Source of the DNA: an uncultured Pseudomonadota bacterium
GTDB lineage: Bacteria; Pseudomonadota; Alphaproteobacteria; RF32; CAG-239
Direction of reading: 5' to 3'
NCBI GenBank assembly: GCA_902799835.1
Contig: CADCCF010000001.1
Coordinates: 186,001-250,000, forward strand
Length of the DNA: 64,000 nt
The notes below the pieces were generated by a model that was not told the origin of the DNA, did not search any database, and was given only the letters and a program-made list of their open reading frames with translations. Positions within the stretch are counted from its first letter, which is position 1. Each line of letters opens with the position of its first letter. This document shows, one piece after another, positions 1 to 64,000 of this stretch. The position numbers were made by a program, and so were the translations under genes.

Positions 1-1
1 C

Positions 2-400
2 CAAACCCCATTGTTATTAAATACCGAAGCTGTAATTGAATATTGTCGCGCAACGATGGCTTATGCCGAGGTTGAGGAACTTCATGTCATGTTTTTGGAT
101 AATTCTATGCAATTGCTCGGCGTCCAGTTAATACAAAAGGGTTCTTTGACCGGAGTGGCAGTTTCTCCGCGCGAAATCATCAAAATTGCTTTAGAACAAA
201 AAGCCAGCAACATCATTATGGTACACAATCATCCGTCAGATAATATCAGACCATCGGAAAATGATATTTATGTGACCGGACAAGTTGAACAGGCTTGCGA
301 TTTGATGGGTATAAAATTGCAAGATCACATTATAATTGGCAAAAGTGACTTTTTCTCTTTTCTCAAACACAAAATGCTAAATCGTCTGACTAGATCATAA
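2..400 (+). CDS. radC: RadC family JAB-domain protein, C-terminal part (cut by window edge)
   Basis: The reading frame is open to the left edge, so this is the C-terminal part of a longer protein; the first methionine inside the window (base 11) is not a convincing start. The visible 130 or so residues carry the JAMM/JAB-type metal site characteristic of RadC: a VHNHPS motif followed about eight residues later by PSEND. RadC proteins were once tied to DNA repair, but their biochemical role is not settled. The gene ends two bases before the convergent der gene ends, with no visible terminator between them. Confidence 0.9.
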   Translation, partial: QTPLLLNTEAVIEYCRATMAYAEVEELHVMFLDNSMQLLGVQLIQKGSLTGVAVSPREIIKIALEQKASNIIMVHNHPSDNIRPSENDIYVTGQVEQACDLMGIKLQDHIIIGKSDFFSFLKHKMLNRLTRS

Positions 401-402
401 AT

Positions 403-1746
403 TTACTTTTCAGCGTAAGGATTACCTGTTTTGCGCACATTTATACGAATGGGAATTCCTCCCAAATCAAAAGTTTCCCGTAAAGAATTTGTCAGGTAAC
501 GCAAATATGAATCCGGCAAACCTTCAGGATTGCTCGAAAAAATTACAAATGAAGGCGGACGATTCTTTGCTTGAGTAATATAGCGTAATTTTATACGGCG
601 TTTATTTTTGCCTAAAGGTGGCGGATTCTCACTCATCACATCAGCGAACCACTGATTTAAAGGCGATGTTGGTATGCGAGTATTCCATCGATCAAAAATT
701 TTGAATACCGCCCGCATCAGTTTATCTAAATTTTCCTTACGCAAAGCCGAAATGGTAACAGTTGGAATTCCTGAAGCCTGTGTTAGGGAAGTTTGTAGTT
801 TGTAGTTTAATTTTTGCAAAACTTCTTCACGATTGGCTATATCCCACTTGTTTACGGCTATAATCAAAGCTCTGCCTTCATCAAGAACTTGTCTTGCTAT
901 GGTAAGATCTTGTTTATCCAACACTCCGTCAGCATCAAGCACCAGAACAACAACTTGAGCCAAAGCTACCGCTTTTTTGGTGGATGCCGCCGATAATTTT
1001 TCTAAATCGCCATCTACTTTGGCATGTTTGCGTAAACCAGCTGTATCAACCAGCTGAACACTGCGCCCGTTATACTGCCACATTGTTGCAATGGCATCAC
1101 GAGTAACTCCGGCCTCGGGTCCGGTCAACATTCTTTCATCACCCAAAAGAGCATTGACCAAAGTTGACTTTCCGACATTCGGTCGTCCAACCACCGCCAT
1201 ATATAAAGGCTGATCTTTTTCTTCTTCTGCGTGTAGATTATCTTCTTCGGGAAGGTCTTTGGCAATTTCTTTCAAGGCGTCATACAAATCGTTCAACCCA
1301 ATGCCATGCTCTGCCGAAAAAGCTATCGGCTGGCCAAAACCCAACTTGTAGGCATCATATATGCTATTAGCCTGCAAAGTTCCTTCACATTTGTTCGCTA
1401 ACAATATTATGGGCTTTCCGGTTTGGCGCACTAACCTTGCTAAATGTTCATCAAAAGGTTGCAACCCATCACGAGCATCAATCAAAAACAACACTACATC
1501 AGCTTCAGTAATAGCTTTTTGTGTTTGTTGCCACATGCGTTTTTCCATGCTGTCAGCGGTGGTATATTCAAAACCGGCAGTATCGATAATTTCCATGGTT
1601 AAATCGTATAATTTAGCCTCGTGCATGCGTCGATCACGTGTAACCCCCGGTTCATCATGAACTAATGCCAACTTGCGCCCGACTAATCTGTTAAATAAAG
1701 TGGACTTACCAACATTAGCTCTACCGATTATCGCAACCTTTAGCAC
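403..1746 (-). CDS. der: Ribosome biogenesis GTPase Der (EngA)
   Basis: Double-Era GTPase of 447 residues that acts in 50S subunit assembly. Two complete G domains are visible: the first has GRANVGKST near residue 8 and DTAGF near 56; the second has GRPNVGKST near residue 187 and DTAGL near 235, with NKWD as the guanine-specificity motif. A basic KH-like C-terminal domain follows, normal length for the family. The start is GTG at 1746, preceded by an AGGGA ribosome site. It is the last gene of a minus-strand operon yfgM-like, bamB, der, the same order as in E. coli, with an 11-base gap to bamB. Confidence 0.97.
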   Translation of the reverse strand: MLKVAIIGRANVGKSTLFNRLVGRKLALVHDEPGVTRDRRMHEAKLYDLTMEIIDTAGFEYTTADSMEKRMWQQTQKAITEADVVLFLIDARDGLQPFDEHLARLVRQTGKPIILLANKCEGTLQANSIYDAYKLGFGQPIAFSAEHGIGLNDLYDALKEIAKDLPEEDNLHAEEEKDQPLYMAVVGRPNVGKSTLVNALLGDERMLTGPEAGVTRDAIATMWQYNGRSVQLVDTAGLRKHAKVDGDLEKLSAASTKKAVALAQVVVLVLDADGVLDKQDLTIARQVLDEGRALIIAVNKWDIANREEVLQKLNYKLQTSLTQASGIPTVTISALRKENLDKLMRAVFKIFDRWNTRIPTSPLNQWFADVMSENPPPLGKNKRRIKLRYITQAKNRPPSFVIFSSNPEGLPDSYLRYLTNSLRETFDLGGIPIRINVRKTGNPYAEK

Positions 1747-1757
1747 AGCTTATATCC

Positions 1758-3074
1758 CTACTTGTAAGCGGTAATTTTGGCACTTTTAGTGGTTAATAAA
1801 AGTACTTCATTAACCATTAAAGGAGTTGTTTCTACATTATCATCGACATCAGCAACCCCCATAATTCTACCATTATACGGAGAAACCGAATAAAGTTTGC
1901 CGTTTGAAGAAACAACTAACAATGCATCATTGGCCAAAATAGGACCGGCAATAACAACTTCAGATTTTTTATCTGAGTTTGCGGCCGGAATAATAGATGA
2001 CCAAACAATTTTACCGGTTGAGCGCTCAATAGCAGCCAAATCTCCATCATTATCCAAAACAAATAAGAAATTGCCGGCAACCCAAGGCTGTGAAGTTATG
2101 GCAATATCTTTTACCCATGCCTTAACTCCGGTTCTGATATCTATTGCAACCAAAGGACCGCTATATCCTCCGGCATAAACAAAACCGTCAGCAATTATTG
2201 GATTGGCTCGGATTGATGTAATCTCAGCAATAGAGTCGGTCGCTTCACCGGAAATTACCCATTCTGACCACAAAGGCGTTCCGGTCGATGCTTTATAGGC
2301 TTGTAATTGACCATTACTGAAAGCGGCTACAACCAAATCATCTTTCACGCTGAATGCCGGAGCTGCTCCGCCTATCATAGTAGTCGATTCAGACTCAATT
2401 TTATCTTTCCACAATATGTCGCCATCATTAATTTTTATGGCATATAAAGCATTATCAATTGTCTGAACAATTACTAAATCTTCGTCCACGGTAGGGGCAA
2501 TGCGAATAGGCGATTTCAGGTCGCGCTCCCATAAAGTTTCGCCATTTTCGGTACTAAGTGCAAAAACTTTTCCAAAGCCGGTCGTGGCAAAAAGCTTTCC
2601 GTCAAAGGTGGCTAAACCGGCACCGATTATTGAGGCATCACGATTTTTTTTGTTGGAATGTTTCAAACGCTTACGCCATAATCTTTCGCCATCGTTCAAA
2701 CTATAAGCTTGAGCGATTCCTCTGGTGTCAAGAGTATAAAAATTCTTTCCATCCGATACCGGAGATGTTATCAAAACATCGCGCTTAGATGACCCTTTAC
2801 CAAAAGAAACATCCCAAATTTCATCCAAATTACCACCGGCTTTTAGATGTCGCATATAGTGCGAGGCGTTACCACCAACTTGATTCCATTGAGAATTTAA
2901 TTCTGACTTGGGTAACCGTATTTTTAATTCTCCTGCAACATAATCAGGTTGTAAATTTCTGTTTTCGCGAATTACACTAATGCGTTCACCCTCAATATCC
3001 AAAGGATCTTTACCAAAAAGTGAACAAGCGGCTAATATCGAGACCGATACTAAACTTACAATTATTTTATTCAT
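1758..3074 (-). CDS. bamB: Outer membrane assembly lipoprotein BamB
   Basis: 438-residue lipoprotein of the BAM complex, which inserts beta-barrel proteins in the outer membrane. The N-terminus is a lipoprotein signal ending in the lipobox LAAC (lipidated Cys near residue 17). The rest is a series of PQQ-type beta-propeller blades with repeated G-x-x-x-W and YALN/YAI-like motifs. The ATG at 3074 has a GAGG site in front. It sits between the yfgM-like gene and der, the usual context for bamB in proteobacteria, which supports the name beyond the generic PQQ repeats. Confidence 0.92.
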   Translation of the reverse strand: MNKIIVSLVSVSILAACSLFGKDPLDIEGERISVIRENRNLQPDYVAGELKIRLPKSELNSQWNQVGGNASHYMRHLKAGGNLDEIWDVSFGKGSSKRDVLITSPVSDGKNFYTLDTRGIAQAYSLNDGERLWRKRLKHSNKKNRDASIIGAGLATFDGKLFATTGFGKVFALSTENGETLWERDLKSPIRIAPTVDEDLVIVQTIDNALYAIKINDGDILWKDKIESESTTMIGGAAPAFSVKDDLVVAAFSNGQLQAYKASTGTPLWSEWVISGEATDSIAEITSIRANPIIADGFVYAGGYSGPLVAIDIRTGVKAWVKDIAITSQPWVAGNFLFVLDNDGDLAAIERSTGKIVWSSIIPAANSDKKSEVVIAGPILANDALLVVSSNGKLYSVSPYNGRIMGVADVDDNVETTPLMVNEVLLLTTKSAKITAYK

Positions 3075-3094
3075 AATGACCTCTTTTACTAAAT

Positions 3095-3769
3095 TTATTT
3101 TTCACTCAAAATGTTCATCATGTCTTGGGCGCGCGCCTTCATGGAATCAGAAGCGTTTGATGAATATCTTATTTTTTCATATTCCGTAAGGGCTTTAGTT
3201 ACATCATTTTCACGAACATAAAGCATAGCTAACAGTTCATGAGCTACCGCCGAATTTACTTCTTCGGTTACCAAAGGAGCCAGAATAGACATAATCTCAT
3301 CAGCTGGAGCCTTCCTATCAAGCTTATATGATGCCAATTTTATCGCCGCAACATTTTTTATCTGCTGAACATTAGCTTCATTGGATAATTTTTCCAATAT
3401 CACCATGGCATCATCAATCTTATCCTGTTCAATATATATAGACGCTATTTGCAGTTTTGCTATATCAGAATAAATACCTGATGATTTATCTGCTAAATTG
3501 TTGTAGATATCCAAGCTCTCATCCAAGCGACCTTGATTTTGTAAAGACAACGCAATTGAATAAGTATCTGAAACTTCTTGGTGTTTTTTGATTTGCCAGT
3601 TTTTGATGCTCTCAAAACTGATTGTCAAAGTCAAAACCAAAGCAACGCCAATAATCACAAAAATACCATATTTATTCCACCATTGTTGAAACTGCTCATT
3701 TTTAACATCTTCAACAACTTCTCGCAGTAAAGCATCTTCTTCAATCTTATTTGCCAATTTATTTTTCAT
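3095..3769 (-). CDS. YfgM-like membrane-anchored TPR protein
   Basis: 224 residues: a short cytoplasmic N-terminus, one transmembrane helix at about residues 35-55, and a periplasmic domain made of TPR-like helical pairs. This matches the YfgM (TPR_21) family, which associates with the SecYEG translocon and periplasmic chaperones. The ATG at 3769 is chosen over the TTG three bases upstream because a GGAG site lies about nine bases before it. First gene of the yfgM-bamB-der operon, 20 bases ahead of bamB. Confidence 0.82.
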   Translation of the reverse strand: MKNKLANKIEEDALLREVVEDVKNEQFQQWWNKYGIFVIIGVALVLTLTISFESIKNWQIKKHQEVSDTYSIALSLQNQGRLDESLDIYNNLADKSSGIYSDIAKLQIASIYIEQDKIDDAMVILEKLSNEANVQQIKNVAAIKLASYKLDRKAPADEIMSILAPLVTEEVNSAVAHELLAMLYVRENDVTKALTEYEKIRYSSNASDSMKARAQDMMNILSEK

Positions 3770-3789
3770 CAAAAAAACTCCGTCATCAA

Positions 3790-4959
3790 TTAGTTAACAA
3801 TTTCATGAATTAAAAACTTTTTAACCCAACGCAAATCTTTCACTGCTATTTTAGCACCGAAGGCAATGGTGTTGTCATCTGATATAATAGAAACATAGCA
3901 TCTTCCCGTTGCCGGATTTTGTGTAATTTCAACAGATTCGATATCCTTTTTCATCATTTGATTATGCTTGGTTGAAAAAAGCATATACTTGTGGGTATGG
4001 ACAATTTTGTTGCGTTTTATCACCAATTTTTCTTTTCGGAAAAGGATTTGAATCATAATGATTATTAAGCCCAAACAAAGTCCCATCAATAAGTTTATTC
4101 CTGAACAACAAGTCTGATTTGACGAAAGGACTGTACCGGCAGCGGCAATTAATACTACCCCAAGTGTGCCAACAAAAAACCAAGCTATGATATTATAAGC
4201 GTCCCAAATGATTTTCTTGATTTTTATAACAATCTTATCCTTTTTGCGCACATAGGTAAATATCTTTGGCAGTCGTTCATATTCATCATAATTATCTTCA
4301 ATGAGCCCTTGTTTATATTGAGTGGAAATTGATTTATTAAGGCTTTTTGAGTCAATAAACTTTACCCCTTCATCTGTGAATATTACAGCCGGCAATTTGA
4401 ATTTTTGCGCGTATTCTTTCCACATACGACGAACATTATATTCGTCCGTTGACAAATACAAAGGTACAATTTTATCAGCATTTTTGTGATAAAGTTCCAC
4501 AATATAGCGATTTTTGGTAAGTAAGCCAACCTGCAAAAATTCTACTCTAAAACGTACGCCGACATAATTTTTAATATCTTCAACCGCAATCTTTTTACCA
4601 TGGAAAAGTCTGCGGTGAATTACGGTAATTTTTGAGCCGTCAATTCGATATTTATTATAACGCAAAAAATAGCATATATTTGATGAAACCACCGCTAAAC
4701 CGATTATAATAAAACATAGGTCAAAAACCCAAGCGGCAATCAAAGGCTTATACAACGAAGCCTCAAAAACCGGCGGTAATTCTCCCTCATTATACCTAAA
4801 ACCATTCAGCCACTCATATACACCCAAAGCCACGAGTAAGCAACCGAAGAATATTGCCGGTAATACGTTTTTTAGTTTTACGCGATCAGTACAAAAACCT
4901 TTTTTGTTTTTGATTGAAAATTCCAAATTATTGCTAAAGTATAAAGGGACTTTATTCAT
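3790..4959 (-). CDS. Multi-pass membrane protein with PH-like segments, function unknown
   Basis: 389 residues. Two pairs of hydrophobic helices are visible (about residues 30-50, 65-90, and two near 255-305). Each pair is followed by a beta-rich segment, such as the stretch with KYRIDGSKITVIHRRLF, that resembles bacterial PH-like domains found in membrane proteins of unknown role. I do not recognise a named family. The ATG at 4959 is preferred to the upstream TTG because GGTGAG lies seven bases before it. It lies 20 bases upstream of the yfgM-like gene on the same strand and may be the operon's first gene; divergent from the diguanylate cyclase. Confidence 0.7.
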   Translation of the reverse strand: MNKVPLYFSNNLEFSIKNKKGFCTDRVKLKNVLPAIFFGCLLVALGVYEWLNGFRYNEGELPPVFEASLYKPLIAAWVFDLCFIIIGLAVVSSNICYFLRYNKYRIDGSKITVIHRRLFHGKKIAVEDIKNYVGVRFRVEFLQVGLLTKNRYIVELYHKNADKIVPLYLSTDEYNVRRMWKEYAQKFKLPAVIFTDEGVKFIDSKSLNKSISTQYKQGLIEDNYDEYERLPKIFTYVRKKDKIVIKIKKIIWDAYNIIAWFFVGTLGVVLIAAAGTVLSSNQTCCSGINLLMGLCLGLIIIMIQILFRKEKLVIKRNKIVHTHKYMLFSTKHNQMMKKDIESVEITQNPATGRCYVSIISDDNTIAFGAKIAVKDLRWVKKFLIHEIVN

Positions 4960-5100
4960 GACACATCTCACCAAGTTAAAACTGCCTATATGCTAATCCA
5001 TTTATTTTAAAATTCATCATTTTTTTGCTAAATTTTACCATATTTTAATTTAGAACAAGCATAATGTTAATCTAAATTATAATTATTGCAAGGAACAAAA

Positions 5101-6777
5101 ATGGGAAATTACGAAATTTTTTTACAGCCGTTAGGTTCAAGTGCTTCATTTTTTGCTTTATTTTGCCTGTTGTTTTCGGGTTTTTGTGTTCTAAAAGAAA
5201 AAACTTTGAAATTGCCGATAATCTTCTTACTTGGGGGGTTTTTGTTTGATTTCTTTGCCGTTTGGGTTGAGGCAAAAGCCGTTGAAAGCCAAAATGATTC
5301 GGTTGCCTTATGGGTAATGTTTGAGATGATCCTGTTTTTGTTTGCTATGTTTTTTATGTCATTGGCAGCTTCGGCTTTTGTTTCGCCTAATTCTAAATTC
5401 AGTCTTAAATCATACAGTCCGGCGTTTTTGTTGGGTGGACTGGGGTTGGTGTCGGTTGTTTTATTTACGATTATCATTCCCGATGGCGAAATAATAAATA
5501 AATTAAGAATTATATTACCAACTGCGTCTTTTATTTATTTGGCTGTCGGATTCGGATCCAAGTTGAAATCAGACTTTAGAATGGGAGCAACTTTGGCCTT
5601 GATATTGTCTTTAGCGGTGGCCGCAGATATTACATTAAAATTTTTTAATATCTTTTCGCCATGGTATATGAGCATAATTTTTTATATTGCCTTTTCTTTA
5701 AGCTTCCTCTTGATGTGCAACGATACATTGCGTTTGACCCTTAGTAAGGCGCAACAAGAAATAACCAAATATAATCAAAAAATTGAAGAAATTATCAAAC
5801 TTTCGCCTTTTCCTATTGTTATTTCGCGGTTGGGTGACAACAAAATTATTTTAGCAAATGATAATGCCATTAAAACTTTCAATATGTCTCAGGACAATGT
5901 ATCCAACTATTGTTTGCATGACTTTTTTGCCGATTCACATAACAAACAGCAACTGCTTGAGTTGTTGGAAGAGCGTCATGAAGTTCAAGATTTTGAAGTG
6001 CTGATAAAAACTCCGCAAAATGATGCACCGTTTTGGTTGCTAACTTCAGCTAATATTATTGATTATAATAATGATGTAGCAATTTATGCCGCTTTTCAGG
6101 ATATTACCTCGCGCAAAGCAAGAGAGAATGTTTTGCAAAATCAGGCCACGCGCGATCCGCTTACCGGCTTATACAATCGTCGCTATTTTGAAACTGAAGT
6201 TGCTAAAAAAATTGCACAGGCAAAGAGTAATAACACATCTTACAGCGTTTTGATGTTAGATGCTGACTTTTTCAAAAAGGTTAATGATACTTATGGCCAC
6301 AAAATCGGCGATAAGGTTTTGATTGAATTATCAAGCAAAACCGAAAAAGCCTTGCGTGACTGTGACATTGTTGCGCGTTATGGTGGCGAAGAATTTTTGG
6401 TATTTTTGCCTAATATTAATGACGAACAGGCTTACAAAGTTGCCGATCGTCTGCGTCAAACCATCTCAGAGATAGTAGTTTTGACCGAAACCGGCAAAGA
6501 GGTCAGATTTACGGTATCAATCGGTGTAACATCTTCATTAATCTCTGATAATATTGATACCTTGATAAAAACTGCTGATGAGGCTTTGTACAAAGCCAAA
6601 CAAAATGGCCGCAATCGTGTTGAAGTATTTACTTTAGCTGATTTGCAAAATTTTTTGAATGATGGCGGAAGTCAGGTTCAGGATGAAAACAAAAATATTC
6701 ATCCGGTTTTTGCCTCGGAGAACAATGCGGAAATATCTTTGCTTGACGGCGCCGACACCCAAAGTCTGCGAGAATAG
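5101..6777 (+). CDS. Membrane-bound PAS-GGDEF diguanylate cyclase
   Basis: 558 residues. About seven hydrophobic helices fill residues 10-220, followed by a coiled linker, a PAS domain (about 225-345, ending in the QDITSRKARE signature that joins PAS to GGDEF) and a GGDEF domain (about 355-515). The catalytic motif is GGEEF, preceded five residues upstream by an RxxD (RDCD) inhibitory site, so it should make c-di-GMP from GTP with product inhibition. The start at 5101 has an AAGGA site; the TTG start 15 bases upstream lacks one. The N-terminal membrane part is an unassigned sensor. The flagellin in the window is a plausible but unproven downstream process. Confidence 0.93.
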   Translation: MGNYEIFLQPLGSSASFFALFCLLFSGFCVLKEKTLKLPIIFLLGGFLFDFFAVWVEAKAVESQNDSVALWVMFEMILFLFAMFFMSLAASAFVSPNSKFSLKSYSPAFLLGGLGLVSVVLFTIIIPDGEIINKLRIILPTASFIYLAVGFGSKLKSDFRMGATLALILSLAVAADITLKFFNIFSPWYMSIIFYIAFSLSFLLMCNDTLRLTLSKAQQEITKYNQKIEEIIKLSPFPIVISRLGDNKIILANDNAIKTFNMSQDNVSNYCLHDFFADSHNKQQLLELLEERHEVQDFEVLIKTPQNDAPFWLLTSANIIDYNNDVAIYAAFQDITSRKARENVLQNQATRDPLTGLYNRRYFETEVAKKIAQAKSNNTSYSVLMLDADFFKKVNDTYGHKIGDKVLIELSSKTEKALRDCDIVARYGGEEFLVFLPNINDEQAYKVADRLRQTISEIVVLTETGKEVRFTVSIGVTSSLISDNIDTLIKTADEALYKAKQNGRNRVEVFTLADLQNFLNDGGSQVQDENKNIHPVFASENNAEISLLDGADTQSLRE

Positions 6778-6779
6778 TC

Positions 6780-7913
6780 ATGGAATGTAAATATATGCTT
6801 TATTGCGGTGGTTGCCCGCATCGCAACTTAAGCGAAAAAAACTATCATGAGTTGAAAGTCAATCATTTTAATCAGGTCGTTCAACATCTTAAAAGTCAAA
6901 ATTATCATATAAATCCGCCGATTTTTATCCCGGATGGATTGCGCAGACGTGCCGCCCTGACTTTTCGCTATGAAAAGAAAAAACTTATCTTAGGCTTCAA
7001 TGAAAATTCATCGCATAACATCGCAGATATTGATTTTTGTTGTGCACTTACCCCAAACATAAATCGTATATTATTGCCGCTAAAATCCATGTTAGCGGAT
7101 GTATGTGCCCAACCTTACAACTTTAAGCAAGGCAAGAAAATATCAACTAAATATTTAACTCAAGGTGATGTCTTAATTTGTGCCGCTGACAATGGATTAG
7201 ATATTGTTTTGGAATATGATGCGCCACTGGATGTCAATGTCCGCATGATTTTTGCTGAATTTTGCCAAAGCAATGACGATGTAATTCGCCTGTCTCACCG
7301 CCGCAATATTAATGATTCTGCCGAAACTTTGGTGCAAAAAATTGCTCCCGTTGTAAAGATGGGAAAATATTCTGTGCCGATTCCTGCCGGAACATTTTTG
7401 CAGGCCTCATCGCAAGGCGAAAAAGCCTTGGCTGATTTAGTAGTAAAAAGTCTTCAGGGCACCAAGGGAATGATTGCTGATTTGTTTTGCGGGGTAGGAA
7501 CTTTTTCTTACTATCTCAATTCCGATTTAAGCGATATAAAAATATTGGCAATAGATTCCGGCACTGAATTACTTGACGGTTTCAAGAACTCACTTAATGC
7601 TAATCAAATTGGCAATATTGAAATAAAAAAACAAAATCTGTTTAAATATCCTTTGTTGGCAGAAGAAATAGCCAAATTTGACGCCATAGTTTTTGATCCG
7701 CCGCGTAGCGGTGCCAAAGAACAATGTCGTCAAATTGCTTTGGCCTCTCCAAAGCCGCGAACAATAGTTGCAGTATCGTGTAATCCGCTTACTTTTGTGA
7801 ACGATGCCAATACTTTGATTGAAGCAGGGTATGATTTGCGTGAAATCACTTTAGTTGATCAGTTTGTTTATTCCAATCACAGCGAATTGGTAGCACTATT
7901 CAAACTTTTATAA
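6780..7913 (+). CDS. TrmA/RlmD-family RNA (uracil-5-)-methyltransferase
   Basis: 377-residue class I SAM-dependent methyltransferase of the TrmA/RlmC/RlmD superfamily, which makes 5-methyluridine in tRNA or rRNA. Cysteines in a C-x5-C-x2-C arrangement (CGGC at residues 9-12) plus a later CC near residue 82 suggest the 4Fe-4S cluster of the RlmC/RlmD branch. The SAM fold shows DLFCGVGTFSYYL; the catalytic end shows DPPRSG, SCNP and VDQF...H-x-E. There is no separate N-terminal TRAM domain, as in short RlmC types. It begins two bases after the cyclase stop codon. Target base not decidable from sequence. Confidence 0.9.
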   Translation: MECKYMLYCGGCPHRNLSEKNYHELKVNHFNQVVQHLKSQNYHINPPIFIPDGLRRRAALTFRYEKKKLILGFNENSSHNIADIDFCCALTPNINRILLPLKSMLADVCAQPYNFKQGKKISTKYLTQGDVLICAADNGLDIVLEYDAPLDVNVRMIFAEFCQSNDDVIRLSHRRNINDSAETLVQKIAPVVKMGKYSVPIPAGTFLQASSQGEKALADLVVKSLQGTKGMIADLFCGVGTFSYYLNSDLSDIKILAIDSGTELLDGFKNSLNANQIGNIEIKKQNLFKYPLLAEEIAKFDAIVFDPPRSGAKEQCRQIALASPKPRTIVAVSCNPLTFVNDANTLIEAGYDLREITLVDQFVYSNHSELVALFKLL

Positions 7914-8019
7914 CATCTTTTGTTTATGCACAAAAAATAAGGCTGTCTTGTCGTCAGCTTTACAAAAAACAATTGCTGAACTATATTTAACTTTGGTTAC
8001 AAACATAAAAAGGTTATCA

Positions 8020-8661
8020 ATGAAAAGAATTACAGCTTGTTTTTTGTTGATGTTGTTGGCCGCCTGCTCAACATCAACCACACCGGAAGGTTGTCCCGTC
8101 ATAACAACTCCTCGCGAAAACACCCGCCAATATATCAATAATGGCAGTTATGATGCCTTTCAAATAACCTTGAGTGGCAATGAAAACTATTGCTACACCG
8201 ATTCTTCTAACAATCAGCGCTATGCTGTGATTACTCCGATTTTTAAGATTCGGCGCTTGGAAGATTCTCCCGACAATTCGGTTGATGTAGCTTTTTATGT
8301 GAAGACTTTCGGCAAAGGTAATTACATCAACGAGCGCATATTCCACCAATCTTTGCGCATTTCTGACGGTAAAATTGAGCAAACCGTCACCGGCAAAACG
8401 ATAAAAGTGCGCGTAGCTTCGCCGCCCTATGATGATTTTTCGCTCGAAATGGGATTGAAGTTATCGGATTATGCCGGTGCTAAAGCCAAGAGTATGTTTG
8501 ATATTGATTACAAATATCTTTCCGAGCAAGATTTGGCGGCCATGGCCGAACCGGAAGAAAAAACTCTAGAAATAGCCCCTGATGAAACAGTAGTTTATTG
8601 TCCGACCAAAAATCAGCCGGTAGTCGTCAAAAAGAACAATAAGTCCAACCCCTGCAACTAA
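8020..8661 (+). CDS. Putative lipoprotein, function unknown
   Basis: 213 residues with a lipoprotein signal peptide ending in LAAC (Cys near residue 17), then a beta-rich periplasmic domain with no motif I recognise. The ATG at 8020 is chosen because it starts directly at a typical signal peptide and has an AAGG site; the longer frame beginning at 7948 would bury the signal sequence. It lies just upstream of transketolase (11-base gap), so co-transcription is likely, but no functional link is evident. Confidence 0.75.
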   Translation: MKRITACFLLMLLAACSTSTTPEGCPVITTPRENTRQYINNGSYDAFQITLSGNENYCYTDSSNNQRYAVITPIFKIRRLEDSPDNSVDVAFYVKTFGKGNYINERIFHQSLRISDGKIEQTVTGKTIKVRVASPPYDDFSLEMGLKLSDYAGAKAKSMFDIDYKYLSEQDLAAMAEPEEKTLEIAPDETVVYCPTKNQPVVVKKNNKSNPCN

Positions 8662-8672
8662 AGGAGTAAAAA

Positions 8673-10643
8673 ATGGTAAAATATGCTAAAGAGCAAAAAA
8701 TGGCCAATGCAATTCGCTTTTTGGCCGCAGATATGATTGAAAAAGCCAAGTCCGGACACCCCGGTGCTCCTTTGGGTATGGCTGATGTTGCCACCGTATT
8801 GTTTTCTAAATTTATCAAAATCAATCCGCAAAATCCCAAATGGTTTGACCGTGACAGATTTGTGCTTTCGGCCGGACATGCCTCGTCATTATTATATTCT
8901 TTGTTTTATCTTTTAGGTTATAAGGACGCCAAACTGTCTGATTTAAAAAACTTTCGCCAACTCGGCTCCAAGGCAGCCGGGCACCCTGAATATAACCATT
9001 TTTTGGGTACTGACATAACCACCGGACCTTTGGGCGAGGGAATTTCTTCTGCCGTCGGCATGGCTTTGGCTGAAAGAATTATCTCTACGCGTTACGGCAA
9101 TGATGTCTGCAATCACAAAACTTATTGTTTGATGGGTGATGGCTGTTTGATGGAAGGCGTTGCCGGTGAAGCAATCGCTTTGGCCGGACATTTAAAATTG
9201 AACAAATTGATTGCCATTTGGGATGACAACCAAATCACCATTGACGGTAAAACCGATATAGCCTCCTCAACCGACATAAAAGCTTGGTTTAAAGCTCATA
9301 AATGGGATGTTATATCTGTTGACGGACATGATTTTGCCCAAATTGAAGAAGCTTTAGCCCAAGCCCAAAAGGCTGTCAAACCGACCTTAATTGCCGCTAA
9401 AACAACCATTGGTTACGGTGCACCGACCAAATGCAATTCGCCCAAATGCCACGGATCGCCTTTGGGTGAAGAAGAGTTGGATGCCATGCGCATGAATTTA
9501 GGCTGGAATTATAAGCCCTTTGAAGTGCCGCAAGTTGTTTTGGACGATTGGCTCAAGGCCGGCAGTCGTTGCACCGGTTTAGCCAAAGACTGGGAGACCA
9601 GAGCCAAAGCCAAAGGCAAAGAGTTCTTGGATGTTATTTCCGGTAAGTTGCCCAAAAATTGGAACAAAGCGTTGCAGGAGTTGAAAGAAAAAGCGCTTAA
9701 GGAAAGGCCCGAGGTTGCCACCCGCAAAGCCTCTAATATGTGTTTGGAGGCAATTGTACCCAATTTGCCGCAACTTATAGGCGGTTCGGCTGATTTAAGC
9801 TCGCCCAACATGACTAAGGTTGCCTCATCAAAAACCATTACCGCCCAAGATTATAACGGTAATTACATTGAATACGGCATTAGAGAACACGCCATGGGTG
9901 CGATTATGAACGGCTTGGCTTTGCATGGCGGATTTATTCCCTATGGCGGAACATTTTTGGTGTTTTCGGATTTTATGCGTCCGGCGATTCGCTTGGCCGC
10001 TTTGATGGGCTTAAAAGAAGTTTACGTCTTAACCCATGATTCTATCGGGGTTGGCGAAGATGGTCCGACTCACCAACCGATTGAGCATTTGGCATCATTG
10101 CGTGCTATGCCCAATTTGTTGACTTTCCGCCCTTGTGATGTGATAGAAGCCGCTGAGGCTTGGGAATTGGCCTTAAATCAAGACTCGCGTCCCTCGGCTT
10201 TGGCGTTGAGTCGTCAAAATTTGCCCACTTTGCGTGAGGATATCAAAGAAAATCTTACCTCCAAAGGTGCCTATATTATCAAAGGTTCGCCGGCCAAACG
10301 CCAGGCCACTTTGATTGCTACCGGCTCGGAGGTATCTTTAGCGGTTGCCGCTCATGATGAGCTCAAATCACAGGGAATTGAAACAGTCGTTGTCTCAATG
10401 CCTTGTCAGGAATTGTTTGATGAACAGCCGTTTGACTATCAGGATAAAGTTTTGGGCAACAAACCGCGTATCGCGATTGAGGCCGCCGCCAAATTCGGTT
10501 GGGAAAAATATGTCGGCTTAAAGGGTGATATTATCGGCATGGATGGCTTTGGCGCTTCGGCTCCCGCCAAAGATTTATATCCTCATTTCGGCATTACCAA
10601 AGAAGAGGTTATTGATGCGGTAAAAGTCGCGCTTAAAAAATAA
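8673..10643 (+). CDS. tkt: Transketolase
   Basis: 656 residues, full length for bacterial transketolase. It transfers two-carbon units between sugar phosphates in the pentose phosphate pathway using thiamine diphosphate. The N-terminal half shows the substrate/TPP region KAKSGHPGAP and the TPP motif GDGCLMEG...DDNQITI. The middle shows the pyrimidine-domain sequences GIREHAMGA and DSIGVGEDGPTHQP. A strong AGGAG site precedes the ATG. It is followed 75 bases later by class II aldolase, a pairing that links pentose phosphate and glycolytic triose metabolism. Confidence 0.98.
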   Translation: MVKYAKEQKMANAIRFLAADMIEKAKSGHPGAPLGMADVATVLFSKFIKINPQNPKWFDRDRFVLSAGHASSLLYSLFYLLGYKDAKLSDLKNFRQLGSKAAGHPEYNHFLGTDITTGPLGEGISSAVGMALAERIISTRYGNDVCNHKTYCLMGDGCLMEGVAGEAIALAGHLKLNKLIAIWDDNQITIDGKTDIASSTDIKAWFKAHKWDVISVDGHDFAQIEEALAQAQKAVKPTLIAAKTTIGYGAPTKCNSPKCHGSPLGEEELDAMRMNLGWNYKPFEVPQVVLDDWLKAGSRCTGLAKDWETRAKAKGKEFLDVISGKLPKNWNKALQELKEKALKERPEVATRKASNMCLEAIVPNLPQLIGGSADLSSPNMTKVASSKTITAQDYNGNYIEYGIREHAMGAIMNGLALHGGFIPYGGTFLVFSDFMRPAIRLAALMGLKEVYVLTHDSIGVGEDGPTHQPIEHLASLRAMPNLLTFRPCDVIEAAEAWELALNQDSRPSALALSRQNLPTLREDIKENLTSKGAYIIKGSPAKRQATLIATGSEVSLAVAAHDELKSQGIETVVVSMPCQELFDEQPFDYQDKVLGNKPRIAIEAAAKFGWEKYVGLKGDIIGMDGFGASAPAKDLYPHFGITKEEVIDAVKVALKK

Positions 10644-10718
10644 AAATTGCTTGCTTACACGCAAACAGCCAACTATTATGCAAAAAAGTTTTTAGTTTAC
10701 ATTTTTAAGGAGAAAATA

Positions 10719-11756
10719 ATGCCTTTAGTTACAATGCGTCAAATTCTTGACCACGCCGCCGAGAACAATTACGGTGTTCCGGCCTTTAACATCAACGATA
10801 TGGAACAGGTTATTGCAGTATTGCAAGCCGCCAGGAAAGTTAATGCTCCGGTGATTATCCAAACTTCAACCGGTGCGCGCAAATTTGCCGGTGATCCGAT
10901 GATTCGCCACATGATTCAGGCCGGTATTGAGATGTTCCCCGAACTGCCGATTTGCTTGCACCAAGACCATGGTGCCTCGGTTGATATTTGCCAATCAGCC
11001 ATTGTCAACGGCTATTCTTCGGTGATGATGGACGGCTCACTCGAGGCTGACGGCAAAACTCCCTCATCTTATGAATACAATGTCAGAGTTACTAAAGAAG
11101 TTGTAGCTCGTGCTCATGCTGTTGGCGCTTCGGTAGAAGGCGAGTTGGGCGTAATCGGTTCTTTGGAAACCGGCAAAGGCGACAAAGAAGATGGGCATGG
11201 TGCTGAGGGCACAATTGATAAAAAACGCTTGGTAACCGATCCCGATGAGGCGGCTCGTTTTGTTGAAGAAACTAAATTGGATGCTTTGGCGGTTGCCGTT
11301 GGTACATCACATGGGGCCTATAAGTTTACTCGCAAACCTGATGGCGAAATCTTGTCAATTGAAACCATTGAAAAGATTCACCAAAAGTTGCCCAATACTC
11401 ATATGGTTATGCATGGTTCATCTTCGGTTCCGCAAGAGTTGCAAGATTTGATTAACGCCTATGGCGGTGCTATCCCGCAGACTTATGGTGTTCCGGTAGA
11501 AGAAATCGTTCGCGGTATCAAATCCGGCGTGCGCAAGGTCAATGTTGATACTGATTGTCGTATGGCCATCACCGGTGCAATTCGTAAGATTTTTGCTGAA
11601 AATCCCAAAGAATTTGATCCGCGTAAATATCTTAAACCGGCGATTGAGGAGATGCAAAAGGTGTGCGAAGCACGCTATATTGCCTTTGGCGCGGCAGGAC
11701 ATGCCGATCAAATCAAGGTTATCCCTATGCCGGAAATGGCTAAGCGCTATTTATAA
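10719..11756 (+). CDS. fba: Class II fructose-bisphosphate aldolase
   Basis: 345-residue zinc-dependent aldolase that interconverts fructose 1,6-bisphosphate with glyceraldehyde 3-phosphate and dihydroxyacetone phosphate. Visible signatures are the metal/substrate motif LHQDHGAS, the glycine-rich VEGELGVIGSLE, and VGTSHGAYK and MHGSSSVP. These fit the longer class IIB type used in Calvin-cycle and glycolytic loci. The ATG at 10719 has an AAGGAG site eight bases upstream; a frame-compatible start at 10647 does not. It follows transketolase on the same strand. Confidence 0.96.
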   Translation: MPLVTMRQILDHAAENNYGVPAFNINDMEQVIAVLQAARKVNAPVIIQTSTGARKFAGDPMIRHMIQAGIEMFPELPICLHQDHGASVDICQSAIVNGYSSVMMDGSLEADGKTPSSYEYNVRVTKEVVARAHAVGASVEGELGVIGSLETGKGDKEDGHGAEGTIDKKRLVTDPDEAARFVEETKLDALAVAVGTSHGAYKFTRKPDGEILSIETIEKIHQKLPNTHMVMHGSSSVPQELQDLINAYGGAIPQTYGVPVEEIVRGIKSGVRKVNVDTDCRMAITGAIRKIFAENPKEFDPRKYLKPAIEEMQKVCEARYIAFGAAGHADQIKVIPMPEMAKRYL

Positions 11757-11804
11757 TTTTTTAGTTGTTTTTAATCACAAAAAGTGATATCTTGACTGCG
11801 TGGT

Positions 11805-11835
11805 GATAAAGGTTAACTTTTTTTTAACCTTTATC
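11805..11835. promoter_or_regulatory. Perfect 12-bp inverted repeat upstream of flagellin
   Basis: GATAAAGGTTAA at 11805-11816 and its exact reverse complement at 11824-11835 enclose a seven-base T-rich loop. It lies 70 bases before the flagellin start and 48 bases after the aldolase stop. The T-run sits in the loop rather than after the stem, so it is not a standard terminator. It could be a leader stem-loop controlling flagellin mRNA, or an operator. Confidence 0.55.
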
Positions 11836-11905
11836 TGCCAGAGTATAGAAAGCGACTCGGAGTATCGGAGTCGGTAAGTATAACCACAAATTTAGGAGAA
11901 ATAAA

Positions 11906-13060
11906 ATGGCTCAAGCTATTACATTGACTGCAAGTATGCGTTCAAACCTTGCTTCCTTGAAATCTATTCAGGGACAAATGGACACCACTCAAACCCGTTT
12001 GTCAACCGGTAAAAAAGTTAACTCGGCTATTGACAACGCTTCCTCATATTATCAATCACGTGCTTTGACCAACCGTGCTGCTGACTTGGATTCATTATTG
12101 GACAGCATGGGCCAAGGCATTCAAACTATTCAAGCTGCTAACGAAGGTATCGAAGCTGTTACTTCGTTTATTGATCAAGCCAAATCAGTTGCAAACTCTG
12201 CTTATTCTTTGGATGCAACAGCTACTGATTATGCAACACAGTTAGCTAACTATCAAACTCAATACAATGATATTTTGTCTGAGATTTACACTTTGGCTAA
12301 AGACTCCGGCTATCAAGGTGTTAACTTGTTGAACGGTAACGATTTGACCGTTATGTTCAACGAAACTCGTACACACTCATTAACCATTAACGGTGATGAT
12401 GTAACCAGTGAATTGAATTCAGCCGGTTCTGCTGGTTTCTCTTGGGATGCCACAAGCCACAAAGGCAATATTTCTTGGACCGGTGCAACAAATACTTGGA
12501 AAACAGCAACTGTAGCTGAAGGCGCTACTCACGTTGATGTATCAGCTGGTAAATTAGCTGATAACACAGATGCTACCGGCTATGCTTCAACTGCAACAGC
12601 TTTGAGTGGTGATAAATACAAATGGGATACTGACCACTGGGTGAAGGATAATGCTGCTGGTACTCACCAAATAGTCAGCGCCCAAAAGATTGATGCTGCA
12701 ACTGGTGCTATGACAACGGCTGATGTTTATGTTGCTACAGGTACAACTATGACCCACAATGTAAAAGCCGATACAGCAGCTGCTCGCGTTAATGACTCAT
12801 TGAATGCTATATCAAAAGGTATTGACTACCTGCGTGATTATTCATCTGAGTTAGGTAACAACTTCTCAATTATTGAAACTCGTCAAAACTTCACCGAAGC
12901 TTTGATTGACGTATTAGAGACCGGTTCGGATAACTTGGTATTGGCCGATATGAATGAAGAATCAGCCAACTACCTCGCTTTGCAGACCAGACAGCAATTG
13001 GCTATTAATTCGCTGGCTTTGGCTTCGCAATCCGCTCAGTCGGTTTTGAAGTTGTTCTAA
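11906..13060 (+). CDS. Flagellin
   Basis: 384-residue structural protein of the flagellar filament. The conserved D0/D1 helical ends are clear: an N-terminal region with TQTRLSTGKKVNSAIDNASSY and a C-terminal region with NFSIIETRQNFTEALIDVLE and a terminal QSAQSVLKLF. Between them, residues about 160-285 are a Thr/Ala/Gly-rich variable domain of the surface-exposed kind. There is no cleavable signal, as expected for export through the flagellar type III apparatus. It stands alone: no other flagellar gene or flagellin chaperone is visible in the window. An AGGAG site precedes the ATG and a strong terminator follows. Confidence 0.95.
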   Translation: MAQAITLTASMRSNLASLKSIQGQMDTTQTRLSTGKKVNSAIDNASSYYQSRALTNRAADLDSLLDSMGQGIQTIQAANEGIEAVTSFIDQAKSVANSAYSLDATATDYATQLANYQTQYNDILSEIYTLAKDSGYQGVNLLNGNDLTVMFNETRTHSLTINGDDVTSELNSAGSAGFSWDATSHKGNISWTGATNTWKTATVAEGATHVDVSAGKLADNTDATGYASTATALSGDKYKWDTDHWVKDNAAGTHQIVSAQKIDAATGAMTTADVYVATGTTMTHNVKADTAAARVNDSLNAISKGIDYLRDYSSELGNNFSIIETRQNFTEALIDVLETGSDNLVLADMNEESANYLALQTRQQLAINSLALASQSAQSVLKLF

Positions 13061-13080
13061 TATTAGAACCCATCAAGAAA

Positions 13081-13117
13081 AAAAGGTGCCTTATGCAAAT
13101 AAGGCATCTTTTTTTGT
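13081..13117 (+). terminator. Rho-independent terminator after flagellin
   Basis: A stem of about 14 bp (AAAAGGTGCCTTAT at 13081-13094 with ATAAGGCATCTTTT at 13099-13112, one G-U pair), a four-base loop, and a run of seven T plus further T-rich sequence. It begins 20 bases past the flagellin stop. Confidence 0.88.
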
Positions 13118-13122
13118 TTTTT

Positions 13123-13302
13123 GGCATGACAATAAAAAATGTCACCCCTGAGTGGTTTGCCAAAACCACGAATTAGGGGTCTCCGATGTTTTTTGGACAC
13201 TTTTGGTCACTCAAAAGTGTCAATAATATAAAATAATTTGTAGATGCCTTATTCGCTCGTTTCACTCGCTCAGGCATGACAGAAATATTTTTCGGGCATG
13301 AC
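13123..13302. repeat. Cluster of palindromic intergenic repeats (REP-like)
   Basis: Between the flagellin terminator and yraN lies a non-coding 180-base patch of hairpins. Three copies of GGCATGACA start at 13123, 13273 and 13295. There is a nested stem ACCCCT...AGGGGT (13144-13180) containing GTGGTTT/AAACCAC, and a perfect 10-bp stem GACACTTTTG/CAAAAGTGTC (13196-13221). A further stem ATGCCT/AGGCAT (13244-13277) has a loop holding two CGCTC copies. The composition resembles dispersed repetitive extragenic elements; whether copies exist elsewhere cannot be told here. Confidence 0.6.
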
Positions 13303-13318
13303 AAAATTAAAATGCGTT

Positions 13319-13666
13319 TTAAAAAGCATTTTCAATATGCTGAATTTTTAACATCGATTCGACTAAAACTGCATCAAATCGCACATTAAAATCAGCATAT
13401 TCCGAGTGATGAGCCAAAAAGGCTTCGGCACCGCGACGAATACGTTGCATTTGCTTTGCGGTTATGGAATAAGCCGCTTTTTCCAAAGTTTTGCGTTTTT
13501 TAACCTCAACAAAAACCAAAGTATCTTGATTACACATAATAATGTCAACTTCGCCGGCACCGGTGCCGCGTCCGGTAACATAGTTGTGCTCAACCAAATG
13601 ATAACCTTTCAGCCGCATGTATTGTAATGCAATAAATTCAGCGGTTTTGCCCGAAAAATCACCCAT
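13319..13666 (-). CDS. yraN: YraN family (UPF0102) endonuclease-like protein
   Basis: 115 residues, normal for the family. The restriction-endonuclease-like fold is marked by GEVDIIMCNQDTLVFVEVKKRK, in which the D, E and K positions match the active-site pattern (E/D-x(n)-ExK) of Holliday-junction-resolvase-like nucleases. The function of YraN proteins is not established. The gene overlaps the end of rsmI by eight bases, the same rsmI-yraN neighbourhood seen in many proteobacteria. Confidence 0.9.
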   Translation of the reverse strand: MGDFSGKTAEFIALQYMRLKGYHLVEHNYVTGRGTGAGEVDIIMCNQDTLVFVEVKKRKTLEKAAYSITAKQMQRIRRGAEAFLAHHSEYADFNVRFDAVLVESMLKIQHIENAF

Positions 13667-14495
13667 TATTTTTCAGCTCCAGTGCTTTTTTATAAACTTC
13701 ATTGCGATTGAGATTGTATTTTTCAACAATGTTTTTTACTGCAGTTTTTAAGTTGTTGTGCGCTAATTCCAAGCGTAATTCAGCGCTATAATCAGCGGTT
13801 TCGTCCTGACTGTCACCAGATGGTGCTACCATCAGCACAATCTCACCTTTGGGAGGATTTTGCTCAAAATAAGCAACCAATTCTGTTGCCGTGCCATTGT
13901 GACAAGTTTCGTGCAATTTGCTGATTTCACGCGCAACCGCCACTTCGCGCTGACCGAAAATATTTTGCATGGCAGTCAAGCTTTTGACCAGTCTGTCCGC
14001 TCTTTCATAAAAAATTAAAGTGGCGTCAACTTGGCTGTTTTTGCTCAAAAAATCGATTCGAGCTTTTTCTTTATTGGGAATAAATCCGCAAAACATAAAG
14101 GAATTTGACGGCAATCCTGACAATTGTAAAGCACAAATTGCCGCACAAGCACCGGGCAGAGTGGTTAAATAAACACCTTGCTCTCGAGCCGCTTTGGCCA
14201 ATTTATAGCCCGGATCAGATATCAGAGGAGAACCGGCATCAGACATATAAACCACTATTTTGCCGGCAACAGCCTCGTCGATAATTTTTTGCGCCAACTC
14301 ACTCTCATTGTGATCATGCACGGCAATAAAAGTTTTCCCCTTGGTTGCAATATTCAACAAAGTGCATAATTTTTTGCTGACTCTGGTGTCTTCACAAGCG
14401 ATTAAATCGGCTTTTTGCAATACTTCCAAGGCGCGCAAGGTGATATCGCCCATGTTGCCAATCGGTGTTGCTACCAGATAAATTCCATTTTCCAT
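13659..14495 (-). CDS. rsmI: 16S rRNA 2'-O-ribose C1402 methyltransferase RsmI
   Basis: 278 residues of the tetrapyrrole-methylase fold. It uses SAM to methylate the ribose of C1402 in 16S rRNA. Family hallmarks visible are the N-terminal VATPIGNMGDITLRALE, ACEDTRVSKKL, SDAGSPLISDPG and LPGACA. The ATG at 14495 is preceded by GAGAGGG. It is divergent from the LpoA-like lipoprotein gene, and overlaps yraN downstream. Confidence 0.95.
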   Translation of the reverse strand: MENGIYLVATPIGNMGDITLRALEVLQKADLIACEDTRVSKKLCTLLNIATKGKTFIAVHDHNESELAQKIIDEAVAGKIVVYMSDAGSPLISDPGYKLAKAAREQGVYLTTLPGACAAICALQLSGLPSNSFMFCGFIPNKEKARIDFLSKNSQVDATLIFYERADRLVKSLTAMQNIFGQREVAVAREISKLHETCHNGTATELVAYFEQNPPKGEIVLMVAPSGDSQDETADYSAELRLELAHNNLKTAVKNIVEKYNLNRNEVYKKALELKNNG

Positions 14496-14572
14496 AAACC
14501 CTCTCTTTACAATCAGAGTTTTTTATAATAAAAGTATTGATAAATTGTTTTATATTTTGGGATAAAAAGCAA

Positions 14573-15892
14573 GTGTTAAAAAAAATTAGTATTGTTTTTG
14601 CAGCTTTGATGCTGTTTGCCTGTTCTTCAACCAAACCGATTCAAGATGAGGGAGGAGCCGGCAGTTACGCTGATGATGTTGTTGATATCGGCATTTCTAA
14701 TTCACGCAGTTTTCGCGTAGGGATGTTGTTACCCTTAACCGGAGTCGATGCCAAATATGGGCAGGGGATGAAAAATGCCTCACTTTTGGCCTTAAACGAC
14801 ATCAAAAATCCCAATGTCGTAATTCAGTATTATGATACCGCCAGTACTCCGGCCGGTGCTCGTGTAGCAATAAAAAATGCCACAGCGCAAAGAGCTCAGC
14901 TGATTTTAGGACCGTTGAAAAGCACCGAGGTTTCTGCCATTAGCAATGAAACAATATACCAAGGTGTGCCGGTTGTGGCTTTTTCCACTTCACCGGAAGT
15001 GTTGCAGCCGACTATATACACTCTGGGGCTTTTGATAGACGAACAAATTGATCGTATTGTCACTTATGCCGTTAAACAGGGGCGGCGCAATTTTGCTCTG
15101 TTGTTGCCGGATAACAATACCGGAATTTCCGTTGCTCGTGCGGCGGTTAAGTCAGTTAACAAAAACCAAGCGGCTCTCAAATTGATAGCTTTTTATCCGC
15201 AAGGGATTTCCGATTTTTCCAATATAACGAAACAAGTTATTGATAGCGGAATATCTTATGATGCTATGTTGATTCCCGAAGGCGGAATTACCTTAACTGC
15301 AGCAACAGCAATGTTTGCCTATTATGACAAGGCTTATCCTGATGTACTATTTTTGGGAAGTTCTATTTGGGAGGCCGGTATATCAGCTAAAGAAACTTCG
15401 TTGCAACACAGCGTTTATCCATCTTTGACCAAGGCCAAAGGCACCGGTTTTGTTGCGCAATACTACTCAGTATTCGGCGAAAAGCCGAGCAGTCTCTATA
15501 CTTTGGCTTATGATGCGGTTATTTTGGCCGACAAATTGTCAAAAGCAACTGGTGACAATTTGCTTGATAACATAACCTCATTGGGCGGTTTTCAAGGCTT
15601 AAACGGCAAAGTTCGCTTTTTTTCCGACGGTACCAATCAACACTCTTTAGACATTATCAGTGTTGATGCTCAGGGTGGTAAAGTTGTTGATTCCGGCGAC
15701 ATTTATTTTGAAACCGTAAACGAGGCGCTTGAGCCGATTGATCCGGATACGATTTACTCTATTCCCCATATTATCGGCAAAGACAGTTCGTTGGCACAAA
15801 TCCTGATTTATGGTAAAGCTATCGACTTTATACCTCAAGCCGACAATTTTACTTCGATGAGTGTTATCACAACCGAACAAAACAGCCTATAA
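14573..15892 (+). CDS. LpoA-like penicillin-binding protein activator lipoprotein
   Basis: About 439 residues: a lipoprotein signal ending LFAC, then a periplasmic-binding-protein type I fold starting RVGMLLPLTGVDAKYGQGM, the pattern of the LpoA C-terminal domain and of branched-chain amino acid receptors. LpoA activates PBP1A in peptidoglycan synthesis. No N-terminal TPR domain is present, as is usual outside gammaproteobacteria. Divergence from rsmI-yraN is the classic lpoA neighbourhood and supports this over a transport role. I chose the GTG at 14573 because it begins the signal peptide directly; an upstream TTG at 14537 is less likely. Confidence 0.78.
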   Translation: MLKKISIVFAALMLFACSSTKPIQDEGGAGSYADDVVDIGISNSRSFRVGMLLPLTGVDAKYGQGMKNASLLALNDIKNPNVVIQYYDTASTPAGARVAIKNATAQRAQLILGPLKSTEVSAISNETIYQGVPVVAFSTSPEVLQPTIYTLGLLIDEQIDRIVTYAVKQGRRNFALLLPDNNTGISVARAAVKSVNKNQAALKLIAFYPQGISDFSNITKQVIDSGISYDAMLIPEGGITLTAATAMFAYYDKAYPDVLFLGSSIWEAGISAKETSLQHSVYPSLTKAKGTGFVAQYYSVFGEKPSSLYTLAYDAVILADKLSKATGDNLLDNITSLGGFQGLNGKVRFFSDGTNQHSLDIISVDAQGGKVVDSGDIYFETVNEALEPIDPDTIYSIPHIIGKDSSLAQILIYGKAIDFIPQADNFTSMSVITTEQNSL

Positions 15893-15942
15893 AGCGAAAA
15901 TCTGCTTGAAAAAAAGCTTTAAGTTTGCTAACTATAACTCTC

Positions 15943-16031
15943 GGGGGAAGAGCGGGTTAACTTTTCGCCAATCCGGTCAGGTTCGGAAGAAAGCAGCCGT
16001 AACGATTTTAGTTGAGGTCGTCTTTTCTCCC
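15943..16031 (+). ncRNA. ffs: Signal recognition particle RNA, small bacterial type (4.5S-like)
   Basis: The universally conserved SRP domain is visible: GGTCAGGTTCGGAAGAAAGCAGCC (by position 15974-15997), with the GGAA-type tetraloop and the asymmetric loop bound by Ffh. The flanks pair as expected: GGGGGAAGAG at 15943-15952 with CTTTTCTCCC at 16022-16031, giving a roughly 90-nt hairpin without an Alu domain. It lies directly upstream of dnaX, a common location for this gene in proteobacteria. Confidence 0.93.
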
Positions 16032-16063
16032 TCTCAATTTTAATAATATCTCGGGTTGTTTTT

Positions 16064-17737
16064 ATGGCTGAAAATCAAGACAATTATGTCGTATTGGCAC
16101 GCAAATATCGTCCGCAAAACTTTGCAGAGCTTTTGGGACAAGATGCTTTGGTGCAAACTATTACCAATGCCATAAAAAATAATCGTCTGCACCATGCCTA
16201 TATTTTGACCGGTATCCGCGGCGTCGGCAAAACTACCACAGCGCGCATTATCGCCAAGGCTCTCAATTGTACCGGCAAAGATGCTCTGAACGGCGCCACA
16301 GTCAATCCTTGCGGCATTTGTGATAATTGTCGCGCTATTGCCGAATCACGTCATATTGATGTTTTGGAACTGGATGCGGCCTCGCGTACTGGTGTTGACG
16401 ACATCAGAGAAATTTTAGACGGTGTTCGCTACAAGCCAACTTCGGCACGCTATAAAGTTTATATCATCGACGAAGTTCACATGTTGTCTAAGGCGGCCTT
16501 TAATGCTTTGCTGAAAACCTTGGAAGAACCGCCGGCACATGTCATATTTATCTTTGCCACTACCGAGATTAGAAAAGTTCCGGTTACGGTGTTGTCGCGT
16601 TGTCAACGCTTTGATTTGCAACGCTTGAGCATAGAAACGCTGATTAACCATTTTAAGAATATTATTCAAAAGGAAGGTTTATCAGCCGAAGATGAGGCTT
16701 TGCACCTGATTGCCAAAGCAGCCGATGGCTCTTGCCGTGATGGTTTATCTTTGCTGGATCAGGCTATTTCTTTAGGCTCGGGCGAAGTTAAGACCGACAT
16801 TGTCAAAAACATGATAGGTATAACTGATCGCACAGCCGTTTTTGATATATTTGAAAGTTTGATAAACGGCAAAACCGACCAGTTGATGAATTTGCTGAAC
16901 AGGCAACACGAAGACGGGGTAAATCCAATAACTTTGTTGCAGGACTTAATTAGCATAACCCATCTTGTCGCTAAAATAAAAATTGTCCCAGAATTTATTA
17001 ATGATGCATCGCTTTCCGAGAACGAAAAAGAATTTGCTTCAAAAATTGCTCCGCTAGTTCCGATGGCTGTGTTGTCAAAGATGTGGCAAATGCTCATTAA
17101 AGGGCTTAATGAAATAAATATTGCTCCCTTGCAACAAGATGCGCTTGATATGATATTGATAAGGATTGCTTATTCATCGAATTTACCGACACCGGCTGAG
17201 ATACTGGATGGCTTAAAAAAAAACTCTGATTTAGGCCAAAATGCTTCAACTGTTTCCCATAACCCGACAGAATTGGAGGAAAAAAAAGCGGCATTGTCTG
17301 ATGACAATGATTTGATTTTTAATACTCCGGAAGAATTGGTCAGCTATATAGCGGCGCAAAAACAACTTGTGTTGGCTTATGGGTTGAAACACGATGTATC
17401 ATTTAGTGAATTTAGCCACGGCAATATGAAGGTTGCAGCCGATAGTAAAATAAATCGTGATTTTTGGGTGTCTTTACAAAGTTTTTTGGAAAAAAATACT
17501 CATCAAAAATGGATTATTGATGTTACGGATTCTCCCCTTGGTCAAACCTTGGCTGACAAAGAAGAATTGCAGACTAAAGCTTATCAAAAAGATGCTTTGG
17601 AACTGCCTCTTGTTAAAGCGATTATGGCAGAGTTTGCCGGAGCTAAAATTGACAGTTTAGTTCGCAAAATACAGAACGAAACCAGTGAAGAAACAGATTT
17701 TGTTGATTATAATAATTATATGGAGGATGAAAACTAA
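16064..17737 (+). CDS. dnaX: DNA polymerase III subunit gamma/tau
   Basis: 557-residue AAA+ subunit of the clamp loader. The N-terminal domain shows ARKYRP, LTGIRGVGKTTTARIIA (Walker A), the zinc module CGICDNC with an upstream Cys, DEVHM (Walker B), and the SRC-type sensor LSRCQRFDL. Domains I-III end near residue 370, followed by a shorter low-complexity linker and a C-terminal tail that would bind polymerase. An A9 run at 17215-17223 (codon 384-387) lies exactly at the domain III boundary; a shift to the -1 frame meets TGA at 17227-17229, which would yield a gamma-like short form. The gene overlaps ybaB by one base. Confidence 0.95.
   Translation: MAENQDNYVVLARKYRPQNFAELLGQDALVQTITNAIKNNRLHHAYILTGIRGVGKTTTARIIAKALNCTGKDALNGATVNPCGICDNCRAIAESRHIDVLELDAASRTGVDDIREILDGVRYKPTSARYKVYIIDEVHMLSKAAFNALLKTLEEPPAHVIFIFATTEIRKVPVTVLSRCQRFDLQRLSIETLINHFKNIIQKEGLSAEDEALHLIAKAADGSCRDGLSLLDQAISLGSGEVKTDIVKNMIGITDRTAVFDIFESLINGKTDQLMNLLNRQHEDGVNPITLLQDLISITHLVAKIKIVPEFINDASLSENEKEFASKIAPLVPMAVLSKMWQMLIKGLNEINIAPLQQDALDMILIRIAYSSNLPTPAEILDGLKKNSDLGQNASTVSHNPTELEEKKAALSDDNDLIFNTPEELVSYIAAQKQLVLAYGLKHDVSFSEFSHGNMKVAADSKINRDFWVSLQSFLEKNTHQKWIIDVTDSPLGQTLADKEELQTKAYQKDALELPLVKAIMAEFAGAKIDSLVRKIQNETSEETDFVDYNNYMEDEN
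17215..17234 (+). promoter_or_regulatory. Candidate slippage site in dnaX (A9 tract with flanking out-of-frame stops)
   Basis: Nine consecutive A residues read as TTA-AAA-AAA-AAC in frame. In the -1 frame the next codons are CTC-TGA (stop at 17227-17229); in the +1 frame the first stop is TAG at 17232-17234. Slippery A-tracts at this point of dnaX produce the gamma form by ribosomal frameshifting in E. coli and by transcriptional slippage in Thermus. No downstream stem was worked out here. Confidence 0.5.
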
Positions 17738-18057
17738 TGCTTAATATTCAAGGACTTATGAAACAAGCCCAGCAAATGCAAAAAAGATTAGCTGAAGAAC
17801 AGGCCAAAATAGCAGAAGAAGAAGTCGAAGGAACGTCCGGCGGTGGTATGGTCAAAGTTACTATTAACGGCAAATTTGTTATGACCAAAATTCAAATTGA
17901 TCCTAGTATTGTCAAAGCTGATGAAACCGAAATTTTGGAAGATTTAGTGATGGCTGCTTATAATGATGCTCAGAGCAAAGCTGACGCTAAAATGAGTTCT
18001 GCTTTAGGTTCGGTTACCGAAGGTTTGAATTTGGGTGGTTTAAAGCTTCCTTTTTAG
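17737..18057 (+). CDS. ybaB: YbaB/EbfC nucleoid-associated protein
   Basis: 106-residue DNA-binding protein of the YbaB/EbfC family: an N-terminal helix with LMKQAQQMQKRLAEEQ, the GxxGGGMVKVTINGK hairpin, and a C-terminal helix. It forms dimers that bind DNA and is nearly always found in the dnaX-ybaB-recR operon, exactly as here. The start ATG overlaps the dnaX stop (TAATG), indicating translational coupling. Confidence 0.95.
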   Translation: MLNIQGLMKQAQQMQKRLAEEQAKIAEEEVEGTSGGGMVKVTINGKFVMTKIQIDPSIVKADETEILEDLVMAAYNDAQSKADAKMSSALGSVTEGLNLGGLKLPF

Positions 18058-18066
18058 GCAATAAAA

Positions 18067-18660
18067 ATGTCCGGATCTGATATTGAAAATCTTATTAAAC
18101 AAATGTCCAAATTGCCATCGTTGGGCTCGCGGTCGGCGCGGCGAATTGTTTTGCATTTGCTTAATAAAAAAGATTCTCAAATGCTTCCTTTAATCGATTC
18201 TTTGAATCGCGTAGCGCAAAATATCAAAACTTGTGAAATCTGTGGCAACTTTGATACAATTTCGCCTTGTCCGATATGCTCATCACCATCTCGAGATGAC
18301 AGTATTATTTGTGTTGTGCGTGACGTGGCCGACTTGTGGGCGATGGAACGCGTTTCACAATATAAAGGTAAATATCATGTGCTTGGCGGTGTGCTTTCGG
18401 CCATGGACGGCATAGTTCCAGAGGACTTAAATATTGAATCTTTAGATGAGCGTATTAATTCCGGCAAAATTAAGGAGTTGATTTTAGCTTTGCCTGCGAC
18501 TATTGACGGACAGATAACTTCGCACTATCTCAAGTCGCGTTTCAAAGACAAGTCAATAACCATAACCACCCTTGCTCAGGGTATTCCCATGGGAGCAGAG
18601 CTTGATTATATGGATGAAGGCACTATTCAATTAGCGCTTAATTCACGAAAATCAATTTAA
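18067..18660 (+). CDS. recR: Recombination mediator protein RecR
   Basis: 197 residues. RecR acts with RecF/RecO to load RecA on gapped DNA. Visible are the N-terminal helix-hairpin-helix (KLPSLGSRSARRIVLHLL), a four-cysteine zinc finger (CEICGNFDTISPCPIC), and the Toprim domain (CVVRDVADLWAME through LGGVLSAMDGI). It ends one base before the convergent pilS-like gene, with no terminator in between. Confidence 0.96.
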   Translation: MSGSDIENLIKQMSKLPSLGSRSARRIVLHLLNKKDSQMLPLIDSLNRVAQNIKTCEICGNFDTISPCPICSSPSRDDSIICVVRDVADLWAMERVSQYKGKYHVLGGVLSAMDGIVPEDLNIESLDERINSGKIKELILALPATIDGQITSHYLKSRFKDKSITITTLAQGIPMGAELDYMDEGTIQLALNSRKSI

Positions 18661-18661
18661 C

Positions 18662-19255
18662 TTATTCAAAACGGAACAAAACGTTGCTGCCGTTATGACA
18701 TAAATCGGCAGCTTTTCTTTTATCCAGCGGCAGTACCGATTCTTTGTCATCCCAACCGAAAGTGTGCGAACTGATATTGTCAGTTATGCTGATTTCTTTA
18801 ATCCCCAACCAAAAGGTTTTTCTAAAACGATCGGAGGCCAAGGCAGTGCACTGAGCCTTGGTTAAATCGCGGTATGTTATGCCAAATTCACGAATTGTCG
18901 GCATAATAGTCATGCCATTAGTATCCATACCTATTTCAACGGGGTTACCGAAATATCCTAACAATTTGCCACCATTTACCGTCATATCATTTGGGTACAA
19001 GTTATTTTTTATGATTTCGTCGGTATTAAGTCCCCAATAGTCAGATCGCATTTTGTAATGGCCTCTAATCATGTTGGCTAATTGTTCAATTTGCATTCCG
19101 GCTTCATATGCTCCGATATCTCTTTGTTTAAGCATAATCATCGTCATCAAAACGACAACTACCACCAAACAACAAAGTATGATAACCAACTTTGTTTTGC
19201 GAACAATATCCCAAAATCGTTTGATTAATTTTGCCAGTTTACTTTTCTTTTTCAT
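18662..19255 (-). CDS. PilS-like pilin / pseudopilin of the type IVb (thin) pilus operon
   Basis: 197 residues: a basic N-terminus, one hydrophobic helix at about residues 23-42, then a polar domain with two Cys (near 131 and 187) that could form the C-terminal disulfide loop typical of type IVb pilins. Position after the PilR-like gene is the pilS position of the R64 thin-pilus operon. However, the classical prepilin cleavage motif (Gly followed by an aromatic residue and Glu at +5) is not evident before the helix, so processing is uncertain. Start at 19255 lies just past the PilR-like stop. Confidence 0.6.
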   Translation of the reverse strand: MKKKSKLAKLIKRFWDIVRKTKLVIILCCLVVVVVLMTMIMLKQRDIGAYEAGMQIEQLANMIRGHYKMRSDYWGLNTDEIIKNNLYPNDMTVNGGKLLGYFGNPVEIGMDTNGMTIMPTIREFGITYRDLTKAQCTALASDRFRKTFWLGIKEISITDNISSHTFGWDDKESVLPLDKRKAADLCHNGSNVLFRFE

Positions 19256-19262
19256 CTCAATT

Positions 19263-20390
19263 CTATCCCATACCACTTGTAATTTGGTCTTGCATTTCGA
19301 ATGTGCCCATAACCGCCCAAGCGATTACACCACCGATGGCCAAAAGGGCAATCATGTTCAAAACGCTGGCTTTTTGTTCAATCACGACAACCGATTCTTC
19401 CAACCATTCGTTAGCCATGTTATTTAAGGCTTCTTCAAAGTTATCCAATTCTGAATATATCTTCAAATCGTTGATAACTTCGACATCAGGAAAATTCAAC
19501 TTAGTCTTTGCTAAAGCTTGTCCCAAGTTATCACCATTGTTAATAAATACCAGCGTTTTATCTATACGCTCTCTCAAATACCGCGAAGCATCGCGTCGTA
19601 AAGCTCTAAGAGCTGTCGATATAGGAGTTCCACCATTTACTAAGGCCGCTAATGACAGCAACCAGCTAATGCCAACAAACACGCGATACAACGACCATGG
19701 CGGTATTGAATCAAAGATAACTCTGATTGGTCCGGTCCAAATGCCGATAGTAAAATAAATTAAAGCCATAATAATAGGCAACGCCGAAAAAGCTATAATC
19801 CAGTTATCCTTAATCCAACCTGATAAATCGACCAAGTCTTTAGCCAGTCCGCGCCATACAACATTAGGAGCCGCGTCAATCATTGGCGGAACCATATAAA
19901 CGCCGATAGCATAAATAATTAAAACTGCCATCATTAACAAAAATGCCGGATAAGTAATAGCCCCGACAATCGGGCGAATCATCTTAGTCGATCCTTCTGA
20001 TACTTTAATCAAATTCAAAAGAGCACTTTCCAAGTCGGACACATCACCAACCGAAAGCATCAGTCTCTCACGATCAGGAGCCCAGCCTTTTAGCGCTTCA
20101 GAAAAAGTTTTACCATTATTAAGGGCGCGTCCCCATGAAGCAATAGCAATAGCCAAAGGTTCTCCAGGATTCTTACCGCCGTTTGATGCCGAATCATGCA
20201 ACATATCCAAAGCATCCATCAAAGAAAACCGATTTCGCATCAAAGAAGCTATTTTACGATAAAGCTTAAGACGGGTTTTTCCGGCAAAGGCAATCATAAA
20301 TTTGGCATAATATTCTTCGGCAGTATTAAACTTACGCATTGCTTGTTGCAATGATCGTGATGTTTTCTTTTTTCCTTCATTATCAGCCAT
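19263..20390 (-). CDS. pilR: PilR-like inner-membrane platform protein (GspF/PilC family)
   Basis: 375-residue polytopic protein of the GspF/PilC superfamily, the inner-membrane platform on which the assembly ATPase acts. A cytoplasmic N-terminal domain (RKIASLMRNRFSLMDALDML) precedes hydrophobic segments at about residues 150-175 and 205-225. A second copy of the GspF domain follows (LAALVNGGTPISTALRAL) and a last helix near 345-365. Preceded by GAGGAAG. Follows the ATPase gene by 15 bases, the PilQ-PilR order of R64. Confidence 0.85.
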   Translation of the reverse strand: MADNEGKKKTSRSLQQAMRKFNTAEEYYAKFMIAFAGKTRLKLYRKIASLMRNRFSLMDALDMLHDSASNGGKNPGEPLAIAIASWGRALNNGKTFSEALKGWAPDRERLMLSVGDVSDLESALLNLIKVSEGSTKMIRPIVGAITYPAFLLMMAVLIIYAIGVYMVPPMIDAAPNVVWRGLAKDLVDLSGWIKDNWIIAFSALPIIMALIYFTIGIWTGPIRVIFDSIPPWSLYRVFVGISWLLSLAALVNGGTPISTALRALRRDASRYLRERIDKTLVFINNGDNLGQALAKTKLNFPDVEVINDLKIYSELDNFEEALNNMANEWLEESVVVIEQKASVLNMIALLAIGGVIAWAVMGTFEMQDQITSGMG

Positions 20391-20405
20391 TTCGTATCTT
20401 CCTCA

Positions 20406-22094
20406 CTAATATACCGGACGCTGATCAAGCAATCCGCACCAACGCTCAACCTCATCCAAATCTATATACCCCTTTAACATGCGCTCAATCGCCGCTTCTT
20501 TTAGGGTGCGGCCATTTAAATCCGAAGTCCAATAATCAATCGCTCTACGGGTTTCACCTTTAATCATCAACTCTAAGAAAGTTGCATCAGGCAAAACAAT
20601 TTCAGGTACACTCATACGCCCTTTAACTCCCGTACCATTACACATTTTACAACCAGGACCGCGTACATAAGCATTTTCAACGCCAAAATCACCCAAAGCT
20701 GTGCGCAAACGTTGAAATGATGGATCATTTTGACGTTCTTTAACTGACATACGACAATGCGGACACAATTTACGGAACAAACGTTGCGAAATTAGACCCT
20801 TCATTATTTCGGGATCAAGTAATTTAAATGTTTCAACCCCCATATCGCGAAAACGATTGAGAATTGCCGGTGCCGAATTGGCGTGCAAAGTTGCCCACAT
20901 GCCGTGACCAGACAATGCTCCTTGGAAGGTTAACTGCGCTGAAGCTAATGCACGGATTTCACCCACCATAATGACATCAGGGTCGGAACGTAATGCTGCA
21001 GACAAGGCTTTGGTAAATTGTTCAGCTTTTTCTTCTTCGGTATTAGCATTGGTAACCGGCATTTGTCTTGCGCCTGGAATAGGGTACTCCGGCGGATCCT
21101 CCACTGTAAGCAAATTCAATTCATAATTCTTCTCTTGCAACAATTTAATCATGTTGCGTTGTAGAGTAGTTGATTTACCAGAACCGGTAGGTCCGGCAAC
21201 AATACTCACACCAACCGGTGCAGCACGCAAACGATAAAACAAATCTTCTTCAAACTGGCCAAAACCCAAAGAAGACAAGTCACCGGAACCATCAGGGTTA
21301 TCATCTGCATATAGCAAGCGCATAACCAGATATTGCGATCCGAAAGCTATTGGGTTAAATTGCAAACGTATGGCCAATACATTGTGCGGCAACATTAATT
21401 TACCCTTAGAGCCACGCAATGGTGTAGAACCTAATTTTTGAGCACCTTGGAATTCATTCTGTGCATAGTTTGAGTCGGAAATATCAGCTGAAGCAAAAGC
21501 GGCACGCACAAAAGATTCGCCCCATTCTTTACCATACTCCATCTCAACTTTCATCATGCCGTTAACACGAAACAAAATCTGCGAGCTGTCAGCAATAACC
21601 ACATGGACATCGGAAACTTTTTGAGCTGCTGCTTGAGTGATAATATTGACAAAGTCCTTTTGCATCTGCAGTTGATCAAGAACTGAATCATCACTGGTAT
21701 CAGCGGCAATTTGAGCACGTTCACCAATCGAGTAAACGGTATTAATTTCGTTTTGGGAAACATAAATCGGCTTTGATATCGGGAGTTTTTTTCGACGGGC
21801 TAAAACCTCAAAACTCAATACACGACCATCAAATTTATGGTTTTCACCGACCAAAAAACGACCATCGGAAAACAGGGCTAATAATCGACGTGTATCATCA
21901 TTAATAGCCAGAGGCATCCCCGGAAGAGTCAGTAATTTATTTCCATTTGAAAAATATTTCTCTGTTATGGATAATTGCTCGGCGGTGGGCTTTTCTTTGG
22001 TTTCGGTTTCAGACGAAGCAGAAGAAGCAGCCTCAACAGGTGTTTCGGGTGCTTCTAAAGGTTCCTCTTGTGCTTGAGTATCTTCTTCCGCCAT
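20406..22094 (-). CDS. pilQ: PilQ-like type IV pilus assembly ATPase (GspE/PilB family)
   Basis: 562 residues. After an acidic, low-complexity N-terminus (first 45 residues rich in Glu, Pro, Ala) comes the secretion-ATPase core. It has Walker A GPTGSGKSTTLQ near residue 300, Asp box around TVEDPPEY, Walker B-like PDVIMVGEIR, and the His box GMWATLHAN. A C-terminal four-cysteine zinc module (CPHC near 443, CKMC near 483) is typical of extension ATPases such as GspE/PilB, not retraction ATPases. Named for R64 pilQ from its place between the PilP- and PilR-like genes. Confidence 0.9.
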   Translation of the reverse strand: MAEEDTQAQEEPLEAPETPVEAASSASSETETKEKPTAEQLSITEKYFSNGNKLLTLPGMPLAINDDTRRLLALFSDGRFLVGENHKFDGRVLSFEVLARRKKLPISKPIYVSQNEINTVYSIGERAQIAADTSDDSVLDQLQMQKDFVNIITQAAAQKVSDVHVVIADSSQILFRVNGMMKVEMEYGKEWGESFVRAAFASADISDSNYAQNEFQGAQKLGSTPLRGSKGKLMLPHNVLAIRLQFNPIAFGSQYLVMRLLYADDNPDGSGDLSSLGFGQFEEDLFYRLRAAPVGVSIVAGPTGSGKSTTLQRNMIKLLQEKNYELNLLTVEDPPEYPIPGARQMPVTNANTEEEKAEQFTKALSAALRSDPDVIMVGEIRALASAQLTFQGALSGHGMWATLHANSAPAILNRFRDMGVETFKLLDPEIMKGLISQRLFRKLCPHCRMSVKERQNDPSFQRLRTALGDFGVENAYVRGPGCKMCNGTGVKGRMSVPEIVLPDATFLELMIKGETRRAIDYWTSDLNGRTLKEAAIERMLKGYIDLDEVERWCGLLDQRPVY

Positions 22095-22117
22095 TTACAA
22101 TCTGCCTCTTTATTCGG

Positions 22118-23452
22118 CTACTGTTCAGGACTATCTGTTTTTTCAACTTCAAAAACATCAATCTCTTCAGGTAAAATTCCGCCAGCTGAAAAATAGATAT
22201 AATCTTTCTTAAAGTTTTTGTCAGCAGCAACATAAGTAGAGGTAATCTCGCTGACCACATGTCCTGACTGCAAGGCTGTGCCTTTCTTTACATAAAAAGC
22301 CAATCCATTGCGATTAATCAATTTTGCAATCAATTCACCGCCTTGTCCTCTTATTTCTGTAACAGCGTAATCCTTGGCCAAGGGGTTGCTAACCGGTTCG
22401 CTGGCAGCTGAAGCAACTTCGCCAGGTGCGTCGCTACTAAAATCAGCCGTACCTGATACATTCTCGCCAGCATTTGCCGCATCAACAGCAAACGGATTAG
22501 CATTACGAGCTCTCTCTTCAGCTTCTTGTTCCAAAGATGATATACGGCTACGCAAAACATCAATTTGTGAATTCAGGTTCTGAACCTCATTGCTGTGCTC
22601 ATCAAGTTTGTTTGCGTAAGCTTTATAAGCTTCATCAGCAACTTTTTGTAATGATAAGAATTTTTCTTTGTAGCTATCGCTTAAGGCCTTTTTTTCAGTT
22701 CTTAAATCGTTGATTGTCTTGTAGAACATAGCATCGTGAGCAATCCACTTTTGGGTTTCTTCAAGCATTTGATTTTTATAGGCTTTTAAAACTTTTTCTT
22801 GTCTTATTTTTTCAAAGGTTATATCAAGCTCACGCAAGCGCTGTTGTTCTTCTCTCTTTTTGCGTTCTTCTTCTTGAGCTTTTTCTAACATTTTTTGCTT
22901 TTGTTCTTCAGCCTTTAATTTTTCTTGTTCCATAGCTTGCCTGCGCTGATTTTTAACTGCCTCTATTTCATTTTGCAGTTTTTCACGACGCAACTCTAAG
23001 TTCAGCAAGGCAGTATTGCGCTCAATATCCGACATTTGTGAAAATAAGTCATCAACTTTTGTATTAGAATTTGAGTTTAAGCTATCTAAACTATTAGATT
23101 TTTTGATTACAGGAGTATCATTTTTTTGACTAGTAACAGCCAAAACCGGCAACTCATCTGATTGAGCAACGCTACCACTATCACTCTCAACAGCGAGTTC
23201 TTCAGGTTGTTCCAGTTTTTTCTCACCTGATGGCTCTTTGGCATCAGAAATCGTCACATCAGATGTTGGGGCAGATGGTTGTTGAGAAACTGCTGAATTG
23301 GCCGCCGGAAAGTCTTGATTGGTTTCCAACTCATCATCAAACATAGCTTCTTCTGACAAAGAAACAACACCCTGAGCCATAACGTCCTTTGCCTCCATGA
23401 GCAAAAGACACGACAACGTCAGCAAAGCAATATTCTTGATTCTATAAGACAT
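22118..23452 (-). CDS. PilP-like pilus biogenesis protein with long coiled coil
   Basis: 444 residues. A signal peptide ends near residue 25, followed by an acidic Ser/Pro-rich stretch, a long Glu/Lys/Gln coiled coil at about residues 135-310, and a beta-rich C-terminal domain (from VTEIRGQGGELIAKLI to the end). That C-terminal domain resembles PilP alignment-complex domains. Much longer than R64 PilP (about 150 residues), the extra being mainly coiled coil. The ATG at 23452, with AAGGAG upstream, lies inside the end of the PilO-like gene, so translation is coupled. Confidence 0.6.
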   Translation of the reverse strand: MSYRIKNIALLTLSCLLLMEAKDVMAQGVVSLSEEAMFDDELETNQDFPAANSAVSQQPSAPTSDVTISDAKEPSGEKKLEQPEELAVESDSGSVAQSDELPVLAVTSQKNDTPVIKKSNSLDSLNSNSNTKVDDLFSQMSDIERNTALLNLELRREKLQNEIEAVKNQRRQAMEQEKLKAEEQKQKMLEKAQEEERKKREEQQRLRELDITFEKIRQEKVLKAYKNQMLEETQKWIAHDAMFYKTINDLRTEKKALSDSYKEKFLSLQKVADEAYKAYANKLDEHSNEVQNLNSQIDVLRSRISSLEQEAEERARNANPFAVDAANAGENVSGTADFSSDAPGEVASAASEPVSNPLAKDYAVTEIRGQGGELIAKLINRNGLAFYVKKGTALQSGHVVSEITSTYVAADKNFKKDYIYFSAGGILPEEIDVFEVEKTDSPEQ

Positions 23453-24737
23453 AAATAACTCCTTCGTAATGCCACATATCTCCATCAGGAGAATATGTTA
23501 CAATATTAACCTCAAGACCTGAATATTTTGTTAACAAACTTATCCATGTTAACGGATTATGCGGCGAACTTATGCTAAAAGTTAGCATATTATAAGTCGC
23601 AGGAGGGACCCCCGGCTGCCCGGAATCCACTTGAATAGACTTCTCTCCCAAAGAAATTGGCAGATTCATCATCTGAAATTCGTTATTAATAATATTGCGC
23701 AAATCAGTATAGTTATATGCCGGAGGCGATTCCAGCGTATCAATGGCAGGAAGATTAATTGATGCACTTAAGGAATTTCCATTTGCATCAAAACCATAGG
23801 CAGCGAATTCCAAATTAGATTTTTTGATAGCTTCTTCCGCTAAAGATAAAAAACCTACATCTCTATTCCACGAGGTTGCAACAGCTGATCCAACGCAACT
23901 TATATTGCCGATTTTCCACCCCGGAGGTGAAATACTGCTAATTTGCTTAATTCCATCGAAACAGTTTTTCATAAAAGCGGCGGGGTCAACCAAGCTTTCC
24001 CAAGGCTTGGGAATGGGTTTAGCTTCGACTTGTTCTTCAATCATTGCTTTTGGTCGTATAGGAACGACTACAGGTCTTTTTACCGGCGCAAAAAATAATT
24101 TATCTACTAAGCTGGAAATTAACCATCCACCTATGATTAAAGATAGAGCAATTATCAAAATTAACTTAGTACCACGTAGTCCTCTAATCTTTTGCAATTT
24201 TGCTCTGGCACCACGTTGCATAATATCAGCAAGATTGAGTTCTTGAGTATCTTCAATACCCCATTCACTAGGAGCAATTTTCATACCCCAATCCGGTACT
24301 GCTAACATTGACATAAACTGATTTTTAGCCTCATCTTCGGTCAAAAACAGCATATCACCATCTGATAAAATGATATCATTACGCACACAGGTATACCACC
24401 AACCTTCGTTTGTTTTAAAAACAGCAATAAACGAAGATAAGTTATCAATAGCTGTAACTAAAGAACAAGCTGCAACGTATTGACCGCTTTTATAACCTTC
24501 TTGTGATACACAAATTCCGAATTGCGGGGCTCTGCCTCCCTTGATGCAAAACAAGTCAGAACCTTCCAATACTGCACTGGAAGTTTCCTCAATTTCTTGC
24601 ATAGGATCATTAGGATTTTGCAAGGGTTGCCAAAAAAGGCTTGTTGCATAAGATGTCCCGCCAACGGTTATGGATGTTCCCCATGAGCGTTGGTTGCTTT
24701 CTCCTAATTCTCCTTCTATACTGCTTTCATCGAGCAC
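23442..24737 (-). CDS. PilO-like type IVb pilus assembly protein
   Basis: 431 residues with a globular cytoplasmic N-terminal part (about 1-190), a single membrane helix at about 192-215 (LILIIALSLIIGGWL), a proline-rich linker, and a periplasmic C-terminal domain of about 200 residues. This bitopic layout, and the location between the secretin and PilP-like genes, match PilO of R64-type thin pili (and the PilM/N/O alignment proteins more loosely). GTG start at 24737 with a GGAG site upstream. Overlaps the PilP-like start. Confidence 0.65.
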   Translation of the reverse strand: MLDESSIEGELGESNQRSWGTSITVGGTSYATSLFWQPLQNPNDPMQEIEETSSAVLEGSDLFCIKGGRAPQFGICVSQEGYKSGQYVAACSLVTAIDNLSSFIAVFKTNEGWWYTCVRNDIILSDGDMLFLTEDEAKNQFMSMLAVPDWGMKIAPSEWGIEDTQELNLADIMQRGARAKLQKIRGLRGTKLILIIALSLIIGGWLISSLVDKLFFAPVKRPVVVPIRPKAMIEEQVEAKPIPKPWESLVDPAAFMKNCFDGIKQISSISPPGWKIGNISCVGSAVATSWNRDVGFLSLAEEAIKKSNLEFAAYGFDANGNSLSASINLPAIDTLESPPAYNYTDLRNIINNEFQMMNLPISLGEKSIQVDSGQPGVPPATYNMLTFSISSPHNPLTWISLLTKYSGLEVNIVTYSPDGDMWHYEGVIYVL

Positions 24738-24762
24738 TTGTTTACATCTCCTGATTCATAAC

Positions 24763-26364
24763 TTAGTTCATTGACATTCTGGTTTCAGGCAACAACGGAG
24801 TTTCCAAAATAACCGGAGTTAAAATAATCACGATTATGCTACGATCTCTATCCGCAGAAGCCTCACCGCCCAGAAGAGAATTTTCTGCTGAACCGGTACC
24901 GGACTTTTTAACCTGAGTCGAAACTTTTTCATAGCCGGTCAAAATCAACGATTCGCCGGATGTCATAGCAACTTCTTGGGTGAATGCACGTGATTCTACT
25001 TTTGGGTTTTGAATGTATTGGTTTTCTGAGCTGCTACCAAAACTTACTTTTTCCAAAGCCAACAAATCAGACAGTGTCATGTTGAACATAACCAACATAC
25101 GACCATGTTCCAAAATACGCGGCAAAACATTTAAGGTAAAACCTGTTTCAATTTCATCGGTAGTTACTGAAATATCATAGTTGTCACCGGAAGTTCCGTT
25201 ATTTGTCTTGGTCATTTCCGAAATATAGTTCTGTTTTTGTGTAACTTGAATAGGTGCCGGCTTATTATTCAGAGTAGTTACTGTACCGCTTGTAATCAAG
25301 CTTGAGCGGTTGTTTTCCGATAAAGCTTGCATAATTGCATCAGCTGTCCAGTGATTTTTAATAATACCCCAAGTAATTTGGTTTCCTCCACTGGCAAGTC
25401 CTTGCGATCCGGTAACACCGATTGATGTAATACCATCACCAAAAGTAGCTTTCAAATCCAAGCCATAATCATCTTTATCGGTAACTGAAACTTGCATAAT
25501 CTTAACAGAGATGGCCACCTGACGTGCTAACCTTTCATTTTGCTCGTTAATAAATTTAGCAACTAACTTAATATCATCAGGTGTAGCTGTAATAGTGATA
25601 GTTCCATCTGACGGCGAAACAGTCAATTGCGCACCACTCGATATCATCGACTTAATTGTTGTTTCAAATTGTGACCACAACTCTACTTCAATTGATGACG
25701 ACATACTGATTGAAGAAGATCCGCCCGAACCAGAAGCCGAACCACCCAAACTCGAACTCATAGTCGGCTTGGAGGGCAGAGAGTAAATCACAAAGCTCTT
25801 AGTGATAAACTTGTAGAAATAAATGTCTTTATTTTCATATTTCCACCAAACGCCGAAACGTGATGAAACTTCATCCAAAAATCCGCTCAAAGGACCTTGA
25901 TAAGAAACAATCATCGTGTCAGGAGAAGCCCAGTCAGTAGAAGGTGTCGCTGTCGCATCTTCCGGACGATTGCTTTCACCTTTTGAGCGTATATCTTCCT
26001 CAATATCCGAAGCATAACGAATACCTAGAGAAGTCGTGCGATTAATCATATCACCGATTTCATACAAGGTGATAGGGCGATTTGACACCAAAGTTACTCC
26101 ATCGCTACTTTCCAGGTAAGCCGGTAAAGGTTCTCCCTCATACTCAATTCGGCTTTTGTTGCCAAGCCAAATATCATCATTTACCTTAACCAAATCTTGG
26201 TTTGCAACTTTTGTTGGAATACGAGAATCTTCACGCAATTTCGCCGTAGCATCAATGTCGCGATCTACCGCATCATCCATAGTGGTAGAAATAGAACAAG
26301 AAGCTGCCATTAAGACTGCAAATGCTCCGCTTAAGATTCTTTTGGTTGTTCTAGTTATATGCAT
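24763..26364 (-). CDS. pilN: PilN/BfpB-type lipoprotein secretin
   Basis: 533-residue outer-membrane secretin. The N-terminal signal ends with a lipobox (AASC), as in PilN and BfpB. Two N-domains follow, then a Ser/Gly-rich insertion near residues 205-225. The C-terminal secretin domain shows RQVAISVKIMQVSVTDKDDYG, the ETGFTLNVLPRI motif and the terminal SIIVIILTPVIL. Secretins form the multimeric outer-membrane gate for type IV pili and type II secretion. An AAGGAGG site precedes the ATG. It overlaps the end of the PilL-like gene. Confidence 0.88.
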   Translation of the reverse strand: MHITRTTKRILSGAFAVLMAASCSISTTMDDAVDRDIDATAKLREDSRIPTKVANQDLVKVNDDIWLGNKSRIEYEGEPLPAYLESSDGVTLVSNRPITLYEIGDMINRTTSLGIRYASDIEEDIRSKGESNRPEDATATPSTDWASPDTMIVSYQGPLSGFLDEVSSRFGVWWKYENKDIYFYKFITKSFVIYSLPSKPTMSSSLGGSASGSGGSSSISMSSSIEVELWSQFETTIKSMISSGAQLTVSPSDGTITITATPDDIKLVAKFINEQNERLARQVAISVKIMQVSVTDKDDYGLDLKATFGDGITSIGVTGSQGLASGGNQITWGIIKNHWTADAIMQALSENNRSSLITSGTVTTLNNKPAPIQVTQKQNYISEMTKTNNGTSGDNYDISVTTDEIETGFTLNVLPRILEHGRMLVMFNMTLSDLLALEKVSFGSSSENQYIQNPKVESRAFTQEVAMTSGESLILTGYEKVSTQVKKSGTGSAENSLLGGEASADRDRSIIVIILTPVILETPLLPETRMSMN

Positions 26365-27055
26365 TCTCGTCCTCCTTGGTCTCTACTAATAATACACGAT
26401 TTCCTTTGAAAAATGTTGCTAAAGGTGCCGGTCTTGCTCTGGCAAAAGTTCTTATCAATGCTGAGGCCACATCGGCAAAGCGACCTCTAAACATAGCTCC
26501 GGCCGAAAGGGTGTAATTACGATTTGAATTCCATACCAGGCGCCATCCAGCTCTCTCGCTCCATTCTGACAACAGGCCTTTCAAAGTATTTCCTTCTTCA
26601 GCCAACCAATCTTCAACAGCTTCATCTCCGCTATCCATTCCCCCGTCCTCTGCTCCGGACTGAGCACTGTCAAATGCTGCATTAACAGCAGATTCGTAAT
26701 CGGATACTTCATCATCAATTGTCGGAGGAATTGCAGCACTCATATTGCTACCGGCACCGCCTTGCGTGAAATATTGATCACGAGGCGTCCTTTCTCCATA
26801 GTCGCGATATTCAGCAGCAGTACGGCGATAATCGACAAAACGATCATCTTCTTCCGGAGCAACTATTATCGGCTTAACCTCTTCTTCTTGAACACAAGGA
26901 GCTTCAACCATAGCTCTTACAGGTTGACTGCTGTCACGATAAATAACCTCTTCATATGGCTCCTCACTAGAATTCCACCATGTGTATTGTCCAGAGCAAC
27001 CGGTTAAACCAAAAATCACCAGTAAGGACAATCCGCATAATTTTTTTAGCTCCAT
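26351..27055 (-). CDS. PilL/TcpQ-like lipoprotein
   Basis: 234 residues from the ATG at 27055, which gives a neat lipoprotein signal (LTGC near residue 20); an alternative ATG at 27091 would add 12 residues. An acidic linker leads to a C-terminal domain of about 80 residues (ERAGWRLVWNSNRNYTLSAG ... ALIRTFAR ... NRVLLVE). This matches the TcpQ/PilL C-terminal domain, which partners with the secretin in type IVb pili and R64 thin pili. It sits directly upstream of the secretin, as pilL does apart from the missing pilM. Confidence 0.65.
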   Translation of the reverse strand: MELKKLCGLSLLVIFGLTGCSGQYTWWNSSEEPYEEVIYRDSSQPVRAMVEAPCVQEEEVKPIIVAPEEDDRFVDYRRTAAEYRDYGERTPRDQYFTQGGAGSNMSAAIPPTIDDEVSDYESAVNAAFDSAQSGAEDGGMDSGDEAVEDWLAEEGNTLKGLLSEWSERAGWRLVWNSNRNYTLSAGAMFRGRFADVASALIRTFARARPAPLATFFKGNRVLLVETKEDENAYN

Positions 27056-27148
27056 TTCCGCAATCCTTTGAATATACTTTGTTTTTATCATAATGTTTTT
27101 CCTATTTTACTATTGAAAAATAAATAATCAAGCACTCTCAATAAGTTA

Positions 27149-28831
27149 TTACCATTGAAGGTAATTCTTTCCCGCTTTATTCATTTTATCCAAATATCCT
27201 TCATTGTCATTATCCAGGTTAACCATCTTCAAAATAAAGCTGTTTGGCTCTCTTGTCGTATAAACGACATTAATTTTTGAATATTCAACTCCTTTGTTTG
27301 TCAAAATGTTGTAGAGGAGATTCAAGCGACGCTGTTGTAAAACGGTTGGGCGCGAAGCGTCAATCCTAACCTCCAGGTATGTGTTGCTGTCTTGAGCAGC
27401 TTTTGTGGCAAATGCTTGCACCCAACGCAAGGTTTGTCCTGATATCTCGGCCTTATTCGCTTGGAATGACATCCTTATTTCTCTTGGCATAATGGGAATA
27501 TTGCGATTTGCCTCGGCAGCACGTTTCAGATTCAATCTCGCTTGTTTCTTTAGCTTTAATTTATCAGTTGTATCGCTGAGTTTTTTCGTTAATTCCTTAG
27601 TTTTGTTTGTCAACAAAGAACCTAGCGACGACAACAATCCTTTTTTATCCTCTTTTTCATCATCATCCACACTGTCTTTTGCATCTTCTTCGTCAGGAAT
27701 CATTGACATTTCGGGTCCATCATCAATTTCCGTCAGCAAGCTTTTTTTCTCTTTGGCTTTTTCCAGTCGCATGGAAAGTGCATTCATAGCTCTTTCCTTT
27801 TTGTCATCAGATGAACCTTCGGGATAAGCCAATTTCGGCATCAAATTTTCGTTATCCGCCAATTTTTCAGGAAGAGGAATAATGAGATTTTTGACGGTCT
27901 CAGTAGCCACCTCTACACCTTTCTTTGGCTTATGCACATTTAAAGCCTCTTTTATTTCATCATCAGAAACATTATCTTTGCTGTTTGCAAGTTTGTTTCT
28001 CGATTGTCCGTTGCTTCGTGCTACCAACCAGGGATTATCGCGCATCTGCTGCCATTTTTTTTGCTCAGGTGCGTTTTCGGTCGCGATCTCTTCGGAGTTA
28101 GTCAAACTCTCAATCGGAACATTGTCAATCTTCATCGCTACATGATTAAGATTCTCAGCTTCACCCACGTCAACATTAATAGGGTGGGATGGCTTTTTTT
28201 CATATAGCAAAGGAAGCGGACTGTCCGGTTTGGAATCTACTTTATCGGCAACCTTAATCGCAGATGGGGCTTTTTCTGAAGGTTCAGTTTGCTTTTTCGG
28301 CGATTCAAGCTGCTTTTCTGGAGATGAGCCATCGTAGATTGCCAATTTTTCGGTTAAAGATTCTTCTGTCGCTTCAGAAGCATCTGCAACTTTAACTTCA
28401 TTGACCTCCGGGGCATAGACCACATCAGCATCAACAGTCAATTTCTCTAAAGGTTGTTCTTGAGAATAGACCACATCTGCTAAAAAGATTTTTTGATCTT
28501 CTTCGCCATCAGCACTAAGAGTTGCGTCATCTGTGAAAGGAATATCGCCATATTCCAGTTCATCAGCAACAATAATACCATCATCCGAAAGCGGGTATTC
28601 GTGTTCAGGCTCGCTTATCGGTTGAGGCTCTGCCAATACAGCTAGGTCAATTTTTTTAGTCGGATACTTTTTAGGGGTGATATCCTTGATAAATAATGAA
28701 ATATTTTTGTTGCTGATAGTCAAAGGGGCGGCTGCGGTTTTAGCCTGCAAAAAGGCTTTGCTGGCCACTGACATGGCAAGCATCGATACCGAAAAACTGC
28801 ATAGAAAAACTTTGAATGCTGTTTTTTGCAT
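27149..28831 (-). CDS. Exported protein with acidic linker and OmpA-like C-terminal domain
   Basis: 560 residues. The signal peptide ends near residue 28; residues 30-430 are low-complexity, rich in Glu, Asp, Pro, Ser and Lys, with no clear fold. The last 100 residues (from MREIRMSFQANKAEISGQTL) look like an OmpA-type peptidoglycan-binding fold: a strand-helix-strand pattern with QQRRLNLLYNILTNKGV where OmpA domains have their conserved xxRRAxxV helix. The match is by pattern only. First gene of the pil operon; it may tether the apparatus to the cell wall. Ribosome site AAGGGG precedes the ATG. Confidence 0.6.
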   Translation of the reverse strand: MQKTAFKVFLCSFSVSMLAMSVASKAFLQAKTAAAPLTISNKNISLFIKDITPKKYPTKKIDLAVLAEPQPISEPEHEYPLSDDGIIVADELEYGDIPFTDDATLSADGEEDQKIFLADVVYSQEQPLEKLTVDADVVYAPEVNEVKVADASEATEESLTEKLAIYDGSSPEKQLESPKKQTEPSEKAPSAIKVADKVDSKPDSPLPLLYEKKPSHPINVDVGEAENLNHVAMKIDNVPIESLTNSEEIATENAPEQKKWQQMRDNPWLVARSNGQSRNKLANSKDNVSDDEIKEALNVHKPKKGVEVATETVKNLIIPLPEKLADNENLMPKLAYPEGSSDDKKERAMNALSMRLEKAKEKKSLLTEIDDGPEMSMIPDEEDAKDSVDDDEKEDKKGLLSSLGSLLTNKTKELTKKLSDTTDKLKLKKQARLNLKRAAEANRNIPIMPREIRMSFQANKAEISGQTLRWVQAFATKAAQDSNTYLEVRIDASRPTVLQQRRLNLLYNILTNKGVEYSKINVVYTTREPNSFILKMVNLDNDNEGYLDKMNKAGKNYLQW

Positions 28832-28865
28832 TAATTCACCCCTTGAAACCTTGATAAATCAAAAT

Positions 28866-28886
28866 GCGACTCTTGGCAAGAGTCGC
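28866..28886. promoter_or_regulatory. Leader hairpin of the pil operon
   Basis: GCGACTCTT and AAGAGTCGC form a perfect 9-bp stem with a three-base loop, 35 bases upstream of the first pil-operon start codon. Read on the minus strand it is preceded by eight T and followed by ATTTTGATTT, so it could act as an attenuator or an mRNA-stabilising 5' stem. Confidence 0.5.
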
Positions 28887-29011
28887 GAAAAAAAATCCCC
28901 AGATTTGTGAATTTTTTTACAAAAATATTTTTAAAACCGCCTCTTTAACGGCTCAAAAAGAAATTTATGAATAAATAAAAAAAATGTAACACTTTTTAAG
29001 TAATTTATATG

Positions 29012-29028
29012 TTATACTGACAGTATAA
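29012..29028. promoter_or_regulatory. Palindrome in the pil / virB6-like divergent control region
   Basis: TTATACT-gac-AGTATAA is a perfect 7-bp inverted repeat with a three-base spacer, 30 bases upstream of the VirB6-like start and in the shared 227-base region with the divergent pil operon. Its TATACT half could double as a -10 element. It shares the AGTATA half-site with a larger palindrome at 61410-61438. Confidence 0.4.
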
Positions 29029-29058
29029 GTGCACTTTTTGGAAACGGACTGTTTGATA

Positions 29059-31632
29059 ATGCCCAATATGTCGTTTAAATGGCTGTTTTTAGTTGGTCTG
29101 ATGTTTTTCGGACAGATTTCGTTTGTTGCGGCGCAAGCGCAAGCTCAAACTACCAGCACACGCCAAAATATTAGCGGGTTGAGTGGTGTTTATGCGCAAA
29201 ATTATCGTGATTTTGTTGATGAAAAACAGCTTGCAGGTCTGAAAGAGTTAGCCGCCAATCAAGTATATTGCGGAACCGTAAATAACATTTGTAATACAGA
29301 CACTCAGGTTTGTATAAAATGTTCGCGTAACAGCAAATCATTTGGAGGTTATTATCAATCCAATCAGAGGCAAGAGGGCTATTGTGCTCCGCGTTCCAGT
29401 AATAGTAATAAAGTAATCGGCACCAGAGAAGCTTGGAAGCTTGCAGAAAAAGCCTCCGGTTGTTTTGCTGATGCATGGGAAGCAAAGAGAGATGCTGAAG
29501 GAAGAAGTGGTTGGGGTAATTTTTGGGCTGGCGTGTGGGATGTCATAGATGATGTTGACTACACCATCTCAGCTGAACCCAATGGCTTTTTGGAAGAAAA
29601 ATACGTAAATACCTTTTTTGGTTTAGTTCAATTGAGTAATAATGATAAAGAACGCACCTTTTGCAATCCTAATGATGAAACTGAATGCTATATGCTGTTC
29701 AGTGATTCGGACAGTTCATCATTGGCCTATGGTGGGGCTCGAAAGACCAAAGATGGCGGTAAGAATATTTCGCGCGGTTGTGAGGTTTTGCCCATAAAAA
29801 TATACAATTTAAGTAAGTGCTTTTTCTGTCCATTGTCAGCTGCAGTTTTTGATGCGGCAAATTCAATAACTTCATTATCGTTCAAAAAACTAGGTGGAGC
29901 TTTTCGCAAATTATTGGTAGTGGCGTTCGCTTTGTGGTTGGCTTTTTCATCTTTGAAAATTGTCTTTACTTATACCAAACAAGATGGCAATAAATATCTG
30001 TCATCTATTTTGGTGCAAGGCGGTAAATTTCTTTTTGCTTACCTTTTACTGGCAAATTCCTATGATGTGTTTGCCTATTTTATTTCACCTATCTTAAAGA
30101 CCGGAATATCTATGGCATTAAATATCGGTGCGACCAATGTGTCGCCGTTAAATTATGTTCCAAGCGCAATAGAAAGTGACCAATATTATAATGCCGGCAA
30201 TCTTTATGGTGAGATAGAACTGTTTTTAGCCGGAGTTCAAGCACAACTTTCGGTTATGCAAGGAATTGGCACAACTTTGTTTTGCGTTGGTTTTCACCAA
30301 ATTACCATGATAACCGGAATTTCCGATATTACAGGATTTCTTGGTAGTTTTATAACAGGTATTCAAATAGTGCTACTGGGTGCAGTTTTATTTGTTTTTG
30401 CTATATTACTTACGGTTTCATTCGGTTTTTATTTTTTGGATGCAATTATACAATTGGCAATTTTGGGAGCCATGATGCCGTTAATGATTGCCGGATGGCC
30501 TTTTAAGATAACCTCCAGCTATGCCAACATCGGCAAGGAGATGTTGCTTAATGTCTTTTTCACCATATTCTTTATCGGCTTTGTCGTAAGTGTGGAAATC
30601 AATCTTATTGATAAAGCTTTAGAAGAAATCAATCGAGCCAGTGTATACGAAGCAACTACCATATATAATGACGATGGCAGTGTATTGGAAGAAGGCGATG
30701 CCTACAATCGCAGTGGCGGATTAGGTGGATTGTTCGAGGCAATTAACAATCAAAACGGTGACCGAATTCGTGATTTGGCCAGTATAGGTTTTTCGGGATT
30801 TTTGATACTGCTATTTGCCTGTTTCTTCGGCTTCCAGTTCGTTTCGAATGTACCAAAGCTGGCCGATAAACTGGCTGAAGGCGCCAATACCGGTGTTGCA
30901 GTAAAGGCTGGTACGGCTATGGCTTCGGTAGCAAAAGGGGCTGCCAATGTTGCAACCAAGCCGTTTAGAGAGATGGCAAGAGAAAGATGGGTAGCAAGAG
31001 GAGGTGCCTTGGGTGCTTTTGGCCGAGTTTTGAAAGCTCCGGGTAAGGTTGCCGGTTTGCTTGGTCGCAGCAAGACCTTTTCAGCATTAGGAAGAACTGG
31101 CGTAGGAAGAGGATTAAATGCCGCTAAAGATGGAGTTAGAGGCTTTACAGGCGGGCTTTTGAATAAAACAGGAAATTGGGTAAATAATAAATTAGGTAGC
31201 GCAACCAAAGGGTTAGGTGCCAAATGGACATCGGCTGGACGTAACGCCATCAGTAATGGACGTGCTCAAAAAGGCGTGGGCGGATTTTTCCAAAGAATGG
31301 GCGGAGGCATTGCAAGAAAAGCCGGTCAAATGGTTACCGGTGTAGGAAATAAAACAAAAAACTTTGGAAGCCAGCTTGATAATGTTAGTCAAACTGTGGC
31401 AGAGGGTGGTATTTTTGGTAGAAAGGGTATTGCCCAATCATTTGGTACAAAACTGGAGACTAAAGGTAAGGAAATGGCAAAAAGACGCTTGGCTGCTGAA
31501 AAAGAGGCCGGCTTAAGAAATAGATTTGAGGCTGATTTTATGCGAAAATATGGTCGTTTGCCGACCAGTGCGGAAACGTCAAGCGGTGTGAAATCGCTTA
31601 AAGCAAAAAAAGCAAACAAGATTTGGGGTTAG
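29059..31632 (+). CDS. VirB6/TrbL-like T4SS inner-membrane protein with long basic C-terminal tail
   Basis: 857 residues from the ATG at 29059 (a GTG 30 bases upstream is possible). A signal peptide precedes a Cys-rich periplasmic region (about ten cysteines before residue 260, including CFFCP). At least six hydrophobic segments follow between residues about 285 and 610, containing AILGAMMPLMIAGWPF. This topology and the CxxCP-then-helix pattern fit VirB6/TrbL proteins that form the inner-membrane part of type IV secretion systems. The last 230 residues are Gly/Ala/Arg/Lys-rich and probably cytoplasmic, as in the extended VirB6 proteins of Rickettsiales. It abuts the convergent xerD end. Confidence 0.72.
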   Translation: MPNMSFKWLFLVGLMFFGQISFVAAQAQAQTTSTRQNISGLSGVYAQNYRDFVDEKQLAGLKELAANQVYCGTVNNICNTDTQVCIKCSRNSKSFGGYYQSNQRQEGYCAPRSSNSNKVIGTREAWKLAEKASGCFADAWEAKRDAEGRSGWGNFWAGVWDVIDDVDYTISAEPNGFLEEKYVNTFFGLVQLSNNDKERTFCNPNDETECYMLFSDSDSSSLAYGGARKTKDGGKNISRGCEVLPIKIYNLSKCFFCPLSAAVFDAANSITSLSFKKLGGAFRKLLVVAFALWLAFSSLKIVFTYTKQDGNKYLSSILVQGGKFLFAYLLLANSYDVFAYFISPILKTGISMALNIGATNVSPLNYVPSAIESDQYYNAGNLYGEIELFLAGVQAQLSVMQGIGTTLFCVGFHQITMITGISDITGFLGSFITGIQIVLLGAVLFVFAILLTVSFGFYFLDAIIQLAILGAMMPLMIAGWPFKITSSYANIGKEMLLNVFFTIFFIGFVVSVEINLIDKALEEINRASVYEATTIYNDDGSVLEEGDAYNRSGGLGGLFEAINNQNGDRIRDLASIGFSGFLILLFACFFGFQFVSNVPKLADKLAEGANTGVAVKAGTAMASVAKGAANVATKPFREMARERWVARGGALGAFGRVLKAPGKVAGLLGRSKTFSALGRTGVGRGLNAAKDGVRGFTGGLLNKTGNWVNNKLGSATKGLGAKWTSAGRNAISNGRAQKGVGGFFQRMGGGIARKAGQMVTGVGNKTKNFGSQLDNVSQTVAEGGIFGRKGIAQSFGTKLETKGKEMAKRRLAAEKEAGLRNRFEADFMRKYGRLPTSAETSSGVKSLKAKKANKIWG

Positions 31633-32532
31633 CTACATCCCTTGCAACGGGTGCTTTTGCAAAACATCTTCAATCAGGTGCGCCGCGGTGGTGTGAGTAT
31701 AAATTTGGGTGGTCGAGATATCTTTGTGACCTAACATGGCTTGTACCGAGCGCAAATCTGCTTGTTTATCCAGCAAATGCGTAGCAAAAGAATGTCGCAA
31801 CACATGGGGTGATACCCGACTGGGAGCAATACCGGCTATTATAGCCAGTTTTTTGACATTTTTATAAAAACCATCGCGAGTGAGATGTCCGCTCAAAGAG
31901 CGTAGCGAGGGAAACAAAAAGCGGCTTTCTTTTCTGCCTAACCATATTTTGCGTTGTTCTATCCAGTTCAACACACTGTCCAAAGCAGTATCAGCAATCG
32001 GTATCAAACGCTCTTTTGATCCTTTGCCTTTGACCAACAACTGATGTTGTTTGGCATTGAGGCAATTAAGCGGTAATGACACCAATTCGGACACTCTCAA
32101 TCCGCAAGCATACATTAATTTTAGCATTACTGCCGTGCGTTTGTGTGACAAATCGTCAACGCCTTGGGCAGCATTGATAATGTCATTGATTTCATCGCGT
32201 GTCAAAAATTTAGGAATCGCCCGACCTCTTTTGGGGTTATCTACTTCGGCGAACGGATTTTCATCCGTGATTTTTTCCGAAAGCAAAAACTTATAAAAAT
32301 CACGCATTGCCGATAATTTGCGGGCTACCGAATTTGGCTCAAAGCCGTTCTTGGTCAAATATTGAGAAAAGGCGATGGCATCCTCGACTTCTGCTTCGGC
32401 GACATCTTCTTTGTAAAACTCTAAAAACTGCATCAAATCAGAGCGATAGGCATTTATGGTATTAACTGACACACCCTTTTCAGCAACACAGGCATCCAAA
32501 AAAAGCTCTATTTTTTGCGAATTTTTATCCAT
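31633..32532 (-). CDS. xerD: Tyrosine recombinase XerD/XerC
   Basis: 299 residues, standard Xer size. A SAM-like core-binding N-terminal domain is followed by the catalytic domain with the R-K-H-R-H-Y set: Arg in ACGLRVSELVSL, Lys in KGKGSKER, HVLRHSFATH, GH in LGHKDISTT, and the nucleophile Tyr in QIYTH. Xer recombinases resolve chromosome dimers at dif. The general form and lack of neighbouring att-like repeats argue for the housekeeping enzyme rather than an element integrase. XerC and XerD cannot be separated safely here. It starts six bases after a 41-codon upstream gene. Confidence 0.88.
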   Translation of the reverse strand: MDKNSQKIELFLDACVAEKGVSVNTINAYRSDLMQFLEFYKEDVAEAEVEDAIAFSQYLTKNGFEPNSVARKLSAMRDFYKFLLSEKITDENPFAEVDNPKRGRAIPKFLTRDEINDIINAAQGVDDLSHKRTAVMLKLMYACGLRVSELVSLPLNCLNAKQHQLLVKGKGSKERLIPIADTALDSVLNWIEQRKIWLGRKESRFLFPSLRSLSGHLTRDGFYKNVKKLAIIAGIAPSRVSPHVLRHSFATHLLDKQADLRSVQAMLGHKDISTTQIYTHTTAAHLIEDVLQKHPLQGM

Positions 32533-32538
32533 GGGCAA

Positions 32539-32664
32539 TTATTTTATGGTTACTTCGACTTGTTCTTGTTTTACGGGAAAATCCAAAGTCACGGCAGCCC
32601 CAACCGCCAACAGCAATACAATGGCTAATATATAATAGATTACATTTGATTTTTTATTGCGCAT
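32539..32664 (-). CDS. 41-residue single-span membrane protein upstream of xerD
   Basis: A short frame starting at ATG 32664 with an AAGGATG ribosome site eight bases upstream. It encodes a basic N-terminus (MRNKKSN), a hydrophobic helix (VIYYILAIVLLLAVGAAVTL) and a short acidic tail. Its stop lies six bases before the xerD start, so the two are likely translated from one message. No family recognised; the strong ribosome site and coupled spacing are the evidence that it is real. Confidence 0.6.
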   Translation of the reverse strand: MRNKKSNVIYYILAIVLLLAVGAAVTLDFPVKQEQVEVTIK

Positions 32665-32753
32665 TTTGTTTCATCCTTAACTGAAAAATTTTATTGCCAA
32701 ATATTCACATTATATATATAGTTAACACAATAAGATTGAAAGATAAACCAAAA

Positions 32754-33290
32754 ATGAAGATACAAACAGATAAAATAATTTTGTTGGTTGGTTTGATGGG
32801 AAGCGGTAAAACTTCGGTTGGTCGCAAATTGGCTCAAAAACTGGGGTTGCCTTTTGTTGATGCTGATTCTGAAATTGAAAAGGCGGCGGGGCTCAACCTT
32901 GTTGAAGTACTGAAATGTTTTGGTACGGAAGAATATCGCGCCGGCGAAGCTCGCGTAATGAAACGCCTGCTCAATGGCAAGCCCTGTGTTTTAGCTTCCG
33001 GCGGCGGCTCATTTGTCTGCGAACAAACCCGAGATTTGGCAAAACAAAAAGCTATTACGGTGTGGCTTAAAGCCGATGCCGATTTGCTGTGTAAACGCAC
33101 TGCCGGCCGCAAACGTCGTCCTTTTCTTGACGGGTTTGATAATGAACTTAAAAAACATATAGAATCATACATCAAAGAAGAATATCCGTACTATTCAAAA
33201 GCTGACATTGTGGTTGAGAGCAAAGATGAACATGTCGCTGATACAGCGACAAGAGTTGTTGAAGCATTAGATAATTTTTTAAACGAATAA
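32754..33290 (+). CDS. aroK: Shikimate kinase
   Basis: 178 residues. It phosphorylates shikimate at the 3-OH with ATP in the chorismate pathway. Visible are Walker A GLMGSGKTSVGRKLA, the DADSEIE metal/shikimate site, the EYRAGEARV helix, GGGSF and the lid region RTAGRKRRPFL. The ATG at 32754 begins just before the first strand; the longer frame from 32694 adds a sequence that does not fit the fold. It is divergent from the xerD unit. aroB, often next to aroK, is absent: a ROK kinase follows instead. Confidence 0.95.
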   Translation: MKIQTDKIILLVGLMGSGKTSVGRKLAQKLGLPFVDADSEIEKAAGLNLVEVLKCFGTEEYRAGEARVMKRLLNGKPCVLASGGGSFVCEQTRDLAKQKAITVWLKADADLLCKRTAGRKRRPFLDGFDNELKKHIESYIKEEYPYYSKADIVVESKDEHVADTATRVVEALDNFLNE

Positions 33291-33300
33291 TGGAGGTCTT

Positions 33301-34173
33301 ATGAAAAAAGTTTTATCTTTTGATATCGGGGGCACCAAGATAGCTTATTCTATTATTGATGAAAATGGTCAGTTTGTTTGTGATGTGATGAAAGTTTCTA
33401 CTCCGGATACAGCCGAAGGAATTCGTGATTTTTTTAAAAAGACCATCAAAGATTACTACGCCGATATTAATGGAGTGGCTTTTTCAACAGCCGGAGCTGT
33501 CAATCATGAGGGAACTCGTATAACTTCATTTACCGGTAATTTGCCTCAAGGTTATAACGAAACAGATTTTGTAAAATTAACCGACAAGCCTGTATTGGTT
33601 GAAAATGATGCCAATTCAGCAGCTTGGGCCGAATACAAACTCGGGGCGGCTCAAGGATGCTGCGATGCCGTTGTTTTGGCAATCGGCACCGGAGTTGGAT
33701 CAGGTATTATTGTTAATGGCAAATTATTGAAAGGGAAATCCGGTGCTGCCGGAGAAATGCATTTTCCAATAGATTCCGGACACAAACGCGTCTGCCGTGG
33801 TTGTGGACAGCCGGATTGTTTTGAATCTTTTGCTTCCGGAACCGGACTTGCCATGAGCGCACAAGCTGTTATGGGCGAAAATGCAACCACCTATGATGTA
33901 ATTGCCGGAAAAAATAAAGGCGATTCTTTAGCTATTCAAGTTTTTAACGAGTGGCAAAATTATCTGACCAAAGGTATGATAATGCTGGGCAATGTATTTG
34001 ATCCCGAAAAGATTGTTTTGTCAGGCTCATTAGCTCAATTTGTTGAATATGAAAAAGTTGAAAAGACAATAAATGAAGCAATTTTAACTCAGCCTTTGCA
34101 AGTTTGTCCTGCCAAATTTGAAAACAATGCCGGTATGTTGGGAGCGGGGTTGTTGTTACTGGAAAAGTTGTAA
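33301..34173 (+). CDS. ROK family sugar kinase
   Basis: 290 residues. N-terminal FDIGGTKIAYSI (phosphate-binding), VENDANSAAWAEYKLG (catalytic Asp), IGTGVGSGIIVNGKL, and the ROK zinc site with CRGCGQPDCFES preceded by a His. These mark a ROK kinase of the glucokinase / N-acetylmannosamine kinase group; the exact sugar is not readable from sequence. GGAGG precedes the ATG. It lies 10 bases after aroK and overlaps the phosphatase gene by one base, suggesting a three-gene unit. Confidence 0.92.
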   Translation: MKKVLSFDIGGTKIAYSIIDENGQFVCDVMKVSTPDTAEGIRDFFKKTIKDYYADINGVAFSTAGAVNHEGTRITSFTGNLPQGYNETDFVKLTDKPVLVENDANSAAWAEYKLGAAQGCCDAVVLAIGTGVGSGIIVNGKLLKGKSGAAGEMHFPIDSGHKRVCRGCGQPDCFESFASGTGLAMSAQAVMGENATTYDVIAGKNKGDSLAIQVFNEWQNYLTKGMIMLGNVFDPEKIVLSGSLAQFVEYEKVEKTINEAILTQPLQVCPAKFENNAGMLGAGLLLLEKL

Positions 34174-34754
34174 TGCACAAGGATTTTTATCTTTTTCGGC
34201 ATGGCGAAACTGACTACAATCAGCAGCGCCGTTGGCAAGGACAAGGTGTCAATCTTGGTCTTAATGCAAACGGGGTTGCTCAAGTGCAAAATTTGGCTGA
34301 AAAACTGCGAGATAAGAAAATTGAAGTTATTTATTCGTCACCATTGAAGAGAGCTGTGCAAACCGCGCAGGCTGTGGCTAAAATTAACAATGCTCCTATC
34401 AAGATACTTGATGACCTAATTGAAGGAAGCCTCGGGGATTGCGAGGGTGCATTTCGTGACGATGTTGCTAAAAAATATCCTGAAATTTGGGATATTTGGT
34501 ACGGCGATAACGATATTATGGATGTGCGTTGGCCTAATGGTGAAAGTAAATTGGAAGTCCAACAACGAATGGTCAGAGCCTTTGACTTGATGGCATTGTC
34601 ACCTGAAAAGGTTATCGGAGTGGCCTCACATGGTGCGGCAATGCGTTATTTTTTACTCAAATTCGGTTATGGCCCTCACAAAATGGCAAATACTGCACTC
34701 TTTCATCTCGTATTTGAAGATGGAAAGTGGAGCTTGCTTGAAAGCAATTTATAG
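34173..34754 (+). CDS. Histidine phosphatase family protein
   Basis: 193 residues of the phosphoglycerate-mutase-like superfamily. The catalytic FRHGETDYN motif is near residue 8, the second conserved Arg in SSPLKRAVQTAQ, the acid EGSLGDCEG, and the second catalytic His in VASHGAAMR. Substrate unknown; such enzymes hydrolyse a range of phosphomonoesters including sugar phosphates, which would fit its coupling (one-base overlap) to the upstream ROK kinase. Its 3' end overlaps the convergent DUF1349 gene by six bases. Confidence 0.92.
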   Translation: MHKDFYLFRHGETDYNQQRRWQGQGVNLGLNANGVAQVQNLAEKLRDKKIEVIYSSPLKRAVQTAQAVAKINNAPIKILDDLIEGSLGDCEGAFRDDVAKKYPEIWDIWYGDNDIMDVRWPNGESKLEVQQRMVRAFDLMALSPEKVIGVASHGAAMRYFLLKFGYGPHKMANTALFHLVFEDGKWSLLESNL

Positions 34755-35318
34755 CATTTTTAGGTTAACTTCTTCTAAAATACACTCAAAACTCTCGTCT
34801 TTTGGTGCACAAGCATATGTCCCGACTTTTAATGCTCCGAGGGCTTTTGGTAGATGAATTATCCTCAAAGTCTGATAATTTTCACCGTCAGTTGAATAAT
34901 ACGCTACGAAATCTTTATAACAACGTTTTAACTTAAACCACAAAGTATGGGTTTCGCGCGGAATGTCATGCATTGACCAATCAGAGGTTCCCTGATTTGC
35001 TGCAATTACTCCAATCTGAGGATTATAAATATTAGGTGATAAGAGACCTAATTTTATCCAGTTTTGTTCATCGATCCTAACCATAGCTCCGCACTGAGCA
35101 GAATCCTTAATTTGCTCAAAAAACCATTTGCAGTCTAAAACAAAATTGTTATTTTGATAAGCTGCAAAAAAATGTCCGTTATCTTTGCAAAAACCTCCGT
35201 CAATATTCTGCCAAAAATCAGTCGATTTTTGCGCCGTAATTTGCAAACCGCTTTCGGTAAAACTGACATTTTCCGGCTCATTAATCCAATCAAAATTGCG
35301 AATATTGTCCAAGATCAT
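34749..35318 (-). CDS. DUF1349 family protein (concanavalin A-like fold)
   Basis: 189 residues matching the DUF1349 pattern: GLQITAQKSTDFWQNIDGGF near the start, then DCKWFFEQIKDSAQCGAMVR with EQNWIKLG, the WFKLKR segment, and AYYSTDGENYQTLRI followed by VGTYACAP. The fold is a beta sandwich like lectins/glucanases; biological role not known. The start overlaps the stop of the CbpA-like gene (TGATG), so it is translated as a unit with it. Confidence 0.85.
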   Translation of the reverse strand: MILDNIRNFDWINEPENVSFTESGLQITAQKSTDFWQNIDGGFCKDNGHFFAAYQNNNFVLDCKWFFEQIKDSAQCGAMVRIDEQNWIKLGLLSPNIYNPQIGVIAANQGTSDWSMHDIPRETHTLWFKLKRCYKDFVAYYSTDGENYQTLRIIHLPKALGALKVGTYACAPKDESFECILEEVNLKML

Positions 35319-36232
35319 CAAAAGGTCCTAATATTTTCGTCCGGCATTGCCAGCATAGCTTTTTCCAAGTTTTCATTTTTGGTTTTAGGCATGATTATCT
35401 TTAAGGTCATAATCTGGTCGCCGCCTTTAATTCCTTTGCCTTTAAGCCGTAATTTTTCACCACTTGAGGCATAAGGCGGAATGTTAACTGCAACCTTACC
35501 ATTAATTGTCGGTACGGTAACCTTAGCACCTAATACTGCTTCTTTCAAGGTTATCGGCAAATCCAGCAAAATGTTTCTATCTGACAAGCTGAAGTAAGGG
35601 TGTTGATCGACATTCAGCGTTATCAGAACATCACCATTTTGCCCTCCGTTAATACCAGCCTCGCCCAAACCTTTTAATCTCAAAGTTTGTCCCGATATGG
35701 TACCTGCCGGAATTTTAACATTTATATTTTTGCCGTTAATACTGACATTTTTTTCCTCACCGCGAGCTGCCGCCAAAAAGTCTACGCGCATGGTATAATT
35801 TATATCACGTCCTTTAGTCGCACGCCGCGGGTTTTGACCGAAAGGGAATCCTTGTTGTCCGGCAAAAGAAGAAAAAATATCTTCACCAAATAATGATGAA
35901 AAATCAAATCCGCCGTTAGAAGATTGAAAGCCACCACCAAACGGATTGCCGCTATACGAGTGAAACCCACTGTTTCCATTTCCAAAACCGGCGCCAAAAC
36001 CGGTGGGTTTGCCATCACAATCAATTTCATTATTATCGTACTTACGACGCTTTTCCTTATCTCCCAAAATATCATAGGCACAAGAAATTTCTTTAAATTT
36101 CTCGGCGGCATCTTTATTGTCCTTGTTTAAGTCGGGATGATATTGTCTGGCCAGTTTACGATAAGCCGATTTTATTTCAGCTTCACTGGCATTTTTATTT
36201 ACTCCCAAAACCTGATATAAATCTTTATTCAT
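35318..36232 (-). CDS. CbpA/DnaJ-class co-chaperone
   Basis: 304 residues: an N-terminal J domain with the HPD motif ([20 protein letters not shown]), a Gly/Phe-rich linker, and two C-terminal substrate-binding beta domains. There is no cysteine-rich zinc region, so this is a class II (CbpA/DnaJ2-type) Hsp40 that stimulates DnaK. The ATG at 36232 is chosen over one six bases upstream because AAGG lies seven bases before it. Next downstream gene is DUF1349. Confidence 0.93.
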
Positions 36233-36306
36233 GACCATACCTTAAAATAAAACATCTTCCACTGTTTTATATAGGAATATAAAAAGTCTATTGCAAGTAA
36301 ACGGGA

Positions 36307-36588
36307 TTATTTGCATATAAAAGTTGCTCTGCGTCTGTGATCGGGGCGCAAAGAAATATCGTATAATTCAGCCGTTTTTCCGTTTTGATCATTGCAATAT
36401 AGCGCAGCGACCGGAGCTATTTCATCAACTCTTACATCAGCATATTCATAAACAACATATTTTGATGTTTTACCGACGACATTCATATGAGAAGCCAAGT
36501 AATTATAGTCAGGTAATCCGGGTTCTTCAGGTGCTGTTGCACAAGCTCCCATCATCAACAATAAAGTCATAACTGATATTTTTTTCAT
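36307..36588 (-). CDS. Small putative lipoprotein
   Basis: 93 residues with a lipoprotein signal (MGAC, Cys near 16), then a compact domain with two further cysteines (in LYCNDQ and FICK) likely joined in the periplasm. No family recognised. AGGATAA precedes the ATG. It starts nine bases after the end of the next gene upstream (36598-36900) on the same strand and forms a pair with it. Confidence 0.72.
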   Translation of the reverse strand: MKKISVMTLLLMMGACATAPEEPGLPDYNYLASHMNVVGKTSKYVVYEYADVRVDEIAPVAALYCNDQNGKTAELYDISLRPDHRRRATFICK

Positions 36589-36597
36589 TATATTATC

Positions 36598-36900
36598 CTA
36601 TTTCAACTCATTGTAAATTTCTTTGCCGGCTTTCAACAAAATTTTGTAAACCCGGGTATTGGTAGAGTTTTTGGAACGGCGATTAGACAGCTTGTCCAAC
36701 ATTTTACGCAAATCCAACAAAAATCGCTGATTGGCGCGTAGTGCCTCGACATCTTTAAGATTTTCTTCGTCGCCTATTTTGTAGTCAGCAACCGCCTTTA
36801 ATGTGGCCATATAAGCGGCATCATTTTGAGCCGAATATTGCGCTTTAGCGGCACCTGTCATCAACAATAGCGCCAAAAACACGGCTTTAAATAATTTCAT
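36598..36900 (-). CDS. Small exported protein, function unknown
   Basis: 100 residues from the ATG at 36900, which has AAGGGG upstream and begins a clean signal peptide (cleavage after AKA near residue 20). The mature part is charged and helical. A few residues (LDLRKMLDKLSNRRSKNS) suggest a coiled or nucleic-acid-like basic helix, but no function can be given. Paired with the downstream small lipoprotein. Confidence 0.68.
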   Translation of the reverse strand: MKLFKAVFLALLLMTGAAKAQYSAQNDAAYMATLKAVADYKIGDEENLKDVEALRANQRFLLDLRKMLDKLSNRRSKNSTNTRVYKILLKAGKEIYNELK

Positions 36901-37003
36901 GCACACCCCTTTGTTAACAGTAATTAACTTTTTTCAAAATGTGTTATACATAATATATATCTTAAACCATAATTTTACTATGAATTTTTGAAAGTTATCA
37001 GAT

Positions 37004-37990
37004 ATGAAAAAAACGATATGGTTGTTATTAGACGACCGCCGCGGCAGTGTTGGACAAGCTATGGGAATTGCCAATGCGATAGGCGATCGCATGGAAATCA
37101 TTGAAAAAAAAATAGTCTATAACAAATTGGCGGGCCTGCCCAATTGGATCAGAGGAAAAACCTTGGTGGGAGTTAACCGCAAAGAATCAGACGAACTAAG
37201 TAGTAACTATCCTGATGTGGTTATGTCAATATCAAGGCGCACAGTTCCCGTTGCTCGTTACATTCGCAAGATGTCTCATAATAGAACCAAAATAGTTCAA
37301 CTAATGTATCCTGATGGCGGTATAGGCCTAAAAGAGATGGAGTTGGTAATAGTTCCTGATCATGATAGCCCAAGCAAAAAACAAATAGCAAATGCTATGG
37401 TTATCTTAGGAGCTCCCACCAAAATTTGTCCCGAAGTTCTACAACAGGCCAAGGAAAAATGGTTGCCGAAATTTGCTAATCTGCCCAAACCATATACAAC
37501 AGTAATCATTGGAGGAGCCATTAAGGGTAAGGAATGGCCTTTAGCCAATGCTGAAAAATTAGCTGATAGAATAAAGGAACTACATGATAAAACAGGTGGG
37601 TCCATCCTTATAACGACATCACGTCGCACCGGCGAAAAAGCCCAAAATTTAATTATGCAAAAATTAAAAGATATTCCCGCATACACCTATATATGGGGTG
37701 AGCAGAAAGAAAATCCGCTTATGGGATTTTATGCCTGTGCTGATCGCATAGTTGTTACAGCCGATTCGGTATCGATGTGCTCTGAAGCTTGTGGAACAGG
37801 GGTTCCGGTTTTGTTGTTTCGTGACAAAAACTGGCTTCCGCAAAAGCATCAATCGTTTGCTCAAGCCTTGATTGACAAAGGCTATGCTGATGATGTATGT
37901 AATAAGCAAGCTACTGATTTTTCCCCTAAGGTAACACTTAACAATGCCGCAGATATTGCAAGCAAAATAATTGCTATTTCGCAAAACTAA
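37004..37990 (+). CDS. ELM1/GtrOC1 family protein (putative glycosyltransferase-like)
   Basis: 328 residues of the Mito_fiss_Elm1 family, found mainly in alphaproteobacteria and plant mitochondria. Visible: an N-terminal WLLLDDRRGSVGQAMGIANA, the central VIVPDHD, VIIGGAIKG, TTSRRTG and the ADRIVVTADSVSMCSEAC segment that resembles the nucleotide-sugar site of GT-B glycosyltransferases. The bacterial role is not settled. Its 3' end overlaps the convergent rquA end by 17 bases. Confidence 0.85.
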   Translation: MKKTIWLLLDDRRGSVGQAMGIANAIGDRMEIIEKKIVYNKLAGLPNWIRGKTLVGVNRKESDELSSNYPDVVMSISRRTVPVARYIRKMSHNRTKIVQLMYPDGGIGLKEMELVIVPDHDSPSKKQIANAMVILGAPTKICPEVLQQAKEKWLPKFANLPKPYTTVIIGGAIKGKEWPLANAEKLADRIKELHDKTGGSILITTSRRTGEKAQNLIMQKLKDIPAYTYIWGEQKENPLMGFYACADRIVVTADSVSMCSEACGTGVPVLLFRDKNWLPQKHQSFAQALIDKGYADDVCNKQATDFSPKVTLNNAADIASKIIAISQN

Positions 37991-38705
37991 AGTTGTAGCC
38001 GCCATTATTTTCGTCAGCAATACGCAAAACGGTGGTTTTTTGAAACATTCCGCCGAAGAAAGTTTCAGTTTTCCACTTATAAGCTTTGCTATTATTGGTT
38101 GACATATCCTGAATTGAACAATTCCATAGTTGTTCAACGAATGGGTGGTGAAGACGATTATATAATTTTGTTGGCAAATACAGGGGGTGCAATTTACTTG
38201 GTTTGTGCCAATCAATAAAAATAGCCTTACCGCCAGGAACAATCATTTTTAAAGCATTATCAATAATAAGTTCTTTATGCTTTTTGGGTACCATCGACAG
38301 CAACAGAAAACAAATAACCGCATCATAAATCGGCGGAGCATTCATTGTGGCAGCATCATCTTGGATAAATTCTAAATTTTTATATAATTTACCACATCGA
38401 TTAGATGCACGCTTTATTACTTTATCATTTATATCGACAATAAGGTATTGTCCTTTTGCGCCTATAGCTAAAGCCGTTTCATCAATTTGATTACCAAAAA
38501 CAACTCCCATCTGACAAACTTTTTGATTGGCAGATAACTCGTAGGTCAGCGTATTTACCAATTTTCGATATTGTAAGAAAGTTCTTAGTTGACAATTCCA
38601 GAGATTATCCATCTTTTCGCACAATACATCGTCATCATAAATTCCCTCATAGATAACGTTCATATATTCGGGATAAATAAAATCGGAGTTGCTATTTATT
38701 TTCAT
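37974..38705 (-). CDS. rquA: RquA-like rhodoquinone biosynthesis methyltransferase-fold protein
   Basis: 243 residues related to class I SAM methyltransferases but with the RquA pattern. The usual glycine loop is replaced by QMGVVFGNQ, followed by YDAVICFLLLSMVP, the VPGGKAIFIDWHKP block, HPL..P, HPFVEQLW and the C-terminal KTETFFGGMFQK. RquA converts ubiquinone to rhodoquinone, a low-potential quinone for fumarate reduction under low oxygen. I recognise the family from these blocks; menaquinone/ubiquinone UbiE-type enzymes lack the FFGG..QK end. It overlaps the Hpt gene by four bases (ATGA) and so belongs to that operon. Confidence 0.75.
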   Translation of the reverse strand: MKINSNSDFIYPEYMNVIYEGIYDDDVLCEKMDNLWNCQLRTFLQYRKLVNTLTYELSANQKVCQMGVVFGNQIDETALAIGAKGQYLIVDINDKVIKRASNRCGKLYKNLEFIQDDAATMNAPPIYDAVICFLLLSMVPKKHKELIIDNALKMIVPGGKAIFIDWHKPSKLHPLYLPTKLYNRLHHPFVEQLWNCSIQDMSTNNSKAYKWKTETFFGGMFQKTTVLRIADENNGGYNFSFAK

Positions 38706-39046
38706 TTTTTATCATCCTGTAAAACAGAAATTACCTTTAAAATGCTTTCTTGATAACATTCTTTGCTTAAAGGTATCAGTTCGGAAGCCTTGTTTATGCG
38801 ATTATTAATCAAGTCATCCTCAATTTTTGTACATAACTGCGAAAAATCTTCCATACCAAAAACCAAGCTGTTTGACCGCCAGCAGTGAAAAATATGGCGT
38901 TTTTCACTCAAACTGCTTTTATCAAGCATTTCCCATGATTTTGTGGAATCAAGCAGGTAATCGCGTAGTAAACTCTGCATCTTACGTTTACCAAAAATAC
39001 CCAAATATTCATCAAGTTGTTTTTTATTTATTTTGTTCATTTTCAT
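38702..39046 (-). CDS. Histidine phosphotransfer (Hpt) domain protein
   Basis: 114 residues forming one helical bundle. The segment IFHCWRSNSLVFGMEDFSQLC has the Hpt arrangement: a phospho-accepting His, a hydrophobic residue at +2, a basic residue at +3, and a Gly-hydrophobic turn before the next helix. It would shuttle phosphate between a sensor kinase and a receiver. The ATG at 39046 has AGGA seven bases ahead and overlaps the response regulator by 23 bases. No sensor kinase is visible in the window. Confidence 0.65.
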   Translation of the reverse strand: MKMNKINKKQLDEYLGIFGKRKMQSLLRDYLLDSTKSWEMLDKSSLSEKRHIFHCWRSNSLVFGMEDFSQLCTKIEDDLINNRINKASELIPLSKECYQESILKVISVLQDDKK

Positions 39047-39707
39047 TTAACAATCCTAAATGTGTTGCAGTTGCAACGGCTCCTGTACGATTATAAACTC
39101 CCAATAATCTCAATATGGCGGTAACATGAAGTTTTACAGTTCCTTCGGTCAACCCCAGTTCATAAGCAATTTGCTTATTTGATTTACCGGAAGCAATTAA
39201 TTTTAACACATCAATTTGACGCGGTGATAAAATTTTTGCATTATTTTTAATATCTGAATTGGCAGACATGTTTTCAACCGACTTCAAAATGTCTAATTCA
39301 GCTTGTTCATTATTGTACAGCAACTCTGCCGGAATATAAACGCCGCCCGATAAGACTAAATTAACGGCAGAGATTATAACCTCACGGCTCGATGTCTTCG
39401 GTATATAGCCGGCTGTGCCGATATCCAAAGTTTTTTGCACCACTTCTCGGTCAAATACTGCTGAAAGAATAATAATCGGCGTTTCAGGTAATTCTTTATG
39501 CATTTTTTGGATTGCCTCTAGCCAATGTGCTCCCGGCATTGCCAAATCGGTAAGTATTAAATCAAAATCTTTTACTTTTGCAATAATGGAAAATATATCA
39601 CTATAACTTTTAGCCGAAACTATTTCAGCATCTTTATTATAGTCGTTCAAAATCATTTCCAAACCTTTTAAGAAAAGCTCATGATCATCTGCTATAAGTA
39701 TTTTCAT
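39024..39707 (-). CDS. NarL/FixJ (LuxR-type) response regulator
   Basis: 227 residues: a receiver domain with IADDHELF, phospho-acceptor Asp in LILTDLAMPG near residue 56, the T/S in IILSA and Lys in GYIPKTS, then a LuxR-type helix-turn-helix (LSPRQIDVLKLIASGKSNKQIAYELGLT ... KLHVTAIL). It is expected to bind DNA when phosphorylated. The ATG at 39707 has GGAG six bases upstream. It is followed, with overlaps, by the Hpt and RquA-like genes, so it may control respiration or be a partner of the Hpt protein. Confidence 0.93.
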   Translation of the reverse strand: MKILIADDHELFLKGLEMILNDYNKDAEIVSAKSYSDIFSIIAKVKDFDLILTDLAMPGAHWLEAIQKMHKELPETPIIILSAVFDREVVQKTLDIGTAGYIPKTSSREVIISAVNLVLSGGVYIPAELLYNNEQAELDILKSVENMSANSDIKNNAKILSPRQIDVLKLIASGKSNKQIAYELGLTEGTVKLHVTAILRLLGVYNRTGAVATATHLGLLNENEQNK

Positions 39708-39722
39708 AATCACTCCTTTTTA

Positions 39723-40454
39723 TTACCAATCACCATTCACAGACTGCCAAACCGCTAAAGCCGCGATAGTAGCTGTTTCAGCCCGCAAAATTCTGGGGCC
39801 TAATTTTATATTTCTAGTAAACCCTAGGTTGTTTATAAACTCGGCCTCATTATCACTAAAACCGCCCTCCGGTCCTATAAGCACGGCACTTGGGCATTTT
39901 TTGTTTTTCATAAACTCATCAACAGCTCTTTCCCCGCATTGACGCTCGTCTGCGAAATAAAGAATGCGATTATCGCTCCAAGAATTTAAACATTTTTTTA
40001 AATCAATCGGATTGCCAATTTCCGGAACGCTTAACCTTCCACATTGTTCCGCGGCTTCAATAGCCTGCGCAATGTACCTCTCCGTACGGATGTGCAAAGT
40101 ATTGGTGCGTGAAGTTATAATTGGAACAATTTTAGCCACGCCTAATTCGACTGCTTTTTCAATAACAAAATCTGTCTTATCTTTCTTTAATGGTGAAAAC
40201 AAAAGCCAAATATCGCAAAGCTTATCCGCGTCTCGACATTTTTTAAGTGGTTTTATAATGGTTTTACTTTTGCTGATTTCCTCGATTCGACACTCATATT
40301 CACCATCATTTGCATTAAAACATCTCAATACATCATTTTTTTGGCAACGCATAACATTATTTAAATAATGCGACTTTCCTTCTTCAAGGACTAGATTGTC
40401 AGAAGTCGCTATTTTTTGATTAATCCATAATCTGATGTTCGTAAAATTATTCAT
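39723..40454 (-). CDS. rsmE: 16S rRNA m3U1498 methyltransferase RsmE
   Basis: 243 residues with the SPOUT (knotted) fold. An N-terminal PUA-like region (HYLNNVMRCQKNDVLRCFN) precedes the RsmE core: KKDKTDFVIEKAVELGVAKIVPIITSRT, the IEAAEQCGR motif, LIGPEGGFSDNEAEF and LGPRILRAETA. It methylates U1498 of 16S rRNA. The start overlaps the preceding chagasin-like gene by one base. Confidence 0.95.
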   Translation of the reverse strand: MNNFTNIRLWINQKIATSDNLVLEEGKSHYLNNVMRCQKNDVLRCFNANDGEYECRIEEISKSKTIIKPLKKCRDADKLCDIWLLFSPLKKDKTDFVIEKAVELGVAKIVPIITSRTNTLHIRTERYIAQAIEAAEQCGRLSVPEIGNPIDLKKCLNSWSDNRILYFADERQCGERAVDEFMKNKKCPSAVLIGPEGGFSDNEAEFINNLGFTRNIKLGPRILRAETATIAALAVWQSVNGDW

Positions 40455-40939
40455 TACTTGCCTTTGATAAACAATGCTTTGTTTTCTACAACGGATTTGT
40501 CTTCTTTATTGGTGTAGTCAAAATATACTTCACTATCCTTATCGTCTTTATTTTGTTTAAACAAGAAAGTGCGGATTCCTTTTGAGGCGCCCTTATTAGT
40601 AAAAATAACTGCTGAATTATCGTATTTGACTTTCCAAACAAAACCAGATTCTTCTTTAACGGTTACGACGGCAGTATCTCCTTTGCATAAGCTAACCTCG
40701 GCAGATGCTTTTTCACTTAAATCAATCTCTTTAGTTTCCGGCTCTTTGATTTCCGGAGTATCGACGACAGGAGCATTATATGTGTGAGAAGGTTTGTTAA
40801 TTTTTACCGTGGAAGAACCTTTAGTTCCTTTGGCTACATTTTTGTAGGATAGAGCCTGTTCTGCAGACTGCACGACAATAGCTTCTGCTTCAAGATAGCA
40901 GAAAACCGAGAACAGAACAATTAATACGAACCTTATCAT
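40454..40939 (-). CDS. Exported protein with possible chagasin-like (I42) domain
   Basis: 161 residues with a signal peptide (about 20 residues ending in EAEA). The C-terminal half (from VSLCKGDTAVVTVKEESGFVWKV through GIRTFLFKQ and VYFDYTN) resembles the beta-sandwich of chagasin-type cysteine-peptidase inhibitors, but the canonical NPTTG loop is replaced, so the inhibitor role is doubtful. AAAGGAG precedes the ATG. Coupled to rsmE by a one-base overlap. Confidence 0.65.
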   Translation of the reverse strand: MIRFVLIVLFSVFCYLEAEAIVVQSAEQALSYKNVAKGTKGSSTVKINKPSHTYNAPVVDTPEIKEPETKEIDLSEKASAEVSLCKGDTAVVTVKEESGFVWKVKYDNSAVIFTNKGASKGIRTFLFKQNKDDKDSEVYFDYTNKEDKSVVENKALFIKGK

Positions 40940-41060
40940 GGCAAATCTCCTTTATAAATATGCACATTGATAACATTTTATACTTTTATTATACCATTAT
41001 ATCGTTTATTTTAACAATAATAAAGTGAAAATTTAGTTACTTTTTTATAATAGGCATAAA

Positions 41061-41732
41061 ATGATTATAACCATAGACGGGCCGGCCGCTGCTGGCAAAG
41101 GAACATTGGCTTCCAAATTGGCACTAAAGTACAATCTTACTTATTTTGATACCGGTATGGTATACAGAGCAGTTGGGCTAGATGTCGTTTTACAGGGCAA
41201 AGATCCTAATGATGAACAATCGGCTCTGTCAGTGGCACAAAAGCTGACTTTCCCACGCATAATGGAGCTGTCAAAGCACCAAGATTTTCGTTCAGCTGTT
41301 GGAGGTGATGCGGCTTCAAAAGTTTCAGCGATTCCCTCAGTGCGAGCAGCTTTGTTGCAAATGCAAAGAGATTTTGCCTTAAACCCTCAATTTAGTGATG
41401 GGCGCAAGGCTTCCGGCGTAGTGTATGACGGGCGTGATGCCGGCACGGTTATTTGCCCCCAAGCAGACGTAAAAGTGTTTATCACCGCCTCATCCGAAGT
41501 GCGAGCAATGCGTAGATTTAAGGAATTTCAACAAAAGGGGTTGACGATTACCTATGATGAGGTCTTAGCACAAACCAGGGAACGTGACGAACGTGATGCC
41601 TCGCGCAGTTCAGCACCGATGAAACCGGCTGATGATGCTGTTATAATTGATACTTCGGATATGAGTATTGATGAAGTATACAAAAAAGTTTGCGATATCA
41701 TCGAATCTCATAAAAAAATACTTGAAAAATAA
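41061..41732 (+). CDS. cmk: Cytidylate kinase
   Basis: 223 residues. It phosphorylates CMP/dCMP with ATP. Walker A IDGPAAAGKGTLASKLA is near residue 4, with the CMP-binding YFDTGMVYRAVG, VYDGRDAGTVICPQADVKVF and ERDERDASRSSAP (conserved Arg/Asp contacts). It directly precedes rpsA, as in many bacteria, with a 118-base gap. Confidence 0.96.
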   Translation: MIITIDGPAAAGKGTLASKLALKYNLTYFDTGMVYRAVGLDVVLQGKDPNDEQSALSVAQKLTFPRIMELSKHQDFRSAVGGDAASKVSAIPSVRAALLQMQRDFALNPQFSDGRKASGVVYDGRDAGTVICPQADVKVFITASSEVRAMRRFKEFQQKGLTITYDEVLAQTRERDERDASRSSAPMKPADDAVIIDTSDMSIDEVYKKVCDIIESHKKILEK

Positions 41733-41850
41733 ATATTTGTCTGTATAAATAGCTCTACCGATGAAAAGGGCGCGCTTTTATTCGGTATATAGATTCGCGC
41801 AAGTCCGCCATTATGATTGGGTCTGGCATTTTTTTGAAATATGATTTTTA
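41733..41850 (+). promoter_or_regulatory. rpsA leader without clear Shine-Dalgarno
   Basis: The 118 bases between cmk and rpsA end in a U/A-rich stretch with no purine-rich ribosome site within 15 bases of the ATG. A stem AAAAG/CTTTT with GC-rich loop lies near 41763-41778, and two CGCG elements (about 41771 and 41794) could pair differently. S1 genes commonly have weak Shine-Dalgarno sites and structured leaders used for autoregulation. Confidence 0.4.
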
Positions 41851-43533
41851 ATGATTAATACTGAATTTAAAATTCCCGAAACAAACGAAAATTTTGAAGC
41901 ATTGTTGAATGAACAATTTGGTGATAACGGTATCACCGGTTCGGTTGTTAAGGGTACAATTATCCGTCTTACTCCTGATTTTGTTACCGTTGATGTCGGT
42001 TTGAAGTCGGAAGGACGCATCCCTATGCGTGAATTTGGGCAAAATCCCGAGTTAAACATTGGTGATGTTGTTGAAGTTTATGTTGACCGTTATGAAGACA
42101 AAGACGGCAATATCGTTTTGTCGCGTGAAAAGGCTCGTCGTGAAGAAGCATGGCAAGATTTGGAGAAATCTTTGAATGCCGGTGAAAGAGTTAACGGCGT
42201 TATCTTTGGTCGCGTAAAAGGCGGATTTACTGTTGATTTAAACGGCGCAATTGCTTTCTTGCCCGGTTCACAAATTGATATTCGTCCGATTCGTGACATT
42301 ACTCCTTTGATGGGGGTTGTTCAGCCGTTCCAAATTTTGAAAATGGACAAGATCAGAGGCAATATCGTTGTTTCTCGTCGTGTTGTTTTGGAAGAAACTC
42401 GTGCTGAAGCTCGTGCTGAATTAATTAACGACCTCAAGGAAGGTTCAATTTTGGAAGGTGTTGTTAAAAACATCACTGATTATGGTGCATTCATTGATTT
42501 GGGTGGTGTTGACGGCTTGTTGCACGTTACCGATATTTCATGGCGTCGTATTAACCATCCGGCTGAGGTTTTGAGTGTTGGTCAAACCGTAAAAGTTCAG
42601 GTTATCAAATTCAACGAAGACAACCAAAGAATTTCTTTGGGTATGAAGCAGCTTGAATCTGATCCTTGGGCTAAGGTTGAGGGCAAATACGAAGTTGGCC
42701 AGATCTACCATGGTAAAGTTACTAACATCACCGATTATGGCGCATTTGTTGAATTAGAAGATGGCATTGAGGGCTTGGTTCACGTATCTGAAATGAGCTG
42801 GACCCGCAAAAATGTTCATCCGGGCAAAATCGTTTCAACTTCACAAGAAGTTGATGTTAAGGTTTTGGAAGTTGATGCTGAGAAACGTCGTATTTCTTTG
42901 GGTATCAAGCAATGCACTCCTAACCCCTGGGCTGCTTACATTGAGGAGCATCCTCTGGGATCGGTTATCGAAGGCAAAATCAAGAATATTACCGAATTCG
43001 GTTTATTCATTGGTTTGTCCGATGAAATCGATGGCATGATTCATTTATCCGATATTTCTTGGAGCAAATCCGGTGAGGAAGCTGTTAAGGAATATACCAA
43101 AGGACAAGAAATCCAAGCTAAAATTATTGATGTTGATGTTGAAAAAGAGCGCATTTCTTTGGGCATTAAACAACTCACTGAAGACAGCGTATCTGCTGCA
43201 TTAGACAACATCAAAAAAGGCGATGTCGTTGAAGCTGTTGTAAAAGCTATCGAAGACAAAGCCGTAGTTGTTGAAGTTAATGGCATCACTGCTTCTATCA
43301 AGAAGGCTGATTTAGGTCGTGATAAAGCGGCTCAAAATCCTGAGAACTTCCACGAAGGCGACAAGGTTGAAGCCAAAGTTACTTCAGTTGATCGTAAAAA
43401 TTCCAAGATTGGCTTGTCTATCAAAGCATTAGAAATTGATGAAGAGAAGAAAGCTTTGGAAGAATATGGCTCAGCTGACAACAGCAACTCCGCTTTGGGT
43501 GATGCTTTAGGCGCAGCCTTAAAAAAGAAATAA
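41851..43533 (+). CDS. rpsA: 30S ribosomal protein S1
   Basis: 560 residues containing six S1/OB-fold repeats, recognisable from recurring blocks: GAFIDLGGVDGLLHVTDISW, then GAFVELEDGIEGLVHVSEMSW, and GLFIGLSDEIDGMIHLSDIS, each ending in RISLG(M/I)KQ. S1 binds mRNA and the 30S subunit to promote initiation. Length and repeat number are normal. A strong terminator lies 34 bases downstream. Confidence 0.97.
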   Translation: MINTEFKIPETNENFEALLNEQFGDNGITGSVVKGTIIRLTPDFVTVDVGLKSEGRIPMREFGQNPELNIGDVVEVYVDRYEDKDGNIVLSREKARREEAWQDLEKSLNAGERVNGVIFGRVKGGFTVDLNGAIAFLPGSQIDIRPIRDITPLMGVVQPFQILKMDKIRGNIVVSRRVVLEETRAEARAELINDLKEGSILEGVVKNITDYGAFIDLGGVDGLLHVTDISWRRINHPAEVLSVGQTVKVQVIKFNEDNQRISLGMKQLESDPWAKVEGKYEVGQIYHGKVTNITDYGAFVELEDGIEGLVHVSEMSWTRKNVHPGKIVSTSQEVDVKVLEVDAEKRRISLGIKQCTPNPWAAYIEEHPLGSVIEGKIKNITEFGLFIGLSDEIDGMIHLSDISWSKSGEEAVKEYTKGQEIQAKIIDVDVEKERISLGIKQLTEDSVSAALDNIKKGDVVEAVVKAIEDKAVVVEVNGITASIKKADLGRDKAAQNPENFHEGDKVEAKVTSVDRKNSKIGLSIKALEIDEEKKALEEYGSADNSNSALGDALGAALKKK

Positions 43534-43566
43534 TGCTTATATAGAACATTATATATAAGTGCATAG

Positions 43567-43598
43567 AGCTCGCTTGATTTTTTTCAGGCGAGCTTTTT
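43567..43598 (+). terminator. Rho-independent terminator after rpsA
   Basis: AGCTCGCTTGA and TCAGGCGAGCT form an 11-bp stem (one G-U pair) around a T-rich loop, followed by six T and an A/T tail. Confidence 0.9.
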
Positions 43599-43746
43599 TA
43601 TATATGTTTTATCTGCGTAAAAATATCATAAAACGGGTTGAAATTTGTCGTTTACCGATTTTTAAGTTTCGTGAATTTTTTGTTACGACGAAAAAATATG
43701 CCTATAAACAATATGTTAACTTTTGCATGATATAAAACTTTTCGCT

Positions 43747-43804
43747 GGCAAATTTTGCCTAAGTGAGATACAATATAATTGTAAAGTTTGAATTTTGCAA
43801 AATT
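43747..43804 (+). promoter_or_regulatory. Promoter region of the first VirB2-like gene with two palindromes
   Basis: A TATAAT box at 43774-43779 lies 42 bases before the start codon, with no good -35. On either side are palindromes built on the same TTTTGC unit: GGCAAA-t-TTTGCC at 43747-43759 (just upstream of the -10) and the perfect 14-bp AATTTTGCAAAATT at 43791-43804 (5' leader). Their placement fits operator sites. The stretch from 43600 to 43746 shows no gene. Confidence 0.45.
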
Positions 43805-43821
43805 TAAAAAGGAGAATAAAT

Positions 43822-44175
43822 ATGAACTTTATTAAGAAAAACATGTGGACATTTGCAGCTGTAATGTTGGTTGCTATGTTCGGTTTGATTGAGCCTGCCG
43901 CTGCGGATTCCGTTATGGGTATTGCAGCTAAAAAGGCTTTGCAGGCTTTCCAAGCCACTCGTACCATTGTATTCATCGTTGGCGGTTTCGGTTTGGTAGG
44001 TATCGCTTGCGCTGCTATTTTTGGTAAGATGAACTGGAAATGGTTTGCTTTCTTGGCTGTTGGTTTGGCTATCTTGGCTGCCGCCGGATCGATTGTGGAC
44101 TACGCCACAACTCAGAACCCCGGAATGGATAGTGGTATTGCTGGCTTGACCGATACAAGTACACAAGCACAATAA
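43822..44175 (+). CDS. VirB2-like T4SS major pilin (copy 1)
   Basis: 117 residues: signal peptide (to about residue 27, AAA-D), then a core with two hydrophobic helices separated by the short polar loop FGKMNWKW, as in VirB2/TrbC pilins. The two helices (about TIVFIVGGFGLVGIACAAIF and FAFLAVGLAILAAAGSIV) would form the pilus subunit hairpin. An AAGGAG site precedes the ATG at 43822. It shares the GGFG...IFGxxNWKW signature with the next two genes. A strong hairpin follows it. Confidence 0.82.
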   Translation: MNFIKKNMWTFAAVMLVAMFGLIEPAAADSVMGIAAKKALQAFQATRTIVFIVGGFGLVGIACAAIFGKMNWKWFAFLAVGLAILAAAGSIVDYATTQNPGMDSGIAGLTDTSTQAQ

Positions 44176-44181
44176 TATGAT

Positions 44182-44206
44182 TAAGGGCGGGTTGGTCCCG
44201 CCCTTA
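44182..44206 (+). terminator. Perfect 10-bp GC-rich hairpin between VirB2-like copies 1 and 2
   Basis: TAAGGGCGGG and CCCGCCCTTA form a perfect stem with a five-base loop, seven bases after the pilin stop. It is not followed by a T-run, so it may act as a partial terminator or 3'-end stabiliser, letting the first pilin be made in excess over copies 2 and 3. Confidence 0.6.
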
Positions 44207-44299
44207 CTTTCAAAAAATACGATTTGAGTTTATTGATGTTTCTTTGATTTTAGTTGAGGGATAACAACAAACTCAAAGCCCCACCAAGGGAGGACTTTT

Positions 44300-44833
44300 A
44301 TGATAAATTATAAAAAAATATTTTTCTGCTTGCTTGCCTCGATTTTGATTATTGGAGGTAATTTTTTGTTTGTGGATAAGGCATGGGCTGCAGGTAAGTA
44401 TGGAGGAACTATTAAGTATGACCAAAACACCGGTGACGTAACCGGAGGAAAGCCGAGCACGAGTGTTTTTAATACCAGTGCTCCTCAAGATGTGCCAAGT
44501 AAAACAGATAATTCCAATGCTACTGATGATGGCTATTCCAGCGCCTGCAAGGGAAATACTGGTGATGGTATTTTTTCATCATTGGTTTGCACTGGAAGAC
44601 TGCTTTTTGCCGATTTGCGTGAATTGATTTATATTGTAGCAGGATTTGGTATTATTGCGGTTGGTGTCGGCGGTATATTTGGCAACCTTAACTGGAAATG
44701 GCTGGGTGCGATTATTATTTCGCTGGTGATTATTGCCACGGCTGGTGAGTTGATAACAGCAATGTTGGGTGATGCCCATGGCATTGAAAACGAGTATAGT
44801 GCAAATGCGGTACAAGCCAGTTTACAGGAGTAA
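44300..44833 (+). CDS. VirB2-like pilin (copy 2) with N-terminal insertion
   Basis: 177 residues: signal peptide to about residue 31 (AWA-A), an extra hydrophilic segment of about 70 residues rich in Gly, Ser, Thr and Asn with two cysteines, then the VirB2 core with IYIVAGFGIIAVGVGGIFGNLNWKW and a second helix. The insertion distinguishes it from copy 1 and could be exposed on the filament. A GGGAGGA site precedes the ATG. It ends 17 bases before copy 3. Confidence 0.78.
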   Translation: MINYKKIFFCLLASILIIGGNFLFVDKAWAAGKYGGTIKYDQNTGDVTGGKPSTSVFNTSAPQDVPSKTDNSNATDDGYSSACKGNTGDGIFSSLVCTGRLLFADLRELIYIVAGFGIIAVGVGGIFGNLNWKWLGAIIISLVIIATAGELITAMLGDAHGIENEYSANAVQASLQE

Positions 44834-44850
44834 TTTTGAGGGGAACGGTT

Positions 44851-46548
44851 ATGACAATATCAAATAAACTTTTTCTCAAAAACTTAATAATATTTATCAT
44901 AGTTTTTATGGTGGTCAATCTGCTTGAAACCAAAGATGTATGGGCGGCAAGTCAAATTATTGCCGAGGTTCGCGACAAAGCTGCGCATGTTATTGAGCAT
45001 TATAAACCGATTGTATATATATTGGGCGGTTTCGGTTTGGTTTGCGTGGCCTGGGGTGCTATTTTTGGCAAAATGAATTGGAAATGGTTTGCTAATTTGG
45101 CAATTGGTTTGTTTTTGGTTGCTTGGATGGGACATTTGATAGATTACTTCACTAAAAACAAAGCCAGCTCCACTGCCAGTGCAAAATTTAGTTCGACTAG
45201 CAAATTGGTAAAATTCGGTGATACAATCAATAAAAAATCTTTGGCCGACGGAGGAAATTTCTCGTCACTGCAGATAAAGGGGTCAGGTGAAGCCGGTGAG
45301 TATAGTTCCTTGCTTAGTAGCAATCAAGATTCTATTGCTTATTTGGAATCTGATTGGGTCAAAACAGCGATTGAGCGTTCCGGCAATAGCTTATATGCCG
45401 CTCGAGCCGCCAGTACCTTAGTCTCAGGTTCGGCTTATAACATGAAAGACAGCAAAGGGAGCATCGTTGATGCCAAAAAAATCCTGCAAACCGGTAGTGA
45501 TTGGGAAGAAGCGGCTCAAAATGCCGATAAAAAATATAAAGATTTGGTTGCCGCTCGAGCCGGTAGTATGTTGTCTTCAGGTTCAGCCTATAATGTAAAA
45601 GACACCAAAGGTGAAGATTATGATATCAAAGCTGCGCTTCGTCAAGGCAGTGATTGGAAAGAAGCTTCGGACAAATATAAAGATGATATGCATGTTGCCG
45701 GTGTTGGATCTAACCTCGAAAATGGTAGTTTTAAAGGGCCAAATGAAGATGGCACTGAGCATGTGTATCTGGCCGGTGGTAACGCGATGACTAACTTTAG
45801 TAGAGGTTTTTCTAAGGCTGCCGGAGGCTTTGGTGACGCTCAAACCTTTTTTGAATTTGGTAGTTATGACGGCTATGAATTTGGCAACAGCGATTATGCC
45901 CAATATGATATGGCAGATTTGGCCGGTGAAATGATGTATGATACCCAATCAATGATGCTGGGTTATGAGGTCGATGATTATAGCGGTTTGAATACCGAAA
46001 CTCGACGAGGTGATTTTGTGAGTGATAATTTCGATGGTTTGAACACCGAAACACGGAGGTCTTATTCAGGTACGACACTGGGTAACCTGAATACAGGTAG
46101 TAATCTTGTTGGCAACAGTGGTAATGTCGGCAGTGACTGGGCTGATACTGATGTAGCCTATACCGCCAGTAATCTGGTTGATGGTGAGCTCACCTATACC
46201 GATGCCGATGGTGAGCATACTGACAGTGCTGACGGAAATACTCATACCACACTTGCCGGAGCTAATGATGATTACGGCTACCAAGGTGATGTGGATACCA
46301 ATATGAACAGTGCTGATGGCTATCAAAATGTTAACACTAATATGAATAGTGCGGAAGGCTATCAAAATGTTAACACTAATATGAATAGCGCTAGAGGCTA
46401 TCAAAATGTTAACACCAATATGAACAGTGCCGCCGGTTATAAAGACGTCAAAACCAATATGAACAGCCCAGCCGGCTATCGTGATGTCAAAACCAATCTC
46501 AATTCGCCTGCCGGCTATAAAGATGAGGAGACTCATTGGGGTAGATGA
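44851..46548 (+). CDS. VirB2-like pilin (copy 3) fused to a long repeat-rich C-terminal domain
   Basis: 565 residues. The first 105 residues are a full VirB2 unit: signal peptide (to about 33), two helices and the loop FGKMNWKW. The remaining 460 residues are hydrophilic. Two diverged 51-residue repeats (AARAASTLVSGSAYNMKD... and AARAGSMLSSGSAYNVKD...) begin near 45397 and 45550, a partial third near 45697, two GLNTETRR units lie near 45985 and 46036, and six tandem 13-residue repeats (consensus V-x-TNMNSAxGYxN) fill 46291-46524 at the very end. Start at 44851 has AGGGGA upstream. A pilin fused to a surface-like domain is unusual; function unknown. Confidence 0.78.
   Translation: MTISNKLFLKNLIIFIIVFMVVNLLETKDVWAASQIIAEVRDKAAHVIEHYKPIVYILGGFGLVCVAWGAIFGKMNWKWFANLAIGLFLVAWMGHLIDYFTKNKASSTASAKFSSTSKLVKFGDTINKKSLADGGNFSSLQIKGSGEAGEYSSLLSSNQDSIAYLESDWVKTAIERSGNSLYAARAASTLVSGSAYNMKDSKGSIVDAKKILQTGSDWEEAAQNADKKYKDLVAARAGSMLSSGSAYNVKDTKGEDYDIKAALRQGSDWKEASDKYKDDMHVAGVGSNLENGSFKGPNEDGTEHVYLAGGNAMTNFSRGFSKAAGGFGDAQTFFEFGSYDGYEFGNSDYAQYDMADLAGEMMYDTQSMMLGYEVDDYSGLNTETRRGDFVSDNFDGLNTETRRSYSGTTLGNLNTGSNLVGNSGNVGSDWADTDVAYTASNLVDGELTYTDADGEHTDSADGNTHTTLAGANDDYGYQGDVDTNMNSADGYQNVNTNMNSAEGYQNVNTNMNSARGYQNVNTNMNSAAGYKDVKTNMNSPAGYRDVKTNLNSPAGYKDEETHWGR
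46291..46524 (+). repeat. Six tandem 39-bp (13-codon) repeats
   Basis: In-frame units begin at 46291, 46330, 46369, 46408, 46447 and 46486, each 39 bases, encoding V-[DNK]-TN-[ML]-NS-[AP]-x-GY-[QKR]-[ND]. Units 2 and 3 are nearly identical in DNA; units 5 and 6 have drifted most. Only eight codons (including the stop) follow. Such arrays can change copy number by slippage or recombination. Confidence 0.95.
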
Positions 46549-46564
46549 TGTTGGAATAATAATT

Positions 46565-46596
46565 AAAAAAAAGCGAGGTTGTCCTCGCTTTTTTAA
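46565..46596 (+). terminator. Rho-independent terminator after the VirB2-like cluster
   Basis: AAAAGCGAGG, a TTGT loop and CCTCGCTTTTTT form a GC-capped stem with an A-run on the left and T-run on the right, 17 bases after the third pilin's stop. Confidence 0.92.
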
Positions 46597-46612
46597 TGGA
46601 TATAAAAAAATC

Positions 46613-46643
46613 TTGACTTAAAGTGTACTCTAACTTTTATAAC
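46613..46643 (+). promoter_or_regulatory. Putative promoter of the flavodoxin-like gene
   Basis: TTGACT at 46613-46618 and TTATAAC around 46637-46643 (spacing 18-19) lie about 35 bases upstream of the gene. An AGTGTACT between them differs by one base from the AGTATACT palindromes at 61412 and 61429. Confidence 0.5.
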
Positions 46644-46678
46644 TAATTTACTTTTATAACATCAAAGAGGAGAAAATC

Positions 46679-47218
46679 ATGAAAAAAATATTGATTGTTT
46701 CATCAAGTTTGCGTCAAGGCAGTAACTCTGAAATTTTAGCGCAAGAAGCTGCTCGTGGTGCCCAAGATGCCGGACATGAGGTAGAATTTTTAAGCTTAAA
46801 AGATAAAAATATCAATTTTTGCAAAGGTTGTTTGGCTTGTCAAAAGATTGCCAAATGTGTTATCAAAGATGATATGGCTGATATGATTGGCAAAGTACAA
46901 AATGCTGATGTTTTGATTTTTAGCACGCCGATTTATTATTACGAAATGAGCGGCCAGCTTAAAACTTTTTTGGATAGATGTAATCCTTTATTTTCTCAAG
47001 AAAATAAGTTTGTTGATGTTTATTTGATTACCACATCTTATGATGATGATAAAAATGTTGCGCAAGCCGCCGCTTTGGGGCTGCAGGGATGGGTGCGTTG
47101 TTTCCCGCAAGCAAATTTCGTTAAAGTTTTGCCTTGCGGTGGGATCAACGAAGTTAAAGAAATTAATGAGCATAAAGAGTTACTGGCCAAAGCCTATGAG
47201 TTGGGCAAAAATATCTAA
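46679..47218 (+). CDS. NADPH-dependent FMN reductase / flavodoxin-fold oxidoreductase
   Basis: 179 residues with a flavodoxin-like fold: the FMN phosphate loop SSSLRQGSNSEIL near residue 8, the cysteine motif CKGCLACQKIAKC near residue 49 (typical of iron-sulfur-flavoprotein-like reductases), and FSTPIYYYEMSGQLKTFLDR for the flavin ring. Expected to reduce flavins or quinone-like acceptors with NAD(P)H; the substrate is open. It lies between two T4SS blocks but has its own promoter and terminator, so a functional link is not indicated. Confidence 0.9.
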   Translation: MKKILIVSSSLRQGSNSEILAQEAARGAQDAGHEVEFLSLKDKNINFCKGCLACQKIAKCVIKDDMADMIGKVQNADVLIFSTPIYYYEMSGQLKTFLDRCNPLFSQENKFVDVYLITTSYDDDKNVAQAAALGLQGWVRCFPQANFVKVLPCGGINEVKEINEHKELLAKAYELGKNI

Positions 47219-47272
47219 AAATTGGTTTATATCATCCCCACTTTGTCCGTGGCTTCAAATCCCACAACCAAC

Positions 47273-47301
47273 AAAAAAAGAGGGCATAAACCCCTCTTTT
47301 T
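47273..47301. terminator. Bidirectional terminator between flavodoxin-like gene and tRNA-Ser
   Basis: AAAAAGAGGG and CCCTCTTTTT pair around a seven-base loop. T-runs exist on both strands, so it can end both the plus-strand reductase message and the minus-strand tRNA transcript. Confidence 0.88.
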
Positions 47302-47305
47302 GTAT

Positions 47306-47396
47306 TGGCGGATAGAGTGGGATTCGAACCCACGGTACCCTTTGGAGGTACACACGATTTCCAATCGTGCGCCTTCGACCACTCGGCCATCTATCC
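47306..47396 (-). tRNA. tRNA-Ser (anticodon GGA)
   Basis: A class II tRNA of 91 bases. The acceptor stem GGATAG/CTATCC closes the molecule, a G discriminator and encoded CCA follow. The anticodon arm CACGATTGGAAATCGTG gives anticodon GGA (reads UCC/UCU), the long variable arm is present, and the T arm carries GGTTCGAATCC. The D arm has the GGCCGAGTGGTCGAAGGC pattern typical of tRNA-Ser. Its 5' side faces the virB3-virB4 operon across 258 bases. Confidence 0.97.
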
Positions 47397-47542
47397 ATCA
47401 TGCAGGGCTAAATCTAGATTATTAATTTTATTTTTGCAATAAAAAATTGCCATTTTGAATAATTTTTTTATTACCCTAAACAAAAGGCTAAAGTTCAAGT
47501 CTGTCGGTGGTTTATTAACCGATTATTCATAAAAAAAGCGTA

Positions 47543-47577
47543 CTATCGTTATAACAAGGTCTGTAAATTAACGATAG
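47543..47577. promoter_or_regulatory. Inverted repeat upstream of virB3
   Basis: CTATCGTTA (47543-47551) and TAACGATAG (47569-47577) are exact reverse complements with a 17-base spacer, about 80 bases before virB3. AAGGT/ACCTT flank them imperfectly, so it could be either a dyad operator or a 5' leader stem-loop. Nothing else is evident between the tRNA and virB3 apart from AT-rich sequence. Confidence 0.45.
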
Positions 47578-47655
47578 GATAACCTTATAAGCAGTATTGC
47601 AAACCGATTGCTAATATCTTATCATTTATTGCGAGATGTGTGCTGGAGAGCTGTT

Positions 47656-47946
47656 ATGCGTGAAATGATACTAAAAGCTGTGGCAAATCCTCCTAAGATA
47701 TTATGGGGGCCGTTTTTGCCTGTTATGCTGAATTTAGGCATTCAGTTTCCGATGCTATTTATGATGGTGGGGACGGTTGATGTTAACCCACTGTGGTTTT
47801 TGATATTGATATTGCTGGGACACACATTTTGCATTTTTTTGGGGGCTAAAGAGCCTCACATTTCCAGCATGATTCAAGCCTTTGGCCAAGCAGCCAAAAA
47901 AAGTACCAACCTTTATAAAGTAAAGGGGAATAAATTTGCGCCCTGA
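47656..47946 (+). CDS. virB3: VirB3-like T4SS protein
   Basis: 96 residues with two adjacent hydrophobic helices near residues 18-60 and a polar C-terminus, the size and topology of VirB3, an inner-membrane component that works with VirB4. The N-terminal stretch with a Pro-Pro before the first helix is typical. The ATG at 47656 has GGAGAG upstream; the longer frame from 47608 has no such site. It overlaps virB4 by 11 bases, the usual virB3-virB4 pairing. Confidence 0.82.
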   Translation: MREMILKAVANPPKILWGPFLPVMLNLGIQFPMLFMMVGTVDVNPLWFLILILLGHTFCIFLGAKEPHISSMIQAFGQAAKKSTNLYKVKGNKFAP

Positions 47947-50365
47947 TTTTGATTTTTTATCGATTTTTGTTGAAGGTCTGTCCGGCTCTGAGATTATTGT
48001 GGCCATCATCGGCTTTATCTCAGCAGCCGCTTTTGCCGGTTTATGGGCAACCAAATTCGGTTATTTGGTTTTGCCGCACCCAACCGAGTCAAGAGTATCT
48101 GACTTTATGCCGTTTGAAAAACTTTTGTCTGACGGAATGACGATTCGTTGTTATAACGGGTCGTTAGCGCGCGTTTTTAGAATCAATGGTGTCGATTTAA
48201 ACTTTGCATCAAGCGAAAAAGTTGCATCAATGATGGAGGCTCGCAAAGCATGGATTGACGGCATGTCTGACTTGCAAATTACTTGCAGAGTTATTACTGT
48301 TCGTGAACGTGTTCCCTTGGAAGATAATGTCAAAAACTTTAATAATCCGCTATTGGAAAAAATCTCCGAGGTTTGGGAAGAAAATGTTGATAGAGTTTTC
48401 TTTAACACACACTATGTTGTTTTATCAGTCCCTGATCGTCGTGAGGCCTTAAAAGATTTGAATTATGCTTCACAAGCATTGACCGCTACTTTGAGTGAAT
48501 ATGGTGTTGAGCCTTTGGCTGAAACAGATGGATCTTCGGCGGCTGATAGTCCTTTTTCGGTTTATGCCAAACTTTGCTCTCCCGTCACAAAACCCAGTCC
48601 TTTGGTGCATGGTGCTCAAGGGGCTCAGCTCAATCAGATGTTGACAGCCGACCATATTCATTTCACTGATGAGAAAGGTATTATTAAATTCTTCTCCGGC
48701 GATAAAGAAGTTTATGAAATTGTGATGGGAATACGTTCTTCCGGTGATTATGTTGATGAAGCCATGACAGCATCTCTTTTGGCATTGGATTGTGAGTTAG
48801 TTTTGCTTCACAATATTCATGCCATATTCAAACCCAAAGCTCGTGCGCTTTTAATGCAGCAACAACGCATGGCTACCATGACCAGTTTTTCATCCAACGT
48901 GGTTGATCAATATAGTGAAGTTTTGGCGGCTATTGAAGATAGTGATGCCGATCACCAGGCCTTAACGGAATATTCCATGACTATATTGTTACGTGGTGCG
49001 AGTGTAGAAGAACTTGATTTCGCCGAAAGTGAAGTTCAACGTATATGCCGCCTGTTTGGTGTGACACCGGTTCGTGAAGGATGGGTTGCTCAGGCATCAT
49101 TCTTCAATCAGTTTCCGACCTATGAAGTTTTGCCACGCAACTATCGCTATCTTTCAAGAGTGGTTGCCTGCTCGGTTTCATTTGATAAACCATCCGAAGG
49201 CTTTTCAAAATCTGACTGGGGAAATGGAGCAATTTCTGTTTTTCGTACCACCTCAGGTTCGGCGTATCGTTTTCAGTTCCACGTGTCATCTGAAGATTCG
49301 GCGGTTGCTCACTGTTGCATTATCGGTCCGACCGGTCAAGGTAAAACTACTTTGCTTACCTTCCTTGCCGGTCAAGCTATGCGTCATGCCGATTTGAGGG
49401 TTTTCTTTTTTGACCGCCACTTGGGTGCGCGCATTTTTACTCATGCTGTCCAAGGAGCTTATATCGGTTTTGATGGTGACGAGAAAAATGTATCACTCAA
49501 TCCATTTGACTGCAGTAATACTCCGAATAATCGCGCCTTTTTGCGTCGTTGGATGCGAGCCATAACTTTAGTCGACGATTCGGTTTCAGAAAAAGAAATT
49601 GCTCGTGCCGTAACTACAGCTTTTGACTATTTGCGTCCGGAAGAGCGCGTTATGACCAATCTTTATAAAAGTTGTTTTTCGCCGACCGGAAATATGCGTC
49701 GCGAATTGTTCAAATGGGTGAATCCTGATCAGTATGGAGCTATTTTTAATGGTACCAGTGATAGCTTGGATTTGAAAAGCAAACGTTTTATGGCTTTTGA
49801 TTTTACGCACATTTTTGAGGATGAAACACTGGCTCCCGCGGTCATTAGCTATATTATGCACCGTATTCAATCAGAGACCGGCGAAACCGGTGTTCCATCA
49901 TTGATTATGATTGATGAAACGGCGCCTATGTTAAAACACCCGATGTTTAGGGATTATTTTATTATCGGTTTGCAAGAAGGACGTAAAAAACGTCAGGCTT
50001 ATTTGTGCGCTTTCCAACAACCAAGCATTATTGATAAATTAGGTGTGGGTGAGGTTATTCGCGGACAATGCCAAACTGTTATATTTTTCCGCAACCCTCA
50101 GGCAATGCCGGAAGATTATGCTAACTGGAATTTAACTGATGCGGAAACTGATTTTATTTTCGGTCGCTCTTATCGCGATTTCCCCTATGCTATTTTACTG
50201 TCGCGTCCTTCAACCGGAGAATCTGTAATTCTGGATGTCGATTTAAGTGGTTTGGGACCATATCTGAAATTGTATAACTCTGGTCGAAAGAATGTTTTGC
50301 TGGTTGAAGAGTTAGTCAAAGAATACGGCGAAGATAATTTTGTTACAAAATATTTAAATATTTAG
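47936..50365 (+). CDS. virB4: VirB4-family T4SS ATPase
   Basis: 809 residues. A short hydrophobic N-terminal helix (about residues 17-38) and the CagE/VirB4 N-terminal domain precede the ATPase core: Walker A IIGPTGQGKTTLLTF near residue 465, FFDRHLGARIF, the LNPFD motif, Walker B LIMIDETAPML near 655, and the GRKKRQAYLCAFQQPS sensor region. VirB4 powers pilus assembly and substrate transfer. The start is TTG at 47936 inside the end of virB3, with AAGGGGA six bases before it; no better start exists nearby. Confidence 0.93.
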   Translation: MRPDFDFLSIFVEGLSGSEIIVAIIGFISAAAFAGLWATKFGYLVLPHPTESRVSDFMPFEKLLSDGMTIRCYNGSLARVFRINGVDLNFASSEKVASMMEARKAWIDGMSDLQITCRVITVRERVPLEDNVKNFNNPLLEKISEVWEENVDRVFFNTHYVVLSVPDRREALKDLNYASQALTATLSEYGVEPLAETDGSSAADSPFSVYAKLCSPVTKPSPLVHGAQGAQLNQMLTADHIHFTDEKGIIKFFSGDKEVYEIVMGIRSSGDYVDEAMTASLLALDCELVLLHNIHAIFKPKARALLMQQQRMATMTSFSSNVVDQYSEVLAAIEDSDADHQALTEYSMTILLRGASVEELDFAESEVQRICRLFGVTPVREGWVAQASFFNQFPTYEVLPRNYRYLSRVVACSVSFDKPSEGFSKSDWGNGAISVFRTTSGSAYRFQFHVSSEDSAVAHCCIIGPTGQGKTTLLTFLAGQAMRHADLRVFFFDRHLGARIFTHAVQGAYIGFDGDEKNVSLNPFDCSNTPNNRAFLRRWMRAITLVDDSVSEKEIARAVTTAFDYLRPEERVMTNLYKSCFSPTGNMRRELFKWVNPDQYGAIFNGTSDSLDLKSKRFMAFDFTHIFEDETLAPAVISYIMHRIQSETGETGVPSLIMIDETAPMLKHPMFRDYFIIGLQEGRKKRQAYLCAFQQPSIIDKLGVGEVIRGQCQTVIFFRNPQAMPEDYANWNLTDAETDFIFGRSYRDFPYAILLSRPSTGESVILDVDLSGLGPYLKLYNSGRKNVLLVEELVKEYGEDNFVTKYLNI

Positions 50366-50390
50366 GTTTTAGGACGTAAATGTTTGGATG

Positions 50391-50419
50391 TTGCTGGATA
50401 ATGTGCTATTATGTATAAT
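50391..50419 (+). promoter_or_regulatory. Putative promoter between virB4 and the large exported-protein block
   Basis: TTGCTG at 50391-50396 and TATAAT at 50414-50419 with 17-base spacing, ending 28 bases before the next start codon. It would allow the exported-protein genes to be expressed independently of virB3-virB4. Confidence 0.55.
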
Positions 50420-50446
50420 ATATAGCTGACTTTTAGGAGACGGACT

Positions 50447-52627
50447 ATGAAAATGTTGCGAATTATAGTATTGATGACAATGTTATTGCTTCCGATGCGG
50501 GCGCAAGCAGCAATAACGATTGATTTTGGTGCTATTGCCGGAACGATTCAGTCTGTCGTCACCAATGTAAAGGTCAAAATTGACCGTGTTAAAGCCAATG
50601 TTATGGAGTGGAAAATTGTCCAAACATTGGGAACCGCTTTGAAAAGTGTTACAGAATTTTTCCAAAAACTTGAACAGGAATATAAAAAGCAAAAGGCAAA
50701 ATTTGATAAATGGAGAGAAGATATAACTCGCTTCTTATCTGATATGGAAGCTTATTACGCCGCAACTATGGATGTTTATCAAAAGGCACTGGATACAGCA
50801 GAATATCTGGCAGAAATCGGAACACGTTTTCAAGCTTATTGGAATGAAGGTGAATCTATCGTAAAAGATAGCGGTGAAACCATAGCGATGTGTGGCAGTA
50901 ATTTGAAAGAGTTGATTAATGTTGTAAAACACGCCAAAGAACAGTGGGCAGAGCTTGAAGAAAACTATGAAAGATATGAGGCTAATAAAGAATATCTTCA
51001 ACAGCAACTGAACGATTTGGAAGCTCATGAAGAATCTAATGCCGTCACCAATGAAATAAGAAATTTGCGCGATCAGTTGCAAAATCATATGGCGCAAATT
51101 GAAAATTTAAAACAGGGGATTCGCAGCATAAAAAATCAATTTTATATGCATATATCCGAGCAAAAAAGTTTGATTTACGCTTGTAGGTATAATGTTCAAG
51201 CCATTAGAGCGCGTGTAAAAAGATTGATTTGTAATCTGAGTGTTGGCGAACTGAAAGGCTTTGAGAATCAGGCTAAAAAGCTTGGTAGTAGTCTTAATAA
51301 CTTAAACAAAAAAATGGAAAATTTGCAAATTGACGCTTATGAACTTGAAAACAACGATGCGAGCGGTTGTGTGGATTATTGTACAGAATGTTCATATGGC
51401 ACACCTTTTGCCTCAGATCAAAAAGCTGCTGAAAAATCGCAAGACGAGGCTTGTAGGAAATGCGCCGAATGTAAACCATTACCTTATTCAAGTGCCTGTG
51501 AAGGAAAAGAAAATGAAAATTGCAAAAGTGCCGTAGCAATTATCAAAGTAAATACATTGACCAACGGATCAGTACAATGTGAAAGAGAAATTGAACAATT
51601 GGTAAAAGGTCCGGATGATTATAGTTGTTCTAAATATAAGCAGATGTGTACGGATGGAAATAATGAAGCTTGTCAGATAAGTTGTAGCTCAATGTGTGGC
51701 AGCATACCGGCAAATGATGATATTTGCTGTGAAATAGCAAGTAGAAAATGTTATGGTGGACACAGTGGTTATTGTAAAAACCTTGAAGAAAACTGTCCAA
51801 CTTATAGAGCAGATAAATCAGCATCAGAATGTAAAACATTAAAAGAGGACTGCGACAGAGCAAGAGGGGAGCTTATTGAAGGTAGTGAAATGGAAGAGCC
51901 GGTAATGTGTGAAACATACAGGATAATGTGTGCCGGCCAATACAGCTATAATTACTCAATTTCACGATCTTCAGCCGTAGCATATGCTGATGTTGATTTG
52001 AGCAACGTAAAAAACATTAAAAGTGGTACGAATGAGGCCGGCGTTTTTTTACTTCCCAACAGTTTGGCTATCTGCTGTGAGCTTAATGCCGATACAGCTA
52101 TGCAGGAAGGAGCACTGCGTGATTGCATAACTCGTTATAATGATGTGATGAATCGCAACAATTATGACACAAATCCTGATGATCCTGATGCTAAAATTAG
52201 TGAAGCCGATAAAAAGTTTTTTCAGTGTCTGAGGAAAGATATGGGCTCCGAAGAGTTTGATGATAAGGTGAAACAGTCTGATAAAGAACTTGCCGGTATT
52301 TCTCTTGAAAATGCTCTAGCTGAATACTTGGCTGCCGGATATTTGGAGGCAATGCAGGCATATAATGACAGTTTCTCTTTTAAGAATGATCAAATAGATC
52401 CGGTGGTCAATACCAAGAACAAAGATATGCAAGCTGCTTGGGATATCGCCATTGACCTAAATTTAAAAGTAGGTGACAGGCTTAATGCAATCAGCAATTT
52501 GTGGGCGCGAGAACAAATGACCAGATCGTTTATGAATGTAAAAAATTATCGAATGTCTGAAAGTTTTATTTCTACATGTCAAAATCCGGATAAAGCCGAA
52601 AATGCTACCGGTGATAAAGGGGAATAA
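50447..52627 (+). CDS. Large exported coiled-coil and cysteine-rich protein of the T4SS locus
   Basis: 726 residues. The signal peptide ends with AQA near residue 21. Residues about 25-280 are helical with long Lys/Glu/Gln coiled-coil stretches. Residues about 300-490 are very cysteine-rich, with recurring C-x2-C and C-x3-C pairs such as CVDYCTEC, ACRKCAEC and CQISCSSMC; a less Cys-rich helical C-terminus follows. Many disulfides in the periplasm or outside the cell are expected. I do not recognise a family. It sits right after virB4, where virB5 (minor pilin) is expected. AGGAG precedes the ATG. Confidence 0.75.
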   Translation: MKMLRIIVLMTMLLLPMRAQAAITIDFGAIAGTIQSVVTNVKVKIDRVKANVMEWKIVQTLGTALKSVTEFFQKLEQEYKKQKAKFDKWREDITRFLSDMEAYYAATMDVYQKALDTAEYLAEIGTRFQAYWNEGESIVKDSGETIAMCGSNLKELINVVKHAKEQWAELEENYERYEANKEYLQQQLNDLEAHEESNAVTNEIRNLRDQLQNHMAQIENLKQGIRSIKNQFYMHISEQKSLIYACRYNVQAIRARVKRLICNLSVGELKGFENQAKKLGSSLNNLNKKMENLQIDAYELENNDASGCVDYCTECSYGTPFASDQKAAEKSQDEACRKCAECKPLPYSSACEGKENENCKSAVAIIKVNTLTNGSVQCEREIEQLVKGPDDYSCSKYKQMCTDGNNEACQISCSSMCGSIPANDDICCEIASRKCYGGHSGYCKNLEENCPTYRADKSASECKTLKEDCDRARGELIEGSEMEEPVMCETYRIMCAGQYSYNYSISRSSAVAYADVDLSNVKNIKSGTNEAGVFLLPNSLAICCELNADTAMQEGALRDCITRYNDVMNRNNYDTNPDDPDAKISEADKKFFQCLRKDMGSEEFDDKVKQSDKELAGISLENALAEYLAAGYLEAMQAYNDSFSFKNDQIDPVVNTKNKDMQAAWDIAIDLNLKVGDRLNAISNLWAREQMTRSFMNVKNYRMSESFISTCQNPDKAENATGDKGE

Positions 52628-52628
52628 G

Positions 52629-53450
52629 ATGATAAACAGAGCGCTTTTTGTTTGGTTTTTGATGCTAGGACTAAGTTGCAATATCCTAGTAGCTAATGCT
52701 GATGATGCAGAGGTTAAGCGGAGTAACGGTTATAGTGCTCAGGGTGAACTTTTAATTCCTTATGATATAGTCAAACGCTGTAACTTGGGAGATGGTGGTA
52801 CTTTAGAGTTAACAGATGGATGTTTATATGCTTTGGCTTGTGATAAACATCAAGTCTTTCAAGAATGGGTTCGAACCAAAAAAGGTGAAGGTAAAGACGT
52901 AAGTATTGATGAAAATGAATATAACGGAGATTATGAAATTAGTTGTATGATGGCTAAATATACCAAAGCTGATTTGGACTACATCATTTCGCGACTTATC
53001 TCAGGAGGTAATCACGAAAATTTGGCAAAAGAAAAAGCCGGCTATGAAATTGCGCCAACTTTGGGTGCGGAAGGAGTAGCAGTGGATGCCTGTTCTTCAT
53101 TAAAAACACAATGTGATGAAGCAAAAATTGAACACAGCGATACATCTACGCAACCTATACCTTGTTTTATGTATGAAAAATGTGAGGAATCTTTACAACA
53201 AATTCAGGCAATCAAAGATTGTTCTGATGATCAGGGCAGTACACGTTGTTCTATTCAGGCTAATAACACACTAACCGCTGACAGCACCCAAGTATTATCA
53301 GATATAGTTCACATCAAATCTATGATGAACAGAAATGAAATTGCCAACAACATAGTCAACATAATATCTAAAATGGAGATAGATAAGGGAAAGTGTTTAG
53401 ATGATATAAAAAAGTCAGCTGAATCAGGTACCAAAGGAGAAAGCAAATGA
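52629..53450 (+). CDS. Exported cysteine-containing protein of the T4SS locus
   Basis: 273 residues from the ATG at 52629, one base after the preceding stop codon, with AAAGGGGA upstream. Signal peptide ends near residue 23 (VANA-D). The mature protein has about ten cysteines, pairwise spaced (for instance CFMYEKC), and a helical C-terminus. No known family. Overlaps the next gene by four bases (ATGA), so it belongs to one translational unit with its neighbours. Confidence 0.7.
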   Translation: MINRALFVWFLMLGLSCNILVANADDAEVKRSNGYSAQGELLIPYDIVKRCNLGDGGTLELTDGCLYALACDKHQVFQEWVRTKKGEGKDVSIDENEYNGDYEISCMMAKYTKADLDYIISRLISGGNHENLAKEKAGYEIAPTLGAEGVAVDACSSLKTQCDEAKIEHSDTSTQPIPCFMYEKCEESLQQIQAIKDCSDDQGSTRCSIQANNTLTADSTQVLSDIVHIKSMMNRNEIANNIVNIISKMEIDKGKCLDDIKKSAESGTKGESK

Positions 53451-54532
53451 ATAAGAGAATAATATGTTTTGTGTTCATTATGCTTGGCTCTGTATTTATA
53501 GCTAAAATTTCTTATGCCGGTACAGATATTATTAATACAGTGTTGTTGAAAGCAGGCAATGTTATAGATAAAGTTTCGCAAAAATATGAGGGTATTTCGG
53601 TGAAAGTGCGCGAACTGACCGAAGGAAAGTTGTTTGCGCTTGACGAAAATACCGCCGATATGATTCAAAAAGCCAAAGATCAAAAAGATTCTATTCAAGA
53701 GAAAATCGATAAAGTTCGCGCCGCAAAAGAATTTATGACTCATGCGGATGAAGCAATACTTGATCGTTACAATACCATGTTAAGTCAGCTTGAAGCCTCG
53801 GATACTCAAGCAAGAGATATTGTTAAACAAAGAGGGTGGACATTTGGCAAGGATAATACTGATGATAACAGTGATGATGACTATTCCGACGGTAGTGATG
53901 ATTATGGTTTTGATGACGGGCAGGCACAAATAATTTCTAAAGATAGTGTTGGCAGTGAAAATTATAGTAGTGATGACAGTAAAAAGACCAATGGCAAAAT
54001 TGATAGCGATGAAGTTAGCAGCCAATATGATGATTCTGAAGACGAATATTATTATAGCGGCGACATGGATGATGATTATGACGATAGCGGTTCTGTTATT
54101 ACATCTAATGATAATTCAAAACAAAATTCCGACAATAACATAAAAACAACCGAGTCAAAAGAAATTAAAAAGTCAGCAGATTCTATCGAAAATTCGACTG
54201 CTCAATCAACAACAAGAAAAAAATTTAGTTCCTTAGATAGTGATAATTCAGACAAAAAGCAGGTCGATGTTTCCTCAAATTTGAACAAAATGGCATCATC
54301 TGAGCAAAAGACATCGCCAAATAAAGCGAGTATTGGCAATTCGCAAAAAATAAGCACTTTGGATAGCGCAAGCAAGACATCGAAAGAAACACCAGTAAAT
54401 ACTGATTTAAAACAACAAAATATTTTGTTAAAGGATAAAGTCTCATCTGCTCCCAGCGTCCGCAGAAGATCTTTTACATCAGAAAAAGCTGCATCCAACG
54501 AAATGGAGGGATCAAATGTTGCAAAAAACTAG
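53447..54532 (+). CDS. Exported protein with helical N-domain and acidic Asp/Ser-rich tail
   Basis: 361 residues: signal peptide (ending SYA-G near 25) and an amphipathic helical domain of about 110 residues containing QKAKDQKDSIQEKIDKVRAA. A 190-residue low-complexity region follows, first rich in Asp, Ser, Gly and Tyr, then in Ser, Lys, Thr, ending basic. The helical part has the look of VirB5/TrbJ-type minor pilins but no diagnostic motif. Starts within the previous gene's stop and overlaps the next gene by 17 bases. Confidence 0.72.
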   Translation: MNKRIICFVFIMLGSVFIAKISYAGTDIINTVLLKAGNVIDKVSQKYEGISVKVRELTEGKLFALDENTADMIQKAKDQKDSIQEKIDKVRAAKEFMTHADEAILDRYNTMLSQLEASDTQARDIVKQRGWTFGKDNTDDNSDDDYSDGSDDYGFDDGQAQIISKDSVGSENYSSDDSKKTNGKIDSDEVSSQYDDSEDEYYYSGDMDDDYDDSGSVITSNDNSKQNSDNNIKTTESKEIKKSADSIENSTAQSTTRKKFSSLDSDNSDKKQVDVSSNLNKMASSEQKTSPNKASIGNSQKISTLDSASKTSKETPVNTDLKQQNILLKDKVSSAPSVRRRSFTSEKAASNEMEGSNVAKN

Positions 54533-55037
54533 TTTGATAGTTATTGGATTGATATTGATGTTTTTTTTAGTTTCTGAAGCTTTTGCCGGTAGCAAAATTA
54601 AGGGGCAACCCGACCAATTATGGCTCACTCCAATGGGAGATGATAATATCGAAAATACCGGCTATAATCGTTGTCGTGTCATAAAAACAATGAAACCTGG
54701 AGAAAAACGAGTTATGCAAACCGTTAATAATACCCAAACATTGTTAGGCAGATATGCTTCCGAGTTGTATTTTCAAGCAGTAAAAGCCAATTTTGAAATT
54801 GACCAAGAAACACCTGATGATGTAATGACAAGCACGGCAGAACTTAGTTTAATGAATCGTCAAATAATTGCTAGGTTAGCCAATATTGCTAATCGTCTTA
54901 ATATTATAGTATCTTTAGAATCGCGCACAGCTGCCCTTAACAACATTAAAAAGATTACTAACCTATCAGGCAGCGTATATAACGACTATGAGTATGATGC
55001 TGAAAAAGAAACATGCGGCCTTAAAAGCGGAGGATAA
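54516..55037 (+). CDS. Exported helical protein of the T4SS locus
   Basis: 173 residues with a signal peptide (ending AFA-G near 24), a beta-like segment with one Cys, and a long helical region (LMNRQIIARLANIANRLNII) near the C-terminus, ending with a second Cys. No family recognised. GGAGGG lies upstream of the ATG at 54516, inside the previous gene's end. The Asn-Arg-rich helix resembles the C-terminal part of the protein from 52629 (MMNRNEIANNIVNIISKM), hinting at a shared ancestry. Confidence 0.68.
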   Translation: MLQKTSLIVIGLILMFFLVSEAFAGSKIKGQPDQLWLTPMGDDNIENTGYNRCRVIKTMKPGEKRVMQTVNNTQTLLGRYASELYFQAVKANFEIDQETPDDVMTSTAELSLMNRQIIARLANIANRLNIIVSLESRTAALNNIKKITNLSGSVYNDYEYDAEKETCGLKSGG

Positions 55038-55042
55038 TTTTT

Positions 55043-56542
55043 ATGAATAAAACATGTAATATATGGTTTTTATTTATTTTAGCAATCTTTTTGACCTTTC
55101 CGTTGCGACAGGCTGAAGCTGTTATTCCGTTTGAAATTAGTTTAGCGGAAACTGCCGGTAAAATAAGCACCTGGATACAAGAAAAAATTATTTTGGTGCA
55201 AGCAAAAATTACCAGTATCAATGAGAGCAAAATAGCCAAAGGTATAGGCGATGGACTGAAAACGATTAAAGAAGTTCGAGATTGTGTCAAGGAACAATAC
55301 AATGGTGGCACTCCTCCATCTCAAAACAATAATGATGAAAATGATTCTCAAAATAGTGGTCGTGGAACTACCTCTCAAAAATGTCAAAAATACGTTCAAA
55401 AATATAAGTTTTTGGCTGATGTTGTAAGAATGGCAGGAGATGCTAAAAGATTTATGGGTTCTATTAAGGATTCAAAAACCTATAAAATTGTCCAGCTTAC
55501 TCGAGCCATTGCTGATGATGCTATTAAAATAACTCAGCTTGATGAATATCGCGAAGATCGCATTAACCGAATAAAAAATCAAGCCGAGATTGATGCTGAT
55601 ACGCTTAATGGTAAAATTGAGATGGTAAAAGACGACCTGAAAATTATGAAAGAAGACCATAAAAAAATGGCAGCTAGTGCTGATTTGCTTCAAAAGGGAC
55701 AAATGGAAGCTGAAGAGTTGCAAATGGAGCAATATATTATAAAACTTGAAGCCGGTAAATTCCAAATCAAAGAGAAACTTGCTCGAGATATTATCACCAT
55801 AAATGCTAAATTTGCCGAGACTACAGCTGAAATTGTTAAACGTAGAGAAAAAAATATTGCTGAAGTTTTGGAATTAAAGTCAAAACTCAAAGAAGATAAA
55901 GATAAAAAGAACAATAAAAAAACAAACACAAGTAACAGTGGTAACCAGGCTCCGTCAGAACAAACACAAACACCTGTTGAAATAGTAGCGGCTGCTCAAC
56001 AAAAATACAGTCCCAGCATAGATATTGCTGATACTATTGCCGGATCAGAAAAGCGTATTGCCCAGATTAATGAAGATATAGAGGTTAGCAATGTTGCTGG
56101 TTTTAACCAAGCTAATGTCTATTTATCAGATTCAATTGACCCGGTTAATGACTCTTCGTCGGATTTGGAGTTGGGAGAAACTGCCGAAGGCAAATCGGAA
56201 ACAGTTCAGACCGCGATAGACAACACACTATTACAAATAGACATGATTGCCAAGATAATCCAAATGGAGTTAACGAATTTAGAAACCGAAACTATGGAAA
56301 AAATTATGCAGAATGTTAACTTCAAAATTGAGCGTCGGTACAACAATGACAATGCTTTAGTTACCGATGTTTGCAATTATGAAGTGAAAGAACAAGAAAA
56401 TAAAAAGAGCGAAGCAGAGGAAACTTCTACTAGGGAAATACCTTCATCAGACAAGGGTGCGGAAGCCTCAAATCAAGCTGAAGAAGAAAGCGACACCCAA
56501 AAAGATGATAAGACTCAAATAAACGAAGTTATTGTTGGATAA
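55043..56542 (+). CDS. Exported coiled-coil protein of the T4SS locus
   Basis: 499 residues. Signal peptide ends near residue 22 (AEA-V). An amphipathic N-domain (TAGKISTWIQEKI...AKITSINESK) resembles those of the proteins from 50447 and 53447. A long coiled coil follows at about residues 165-290, then a Ser/Thr/Gln-rich spacer, more helix, and an acidic C-terminus. Three cysteines. No family recognised; an exported structural role in the apparatus is inferred from context only. AGGATA precedes the ATG. Confidence 0.7.
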   Translation: MNKTCNIWFLFILAIFLTFPLRQAEAVIPFEISLAETAGKISTWIQEKIILVQAKITSINESKIAKGIGDGLKTIKEVRDCVKEQYNGGTPPSQNNNDENDSQNSGRGTTSQKCQKYVQKYKFLADVVRMAGDAKRFMGSIKDSKTYKIVQLTRAIADDAIKITQLDEYREDRINRIKNQAEIDADTLNGKIEMVKDDLKIMKEDHKKMAASADLLQKGQMEAEELQMEQYIIKLEAGKFQIKEKLARDIITINAKFAETTAEIVKRREKNIAEVLELKSKLKEDKDKKNNKKTNTSNSGNQAPSEQTQTPVEIVAAAQQKYSPSIDIADTIAGSEKRIAQINEDIEVSNVAGFNQANVYLSDSIDPVNDSSSDLELGETAEGKSETVQTAIDNTLLQIDMIAKIIQMELTNLETETMEKIMQNVNFKIERRYNNDNALVTDVCNYEVKEQENKKSEAEETSTREIPSSDKGAEASNQAEEESDTQKDDKTQINEVIVG

Positions 56543-56557
56543 AAGGGGGAAAGAAGA

Positions 56558-59500
56558 ATGAAGAAATATTTTTGGATGGCTATAATCGGTTTGATGACGT
56601 TTATGATGCCAAAATCGTCTTCTGCCTTTTTATCAAAAGCAATAGAGGAAGCATATAATGTTATTCCGATTTCTCCGGTTGTAAATTTTGCCGAAGACCT
56701 CACAGAAACCGGAAAAATGTTGGGCAAAACTTATGCTCAGGTTCAATCTTTGACTAATCAAATCAAGAAAGATGCCACTAGCTTAAAATCTTCGCTTACT
56801 TCAGCATTTTCATCAGTGGCAGGTGTTTTTTCTTTTATCAACATCGGTGGAACGCAAAATACTTTAATGTGCGGTAGTGTTTTAGGTTCGGTAAATGTAA
56901 GCAAAATGTCCCTTAAGTTGCAAGAAATATTGCTAAGTTATAAGCCGGGGCAAAAAGAACTGGTTCAGCGGCGAAGACTAAGTTTTTATATGGACAATAT
57001 TTATAATATCTATGCCGCAGTCCAAGTTATGAAAGAGGAGCTATCGGAAAGCGGAGAAGTCGGCTCAAAAATTATAAGTGCCAAAGAGTGTTGTTCTCAA
57101 GGTGGGCAGGGTGAAGCTTGCGGAATATCAGGGAACAACGAAATTTTAGCAAAATATGGTTATGCTCTTTCCACATTAGAAGATTTGATTAAAATGTGGG
57201 AAAGAGTAGCGGCATTAAAAGCTCAAAAGCAGGCTATTGACGTCATAATGTCAATTGATGTCCAACCTGAAGTTAAAGCAGAAAAGGTATCTTTGCTTGA
57301 AAGGAATAATTCTTCAGTTTTGTATAGTTCATATCGCAAAACTTATAGTGCTCCAATTGGGTATGCACAGATGCTTTATAAAAGTAACAGGGCTAGTCTG
57401 TCAGATGTCGAGCAGACCAAAGATGAGACGCAAAAAGTTAAAAAGAGCCGTTTTGCAGGTATGGGGTTGAATTTTGTTGCGCCAAAAATGCCTGACGACA
57501 CATCTCCTATGTTGGACAACATTGAGAATATGGAAGCTTTTAATGAATTGTCGCAAGTAGAAGATGCTGTGTCAGAAACTTTATCTCTCCACAATTTTAT
57601 CAGAGATATTGATAACTATCGCGCCACTGCAGAGCAATATAAAGCAATGCAGGAAAATTATCAAAAAAAACTTAATATGTTGAGGGATTCAAACCAATGC
57701 GGTAAAAAATATGTTGGTAGATATTTTAATAGTATTGACCAAACATGGTCCGGTGTGGCTTTGAACAACAACAATGTTAATGATTATGATTTACGTAAAG
57801 GAATATCCGGTTGGGCTTTTAATGCCTATGAAGTGGCAAAAGGTGCTGAAACTACGGTTAACGAGGATGAAGAAGGTAATGTCAGCTATTCTGATAATTC
57901 ATCCGTAAAGGTTGATGACTTAGAAACCGACAATGACACAATAGATGATAAAGACGTTGCTGATAATACCAAAGGTGCTGATTTGGAAGAATCTGAATCT
58001 AAAGTGAAAAAGAATAAAGACAGTTATGACAAAGGCGAAGGAGTGAGTGCCTCAACTTCCGACAAAACCAAGGAAGAAAATCGCAAAGCCACAATGTTGG
58101 CGTGGCAAATTGGTGCCGAAGCATCTAAAGCTTTGAGTAAAGATGCTCCTTCTTGGGGAACACCTAATAATCGTAAAATGATATGGAATGATACTAAAAT
58201 TTTTTATAATCAATATTTGCAAAATAAATATGGCAGAAAAAATCTTGATGGACAGGAAGGAAATATCAGAGCTTATCTGAAAAGATTTACTGAAAGTGAT
58301 GTCGTTGATGTAATATTATCTGTACTTAGTAATGCTGAAGAACATCTCAGTCTTAGCCAGACTGAATATCAAACGCAGCTAAATGAAAAATATGCAGCTG
58401 TTGATACGGCCTTTCAAACGTTATTTAGCCAAAGTAACGCAACCAGCACTCAAGCAGATGCTAATTTGTTACAGCAGCAAAAGAATCTCAAAGCCAAAAT
58501 TGATGAAATTACTACAAAAATTAAAAGCTTAAGCGATGAAGTCGGTGATATAGCCAGCAACTCGGAAGACCAATCTTTCTCGGAAACGGACCGCGCATCA
58601 TCAAAAGAAATTAATTATTTGGATGACAACGCGTCTAAAAACAAATTGCAAAAATATGATGAAATATCATCTGAAATGTCGGAGAAAGTCGCTCAGAATA
58701 AAAAAGATAATAATTTTGATGCTTTGAAAAAGCAGTTGGATCAAGCTAAATCGCAAAGAGATGCTTTGCAAAAACAAATGAATAATTTGGATTTACAAAT
58801 TGAAGCTTCAAAAGCTGAGAAGCAAAGTTCTGGAACAACAGCTAGTTCATCAATTCCGCAAAGCGTATTGGCTTTATGCAATGGGTTTAATCAGGAGAAA
58901 GGTAGAATTTTGCAACAGTACACTCAAAATTTAGGAGGGCGTTTTGATAGTGTTGCACAAATTTTAAATATATCTTCAGATAATTTGCCATCGTTTAAGG
59001 AAGCAATCACATCTGCTGCTGGCGAGATAGTCAGCGAAATTATGGGAAATGTAGATTCTATAGTTGATGACGCTTATTCACAGATGCTAGCTTTAGGGGA
59101 AGATTTATACTTACCGACATCTGCGGCACAAGTCGCATCTATTCACCAAAATATGATAAATCGTCTAAAAGCTATGACCATAACTAAGAGTATTGCTGGA
59201 TATAGCTTAAATGACTTGGTTGTTTTTGCCGACTTAGCAACCTTAGATACTTCACCTGAAACCGAAGGCTTTTTTGTCGGAGCTTTACCTAGAGCCCGTG
59301 ACCTTAAAGCTCCTTATCCGATGCGCGATTTAAGTCAACCGCCTGTTCGTGAAGTTTTTCACTTTGATATGACAGACTATTCAAATGTTAAGGCTTATAG
59401 TTCAAAAAACTATAGTACATATGAAAGTAAAAAGAGTAAATTAAAGTTGCCGATGTATGACAAAGATGAACTTTTAGCTGATATGCGTAAATTACGCGGA

Positions 59501-60598
59501 ATCAGTCGCGGTGACTTTTTAAATTACGGTGGAGAAATTCCTAAGATATGGCAACTTATGTTGCAAGATTATTCTTTCATAGAAAAGAAATTTAATCTTC
59601 AAAGTGCATTAACGCAAGGATGCGAAGCTGCAGCATTTTTACGCGGTGGAATTATGCCTTGTCGAATTGGTGACAGCGGAGTGGTTTTGGACGTTAATGT
59701 GGTTAAAGAAGAGGATGAGGACAACGAAGACAGTTATATTTATACATATGACAATAATGATGATCAGTATATTAAGCGTACAGATCTCAATCCTCAGAGT
59801 TTGCCTAAATGTTTGCTGATTGAGCTTAAGAAGAACAAGCCGTTTTTGACTTTTTATGATGACAATGTAAATATTGATTCAAGTATTTTTGGTAATGATA
59901 ATGAGCCAGCCGAGGTAAATTGTCCGTACAGTGAACTCGGTATGCTTTTAGATTCTGACGAAAATAATAATATTTCATTTAAAAGCACGGTTTATGAAGT
60001 ATTTAATGATAGCTTCAAAATAGAGGATACTAGTCCTAAAAAATTAAGCCAGGATCAGAAAAACCAATTGGCCATTGCACAACAGGCAGAACTCTCGCGC
60101 AACCAAATTGGTGACTTTTTACGGCAGGCTGAATCTGAAAAGAAGATGAAGCAATCACTAGAAGAAATGAAACAAAAATATGATGATCAAATCAAAGAAT
60201 TGCGAGAACTTTTGGCTGACTATGGATTTACTGTAAGTAACAATTATGATCTTACCAAACCGGCCGATTATAATTTAACCATAAGTCGTTTGAAGGCGGC
60301 CAAAAATCAATCGTTAAATAAAGTAAATACGTTATTGAGGCAGATTAAAGTGGATAATAGCAATAAGCCGGCTAAGGTAAAAAAAGCTACCATAGATAAA
60401 ATAGTGAGTATTTTACAGCTTGATACCGAAGCAGATTTAGAGTTGTCTATGTCGTCTGCCGATGATAATGATATTAATGCCGAACTGAAAAGGGCAAAGA
60501 CTGACAGGGAAGCAACTGAAAAATATAAAAAGAAAGTAAAAGATGAGAATGATGAAGAATATAGAGATTTAGAGGAGGCGTATTGCGCTAATTATTAG
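56558..60598 (+). CDS. Giant (1346-residue) exported coiled-coil protein of the T4SS locus
   Basis: The largest gene of the window. Signal peptide ends near residue 23 (SSA-F). An N-terminal helical part contains four cysteines (MCGSVLG, CCSQGG, ACGISG). The middle (about 610-780) and the end (about 1150-1330) are long coiled coils, and a more globular segment lies at about 880-1120 with another few Cys (GCEAAAFL, MPCRIG). No transmembrane helix beyond the signal and no enzyme motif are seen. Family unknown. It ends immediately at the VirB8-like start (stop at 60596-60598, ATG at 60599). GGGGGA precedes its own ATG. Confidence 0.78.
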   Translation: MKKYFWMAIIGLMTFMMPKSSSAFLSKAIEEAYNVIPISPVVNFAEDLTETGKMLGKTYAQVQSLTNQIKKDATSLKSSLTSAFSSVAGVFSFINIGGTQNTLMCGSVLGSVNVSKMSLKLQEILLSYKPGQKELVQRRRLSFYMDNIYNIYAAVQVMKEELSESGEVGSKIISAKECCSQGGQGEACGISGNNEILAKYGYALSTLEDLIKMWERVAALKAQKQAIDVIMSIDVQPEVKAEKVSLLERNNSSVLYSSYRKTYSAPIGYAQMLYKSNRASLSDVEQTKDETQKVKKSRFAGMGLNFVAPKMPDDTSPMLDNIENMEAFNELSQVEDAVSETLSLHNFIRDIDNYRATAEQYKAMQENYQKKLNMLRDSNQCGKKYVGRYFNSIDQTWSGVALNNNNVNDYDLRKGISGWAFNAYEVAKGAETTVNEDEEGNVSYSDNSSVKVDDLETDNDTIDDKDVADNTKGADLEESESKVKKNKDSYDKGEGVSASTSDKTKEENRKATMLAWQIGAEASKALSKDAPSWGTPNNRKMIWNDTKIFYNQYLQNKYGRKNLDGQEGNIRAYLKRFTESDVVDVILSVLSNAEEHLSLSQTEYQTQLNEKYAAVDTAFQTLFSQSNATSTQADANLLQQQKNLKAKIDEITTKIKSLSDEVGDIASNSEDQSFSETDRASSKEINYLDDNASKNKLQKYDEISSEMSEKVAQNKKDNNFDALKKQLDQAKSQRDALQKQMNNLDLQIEASKAEKQSSGTTASSSIPQSVLALCNGFNQEKGRILQQYTQNLGGRFDSVAQILNISSDNLPSFKEAITSAAGEIVSEIMGNVDSIVDDAYSQMLALGEDLYLPTSAAQVASIHQNMINRLKAMTITKSIAGYSLNDLVVFADLATLDTSPETEGFFVGALPRARDLKAPYPMRDLSQPPVREVFHFDMTDYSNVKAYSSKNYSTYESKKSKLKLPMYDKDELLADMRKLRGISRGDFLNYGGEIPKIWQLMLQDYSFIEKKFNLQSALTQGCEAAAFLRGGIMPCRIGDSGVVLDVNVVKEEDEDNEDSYIYTYDNNDDQYIKRTDLNPQSLPKCLLIELKKNKPFLTFYDDNVNIDSSIFGNDNEPAEVNCPYSELGMLLDSDENNNISFKSTVYEVFNDSFKIEDTSPKKLSQDQKNQLAIAQQAELSRNQIGDFLRQAESEKKMKQSLEEMKQKYDDQIKELRELLADYGFTVSNNYDLTKPADYNLTISRLKAAKNQSLNKVNTLLRQIKVDNSNKPAKVKKATIDKIVSILQLDTEADLELSMSSADDNDINAELKRAKTDREATEKYKKKVKDENDEEYRDLEEAYCANY

Positions 60599-61366
60599 AT
60601 GAGTGAAAATGAAATTTCTAATCAACAAATTACAAGTAATTCGGATATAAAAGCAATTTCCGGAAATACATCCGGTCAACCTCAATATATTGAACAAATT
60701 GATCAAACCGAACGTTCGGCCAAGATGTTTTATTATCTATGGATTTCAAGATTTTTTGTCCTTACGGCAGTCTTGACAGTAAGTTTCTTAGTTCTAGCAT
60801 CTTTAGCTTTGTTCAGATTAGCTCCGCGTGTTACGGTTGAACCTTTATTGTTGATTAAAAACAGCAGTTCTGATGAGTTGGTCAGTAATGAGGGTATTAC
60901 TTTTGATATGCCATCTAAAGATTTGCTGATGAAAATGTATATTAAACAGTATGTCACATTGCGTAATACGATAATTCATGATCGTACGGAAATGCAAACC
61001 AGATGGATGGCCGGTGGCATGGTAAATTTTCTGTCTTCGCCGACAGTATATAATGAATTTGGCGCTCCTTTAGTGAATACCTGGGAACAAATCATTAGCC
61101 AGCCAATTACCAGAGAAGTTGATGTTACATCAATTACAAGACAAGGTGGTGAACGCTCGCAAATTTGGAAGGTTGATTTTAAAACATATGACTTGTCCAA
61201 TCAGGCAGGAAAAGAATCAAGTGCAGACAGTATTAAAGTAAGATACTGGACATCATCAATCACTGCAAGATTTATTCCTGACAGAGCTTTTTCATTCTAC
61301 CGCTTAATAAATCCGCTTGGTTTTACAGTTACTCGCTACTCACAAACGGAAGTTAACATATTCTAA
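60599..61366 (+). CDS. VirB8-like T4SS protein (copy 1)
   Basis: 255 residues: a polar N-terminal cytoplasmic segment of about 45 residues, one membrane helix at about 55-78, and a periplasmic domain of about 175 residues. Features typical of VirB8/TrbF are RVTVEPLL right after the helix, LLMKMYIKQYVTLRNT, and KVRYWTSSITARFIP with a terminal NPLGFTVTRY. VirB8 is a core bridging component of the inner-membrane complex. It has no ribosome site of its own; the nearest AGGAGG is about 20 bases upstream, so translation is probably coupled to the giant gene before it. Confidence 0.83.
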   Translation: MSENEISNQQITSNSDIKAISGNTSGQPQYIEQIDQTERSAKMFYYLWISRFFVLTAVLTVSFLVLASLALFRLAPRVTVEPLLLIKNSSSDELVSNEGITFDMPSKDLLMKMYIKQYVTLRNTIIHDRTEMQTRWMAGGMVNFLSSPTVYNEFGAPLVNTWEQIISQPITREVDVTSITRQGGERSQIWKVDFKTYDLSNQAGKESSADSIKVRYWTSSITARFIPDRAFSFYRLINPLGFTVTRYSQTEVNIF

Positions 61367-61409
61367 TTTGTTGATAAGTATATTTCTACTGTTAGACATT
61401 TAAAATAAA

Positions 61410-61438
61410 ACAGTATACTTTACTATAAAGTATACTGT
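61410..61438. promoter_or_regulatory. Perfect 13-bp inverted repeat upstream of the VirB7-like gene
   Basis: ACAGTATACTTTA-cta-TAAAGTATACTGT. Each arm contains AGTATACT, itself palindromic (61412-61419 and 61429-61436, centres 17 bases apart). Putative promoter elements overlap it: TTTACT at 61419-61424 and TATTAT at 61443-61448. This is arranged like an operator controlling the distal virB8-virB9 genes. Confidence 0.6.
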
Positions 61439-61467
61439 ATGCTATTATATATAAAGGGCCTGTCTAA

Positions 61468-61656
61468 ATGAAAATACAAATTAAGTTTTTGATTTTGTTT
61501 GTTTTATTCGCTTTGTCGGGGTGTTACGGCTCTTACTATGAGCCTGAACCCGTTGGCATTGGTACGGGTATTGATGAGTTGAAATTATCGCCTTGCGCAT
61601 GTATAGAGGTGGAACTTCCTCACACGTTGCCAGATTGGTTTGTTGCAACTATCTAG
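61468..61656 (+). CDS. Small VirB7-like lipoprotein
   Basis: 62 residues: a lipoprotein signal with lipobox LSGC (Cys near residue 19), followed by a short mature part with a CAC pair. VirB7 lipoproteins of similar size anchor VirB9 in the outer membrane, sometimes by disulfide, and sit near virB8/virB9, as here. Sequence conservation in VirB7 is very low, so this is an inference from size, lipobox and position. The ribosome site (AAGGG) is ten bases upstream. Confidence 0.65.
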   Translation: MKIQIKFLILFVLFALSGCYGSYYEPEPVGIGTGIDELKLSPCACIEVELPHTLPDWFVATI

Positions 61657-61672
61657 TTTTTGAAAGATAAAA

Positions 61673-62416
61673 ATGGTAGAAGAGATTAAGTATGGACAAC
61701 CACAACCGCGTATGATTGCAGGAAGGCGCGCCCCCAATGCAACGGCTCCACATCGCTCTTCTAAAAGTAGCGATAATTTGTTTGTCGCTAATGTAGCCGA
61801 AAAACGTTATCTTTGGACTGCTCGTGCTTTTGCTGTTATTACAGCGCTGAGCTTGTGTTGTAATATCGTATTGATTTTAGCCATTTTTCAAGTCGTTCCT
61901 TTGTACAGAATAGAACCGTTTCTGTTAAGTTTTCAGAATCAATCGGAGCAGGTCTATAATATTATGCCGGTGACCGGAGAGCTGCGCAATCGTCGTGCAA
62001 TCACCGAAGTGTTTGTAAGAGATTATGTGTTGCAGCGTAGCGCTTTTACCCGTGATGCAGATGTTGCAAAATCTCGTTGGACGCCAGGGGGCACAATTCA
62101 AGAAATGTCAACTGCTAAGATATACCAAGAATTTTGGGATAATATTGGTAAAAAAGCTTTGTCAGTTATTCAAGAAAAAGGCATGGAACGCAAGGTTAAG
62201 ATTCTTTCCATAAATGAATTGACTAATGGAGTATGGCAAGTTGAGTATGAAGCAAGCGACACTTATCCGGATTCTACAAAGCCAGAGATAAGCTACTGGA
62301 CTGCTTCATTAAGTGTTATGTACCGCCGTAAAACGGTTAAATATGGTGAGAGGTTGAAAAATCCGTTAGGGTTTACTGTTACAAAATATGCGTTGAGTCG
62401 CAACAGCGTGGAGTAG
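61673..62416 (+). CDS. VirB8-like T4SS protein (copy 2)
   Basis: 247 residues with the same layout as copy 1: a basic N-terminus of about 50 residues, a membrane helix near 55-78, then VVPLYRIEPFLLSF and a periplasmic domain with VFVRDYVLQRSAF, RWTPGG (copy 1: RWMAGG), ISYWTASLSVMYR and a final NPLGFTVTKY identical in pattern to copy 1. The two are clear paralogues, diverged, flanking the lipoprotein gene. An IcmL/DotI protein would have a similar topology, but the VirB9-like neighbour favours VirB8. Confidence 0.84.
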   Translation: MVEEIKYGQPQPRMIAGRRAPNATAPHRSSKSSDNLFVANVAEKRYLWTARAFAVITALSLCCNIVLILAIFQVVPLYRIEPFLLSFQNQSEQVYNIMPVTGELRNRRAITEVFVRDYVLQRSAFTRDADVAKSRWTPGGTIQEMSTAKIYQEFWDNIGKKALSVIQEKGMERKVKILSINELTNGVWQVEYEASDTYPDSTKPEISYWTASLSVMYRRKTVKYGERLKNPLGFTVTKYALSRNSVE

Positions 62417-62438
62417 ATTGGTCGTGAAAATACTTAAT

Positions 62439-64000
62439 ATGAAAAGATTTATACTGGCAATTGTTGCGTTTTGGGGTGTGTCACTGAGCGCGGCTCAAGC
62501 TCAGGTGAATCAACAAATAATGGATACAAGTGCCGATCAATCACAAGGCAACTATACGCCTATGAATATGGACTATGCTGGATTTAATTCTTTAGGTATG
62601 ACGCAGGCCGCATGGTTGGATCCTTTGCAAAATCTTGGTGAAGGACAAAGCAGACCGGCTTATTCCAAATACTATTGGACACCTGACTTGGTGTTGCCGA
62701 TACGTGTCCGCGAAGGTATGTTAACAATGGTTAATTTTCCAGAGTGGGAATTAATCGAAGATATTTATCTCGGCGATCAAAATACATTTGATGGTCAGAT
62801 ATCCGGTCCAAGCACATTGTTGCTGTACCCGCGCAGCGGGGCGCAAGTCGGTGTTGATACTAACGCGATTGTTTTTGGCCGTTCAGGTAACCGTTATGTG
62901 TTTTATCTTAAATCCGAAGCAGTTAATACGGAACGTTTGACTAATGCTATTATTGATATTGAGGTTGTTAACGATAATGTCCCTAATTCAGGAGGTGGGG
63001 TATCGCCATACAGCGGTAGTAAATCAGGTCTAGGATCTGGTAGCGGAACGAAAGGAGCTATTTCAAATTACACCAAACGATTTCAAAAAAGCGATTGGAT
63101 ACAGTCAATACCGGTAGATCCTAGTGATTTTAAGTTCGATTTGGAAGTTTATGTTCCCAATCCTGATGACGTGGTTATAGCTCCGGAAAGAGTTTGGCGT
63201 GATAATATATTTACATACATAGATTTGGGCAAGAAATCTTTAAATATGGTGCAAAGACCTGTTGTTAGTATGATTGTTGAACGTGTTGAAGTTCCGGTTG
63301 GATTTCGTGCCAAAGGACCGGATAATCGTTTAATAGTCGTCGAAGGTATTGGTGATATGGTTTTGCGCAACGGTAAACGTATAATCTGTATCAAAATGCG
63401 TCGTTCTGATGAAAGTGGTTTGGAATATGCTGTTGATTCTGCTGATTATTTGCCGCCGACATGGGATGTTGGTCCTGCTATTCCAAATGCACAAACCACA
63501 GGCATTGATAACAACATTAATCGCAATCTCATGCCGCAGGGTGCTTCTCAGGGTGCTCCCCAAGGTACCAACTATAACGGAGGTGTAGGAGGTGGTGCTT
63601 ACGGAAGTGGCAATTATGGTATGACATCGGTAGGACAGGTTGATATTCAAACAGGACAAGGTCAAATTATAGTTCCTGAGTATGCTAAATCCGGTAGCAT
63701 GGGCGGAGGATTCGGTGGTAATGCGGCAGATAATTTTGATTATTCTAAAATGCAACATATAAGTATTGATCAGTCGAATAGCGGATATGGTGCTGCTCCG
63801 CAATTTGCTTACGGATACGGCTTTAGTGGAGATGGCAGTCAAAATATATCAATCGAGCTCGGTACCGATGGTGATGTAAACAATTTGGAAAGCTTGTGGG
63901 GTAAATTGTCTACAAAATATAAAGAGCTTAGTCGGTTTACACCATTTTTCTCAGTCGACGCACCTGCTGATGGACAAGGTCGCGAGTTGTTTCACCTGAG
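62439..64000 (+). CDS. VirB9-like T4SS outer-membrane core protein with C-terminal SPOR-like domain (cut by window edge)
   Basis: At least 520 residues, open at the right edge. Signal peptide ends AQA near 22. The VirB9/TrbG N-domain is seen in VREGMLTMVNFPEWELIEDIYLGD and GNRYVFYLKSEA; the C-domain in PERVWRDNIFTYIDLGKK and GIGDMVLRNGKRIICI. A Gly/Gln-rich linker of about 130 residues leads to a segment (ESLWGKLSTKYKELSRFTPFF ... GQGRELFHL) that looks like the start of a SPOR peptidoglycan-binding domain. ATG 62439 is used; an in-frame GTG at 62424 is possible. Canonical VirB9 is about half this length. Confidence 0.82.
   Translation, partial: MKRFILAIVAFWGVSLSAAQAQVNQQIMDTSADQSQGNYTPMNMDYAGFNSLGMTQAAWLDPLQNLGEGQSRPAYSKYYWTPDLVLPIRVREGMLTMVNFPEWELIEDIYLGDQNTFDGQISGPSTLLLYPRSGAQVGVDTNAIVFGRSGNRYVFYLKSEAVNTERLTNAIIDIEVVNDNVPNSGGGVSPYSGSKSGLGSGSGTKGAISNYTKRFQKSDWIQSIPVDPSDFKFDLEVYVPNPDDVVIAPERVWRDNIFTYIDLGKKSLNMVQRPVVSMIVERVEVPVGFRAKGPDNRLIVVEGIGDMVLRNGKRIICIKMRRSDESGLEYAVDSADYLPPTWDVGPAIPNAQTTGIDNNINRNLMPQGASQGAPQGTNYNGGVGGGAYGSGNYGMTSVGQVDIQTGQGQIIVPEYAKSGSMGGGFGGNAADNFDYSKMQHISIDQSNSGYGAAPQFAYGYGFSGDGSQNISIELGTDGDVNNLESLWGKLSTKYKELSRFTPFFSVDAPADGQGRELFHL

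Follow-up and report, generated by a model that had tools for sequence, protein, structure and literature searches.

VirB2/TrbC/TraA pilins (Pfam PF04956) are small proteins of about 70-100 residues when mature, with a signal peptide and a two-helix hairpin, and are encoded in the neighbourhood of virB3 and virB4. In solved conjugative pili, both ends of the pilin core face outward and the inter-helix loop faces the lumen. In the Cag type IV secretion system (T4SS) of Helicobacter pylori, the VirB10-like CagY is a giant repeat-bearing subunit. The TrwL pilins of Bartonella are of ordinary size and are not known to carry added domains. Multiple TrwL pilins of VirB2 type are described in the literature, in which the Trw system is linked to host-cell recognition. 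For Anaplasma, 8-15 VirB2 paralogues are reported with diversity near the N- and C-ends, for which an exposed variable structure was proposed (PMC3556328), whilst in Anaplasma phagocytophilum a giant variable repeat extension is described on VirB6-3 and VirB6-4, with evidence of surface exposure from trypsin digestion (PMC7648143).

The 64,000-nucleotide stretch of DNA analysed here (the window) carries a T4SS locus with three pilin genes, the third of which (virB2c, hereafter P3) shares the signal peptide, two-helix hairpin and gene neighbourhood of the PF04956 pilins but continues into a 460-residue tail. As in the Anaplasma arrays, several virB2 paralogues (P1 to P3) belong to a chromosomal alphaproteobacterial T4SS; the Anaplasma pilins, however, are small two-helix proteins that vary by copy number and short hypervariable stretches, whereas P3 varies by long domains. 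Its added domains also set P3 apart from the Bartonella TrwL proteins, which are likewise multiple VirB2-type pilins. VirB6-3 and VirB6-4 are, like P3, T4SS membrane components with a giant extension, but they are polytopic VirB6 proteins rather than pilins, and CagY is a VirB10 whose parallel lies in the operon's own VirB10, with about 1,100 residues of repeats. No description of an extended or fused VirB2 was found in the open-access literature, available mostly as excerpts. Measured against that partial literature, the new element is the fusion of large domains to the pilin itself, a giant extension on another T4SS subunit being already known.

The P3 gene and its T4SS locus

The preliminary description of the window had proposed that a VirB2-type pilin is joined to a long tail, with the pilin unit in the N-terminal 105 residues. 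Both proposals held: P3 is a single open frame (Table 1) with orthologues elsewhere, and its first 105 residues comprise a signal peptide and a VirB2/TrbC-type hairpin core, matched by Pfam TrbC/VIRB2 at residues 10-91 (E 3.5e-4; the 21.2 bits fall short of the curated cut-off, 27.9). PF04956 was matched by 17 of 18 orthologous cores (best E 9.1e-7), and a 681-aa orthologue (L053) exceeded the cut-off at 37.5 bits. The leader, judged by eye, is hydrophobic and ends AWA/AS, and the AlphaFold model places core helices at residues 36-71 and 77-101 (pLDDT about 68-85). By sequence and gene context P3 is thus a member of the VirB2 pilin family, at odds with its usual size: at 565 aa it does not share the small mature length (about 70-100 residues), which characterises most of the family but does not strictly define it.

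Table 1. Features of the pilin array and adjoining T4SS genes in the window
Feature	Position in window	Strand	Remarks
virB2a (P1), plain VirB2-type pilin, probable major pilin	43822..44175	+	117 aa
virB2b (P2), pilin with extension of about 60 residues between signal peptide and core	44300..44833	+	177 aa
virB2c (P3), extended pilin	44851..46548	+	565 aa; open for 565 codons
P3 pilin core, residues 35-101	44953..45153	+	two-helix hairpin, constant-length loop; profile match at G000:C1:230953-231153
P3 tail, residues 106-450	45166..46200	+	low-confidence/disordered; 51-residue repeat pair and two GLNTETRR units
P3 tail C-terminus, residues 480-565	46288..46545	+	six 13-residue repeats, predicted beta strands
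Hairpin with T-runs, candidate terminator	46567..46594	.	just 3' of P3; consensus scan only
virB3-like	47608..47946	+	conserved part 96 aa, exact start unsure
virB4 ATPase	47936..50365	+	TIGR00929 VirB4_CagE E 4e-111; PF03135 E 2.3e-14
virB8-like 1	60599..61366	+	PF04335 E 1.5e-13
virB8-like 2	61673..62416	+	PF04335 E 6.5e-26
virB9-like (CagX)	62418..64000	+	PF03524 E 2.8e-13; extends beyond window end

Most of the repeats first described in the tail were recovered. Six 13-residue units begin at residues 483, 496, 509, 522, 535 and 548, with an offset-13 identity of 0.70 against 0.33 as the best of 200 shuffles, for which every window and offset was considered. Residues 379 and 396 are the first of the two GLNTETRR units. 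Two of the proposed 51-residue repeats were upheld (19/30 identical, against 11 in the best of 100 shuffles), whereas a third unit is at most degenerate. In the DNA, 39-nt and 153-nt repeats are present. Structure prediction with AlphaFold returned beta strands in the C-terminus (residues 480-564, pLDDT about 80) and low confidence or disorder ahead of it. Pfam and NCBIfam searches detected no domain above noise and no recognised adhesin domain in the tail, and, the pilin aside, nothing convincing in the giant P3 orthologues. Neither tail nor core matched the PDB by sequence or by fold (best Foldseek E 0.65, obtained with the low-confidence model), and a search of plasmids yielded no homologues of the tail.

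Two further pilin genes, absent from the preliminary description, lie close upstream of P3. P1 matched Pfam TrbC above the cut-off (E 2.3e-8, 34.6 bits), and P2 matched it at residues 107-153 (E 2.0e-4). The order P1-P2-P3-virB3-virB4 is kept in most loci. Between P3 and virB3, the window carries an FMN reductase gene and a tRNA-Ser (GGA, minus strand) at 46679-47396; the reductase lies at the same place in the sister species (G041), with no match seen in the other loci compared. Downstream, several large secreted coiled-coil or Cys-rich proteins are encoded between the virB4 and virB8 genes. An Asp/Ser-rich secreted protein (53447-54532) is only 70% identical to its G041 counterpart whilst its neighbours are 85-98% identical, and is probably another fast-evolving component of the operon.

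The virB9-like gene, cut by the window end, is whole in L073 (2419-4095). Beyond the window lie genes for a beta-flower repeat protein of 1,102 aa, a VirB10 of 1,523 aa and virB11. In the VirB10 (L073:7414-11985), beta-flower repeats (PF21785) occupy about 1,100 residues ahead of the TrbI domain, and the 1,102-aa protein preceding it (L073:4104-7412) consists largely of the same repeats, so that the pair constitutes a second giant repeat extension in the same T4SS. VirB6-like TrbL and VirD4-like genes are located elsewhere in the 1.5-Mb genome, in which the relaxase profile PF03432 found no match. With VirB4, two VirB8, VirB9, VirB10 and VirB11 matched, the system is a chromosomal vir-type (type IVA) T4SS; VirB3 enters this assignment by position, as the gene adjoins virB4 in the loci compared and its Pfam VirB3 match is weak (E 0.015, below the cut-off).

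Distribution and lineages of the pilins

Named records with the same core came from gut and rumen Alphaproteobacteria MAGs, including Azospirillum sp. CAG:239, and we take the carrier group to be the GTDB order RF32, family CAG-239. The core was present in 131 of 153 genomes of the order. Within the window's genus, pilins were missing from 9 of 35 members, and the same nine also lacked the operon's VirB4 (genus g1: G044-G046, G048, G049, G055-G057 and G064). The pilins and the machine are therefore kept or lost together, the whole T4SS apparently having been lost in these nine.

Phylogenetic analysis of 118 cores separated three orthologous lineages by position (6 label changes, against 56.5 in shuffles), with weak inner forks given the few columns available. 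P1, P2 and P3 are three ancient virB2 paralogues maintained across the family. Their lengths differ: most P1 proteins have 111-129 aa and most P2 proteins 110-310 aa, the additional residues of P2 lying mainly ahead of the core, and P3 ranges across loci from 114 to 1,896 aa. Among the 81 best-scoring core matches, which are P3-like, come from 78 genomes and were counted by hand, the open frame reached 200 aa or more in 74 cases and 400 aa or more in 57 (maximum 1,905). P3 is thus extended in nearly all species, with short forms (114-186 aa) in some. The call for homologues of the same fusion is answered across the order, where independent assemblies carry an extended orthologue at this locus, and the window's tail is just one lineage-specific version of a far wider phenomenon. 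Pilin and tail were not found as separate genes and did not trace to an assembly artefact, an outcome that the preliminary description had named as its refutation. Small ORFs between P3 and virB3 in four genomes (L063, L064, L070 and L071), considered as possible split genes, are not homologous to the tail.

Outside the family, a class-wide sample contained mostly ordinary pilins of 110-150 aa. A 380-aa P3 with a repeat-bearing tail was found in another family of the same order (G152). In other alphaproteobacterial orders, we observed a pilin of 442 aa whose N-terminal extension is collagen-like, with Pro/Gly-rich repeats (L151:5997-7325), and one of 570 aa that is extended by 440 residues at its N-terminus (L152:3972-5684). 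A 276-aa pilin was seen within a five-pilin array (L153). Polypilins, with two or three VirB2-type cores per frame, sit in pilin arrays of other Alphaproteobacteria (L154 in G302, L156 in G284 and L157 in G162), and the P2 of L050 (G037) is also a polypilin.

Anatomy and evolution of the extensions

Most members of the genus have a P3 with alpha-helical extensions on both sides of a central core. In the 1,896-aa P3 of G062, 770 residues (counting the signal peptide) precede the core and 1,049 follow, and the relatives reach up to about 800 residues ahead of the core and 1,250 behind. Within the genus, 18 loci share a conserved helical post-core domain. A profile of this domain, derived from 15 sequences (13 from the genus, one each from genera g9 and g14), also detected loci of g5, g7, g11 and g2 outside the training set (E 7e-15 to 6e-8). 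The possibility that this domain is hidden in the window's tail was rejected, as the profile search found none there, nor in G041, G040 or genera g4 and g12. Among the loci compared, G041 alone matched the window's tail over its full length, and the first part of the tail resembles the shorter tail of G058. Since the window carries beta repeats, G052 long alpha-helical rods (pLDDT 76-91 for residues 801-1009, AlphaFold) and one g4 genome Cys-rich repeats (L053), the grafted parts differ in kind.

Length varied solely outside the 69-column core, within which no aligned pilin had an insertion, and the inter-helix loop was always 7 residues. Extensions are thus restricted to the two core ends, where they would face outward. 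The second helix differs between lineages, being Ala-rich in P1 and bulkier and more polar in P3 (small residues 0.25 in P3 against 0.49 in P1; polar or charged residues 3.1 against 0.9). This suggests a specialised role for P3, which is therefore probably not the bulk pilin; equally, a polar second helix could mean that P3 does not polymerise.

Comparison of the window with G041 revealed 98% identity in VirB4, 97% in P1 and 97% in the P3 core, against 60% in the P3 tail. P2 behaved similarly, with 54% in its N-terminal extension and 84% in its core and C-end. The dN/dS of the P3 tail was about 0.20 over 426 codons, an approximate value as dS (1.8) is near saturation, and the final 47 residues of the tail were identical in the two species. 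The P3 tail thus evolves fast but under purifying selection, a combination that would be expected of a functional, exposed region without proving exposure. The G041 core (L051) carries a frameshifting 40-nt tandem duplication, downstream of which the tail stays open; a real mutation, phase variation and assembly error are all candidate origins.

Possible roles of the extended pilin

We see an even chance that P3 is a low-copy, surface-displayed extended pilin bearing a variable binding or shielding module. Its signal peptide would be removed, and the hairpin core would lie in the inner membrane with both ends periplasmic, before joining at low copy a structure made mainly of P1, whether at the tip, at the base or as a scattered subunit. 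Low copy is assumed because a filament of 500-1,900-residue subunits alone is sterically doubtful. The extensions follow the core in the window and lie on both sides of it in most relatives within the genus. Since VirB2-type pilins have both ends pointing outward, these parts would be displayed on the outside, and may act as a fast-evolving binding or shielding module toward host, mucus, phage or other microbes. That the tail decorates the filament or its tip, as previously suggested, is plausible from this topology.

The loss in P3 of the small-residue character of the P1 second helix would also suit a protein outside the filament, with the hairpin as an inner-membrane anchor and the extensions as a periplasmic T4SS scaffold or stalk, for example linking VirB3, VirB4 and VirB8 to the large VirB9 and VirB10 parts. 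Long helical rods are frequent among the extensions, several genera share the conserved helical post-core domain, and the operon encodes other very large envelope proteins in its VirB10 and the 1,102-aa beta-flower protein. Machine-like conservation would be expected of a scaffold, however, whereas no stretch measured in the locus is less conserved than the P3 tail and the P2 N-extension, G041 is the only one of the loci compared to match the window's tail over its full length, and P3 is short in some species; we regard a scaffold as unlikely. Still less probable, in our judgement, is that P3 is a precursor whose tail is cut off to leave a standard pilin and a released or secreted tail. C-terminal pilin processing is known, TrhA losing 5 residues and TrbC 27 (PMC11722321), release of VirB6 extensions has been proposed in Anaplasma (PMC7648143), and the last 47 tail residues do not differ between the sister species. 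Against this, the alignment contains no conserved junction after the core, the large N-terminal extensions in most genus members would need a second cut, and a standard pilin is already supplied by the P1 gene.

The low-complexity, repeat-rich nature of the tail and the frameshifting duplication in the core of the closest relative might instead be taken as signs of junk read-through, a decaying gene or an assembly or frameshift artefact. We find this barely credible: the orthologous gene is open over 200-1,905 aa across the family, the dN/dS of the tail and the identical C-terminus in G041 speak against decay, and the window comes from a 264-kb contig in a genome that is 99.9% complete.

We tentatively raise the further possibility, itself somewhat doubtful, that P3 is a modular display platform in which a conserved core, retained by the machine, carries unrelated, rapidly swapped domains (beta repeats, helical rods or Cys-rich segments) on its outward-facing ends. 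If so, T4SS target specificity or immune and phage evasion would be encoded in the pilin itself. VirB2-type pilins are usually viewed as uniform small blocks, and VirB5 or separate adhesins are where attachment specificity is usually sought. If a lineage of pilins across a whole family bears large, fast-evolving extensions at just the outward-facing ends, the pilin itself would become a display module. This raises the question of whether, and at which positions, giant subunits are tolerated by a conjugative-type pilus, and it hints at a way in which gut Alphaproteobacteria, widespread but little studied, may make contact with their surroundings.

What the first reader, a model, noticed from the sequence alone, without database searches (positions are those of the whole stretch)
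50447..60598. Ten-kilobase block of unassigned exported proteins in the virB5 position
Five to six consecutive, translationally coupled genes all encode signal peptides followed by amphipathic or coiled-coil helices; two are strongly cysteine-rich and one is 1346 residues. None matches a T4SS family I know, yet they lie between virB4 and virB8, where virB5/virB6 normally sit. The similar opening helices in three of them (about 30-40 residues after the signal) suggest a duplicated, expanded VirB5-like family. This is the strongest candidate for undescribed biology here.
Basis: partly seen in the sequence, partly recalled or inferred. Interest (0 to 1): 0.8.

Follow-up and report, generated by a model that had tools for sequence, protein, structure and literature searches.

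The report
Expanded VirB5 pilus-tip protein array
Six neighbouring exported-protein genes in a gut/rumen alphaproteobacterium look like a multiplied and fast-diverging version of VirB5, the protein at the tip of type IV secretion pili, with the largest copy fused to a big protein domain that no database recognises.

Summary
Six tightly packed genes (A–F, 50447–60598) lie between virB4 and a virB8 pair. All encode exported soluble proteins, and F has 1346 residues. A's N-domain matches genuine VirB5 (PF07996) at E=5e-6, as strongly as the accepted VirB5–TrbJ pair. Orthologues of D, E and F's N-terminus in another family are VirB5-sized, and E's orthologue aligns with VirB5 over 158 columns. B is homologous to A's C-terminal domain. 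C's membership is unproven. The block is in every genus member with a readable locus, and other genera keep A-D-E-F. F was found in 128 of 153 genomes (16 of 17 genera) of the order. F is a VirB5-like module fused to an undescribed large partner, which in another family is a separate gene beside the array. Block proteins share 20–32% identity within the genus (VirB4 86%) under purifying selection. VirB6 is also multiplied, elsewhere. Best reading: a vertically inherited, multi-subunit T4SS stalk/pilus-tip apparatus for target contact. Adhesin function and fold are unshown; both structure models failed (pLDDT 37 and 41).

The parts
50447..52627 (+). Gene A: exported VirB5-like protein (726 aa). 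VirB5-type N-domain, coiled coil, Cys-rich lineage-specific insert, C-terminal domain homologous to B. Occupies the virB5 position.
   Evidence: A N-domain vs PF07996 VirB5 profile E=5e-6, z=22.6 vs column-shuffled profile; C-domain vs outgroup VirB5-size proteins E=1.5e-5
52629..53450 (+). Gene B: exported copy of A's C-terminal domain (Cys-rich in this subclade). Found only in the window's genus among the loci read.
   Evidence: A_C vs B E=1.3e-20; still P=98 with two ambiguous members removed; absent from the other genera examined
53447..54532 (+). Gene C: exported; N-terminal helix, coiled coil, acidic disordered-looking tail. Found only in the window's genus among the loci read; VirB5 relationship unproven.
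   Evidence: C_N vs E_N E=0.0027, but C_N vs A_N equals the reversed control
54516..55037 (+). Gene D: short exported protein with the VirB5-type C-terminal helical hairpin.
   Evidence: D vs f74 second VirB5-size protein E=1.4e-5; D vs outgroup VirB5-like profile E=9e-6; A_C vs D E=5.8e-7
55043..56542 (+). Gene E: exported coiled-coil protein; orthologue of the third VirB5-size protein of family f74.
   Evidence: E_N vs A_N E=1.8e-7; E_N and E_C vs S3 E=2e-4 and 4e-4; S3 vs VirB5 E=2.8e-5 over 158 columns
56558..60598 (+). Gene F: 1346-aa exported fusion of a VirB5-like N-module (about residues 24-232) to a large undescribed partner.
   Evidence: F_N vs separate fourth VirB5-size protein S4 E=7.4e-6; 128/153 order genomes, 16/17 genera; no Pfam domain shared by the 22 members
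43822..44175 (+). VirB2-like pilin 1
   Evidence: PF04956 TrbC/VirB2 E=2.4e-8
44300..44833 (+). VirB2-like pilin 2
   Evidence: PF04956 E=2e-4, below cut-off
44836..46548 (+). VirB2-like domain with a long repetitive C-terminal extension
   Evidence: PF04956 E=4e-4, below cut-off
47608..47946 (+). virB3
   Evidence: PF05101 E=0.015, below cut-off; position before virB4
47936..50365 (+). virB4 ATPase
   Evidence: TIGR00929 E=4e-111
60599..61366 (+). virB8a
   Evidence: PF04335 E=1.5e-13
61673..62416 (+). virB8b
   Evidence: PF04335 E=6.5e-26

Best explanation
The block is an expanded set of VirB5-like proteins of a chromosomal, apparently vertically inherited type IV secretion system. The likely ancestral layout, still seen in family f74, is four tandem VirB5-size exported proteins followed by a separate partner protein. 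In the window's family the fourth is fused to that partner, giving giant F. In the window's genus B (a copy of A's C-domain) and C were added. By analogy with VirB5, the products are exported by Sec, assemble on the periplasmic face of the (here also multiplied) VirB6 platform, and ride on the VirB2 pilus as a large heteromeric stalk/tip that contacts the target cell; their outer parts evolve fast. Shown: gene order, export-type sequence, VirB5-profile similarity for A and for E's orthologue, homology links A-B-D-E-F_N, the F fusion, rapid divergence under purifying selection. Inferred: direction of the fusion, stalk/tip assembly, target contact, heteromerisation.
For: Position directly after virB4 and before virB8 in every readable genus locus, and A-D-E-F in most other genera read. 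A_N vs VirB5 profile E=5e-6, score 40.1 vs 8.6 (sd 1.4) for column-shuffled profiles; the accepted VirB5-TrbJ pair gives E=4.2e-5 in the same test. S3, E's orthologue, vs VirB5 E=2.8e-5 over 158 columns. D, A_C, E_C and B match the outgroup VirB5-like profile at 9e-6, 1.5e-5, 1e-3 and 2.5e-3; without its VirB5 member that profile matches a PF07996 protein at 4e-7; reversed controls score 9-15. F_N matches a separate VirB5-size gene in f74 (E=7e-6). A VirB5 HMM hits 9 block proteins and 0 of 364 other ORFs at E<=0.01. The 8 genus members without a VirB4 match also lack F. Median identity 20-32% vs 86% for VirB4; dN/dS 0.06-0.27 vs 0.01-0.04 for VirB3/4/8 in the closest pair. VirB5 forms a pentamer on VirB6 and then the pilus tip (PMC12624023).
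Against: No block protein passes a curated VirB5/TrbJ cut-off, and PF07996 finds nothing in the window's genome. The direct A-VirB5 match covers only about 43 residues after the signal peptide. F_N's direct match to VirB5 (score 20.1) is no better than that of the F partner (20.5), so F rests on transitive links. C is unresolved. A, E and F are far longer than VirB5. The structure models failed. No experimental localisation exists.
Confidence: 0.72

Rival explanations
1. They are system-specific envelope or periplasmic scaffold proteins, as in other expanded T4SSs. VirB5-like helices are reused, but the proteins do not sit on the pilus tip.
For: Long coiled coils in A, C and E, F's large size, and other enlarged envelope parts such as two beta-flower-repeat VirB10-like proteins of 1102 and 1523 aa.
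Against: A and E's orthologue show VirB5-profile similarity. Divergence far exceeds that of VirB3, VirB4 and VirB8, which suits exposed parts better than internal scaffold.
Confidence: 0.17
2. They are exported cargo or effectors encoded in the operon rather than machine parts.
For: Rapid divergence, size, Cys-rich insert in A and lack of known domains.
Against: All carry N-terminal signal-like segments, as expected for Sec export rather than VirD4-dependent delivery. Order and number are largely fixed across genera, and F is present in 16 of 17 genera. Effectors usually vary in content and location.
Confidence: 0.07
3. The similarity is convergent: signal peptides followed by amphipathic or coiled-coil helices give spurious matches to a helical family.
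For: A-C scores equal the reversed control, so such artefacts do occur here. Coiled-coil families dominate A's NCBIfam hits.
Against: The other key pairs exceed reversed and column-shuffled controls by a wide margin. Signal peptides were removed. Matches are colinear at the mature N-terminus, and orthologues in other families are VirB5-sized in the same position.
Confidence: 0.04

Closest known systems
VirB5 / TraC / TrwJ (PF07996, TIGR02791)
   Same: Position after virB4, exported, helical, N-terminal IPxxD-type helix profile, C-terminal helical hairpin; profile E=5e-6 for A and 2.8e-5 for E's orthologue.
   Different: 4-6 distinct paralogues instead of one; A, E and F much longer than about 220 aa; curated cut-offs not met; F carries a large unrelated partner.
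TrbJ (TIGR02780) and DUF4141 (PF13605)
   Same: Weak N-terminal matches: A of G006 to TrbJ_Ti E=2.6e-4; the first block protein of G034 to DUF4141 E=8e-7, TIGR02791 E=0.0015 and TrbJ E=0.0027.
   Different: All below cut-off and, in G034, limited to the N-terminus; the DUF4141 match includes the signal peptide.
Bartonella Trw T4SS with tandem trwL (VirB2) and trwJ (VirB5) copies
   Same: Multiplied VirB2 and VirB5 in one locus; copies considered variant surface-exposed pilus components, studied for adhesion to host erythrocytes (PMC3406051).
   Different: Trw copies vary in number between species as tandem trwL and trwJIH duplications. Here order and number are largely fixed, paralogues are highly divergent, VirB6 is not interspersed, and F is a fusion.
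Rickettsia rvh T4SS
   Same: Alphaproteobacterial, vertically inherited, with multiple VirB6 genes.
   Different: Rickettsia lacks virB5 (PMC2653234); this system multiplies it.

Membership tests
VirB5 (PF07996/TIGR02791) | Gene lies between virB4 and virB6/virB8 | tested here: met
   All readable genus loci and other genera
VirB5 (PF07996/TIGR02791) | Sec-type signal peptide and no other membrane segment | tested here: met
   Hydropathy scan of A-F and orthologues, a heuristic rather than SignalP; weakest for F
VirB5 (PF07996/TIGR02791) | Passes the curated HMM cut-off | tested here: not met
   so A-F are called VirB5-like, not filed as PF07996 members
VirB5 (PF07996/TIGR02791) | Significant profile-profile similarity to VirB5 | tested here: met
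   A_N E=5e-6; E orthologue S3 E=2.8e-5; S1 E=0.0014. D, B and F_N only through intermediates; C not shown
VirB5 (PF07996/TIGR02791) | Length about 200-260 aa | tested here: inconclusive
   Met by orthologues in f74, G034 and G036; not by window A, E and F
VirB5 (PF07996/TIGR02791) | Three-helix-bundle fold with globular appendage; pentamer | tested here: inconclusive
   AlphaFold2 models of F 24-330 and D had pLDDT 37 and 41 with two-row alignments
VirB5 (PF07996/TIGR02791) | Located at the pilus tip / target-cell contact | not testable with these tools
   Needs microscopy
VirB6 (PF04610) | Polytopic membrane protein with TrbL domain | tested here: not met
   No TM-like segments in window A-F beyond the signal; TrbL matches lie elsewhere
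Bartonella-type trwJIH tandem amplification | Repeated units with VirB6 and VirB7 interspersed, copy number varying between species | tested here: not met
   A-D-E-F order across most genera read, no TrbL in the block

The most novel reading that the evidence does not exclude
The T4SS builds a heteromeric stalk and pilus tip. Several distinct VirB5-like subunits (probably four ancestrally) sit on several distinct VirB6 subunits (four tandem genes in several of these genomes) in place of the homomeric VirB5/VirB6 pentamers. The F partner is a new tip module of an order of uncultured gut/rumen alphaproteobacteria.
Probability: 0.3. Interest if true: 0.8.

Novelty: new variant of a known kind. 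Interest (0 to 1): 0.55.

Why it matters
VirB5 is normally one small protein; how it recognises or pierces a target cell is unresolved. A lineage-wide set of divergent VirB5-like subunits plus a giant fused partner, alongside multiplied VirB6, is a natural experiment on tip architecture and suggests heteromeric stalks can exist. It would also explain about 10 kb of unassigned genes recurring in uncultured gut and rumen alphaproteobacteria, and it gives F's partner, seen in several families, a likely functional context.

Tried and rejected
Structure prediction: F residues 24-330 and D were folded with the only two-row alignments allowed; pLDDT 36.6 and 41.2, so no fold search was run. PDB sequence searches with family profiles gave only coiled-coil or chance hits. 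Viral-contig search with VirB4: nothing. Plasmid searches with window F and the separate F partner: nothing. A-C similarity rejected because the reversed control scored as high. An apparent A-B 'fusion' in G008/G021 was read as A's own C-domain matching B, and A-B was retested without them. VirB6 in the block was rejected. Single-sequence HMM scans of VirB5-size outgroup proteins were mostly uninformative. An in-house TrbJ profile gave weak results. Literature searches for this lineage's T4SS found nothing.

Full report
WHAT IS THERE. Between virB4 (47936-50365) and two virB8 genes (60599-61366, 61673-62416) lie six consecutive + strand genes, A to F. They are packed with gaps of -17 to +15 bp, mostly with a ribosome-binding-site-like sequence, so an operon is likely. 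Each product starts with a signal-like hydrophobic segment (weakest in F) and has no further TM-like segment in the window. Upstream are three VirB2-like pilins and VirB3. Downstream, beyond the window, are VirB9, two beta-flower-repeat VirB10-like proteins and VirB11. Four VirB6-size genes sit at contig positions 1134-8352, and three of them match TrbL. A VirD4 candidate lies on another contig.

GENES, NOT CHANCE ORFS. The window is part of a 1.5 Mb genome; the nearest named relative is the uncultured MAG RUG10873. Orthologues of A and C-F were assigned in all 22 same-genus loci that could be read, and of B in 20, in the same order. In G008 and G021 the B match is A's own homologous domain, so B is taken as missing there. 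In the G000-G026 pair dN/dS is 0.06-0.27, i.e. purifying selection.

LINKAGE AND DISTRIBUTION. In the genus, 8 genomes without a VirB4 match also lack F; one fragmented genome has VirB4 without F. F was found in 128 of 153 genomes and 16 of 17 genera of the order, and, in shorter form outside the order, among the 17 of 385 genomes with a match in a class-wide draw that includes the window's own lineage. In most other genera of the family that were read, the block is A-D-E-F, so B and C are best read as additions in the window's genus.

LIKELY ANCESTRAL FORM. In family f74 (G434, G340, G106, G511) virB4 is followed by four proteins, mostly 225-270 aa (S1-S4), and then a separate 630-670 aa protein matching F. 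S4 matches F's N-terminus (E=7.4e-6), S2 matches D (1.4e-5) and S3 matches E's N- and C-parts (2e-4, 4e-4). S1 corresponds to A by position. Window F is therefore best read as a fusion of a VirB5-size module with the partner; that f74 keeps the older state is an inference. G034 and G036 show intermediate layouts.

IS IT VIRB5? Single-sequence scans do not reach any cut-off, and PF07996 finds nothing in this genome. I collected 26 genuine PF07996 proteins, removed signal peptides and used hhalign. A_N vs VirB5: E=5e-6. S3 vs VirB5: E=2.8e-5 over 158 columns. The positive control, VirB5 vs TrbJ: E=4.2e-5. Against 40 column-shuffled VirB5 profiles the z-scores are A_N 22.6, S3 19.4, TrbJ 13.4, S1 9.7, F_N 6.4, D 5.3, E_N 3.5 and A_C 3.1. 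An independent C-terminal route agrees: a profile of VirB5-size outgroup proteins matches a PF07996 protein at 4e-7, and with that protein included it matches D at 9e-6, A_C at 1.5e-5, E_C at 1e-3 and B at 2.5e-3. Internal links: A_C-B 1.3e-20, A_C-D 5.8e-7, A_N-E_N 1.8e-7. Weak points: A's direct match is about 43 residues, F_N rests on transitive links, and C is unresolved because A-C equals its reversed control.

DIVERGENCE. Median pairwise identity within the genus is A 22, B 20, C 21, D 22, E 23 and F 32%, against VirB4 86, VirB3 77, VirB8a 64 and VirB8b 71%. dS is of similar size across most of the locus in the closest pair (0.70-1.05; VirB3 0.37), so amino-acid change, not mutation rate, is elevated. 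This is what exposed pilus components would show, but it does not prove exposure.

MECHANISM. In studied systems VirB5 forms a pentamer on VirB6 and becomes the pilus tip that meets the recipient (PMC12624023). In Bartonella, tandem trwJ (VirB5) and trwL (VirB2) copies are considered variant surface-exposed pilus components, studied for their role in adhesion to erythrocytes (PMC3406051). By analogy, the A-F products probably form an enlarged stalk/tip on a multiplied VirB6 platform. Four TrbL matches in several of these genomes beside four ancestral VirB5-like proteins suggest, but do not show, heteromeric rings.

LIMITS. Signal peptides were judged by hydropathy only. hhalign E-values are pairwise and were judged against reversed and shuffled controls.

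Noticed in passing
L014:5104-12985 (G000 C1 about 250103-257984): Two adjacent large proteins (1102 aa with an ASH-like domain, 1523 aa with TrbI/VirB10) carry many beta-flower repeats (PF21785, PF21784); possible spacer repeats in a VirB10-type channel.
   Followed up: no
window 44836-46548: 570-aa protein with a VirB2-like N-terminus and C-terminal tandem repeats (TNMNSAxGYQNV-like); third VirB2-like gene in a row.
   Followed up: no
L115:1134-8352 (G000 C1): Four tandem VirB6-size genes (424, 993, 443, 557 aa), three matching TrbL; in G002 the cluster lies downstream of virB11 and the lipoprotein genes.
   Followed up: partly
G004 and G009: These genomes lack VirB4 and F matches but keep one or two TrbL matches, which may be remnants of a lost T4SS.
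   Followed up: no
L014:16952-18202: 417-aa lipoprotein next to the T4SS, conserved in relatives and looking (by eye only) like a secretin N-domain protein; no Pfam match.
   Followed up: no
window 46679-47396: An FMN reductase gene and tRNA-Ser(gga) sit between the VirB2-like genes and virB3.
   Followed up: no

Follow-up and report, generated by a model that had tools for sequence, protein, structure and literature searches.

SPOR domains bind denuded septal peptidoglycan. The SPOR proteins known by 2019 all act in division or morphogenesis, and their usual layout is a small folded head on a flexible linker (PMC6895207). VirB9 belongs to a different machinery, building the core-complex rings of T4SSs at the outer membrane (PMC12857230). 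Wall-binding folds have been described in such a core for the Legionella Dot/Icm system, in which DotK and Lpg0657 lack the key binding residues and are suspected by the authors not to contact the wall directly (PMC7511231). The protein described here resembles these two in bringing a wall-binding fold with missing key residues into a T4SS outer-membrane core, but the fold of DotK and Lpg0657 is OmpA-like and sits on separate proteins, not fused to the VirB9 homologue. The VirB9 and SPOR families are themselves known; a SPOR tail on a member of the VirB9/CagX family is new relative to the literature that we searched, where most subscription papers were absent and no earlier report of SPOR with VirB9 or a T4SS was found. 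The finding bears on the anchoring of large T4SS core complexes in the cell wall and on their placement along it.

A VirB9 protein with a C-terminal SPOR fold

The window analysed is a stretch of 64,000 nucleotides (positions 186,001 to 250,000 of contig CADCCF010000001.1) from a 1.5 Mb genome that is 99.9% complete and whose close relatives with named records belong to the CAG-239 group of gut alphaproteobacteria (e.g., Azospirillum sp. CAG:239, L095). The virB9-SPOR gene is on the + strand at the end of this window, which holds its 5' 1562 bases (62439-64000); the last 94 bases, stop codon included, lie past the window end (G000:C1:250001-250094, corresponding to L005:4002-4095). The mechanical ORF begins at a TTG (62418), and we took the ATG at 62439 as the start; from there, the frame closes on the same contig at G000:C1:250094 (64094 in window numbering), and the complete gene (L005:2440-4095) codes for a protein of 551 aa (P0001). 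The sequence past 64000, where the original prediction had to stop, thus completes the frame, and the C-terminus keeps the predicted SPOR fold.

The protein consists, in this order, of a signal peptide, a VirB9/CagX region, a variable Gly/Asn/Ser-rich linker and a C-terminal SPOR-fold domain of 80 residues. The putative signal peptide, recognised by eye in the sequence, covers aa 1-22 (MKRFILAIVAFWGVSLSAAQAQ, 62439-62504, + strand). The VirB9/CagX region (aa 76-319, 62664-63395, + strand) matches PF03524 with 50.4 bits, above the curated cut-off of 34.2. Since this match ends at aa 319 of 551, 232 residues follow it, which bears out the earlier claim of a VirB9-like frame running on for more than 200 residues. 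The same claim had both VirB9 domains recognisable, and here the evidence is uneven. The N-terminal domain (aa ~72-180) is confirmed by its fold, which matches R388 TrwF (Z 13.1), Xanthomonas citri VirB9 (Z 12.5), CagX (Z 12.1) and also DotH, while the C-terminal domain (aa ~220-325), modelled mostly at pLDDT <50, is assigned by sequence only, with at least 67% identity across the order. The VirB9 equivalog TIGR02781 scored 29.9 bits, far under its cut-off of 217.7, and the protein is therefore left out of that narrow subfamily. Like VirB9, CagX, TrwF and DotH (PF03524), it has a signal peptide, the CagX profile, the N-terminal domain fold and a gene between virB8 and virB10; it differs from them in this score and in the extra residues with their SPOR-fold end.

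The linker (aa 330-468, 63426-63842, + strand) is of low complexity and, as predicted, Gly-rich (20% Gly; 55% G/N/S/Q/A). Across the order, its mean identity is 27% and its length varies from 98 to 262 residues. The SPOR-fold domain, identified by profile and fold, comprises aa 471-551, of which aa 471-520 are coded within the window (63849-64000, + strand) and the rest up to L005:4092.

For aa 478-549, searching the whole genome gave a PF05036 (SPOR) match of 22.4 bits, but when the complete 551-aa protein served as the query, the score was 18.2 bits (E 0.003); as the two values straddle the cut-off of 21, the single-protein match is borderline. This doubt is removed by its homologues, by tblastn and by the predicted fold. 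Full-length VirB9s of other families scored 22.6-27.7 bits in five of seven cases (14.0 and 15.7 in the other two), and 21 of 24 order members matched PF05036 at E<=0.05, so that the profile search proposed with the original prediction is borderline for this protein and positive for most of its homologues. With the genome's own FtsN-like SPOR as the query, tblastn retrieved VirB9 loci (best E 1.2e-5, 31% identity), and the C-terminal part of a model of the fused homologues in turn picked up further proteins of the SPOR type (E near 1e-9 to 1e-11). In the AlphaFold2 model, the C-terminal domain is a beta-alpha-beta-beta-alpha-beta, RNP-like fold at a pLDDT of about 90; its top structural matches are the SPOR domains of RlpA and CwlC, that of Pseudomonas aeruginosa RlpA (6i05) aligning over 75/76 residues with Z 10.1 and an rmsd of 2.1. 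When the domain was folded alone, the same three SPOR structures ranked first in Foldseek; the VIA list for this model placed 6ozd, a domain of a larger exported protein, level with the SPOR structures. A search by sequence against PDB gave one chance match only for the SPOR alignment and none for the full alignment, and the link to the PDB SPOR structures came through fold comparison only. VirB9 SPORs and alphaproteobacterial FtsN-like SPORs share a Trp in helix 1 and a Cys pair.

By fold and by sequence, the tail is thus a member of the SPOR family, and the predicted SPOR domain with its alphaproteobacterial helix motif is borne out. The gene product is a VirB9 subunit of a VirB/VirD4-type secretion system with a SPOR-fold domain at its C terminus, joined by a flexible linker, and we regard the identity of this fusion as practically certain.

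Distribution and conservation of the fusion

Among 153 genomes of the order, 120 have the VirB9-SPOR protein, and these represent 16 of its 17 genera. This rules out an assembly artefact; the fusion is fixed and no accident. In a sample of 385 genomes of the class, VirB9 was joined to SPOR in 20 genomes from nine families, and a tenth family (f2) came from the order search. Fusions are thus known from f2, f4, f23, f33, f51, f69, f74, f91 and f158, with at least 10 alphaproteobacterial families overall, while f12, f34, f120, f140 and f165 have VirB9 without SPOR. A stand-alone SPOR protein as a substitute in such loci was considered and rejected; the one candidate, a 212-aa ORF of L162, is a weak match about 7 kb off on the other strand and was judged unrelated.

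In the tree of the VirB9 domain, a 98/98 branch sets all SPOR-bearing rows apart from the rest; with them fall the plasmid VirB9s from Erythrobacter aureus and from Sphingosinicella, as well as a Microvirga row that is SPOR-like. This topology is compatible with one origin of the SPOR-bearing VirB9s, though the Microvirga row forms a long branch. The plasmid proteins (L253:5911-7209 in E. aureus and L256:5905-7197 in Sphingosinicella sp.) are VirB9s of cultured bacteria. Pfam reported no SPOR in their tails, which are nevertheless recognisable as SPOR-like, diverged, and with an Asp at the position of the glycan-contact Gln discussed below.

Across the order, 33-34 of the 80-90 columns of the SPOR domain are invariant. 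In all 43 genomes compared, the VirB9 SPOR was closer to the own-genome copy than the FtsN-like SPOR was (medians 75% versus 62%), and in the distant genus g3 the values were 65-71% for the VirB9 SPOR versus 29-34% for the FtsN-like SPOR. Evidently, wall binding by the FtsN-like SPOR tolerates fast change, and the VirB9 SPOR changes less fast.

The glycan-contact site and candidate ligands

In RlpA, the side chains touching denuded glycan are Q270, R302, R309 and R311, with hydrophobic contacts by F274 and L307; Q270 is the one highly conserved residue among them, and the homologous Gln matters for the septal localisation of FtsN and DamX (PMC6895207, citing earlier work for the latter). In RlpA, an Arg-x-Arg basic patch also binds the NAM carboxylate. 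Both a gapless sequence alignment and a structure alignment (model residues 471-552 on RlpA 266-341) place Glu473 at the position of RlpA Q270 and FtsN Q251 (codon 63855-63857, + strand; PMC6895207).

We compared these positions between 18 T4SS SPORs and a set of 51 ordinary SPORs from the class, which covers high and low scores and includes the genome's own three; two of 30 background SPOR loci (L176 and L197) were mis-extracted and excluded from the clean counts. The ordinary domains have Gln at the contact position in 50 of 51 cases and Trp in one, in a set biased towards Gln by the Pfam search used to collect it, versus Glu in 15, Asp in two, Ile in one and Gln in none of the 18 T4SS domains; neither set of counts represents independent events, because the sequences share ancestry. 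Glu also occupies this position in 50/50 order members and is invariant in a 15-row alignment over nine families. An aromatic residue (F/Y) at the RlpA F274 site is found in 39/51 ordinary SPORs versus 1/18 T4SS SPORs. The basic patch on the sheet is kept, here as His519 and Arg521: Arg at the R311 site (R521) is present in 17/18 T4SS SPORs versus 31/51 ordinary ones, and position 519 (R309 site) is R or H in 17/18 T4SS SPORs. Compared with the SPOR domains of RlpA, FtsN, DamX, DedD and CwlC (PF05036), the VirB9 SPOR therefore shares fold, size, flexible linker and basic patch, but has Glu or Asp in place of the contact Gln and no aromatic residue after it, and it is carried by a core component of a secretion system rather than by a division protein.

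Because the signature Gln was looked for and is absent, the VirB9 SPOR should be kept out of the class of SPORs that bind denuded glycan, and septal targeting should not be read off a SPOR annotation alone. Given the consistent change of the contact residue, bare septal wall is probably not what the domain anchors the channel to. We picture the following arrangement. The VirB9 domains would build a ring in the outer-membrane core complex, each copy carrying a SPOR head on a linker of ~100 to 260 residues, and the linkers of 14 or so copies would let the ring of heads reach away from the core ring. The heads may then dock through the sheet face (Glu473, His/Arg519 and Arg521) on a conserved partner, for which a protein from the machine or the envelope is a likelier candidate than denuded septal glycan; a fold that binds the wall elsewhere would for that reason serve here as a structural anchor. 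By analogy with what is suspected for DotK/Lpg0657, the most likely reading is that the outer-membrane core complex has taken over the SPOR head for docking, although our own judgement on this proposal is evenly balanced. The same even weight goes to the broader proposal that the SPOR in the VirB9 ring of a widespread alphaproteobacterial T4SS group no longer recognises denuded glycan and has acquired a new ligand. If true, a SPOR domain would be working outside division-linked wall recognition, and secretion core complexes would have an anchor of a new kind.

Docking on a protein is favoured because the conservation of the VirB9 SPOR exceeds what glycan binding alone asks, a conservation that is not specific to protein docking, since all T4SS core parts are conserved. 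Against docking, most RlpA-glycan contacts are main chain (PMC6895207), and the loss of contact side chains need not abolish binding. The kept Arg-x-Arg patch also speaks against docking and would fit a glycan-like ligand. This patch makes a serious rival of an altered wall tether, in which the head would bind another glycan (e.g., with intact stems, amidated or modified) and tie the core to the sacculus anywhere on the cell. The flexible linker with a small head is the usual SPOR layout (PMC6895207), and the change from Gln to Glu/Asp alters the residue reading the lactyl group and might allow a hydrogen bond to a stem amide. However, the published structure predicts that stem peptides would clash sterically with the SPOR groove (PMC6895207), and the conservation of the domain is above the need of wall binding, so that we consider this other kind of cell-wall contact less likely than docking, though it is the main rival.

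The original prediction was that the T4SS core could be targeted to division sites or the cell wall. In the septal version, the SPOR head would bind septal glycan denuded by amidases and thereby place the T4SS at division sites or at new poles. The real SPOR fold and homology, the retained arginines and the division or morphogenesis roles of the SPOR proteins known by 2019 (PMC6895207) agree with this. Yet the contact Gln is acidic in every fused lineage but one (acidic or Ile in 18/18 domains), the aromatic residue is lost, and it is this Gln that counts in FtsN and DamX; on these residues, the inference of a T4SS targeted to division sites is weakened, and we hold it to be improbable, more so than an altered tether. 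A chance resemblance or a non-functional tail could appeal to the borderline single-protein score, but it is refuted by the homologues above the cut-off, the fold and the invariant columns, and its probability is negligible. A SPOR in every VirB9 copy with a fixed change at the glycan-reading residue offers a small soluble domain for testing directly how T4SS cores are anchored in the wall and what a SPOR can do outside division and morphogenesis.

Secretion-system genes around virB9

Two VirB8 paralogues precede virB9 on the + strand, at 60599-61366 (PF04335, 51.5 bits) and, directly upstream, at 61673-62416 (PF04335, 91.9 bits). Farther upstream on the + strand are the VirB4 ATPase (47936-50365; PF03135 54.3 bits, above the cut-off; TIGR00929 372.6 bits, below 643.1), a VirB3-like gene (47608-47946), assigned by its position before virB4 and a PF05101 match of 16 bits, below the cut-off of 23.9, and three VirB2-like membrane proteins (43795-44175, 44300-44833 and 44836-46548), recognised by sequence and by L164 homologues that adjoin VirB3/VirB4. 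The third of these (570 aa) ends in a 39-bp in-frame tandem repeat of about six copies (46297-46523). The same operon region codes, at 50447-60598 on the + strand, for six large exported proteins (726, 282, 361, 173, 499 and 1346 aa), some Cys-rich or coiled-coil, for which the profile search gave no credible family match.

Downstream, beyond the window, come two proteins with beta-flower repeats, of which the second has the VirB10 TrbI domain at its end, and then virB11. The locus thus has the virB8-virB9-virB10-virB11 context, and other families share the order virB8, virB8, virB9-SPOR, beta-flower/virB10, virB11. The genome, which has only one CagX protein, carries its VirB6-like genes and a VirD4 homologue away from this locus. 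From the VirB genes in the window, downstream and elsewhere, the system therefore looks complete, chromosomal and long established in the order. Within the window, 29029-31632 codes for an 867-aa exported protein with multiple membrane spans and a sub-threshold TrbL/VirB6 match (19.8 bits), and three more VirB6-like genes lie at G000:C1:1506-7407.

VirB10 is seemingly split in the order, into a membrane-anchored protein with ASH and beta-flower domains (L005:4104-7412) and one with a signal peptide, beta-flower and TrbI end (L005:7414-11985); the split is found in 67/67 complete loci. Families f4, f23 and f74 and some f91 loci have it unsplit, as one polypeptide of ~1280-2838 aa, and the VirB10s of L162, L163 and L164 carry N-terminal HYDIN/ASH-like Ig domains, a type named after cilia and spindle proteins. 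The beta-flower VirB10 as an obligatory partner of the SPOR domain was ruled out, because f69 loci keep SPOR with VirB10s that have no beta-flower. A 417-aa lipoprotein-like product (L005:15952-17205, also beyond the window), without a match in Pfam or NCBIfam, resembles by eye a secretin N-domain protein; in f120 and f34, two of the families without the SPOR tail, its homologues lie directly 3' of virB9.
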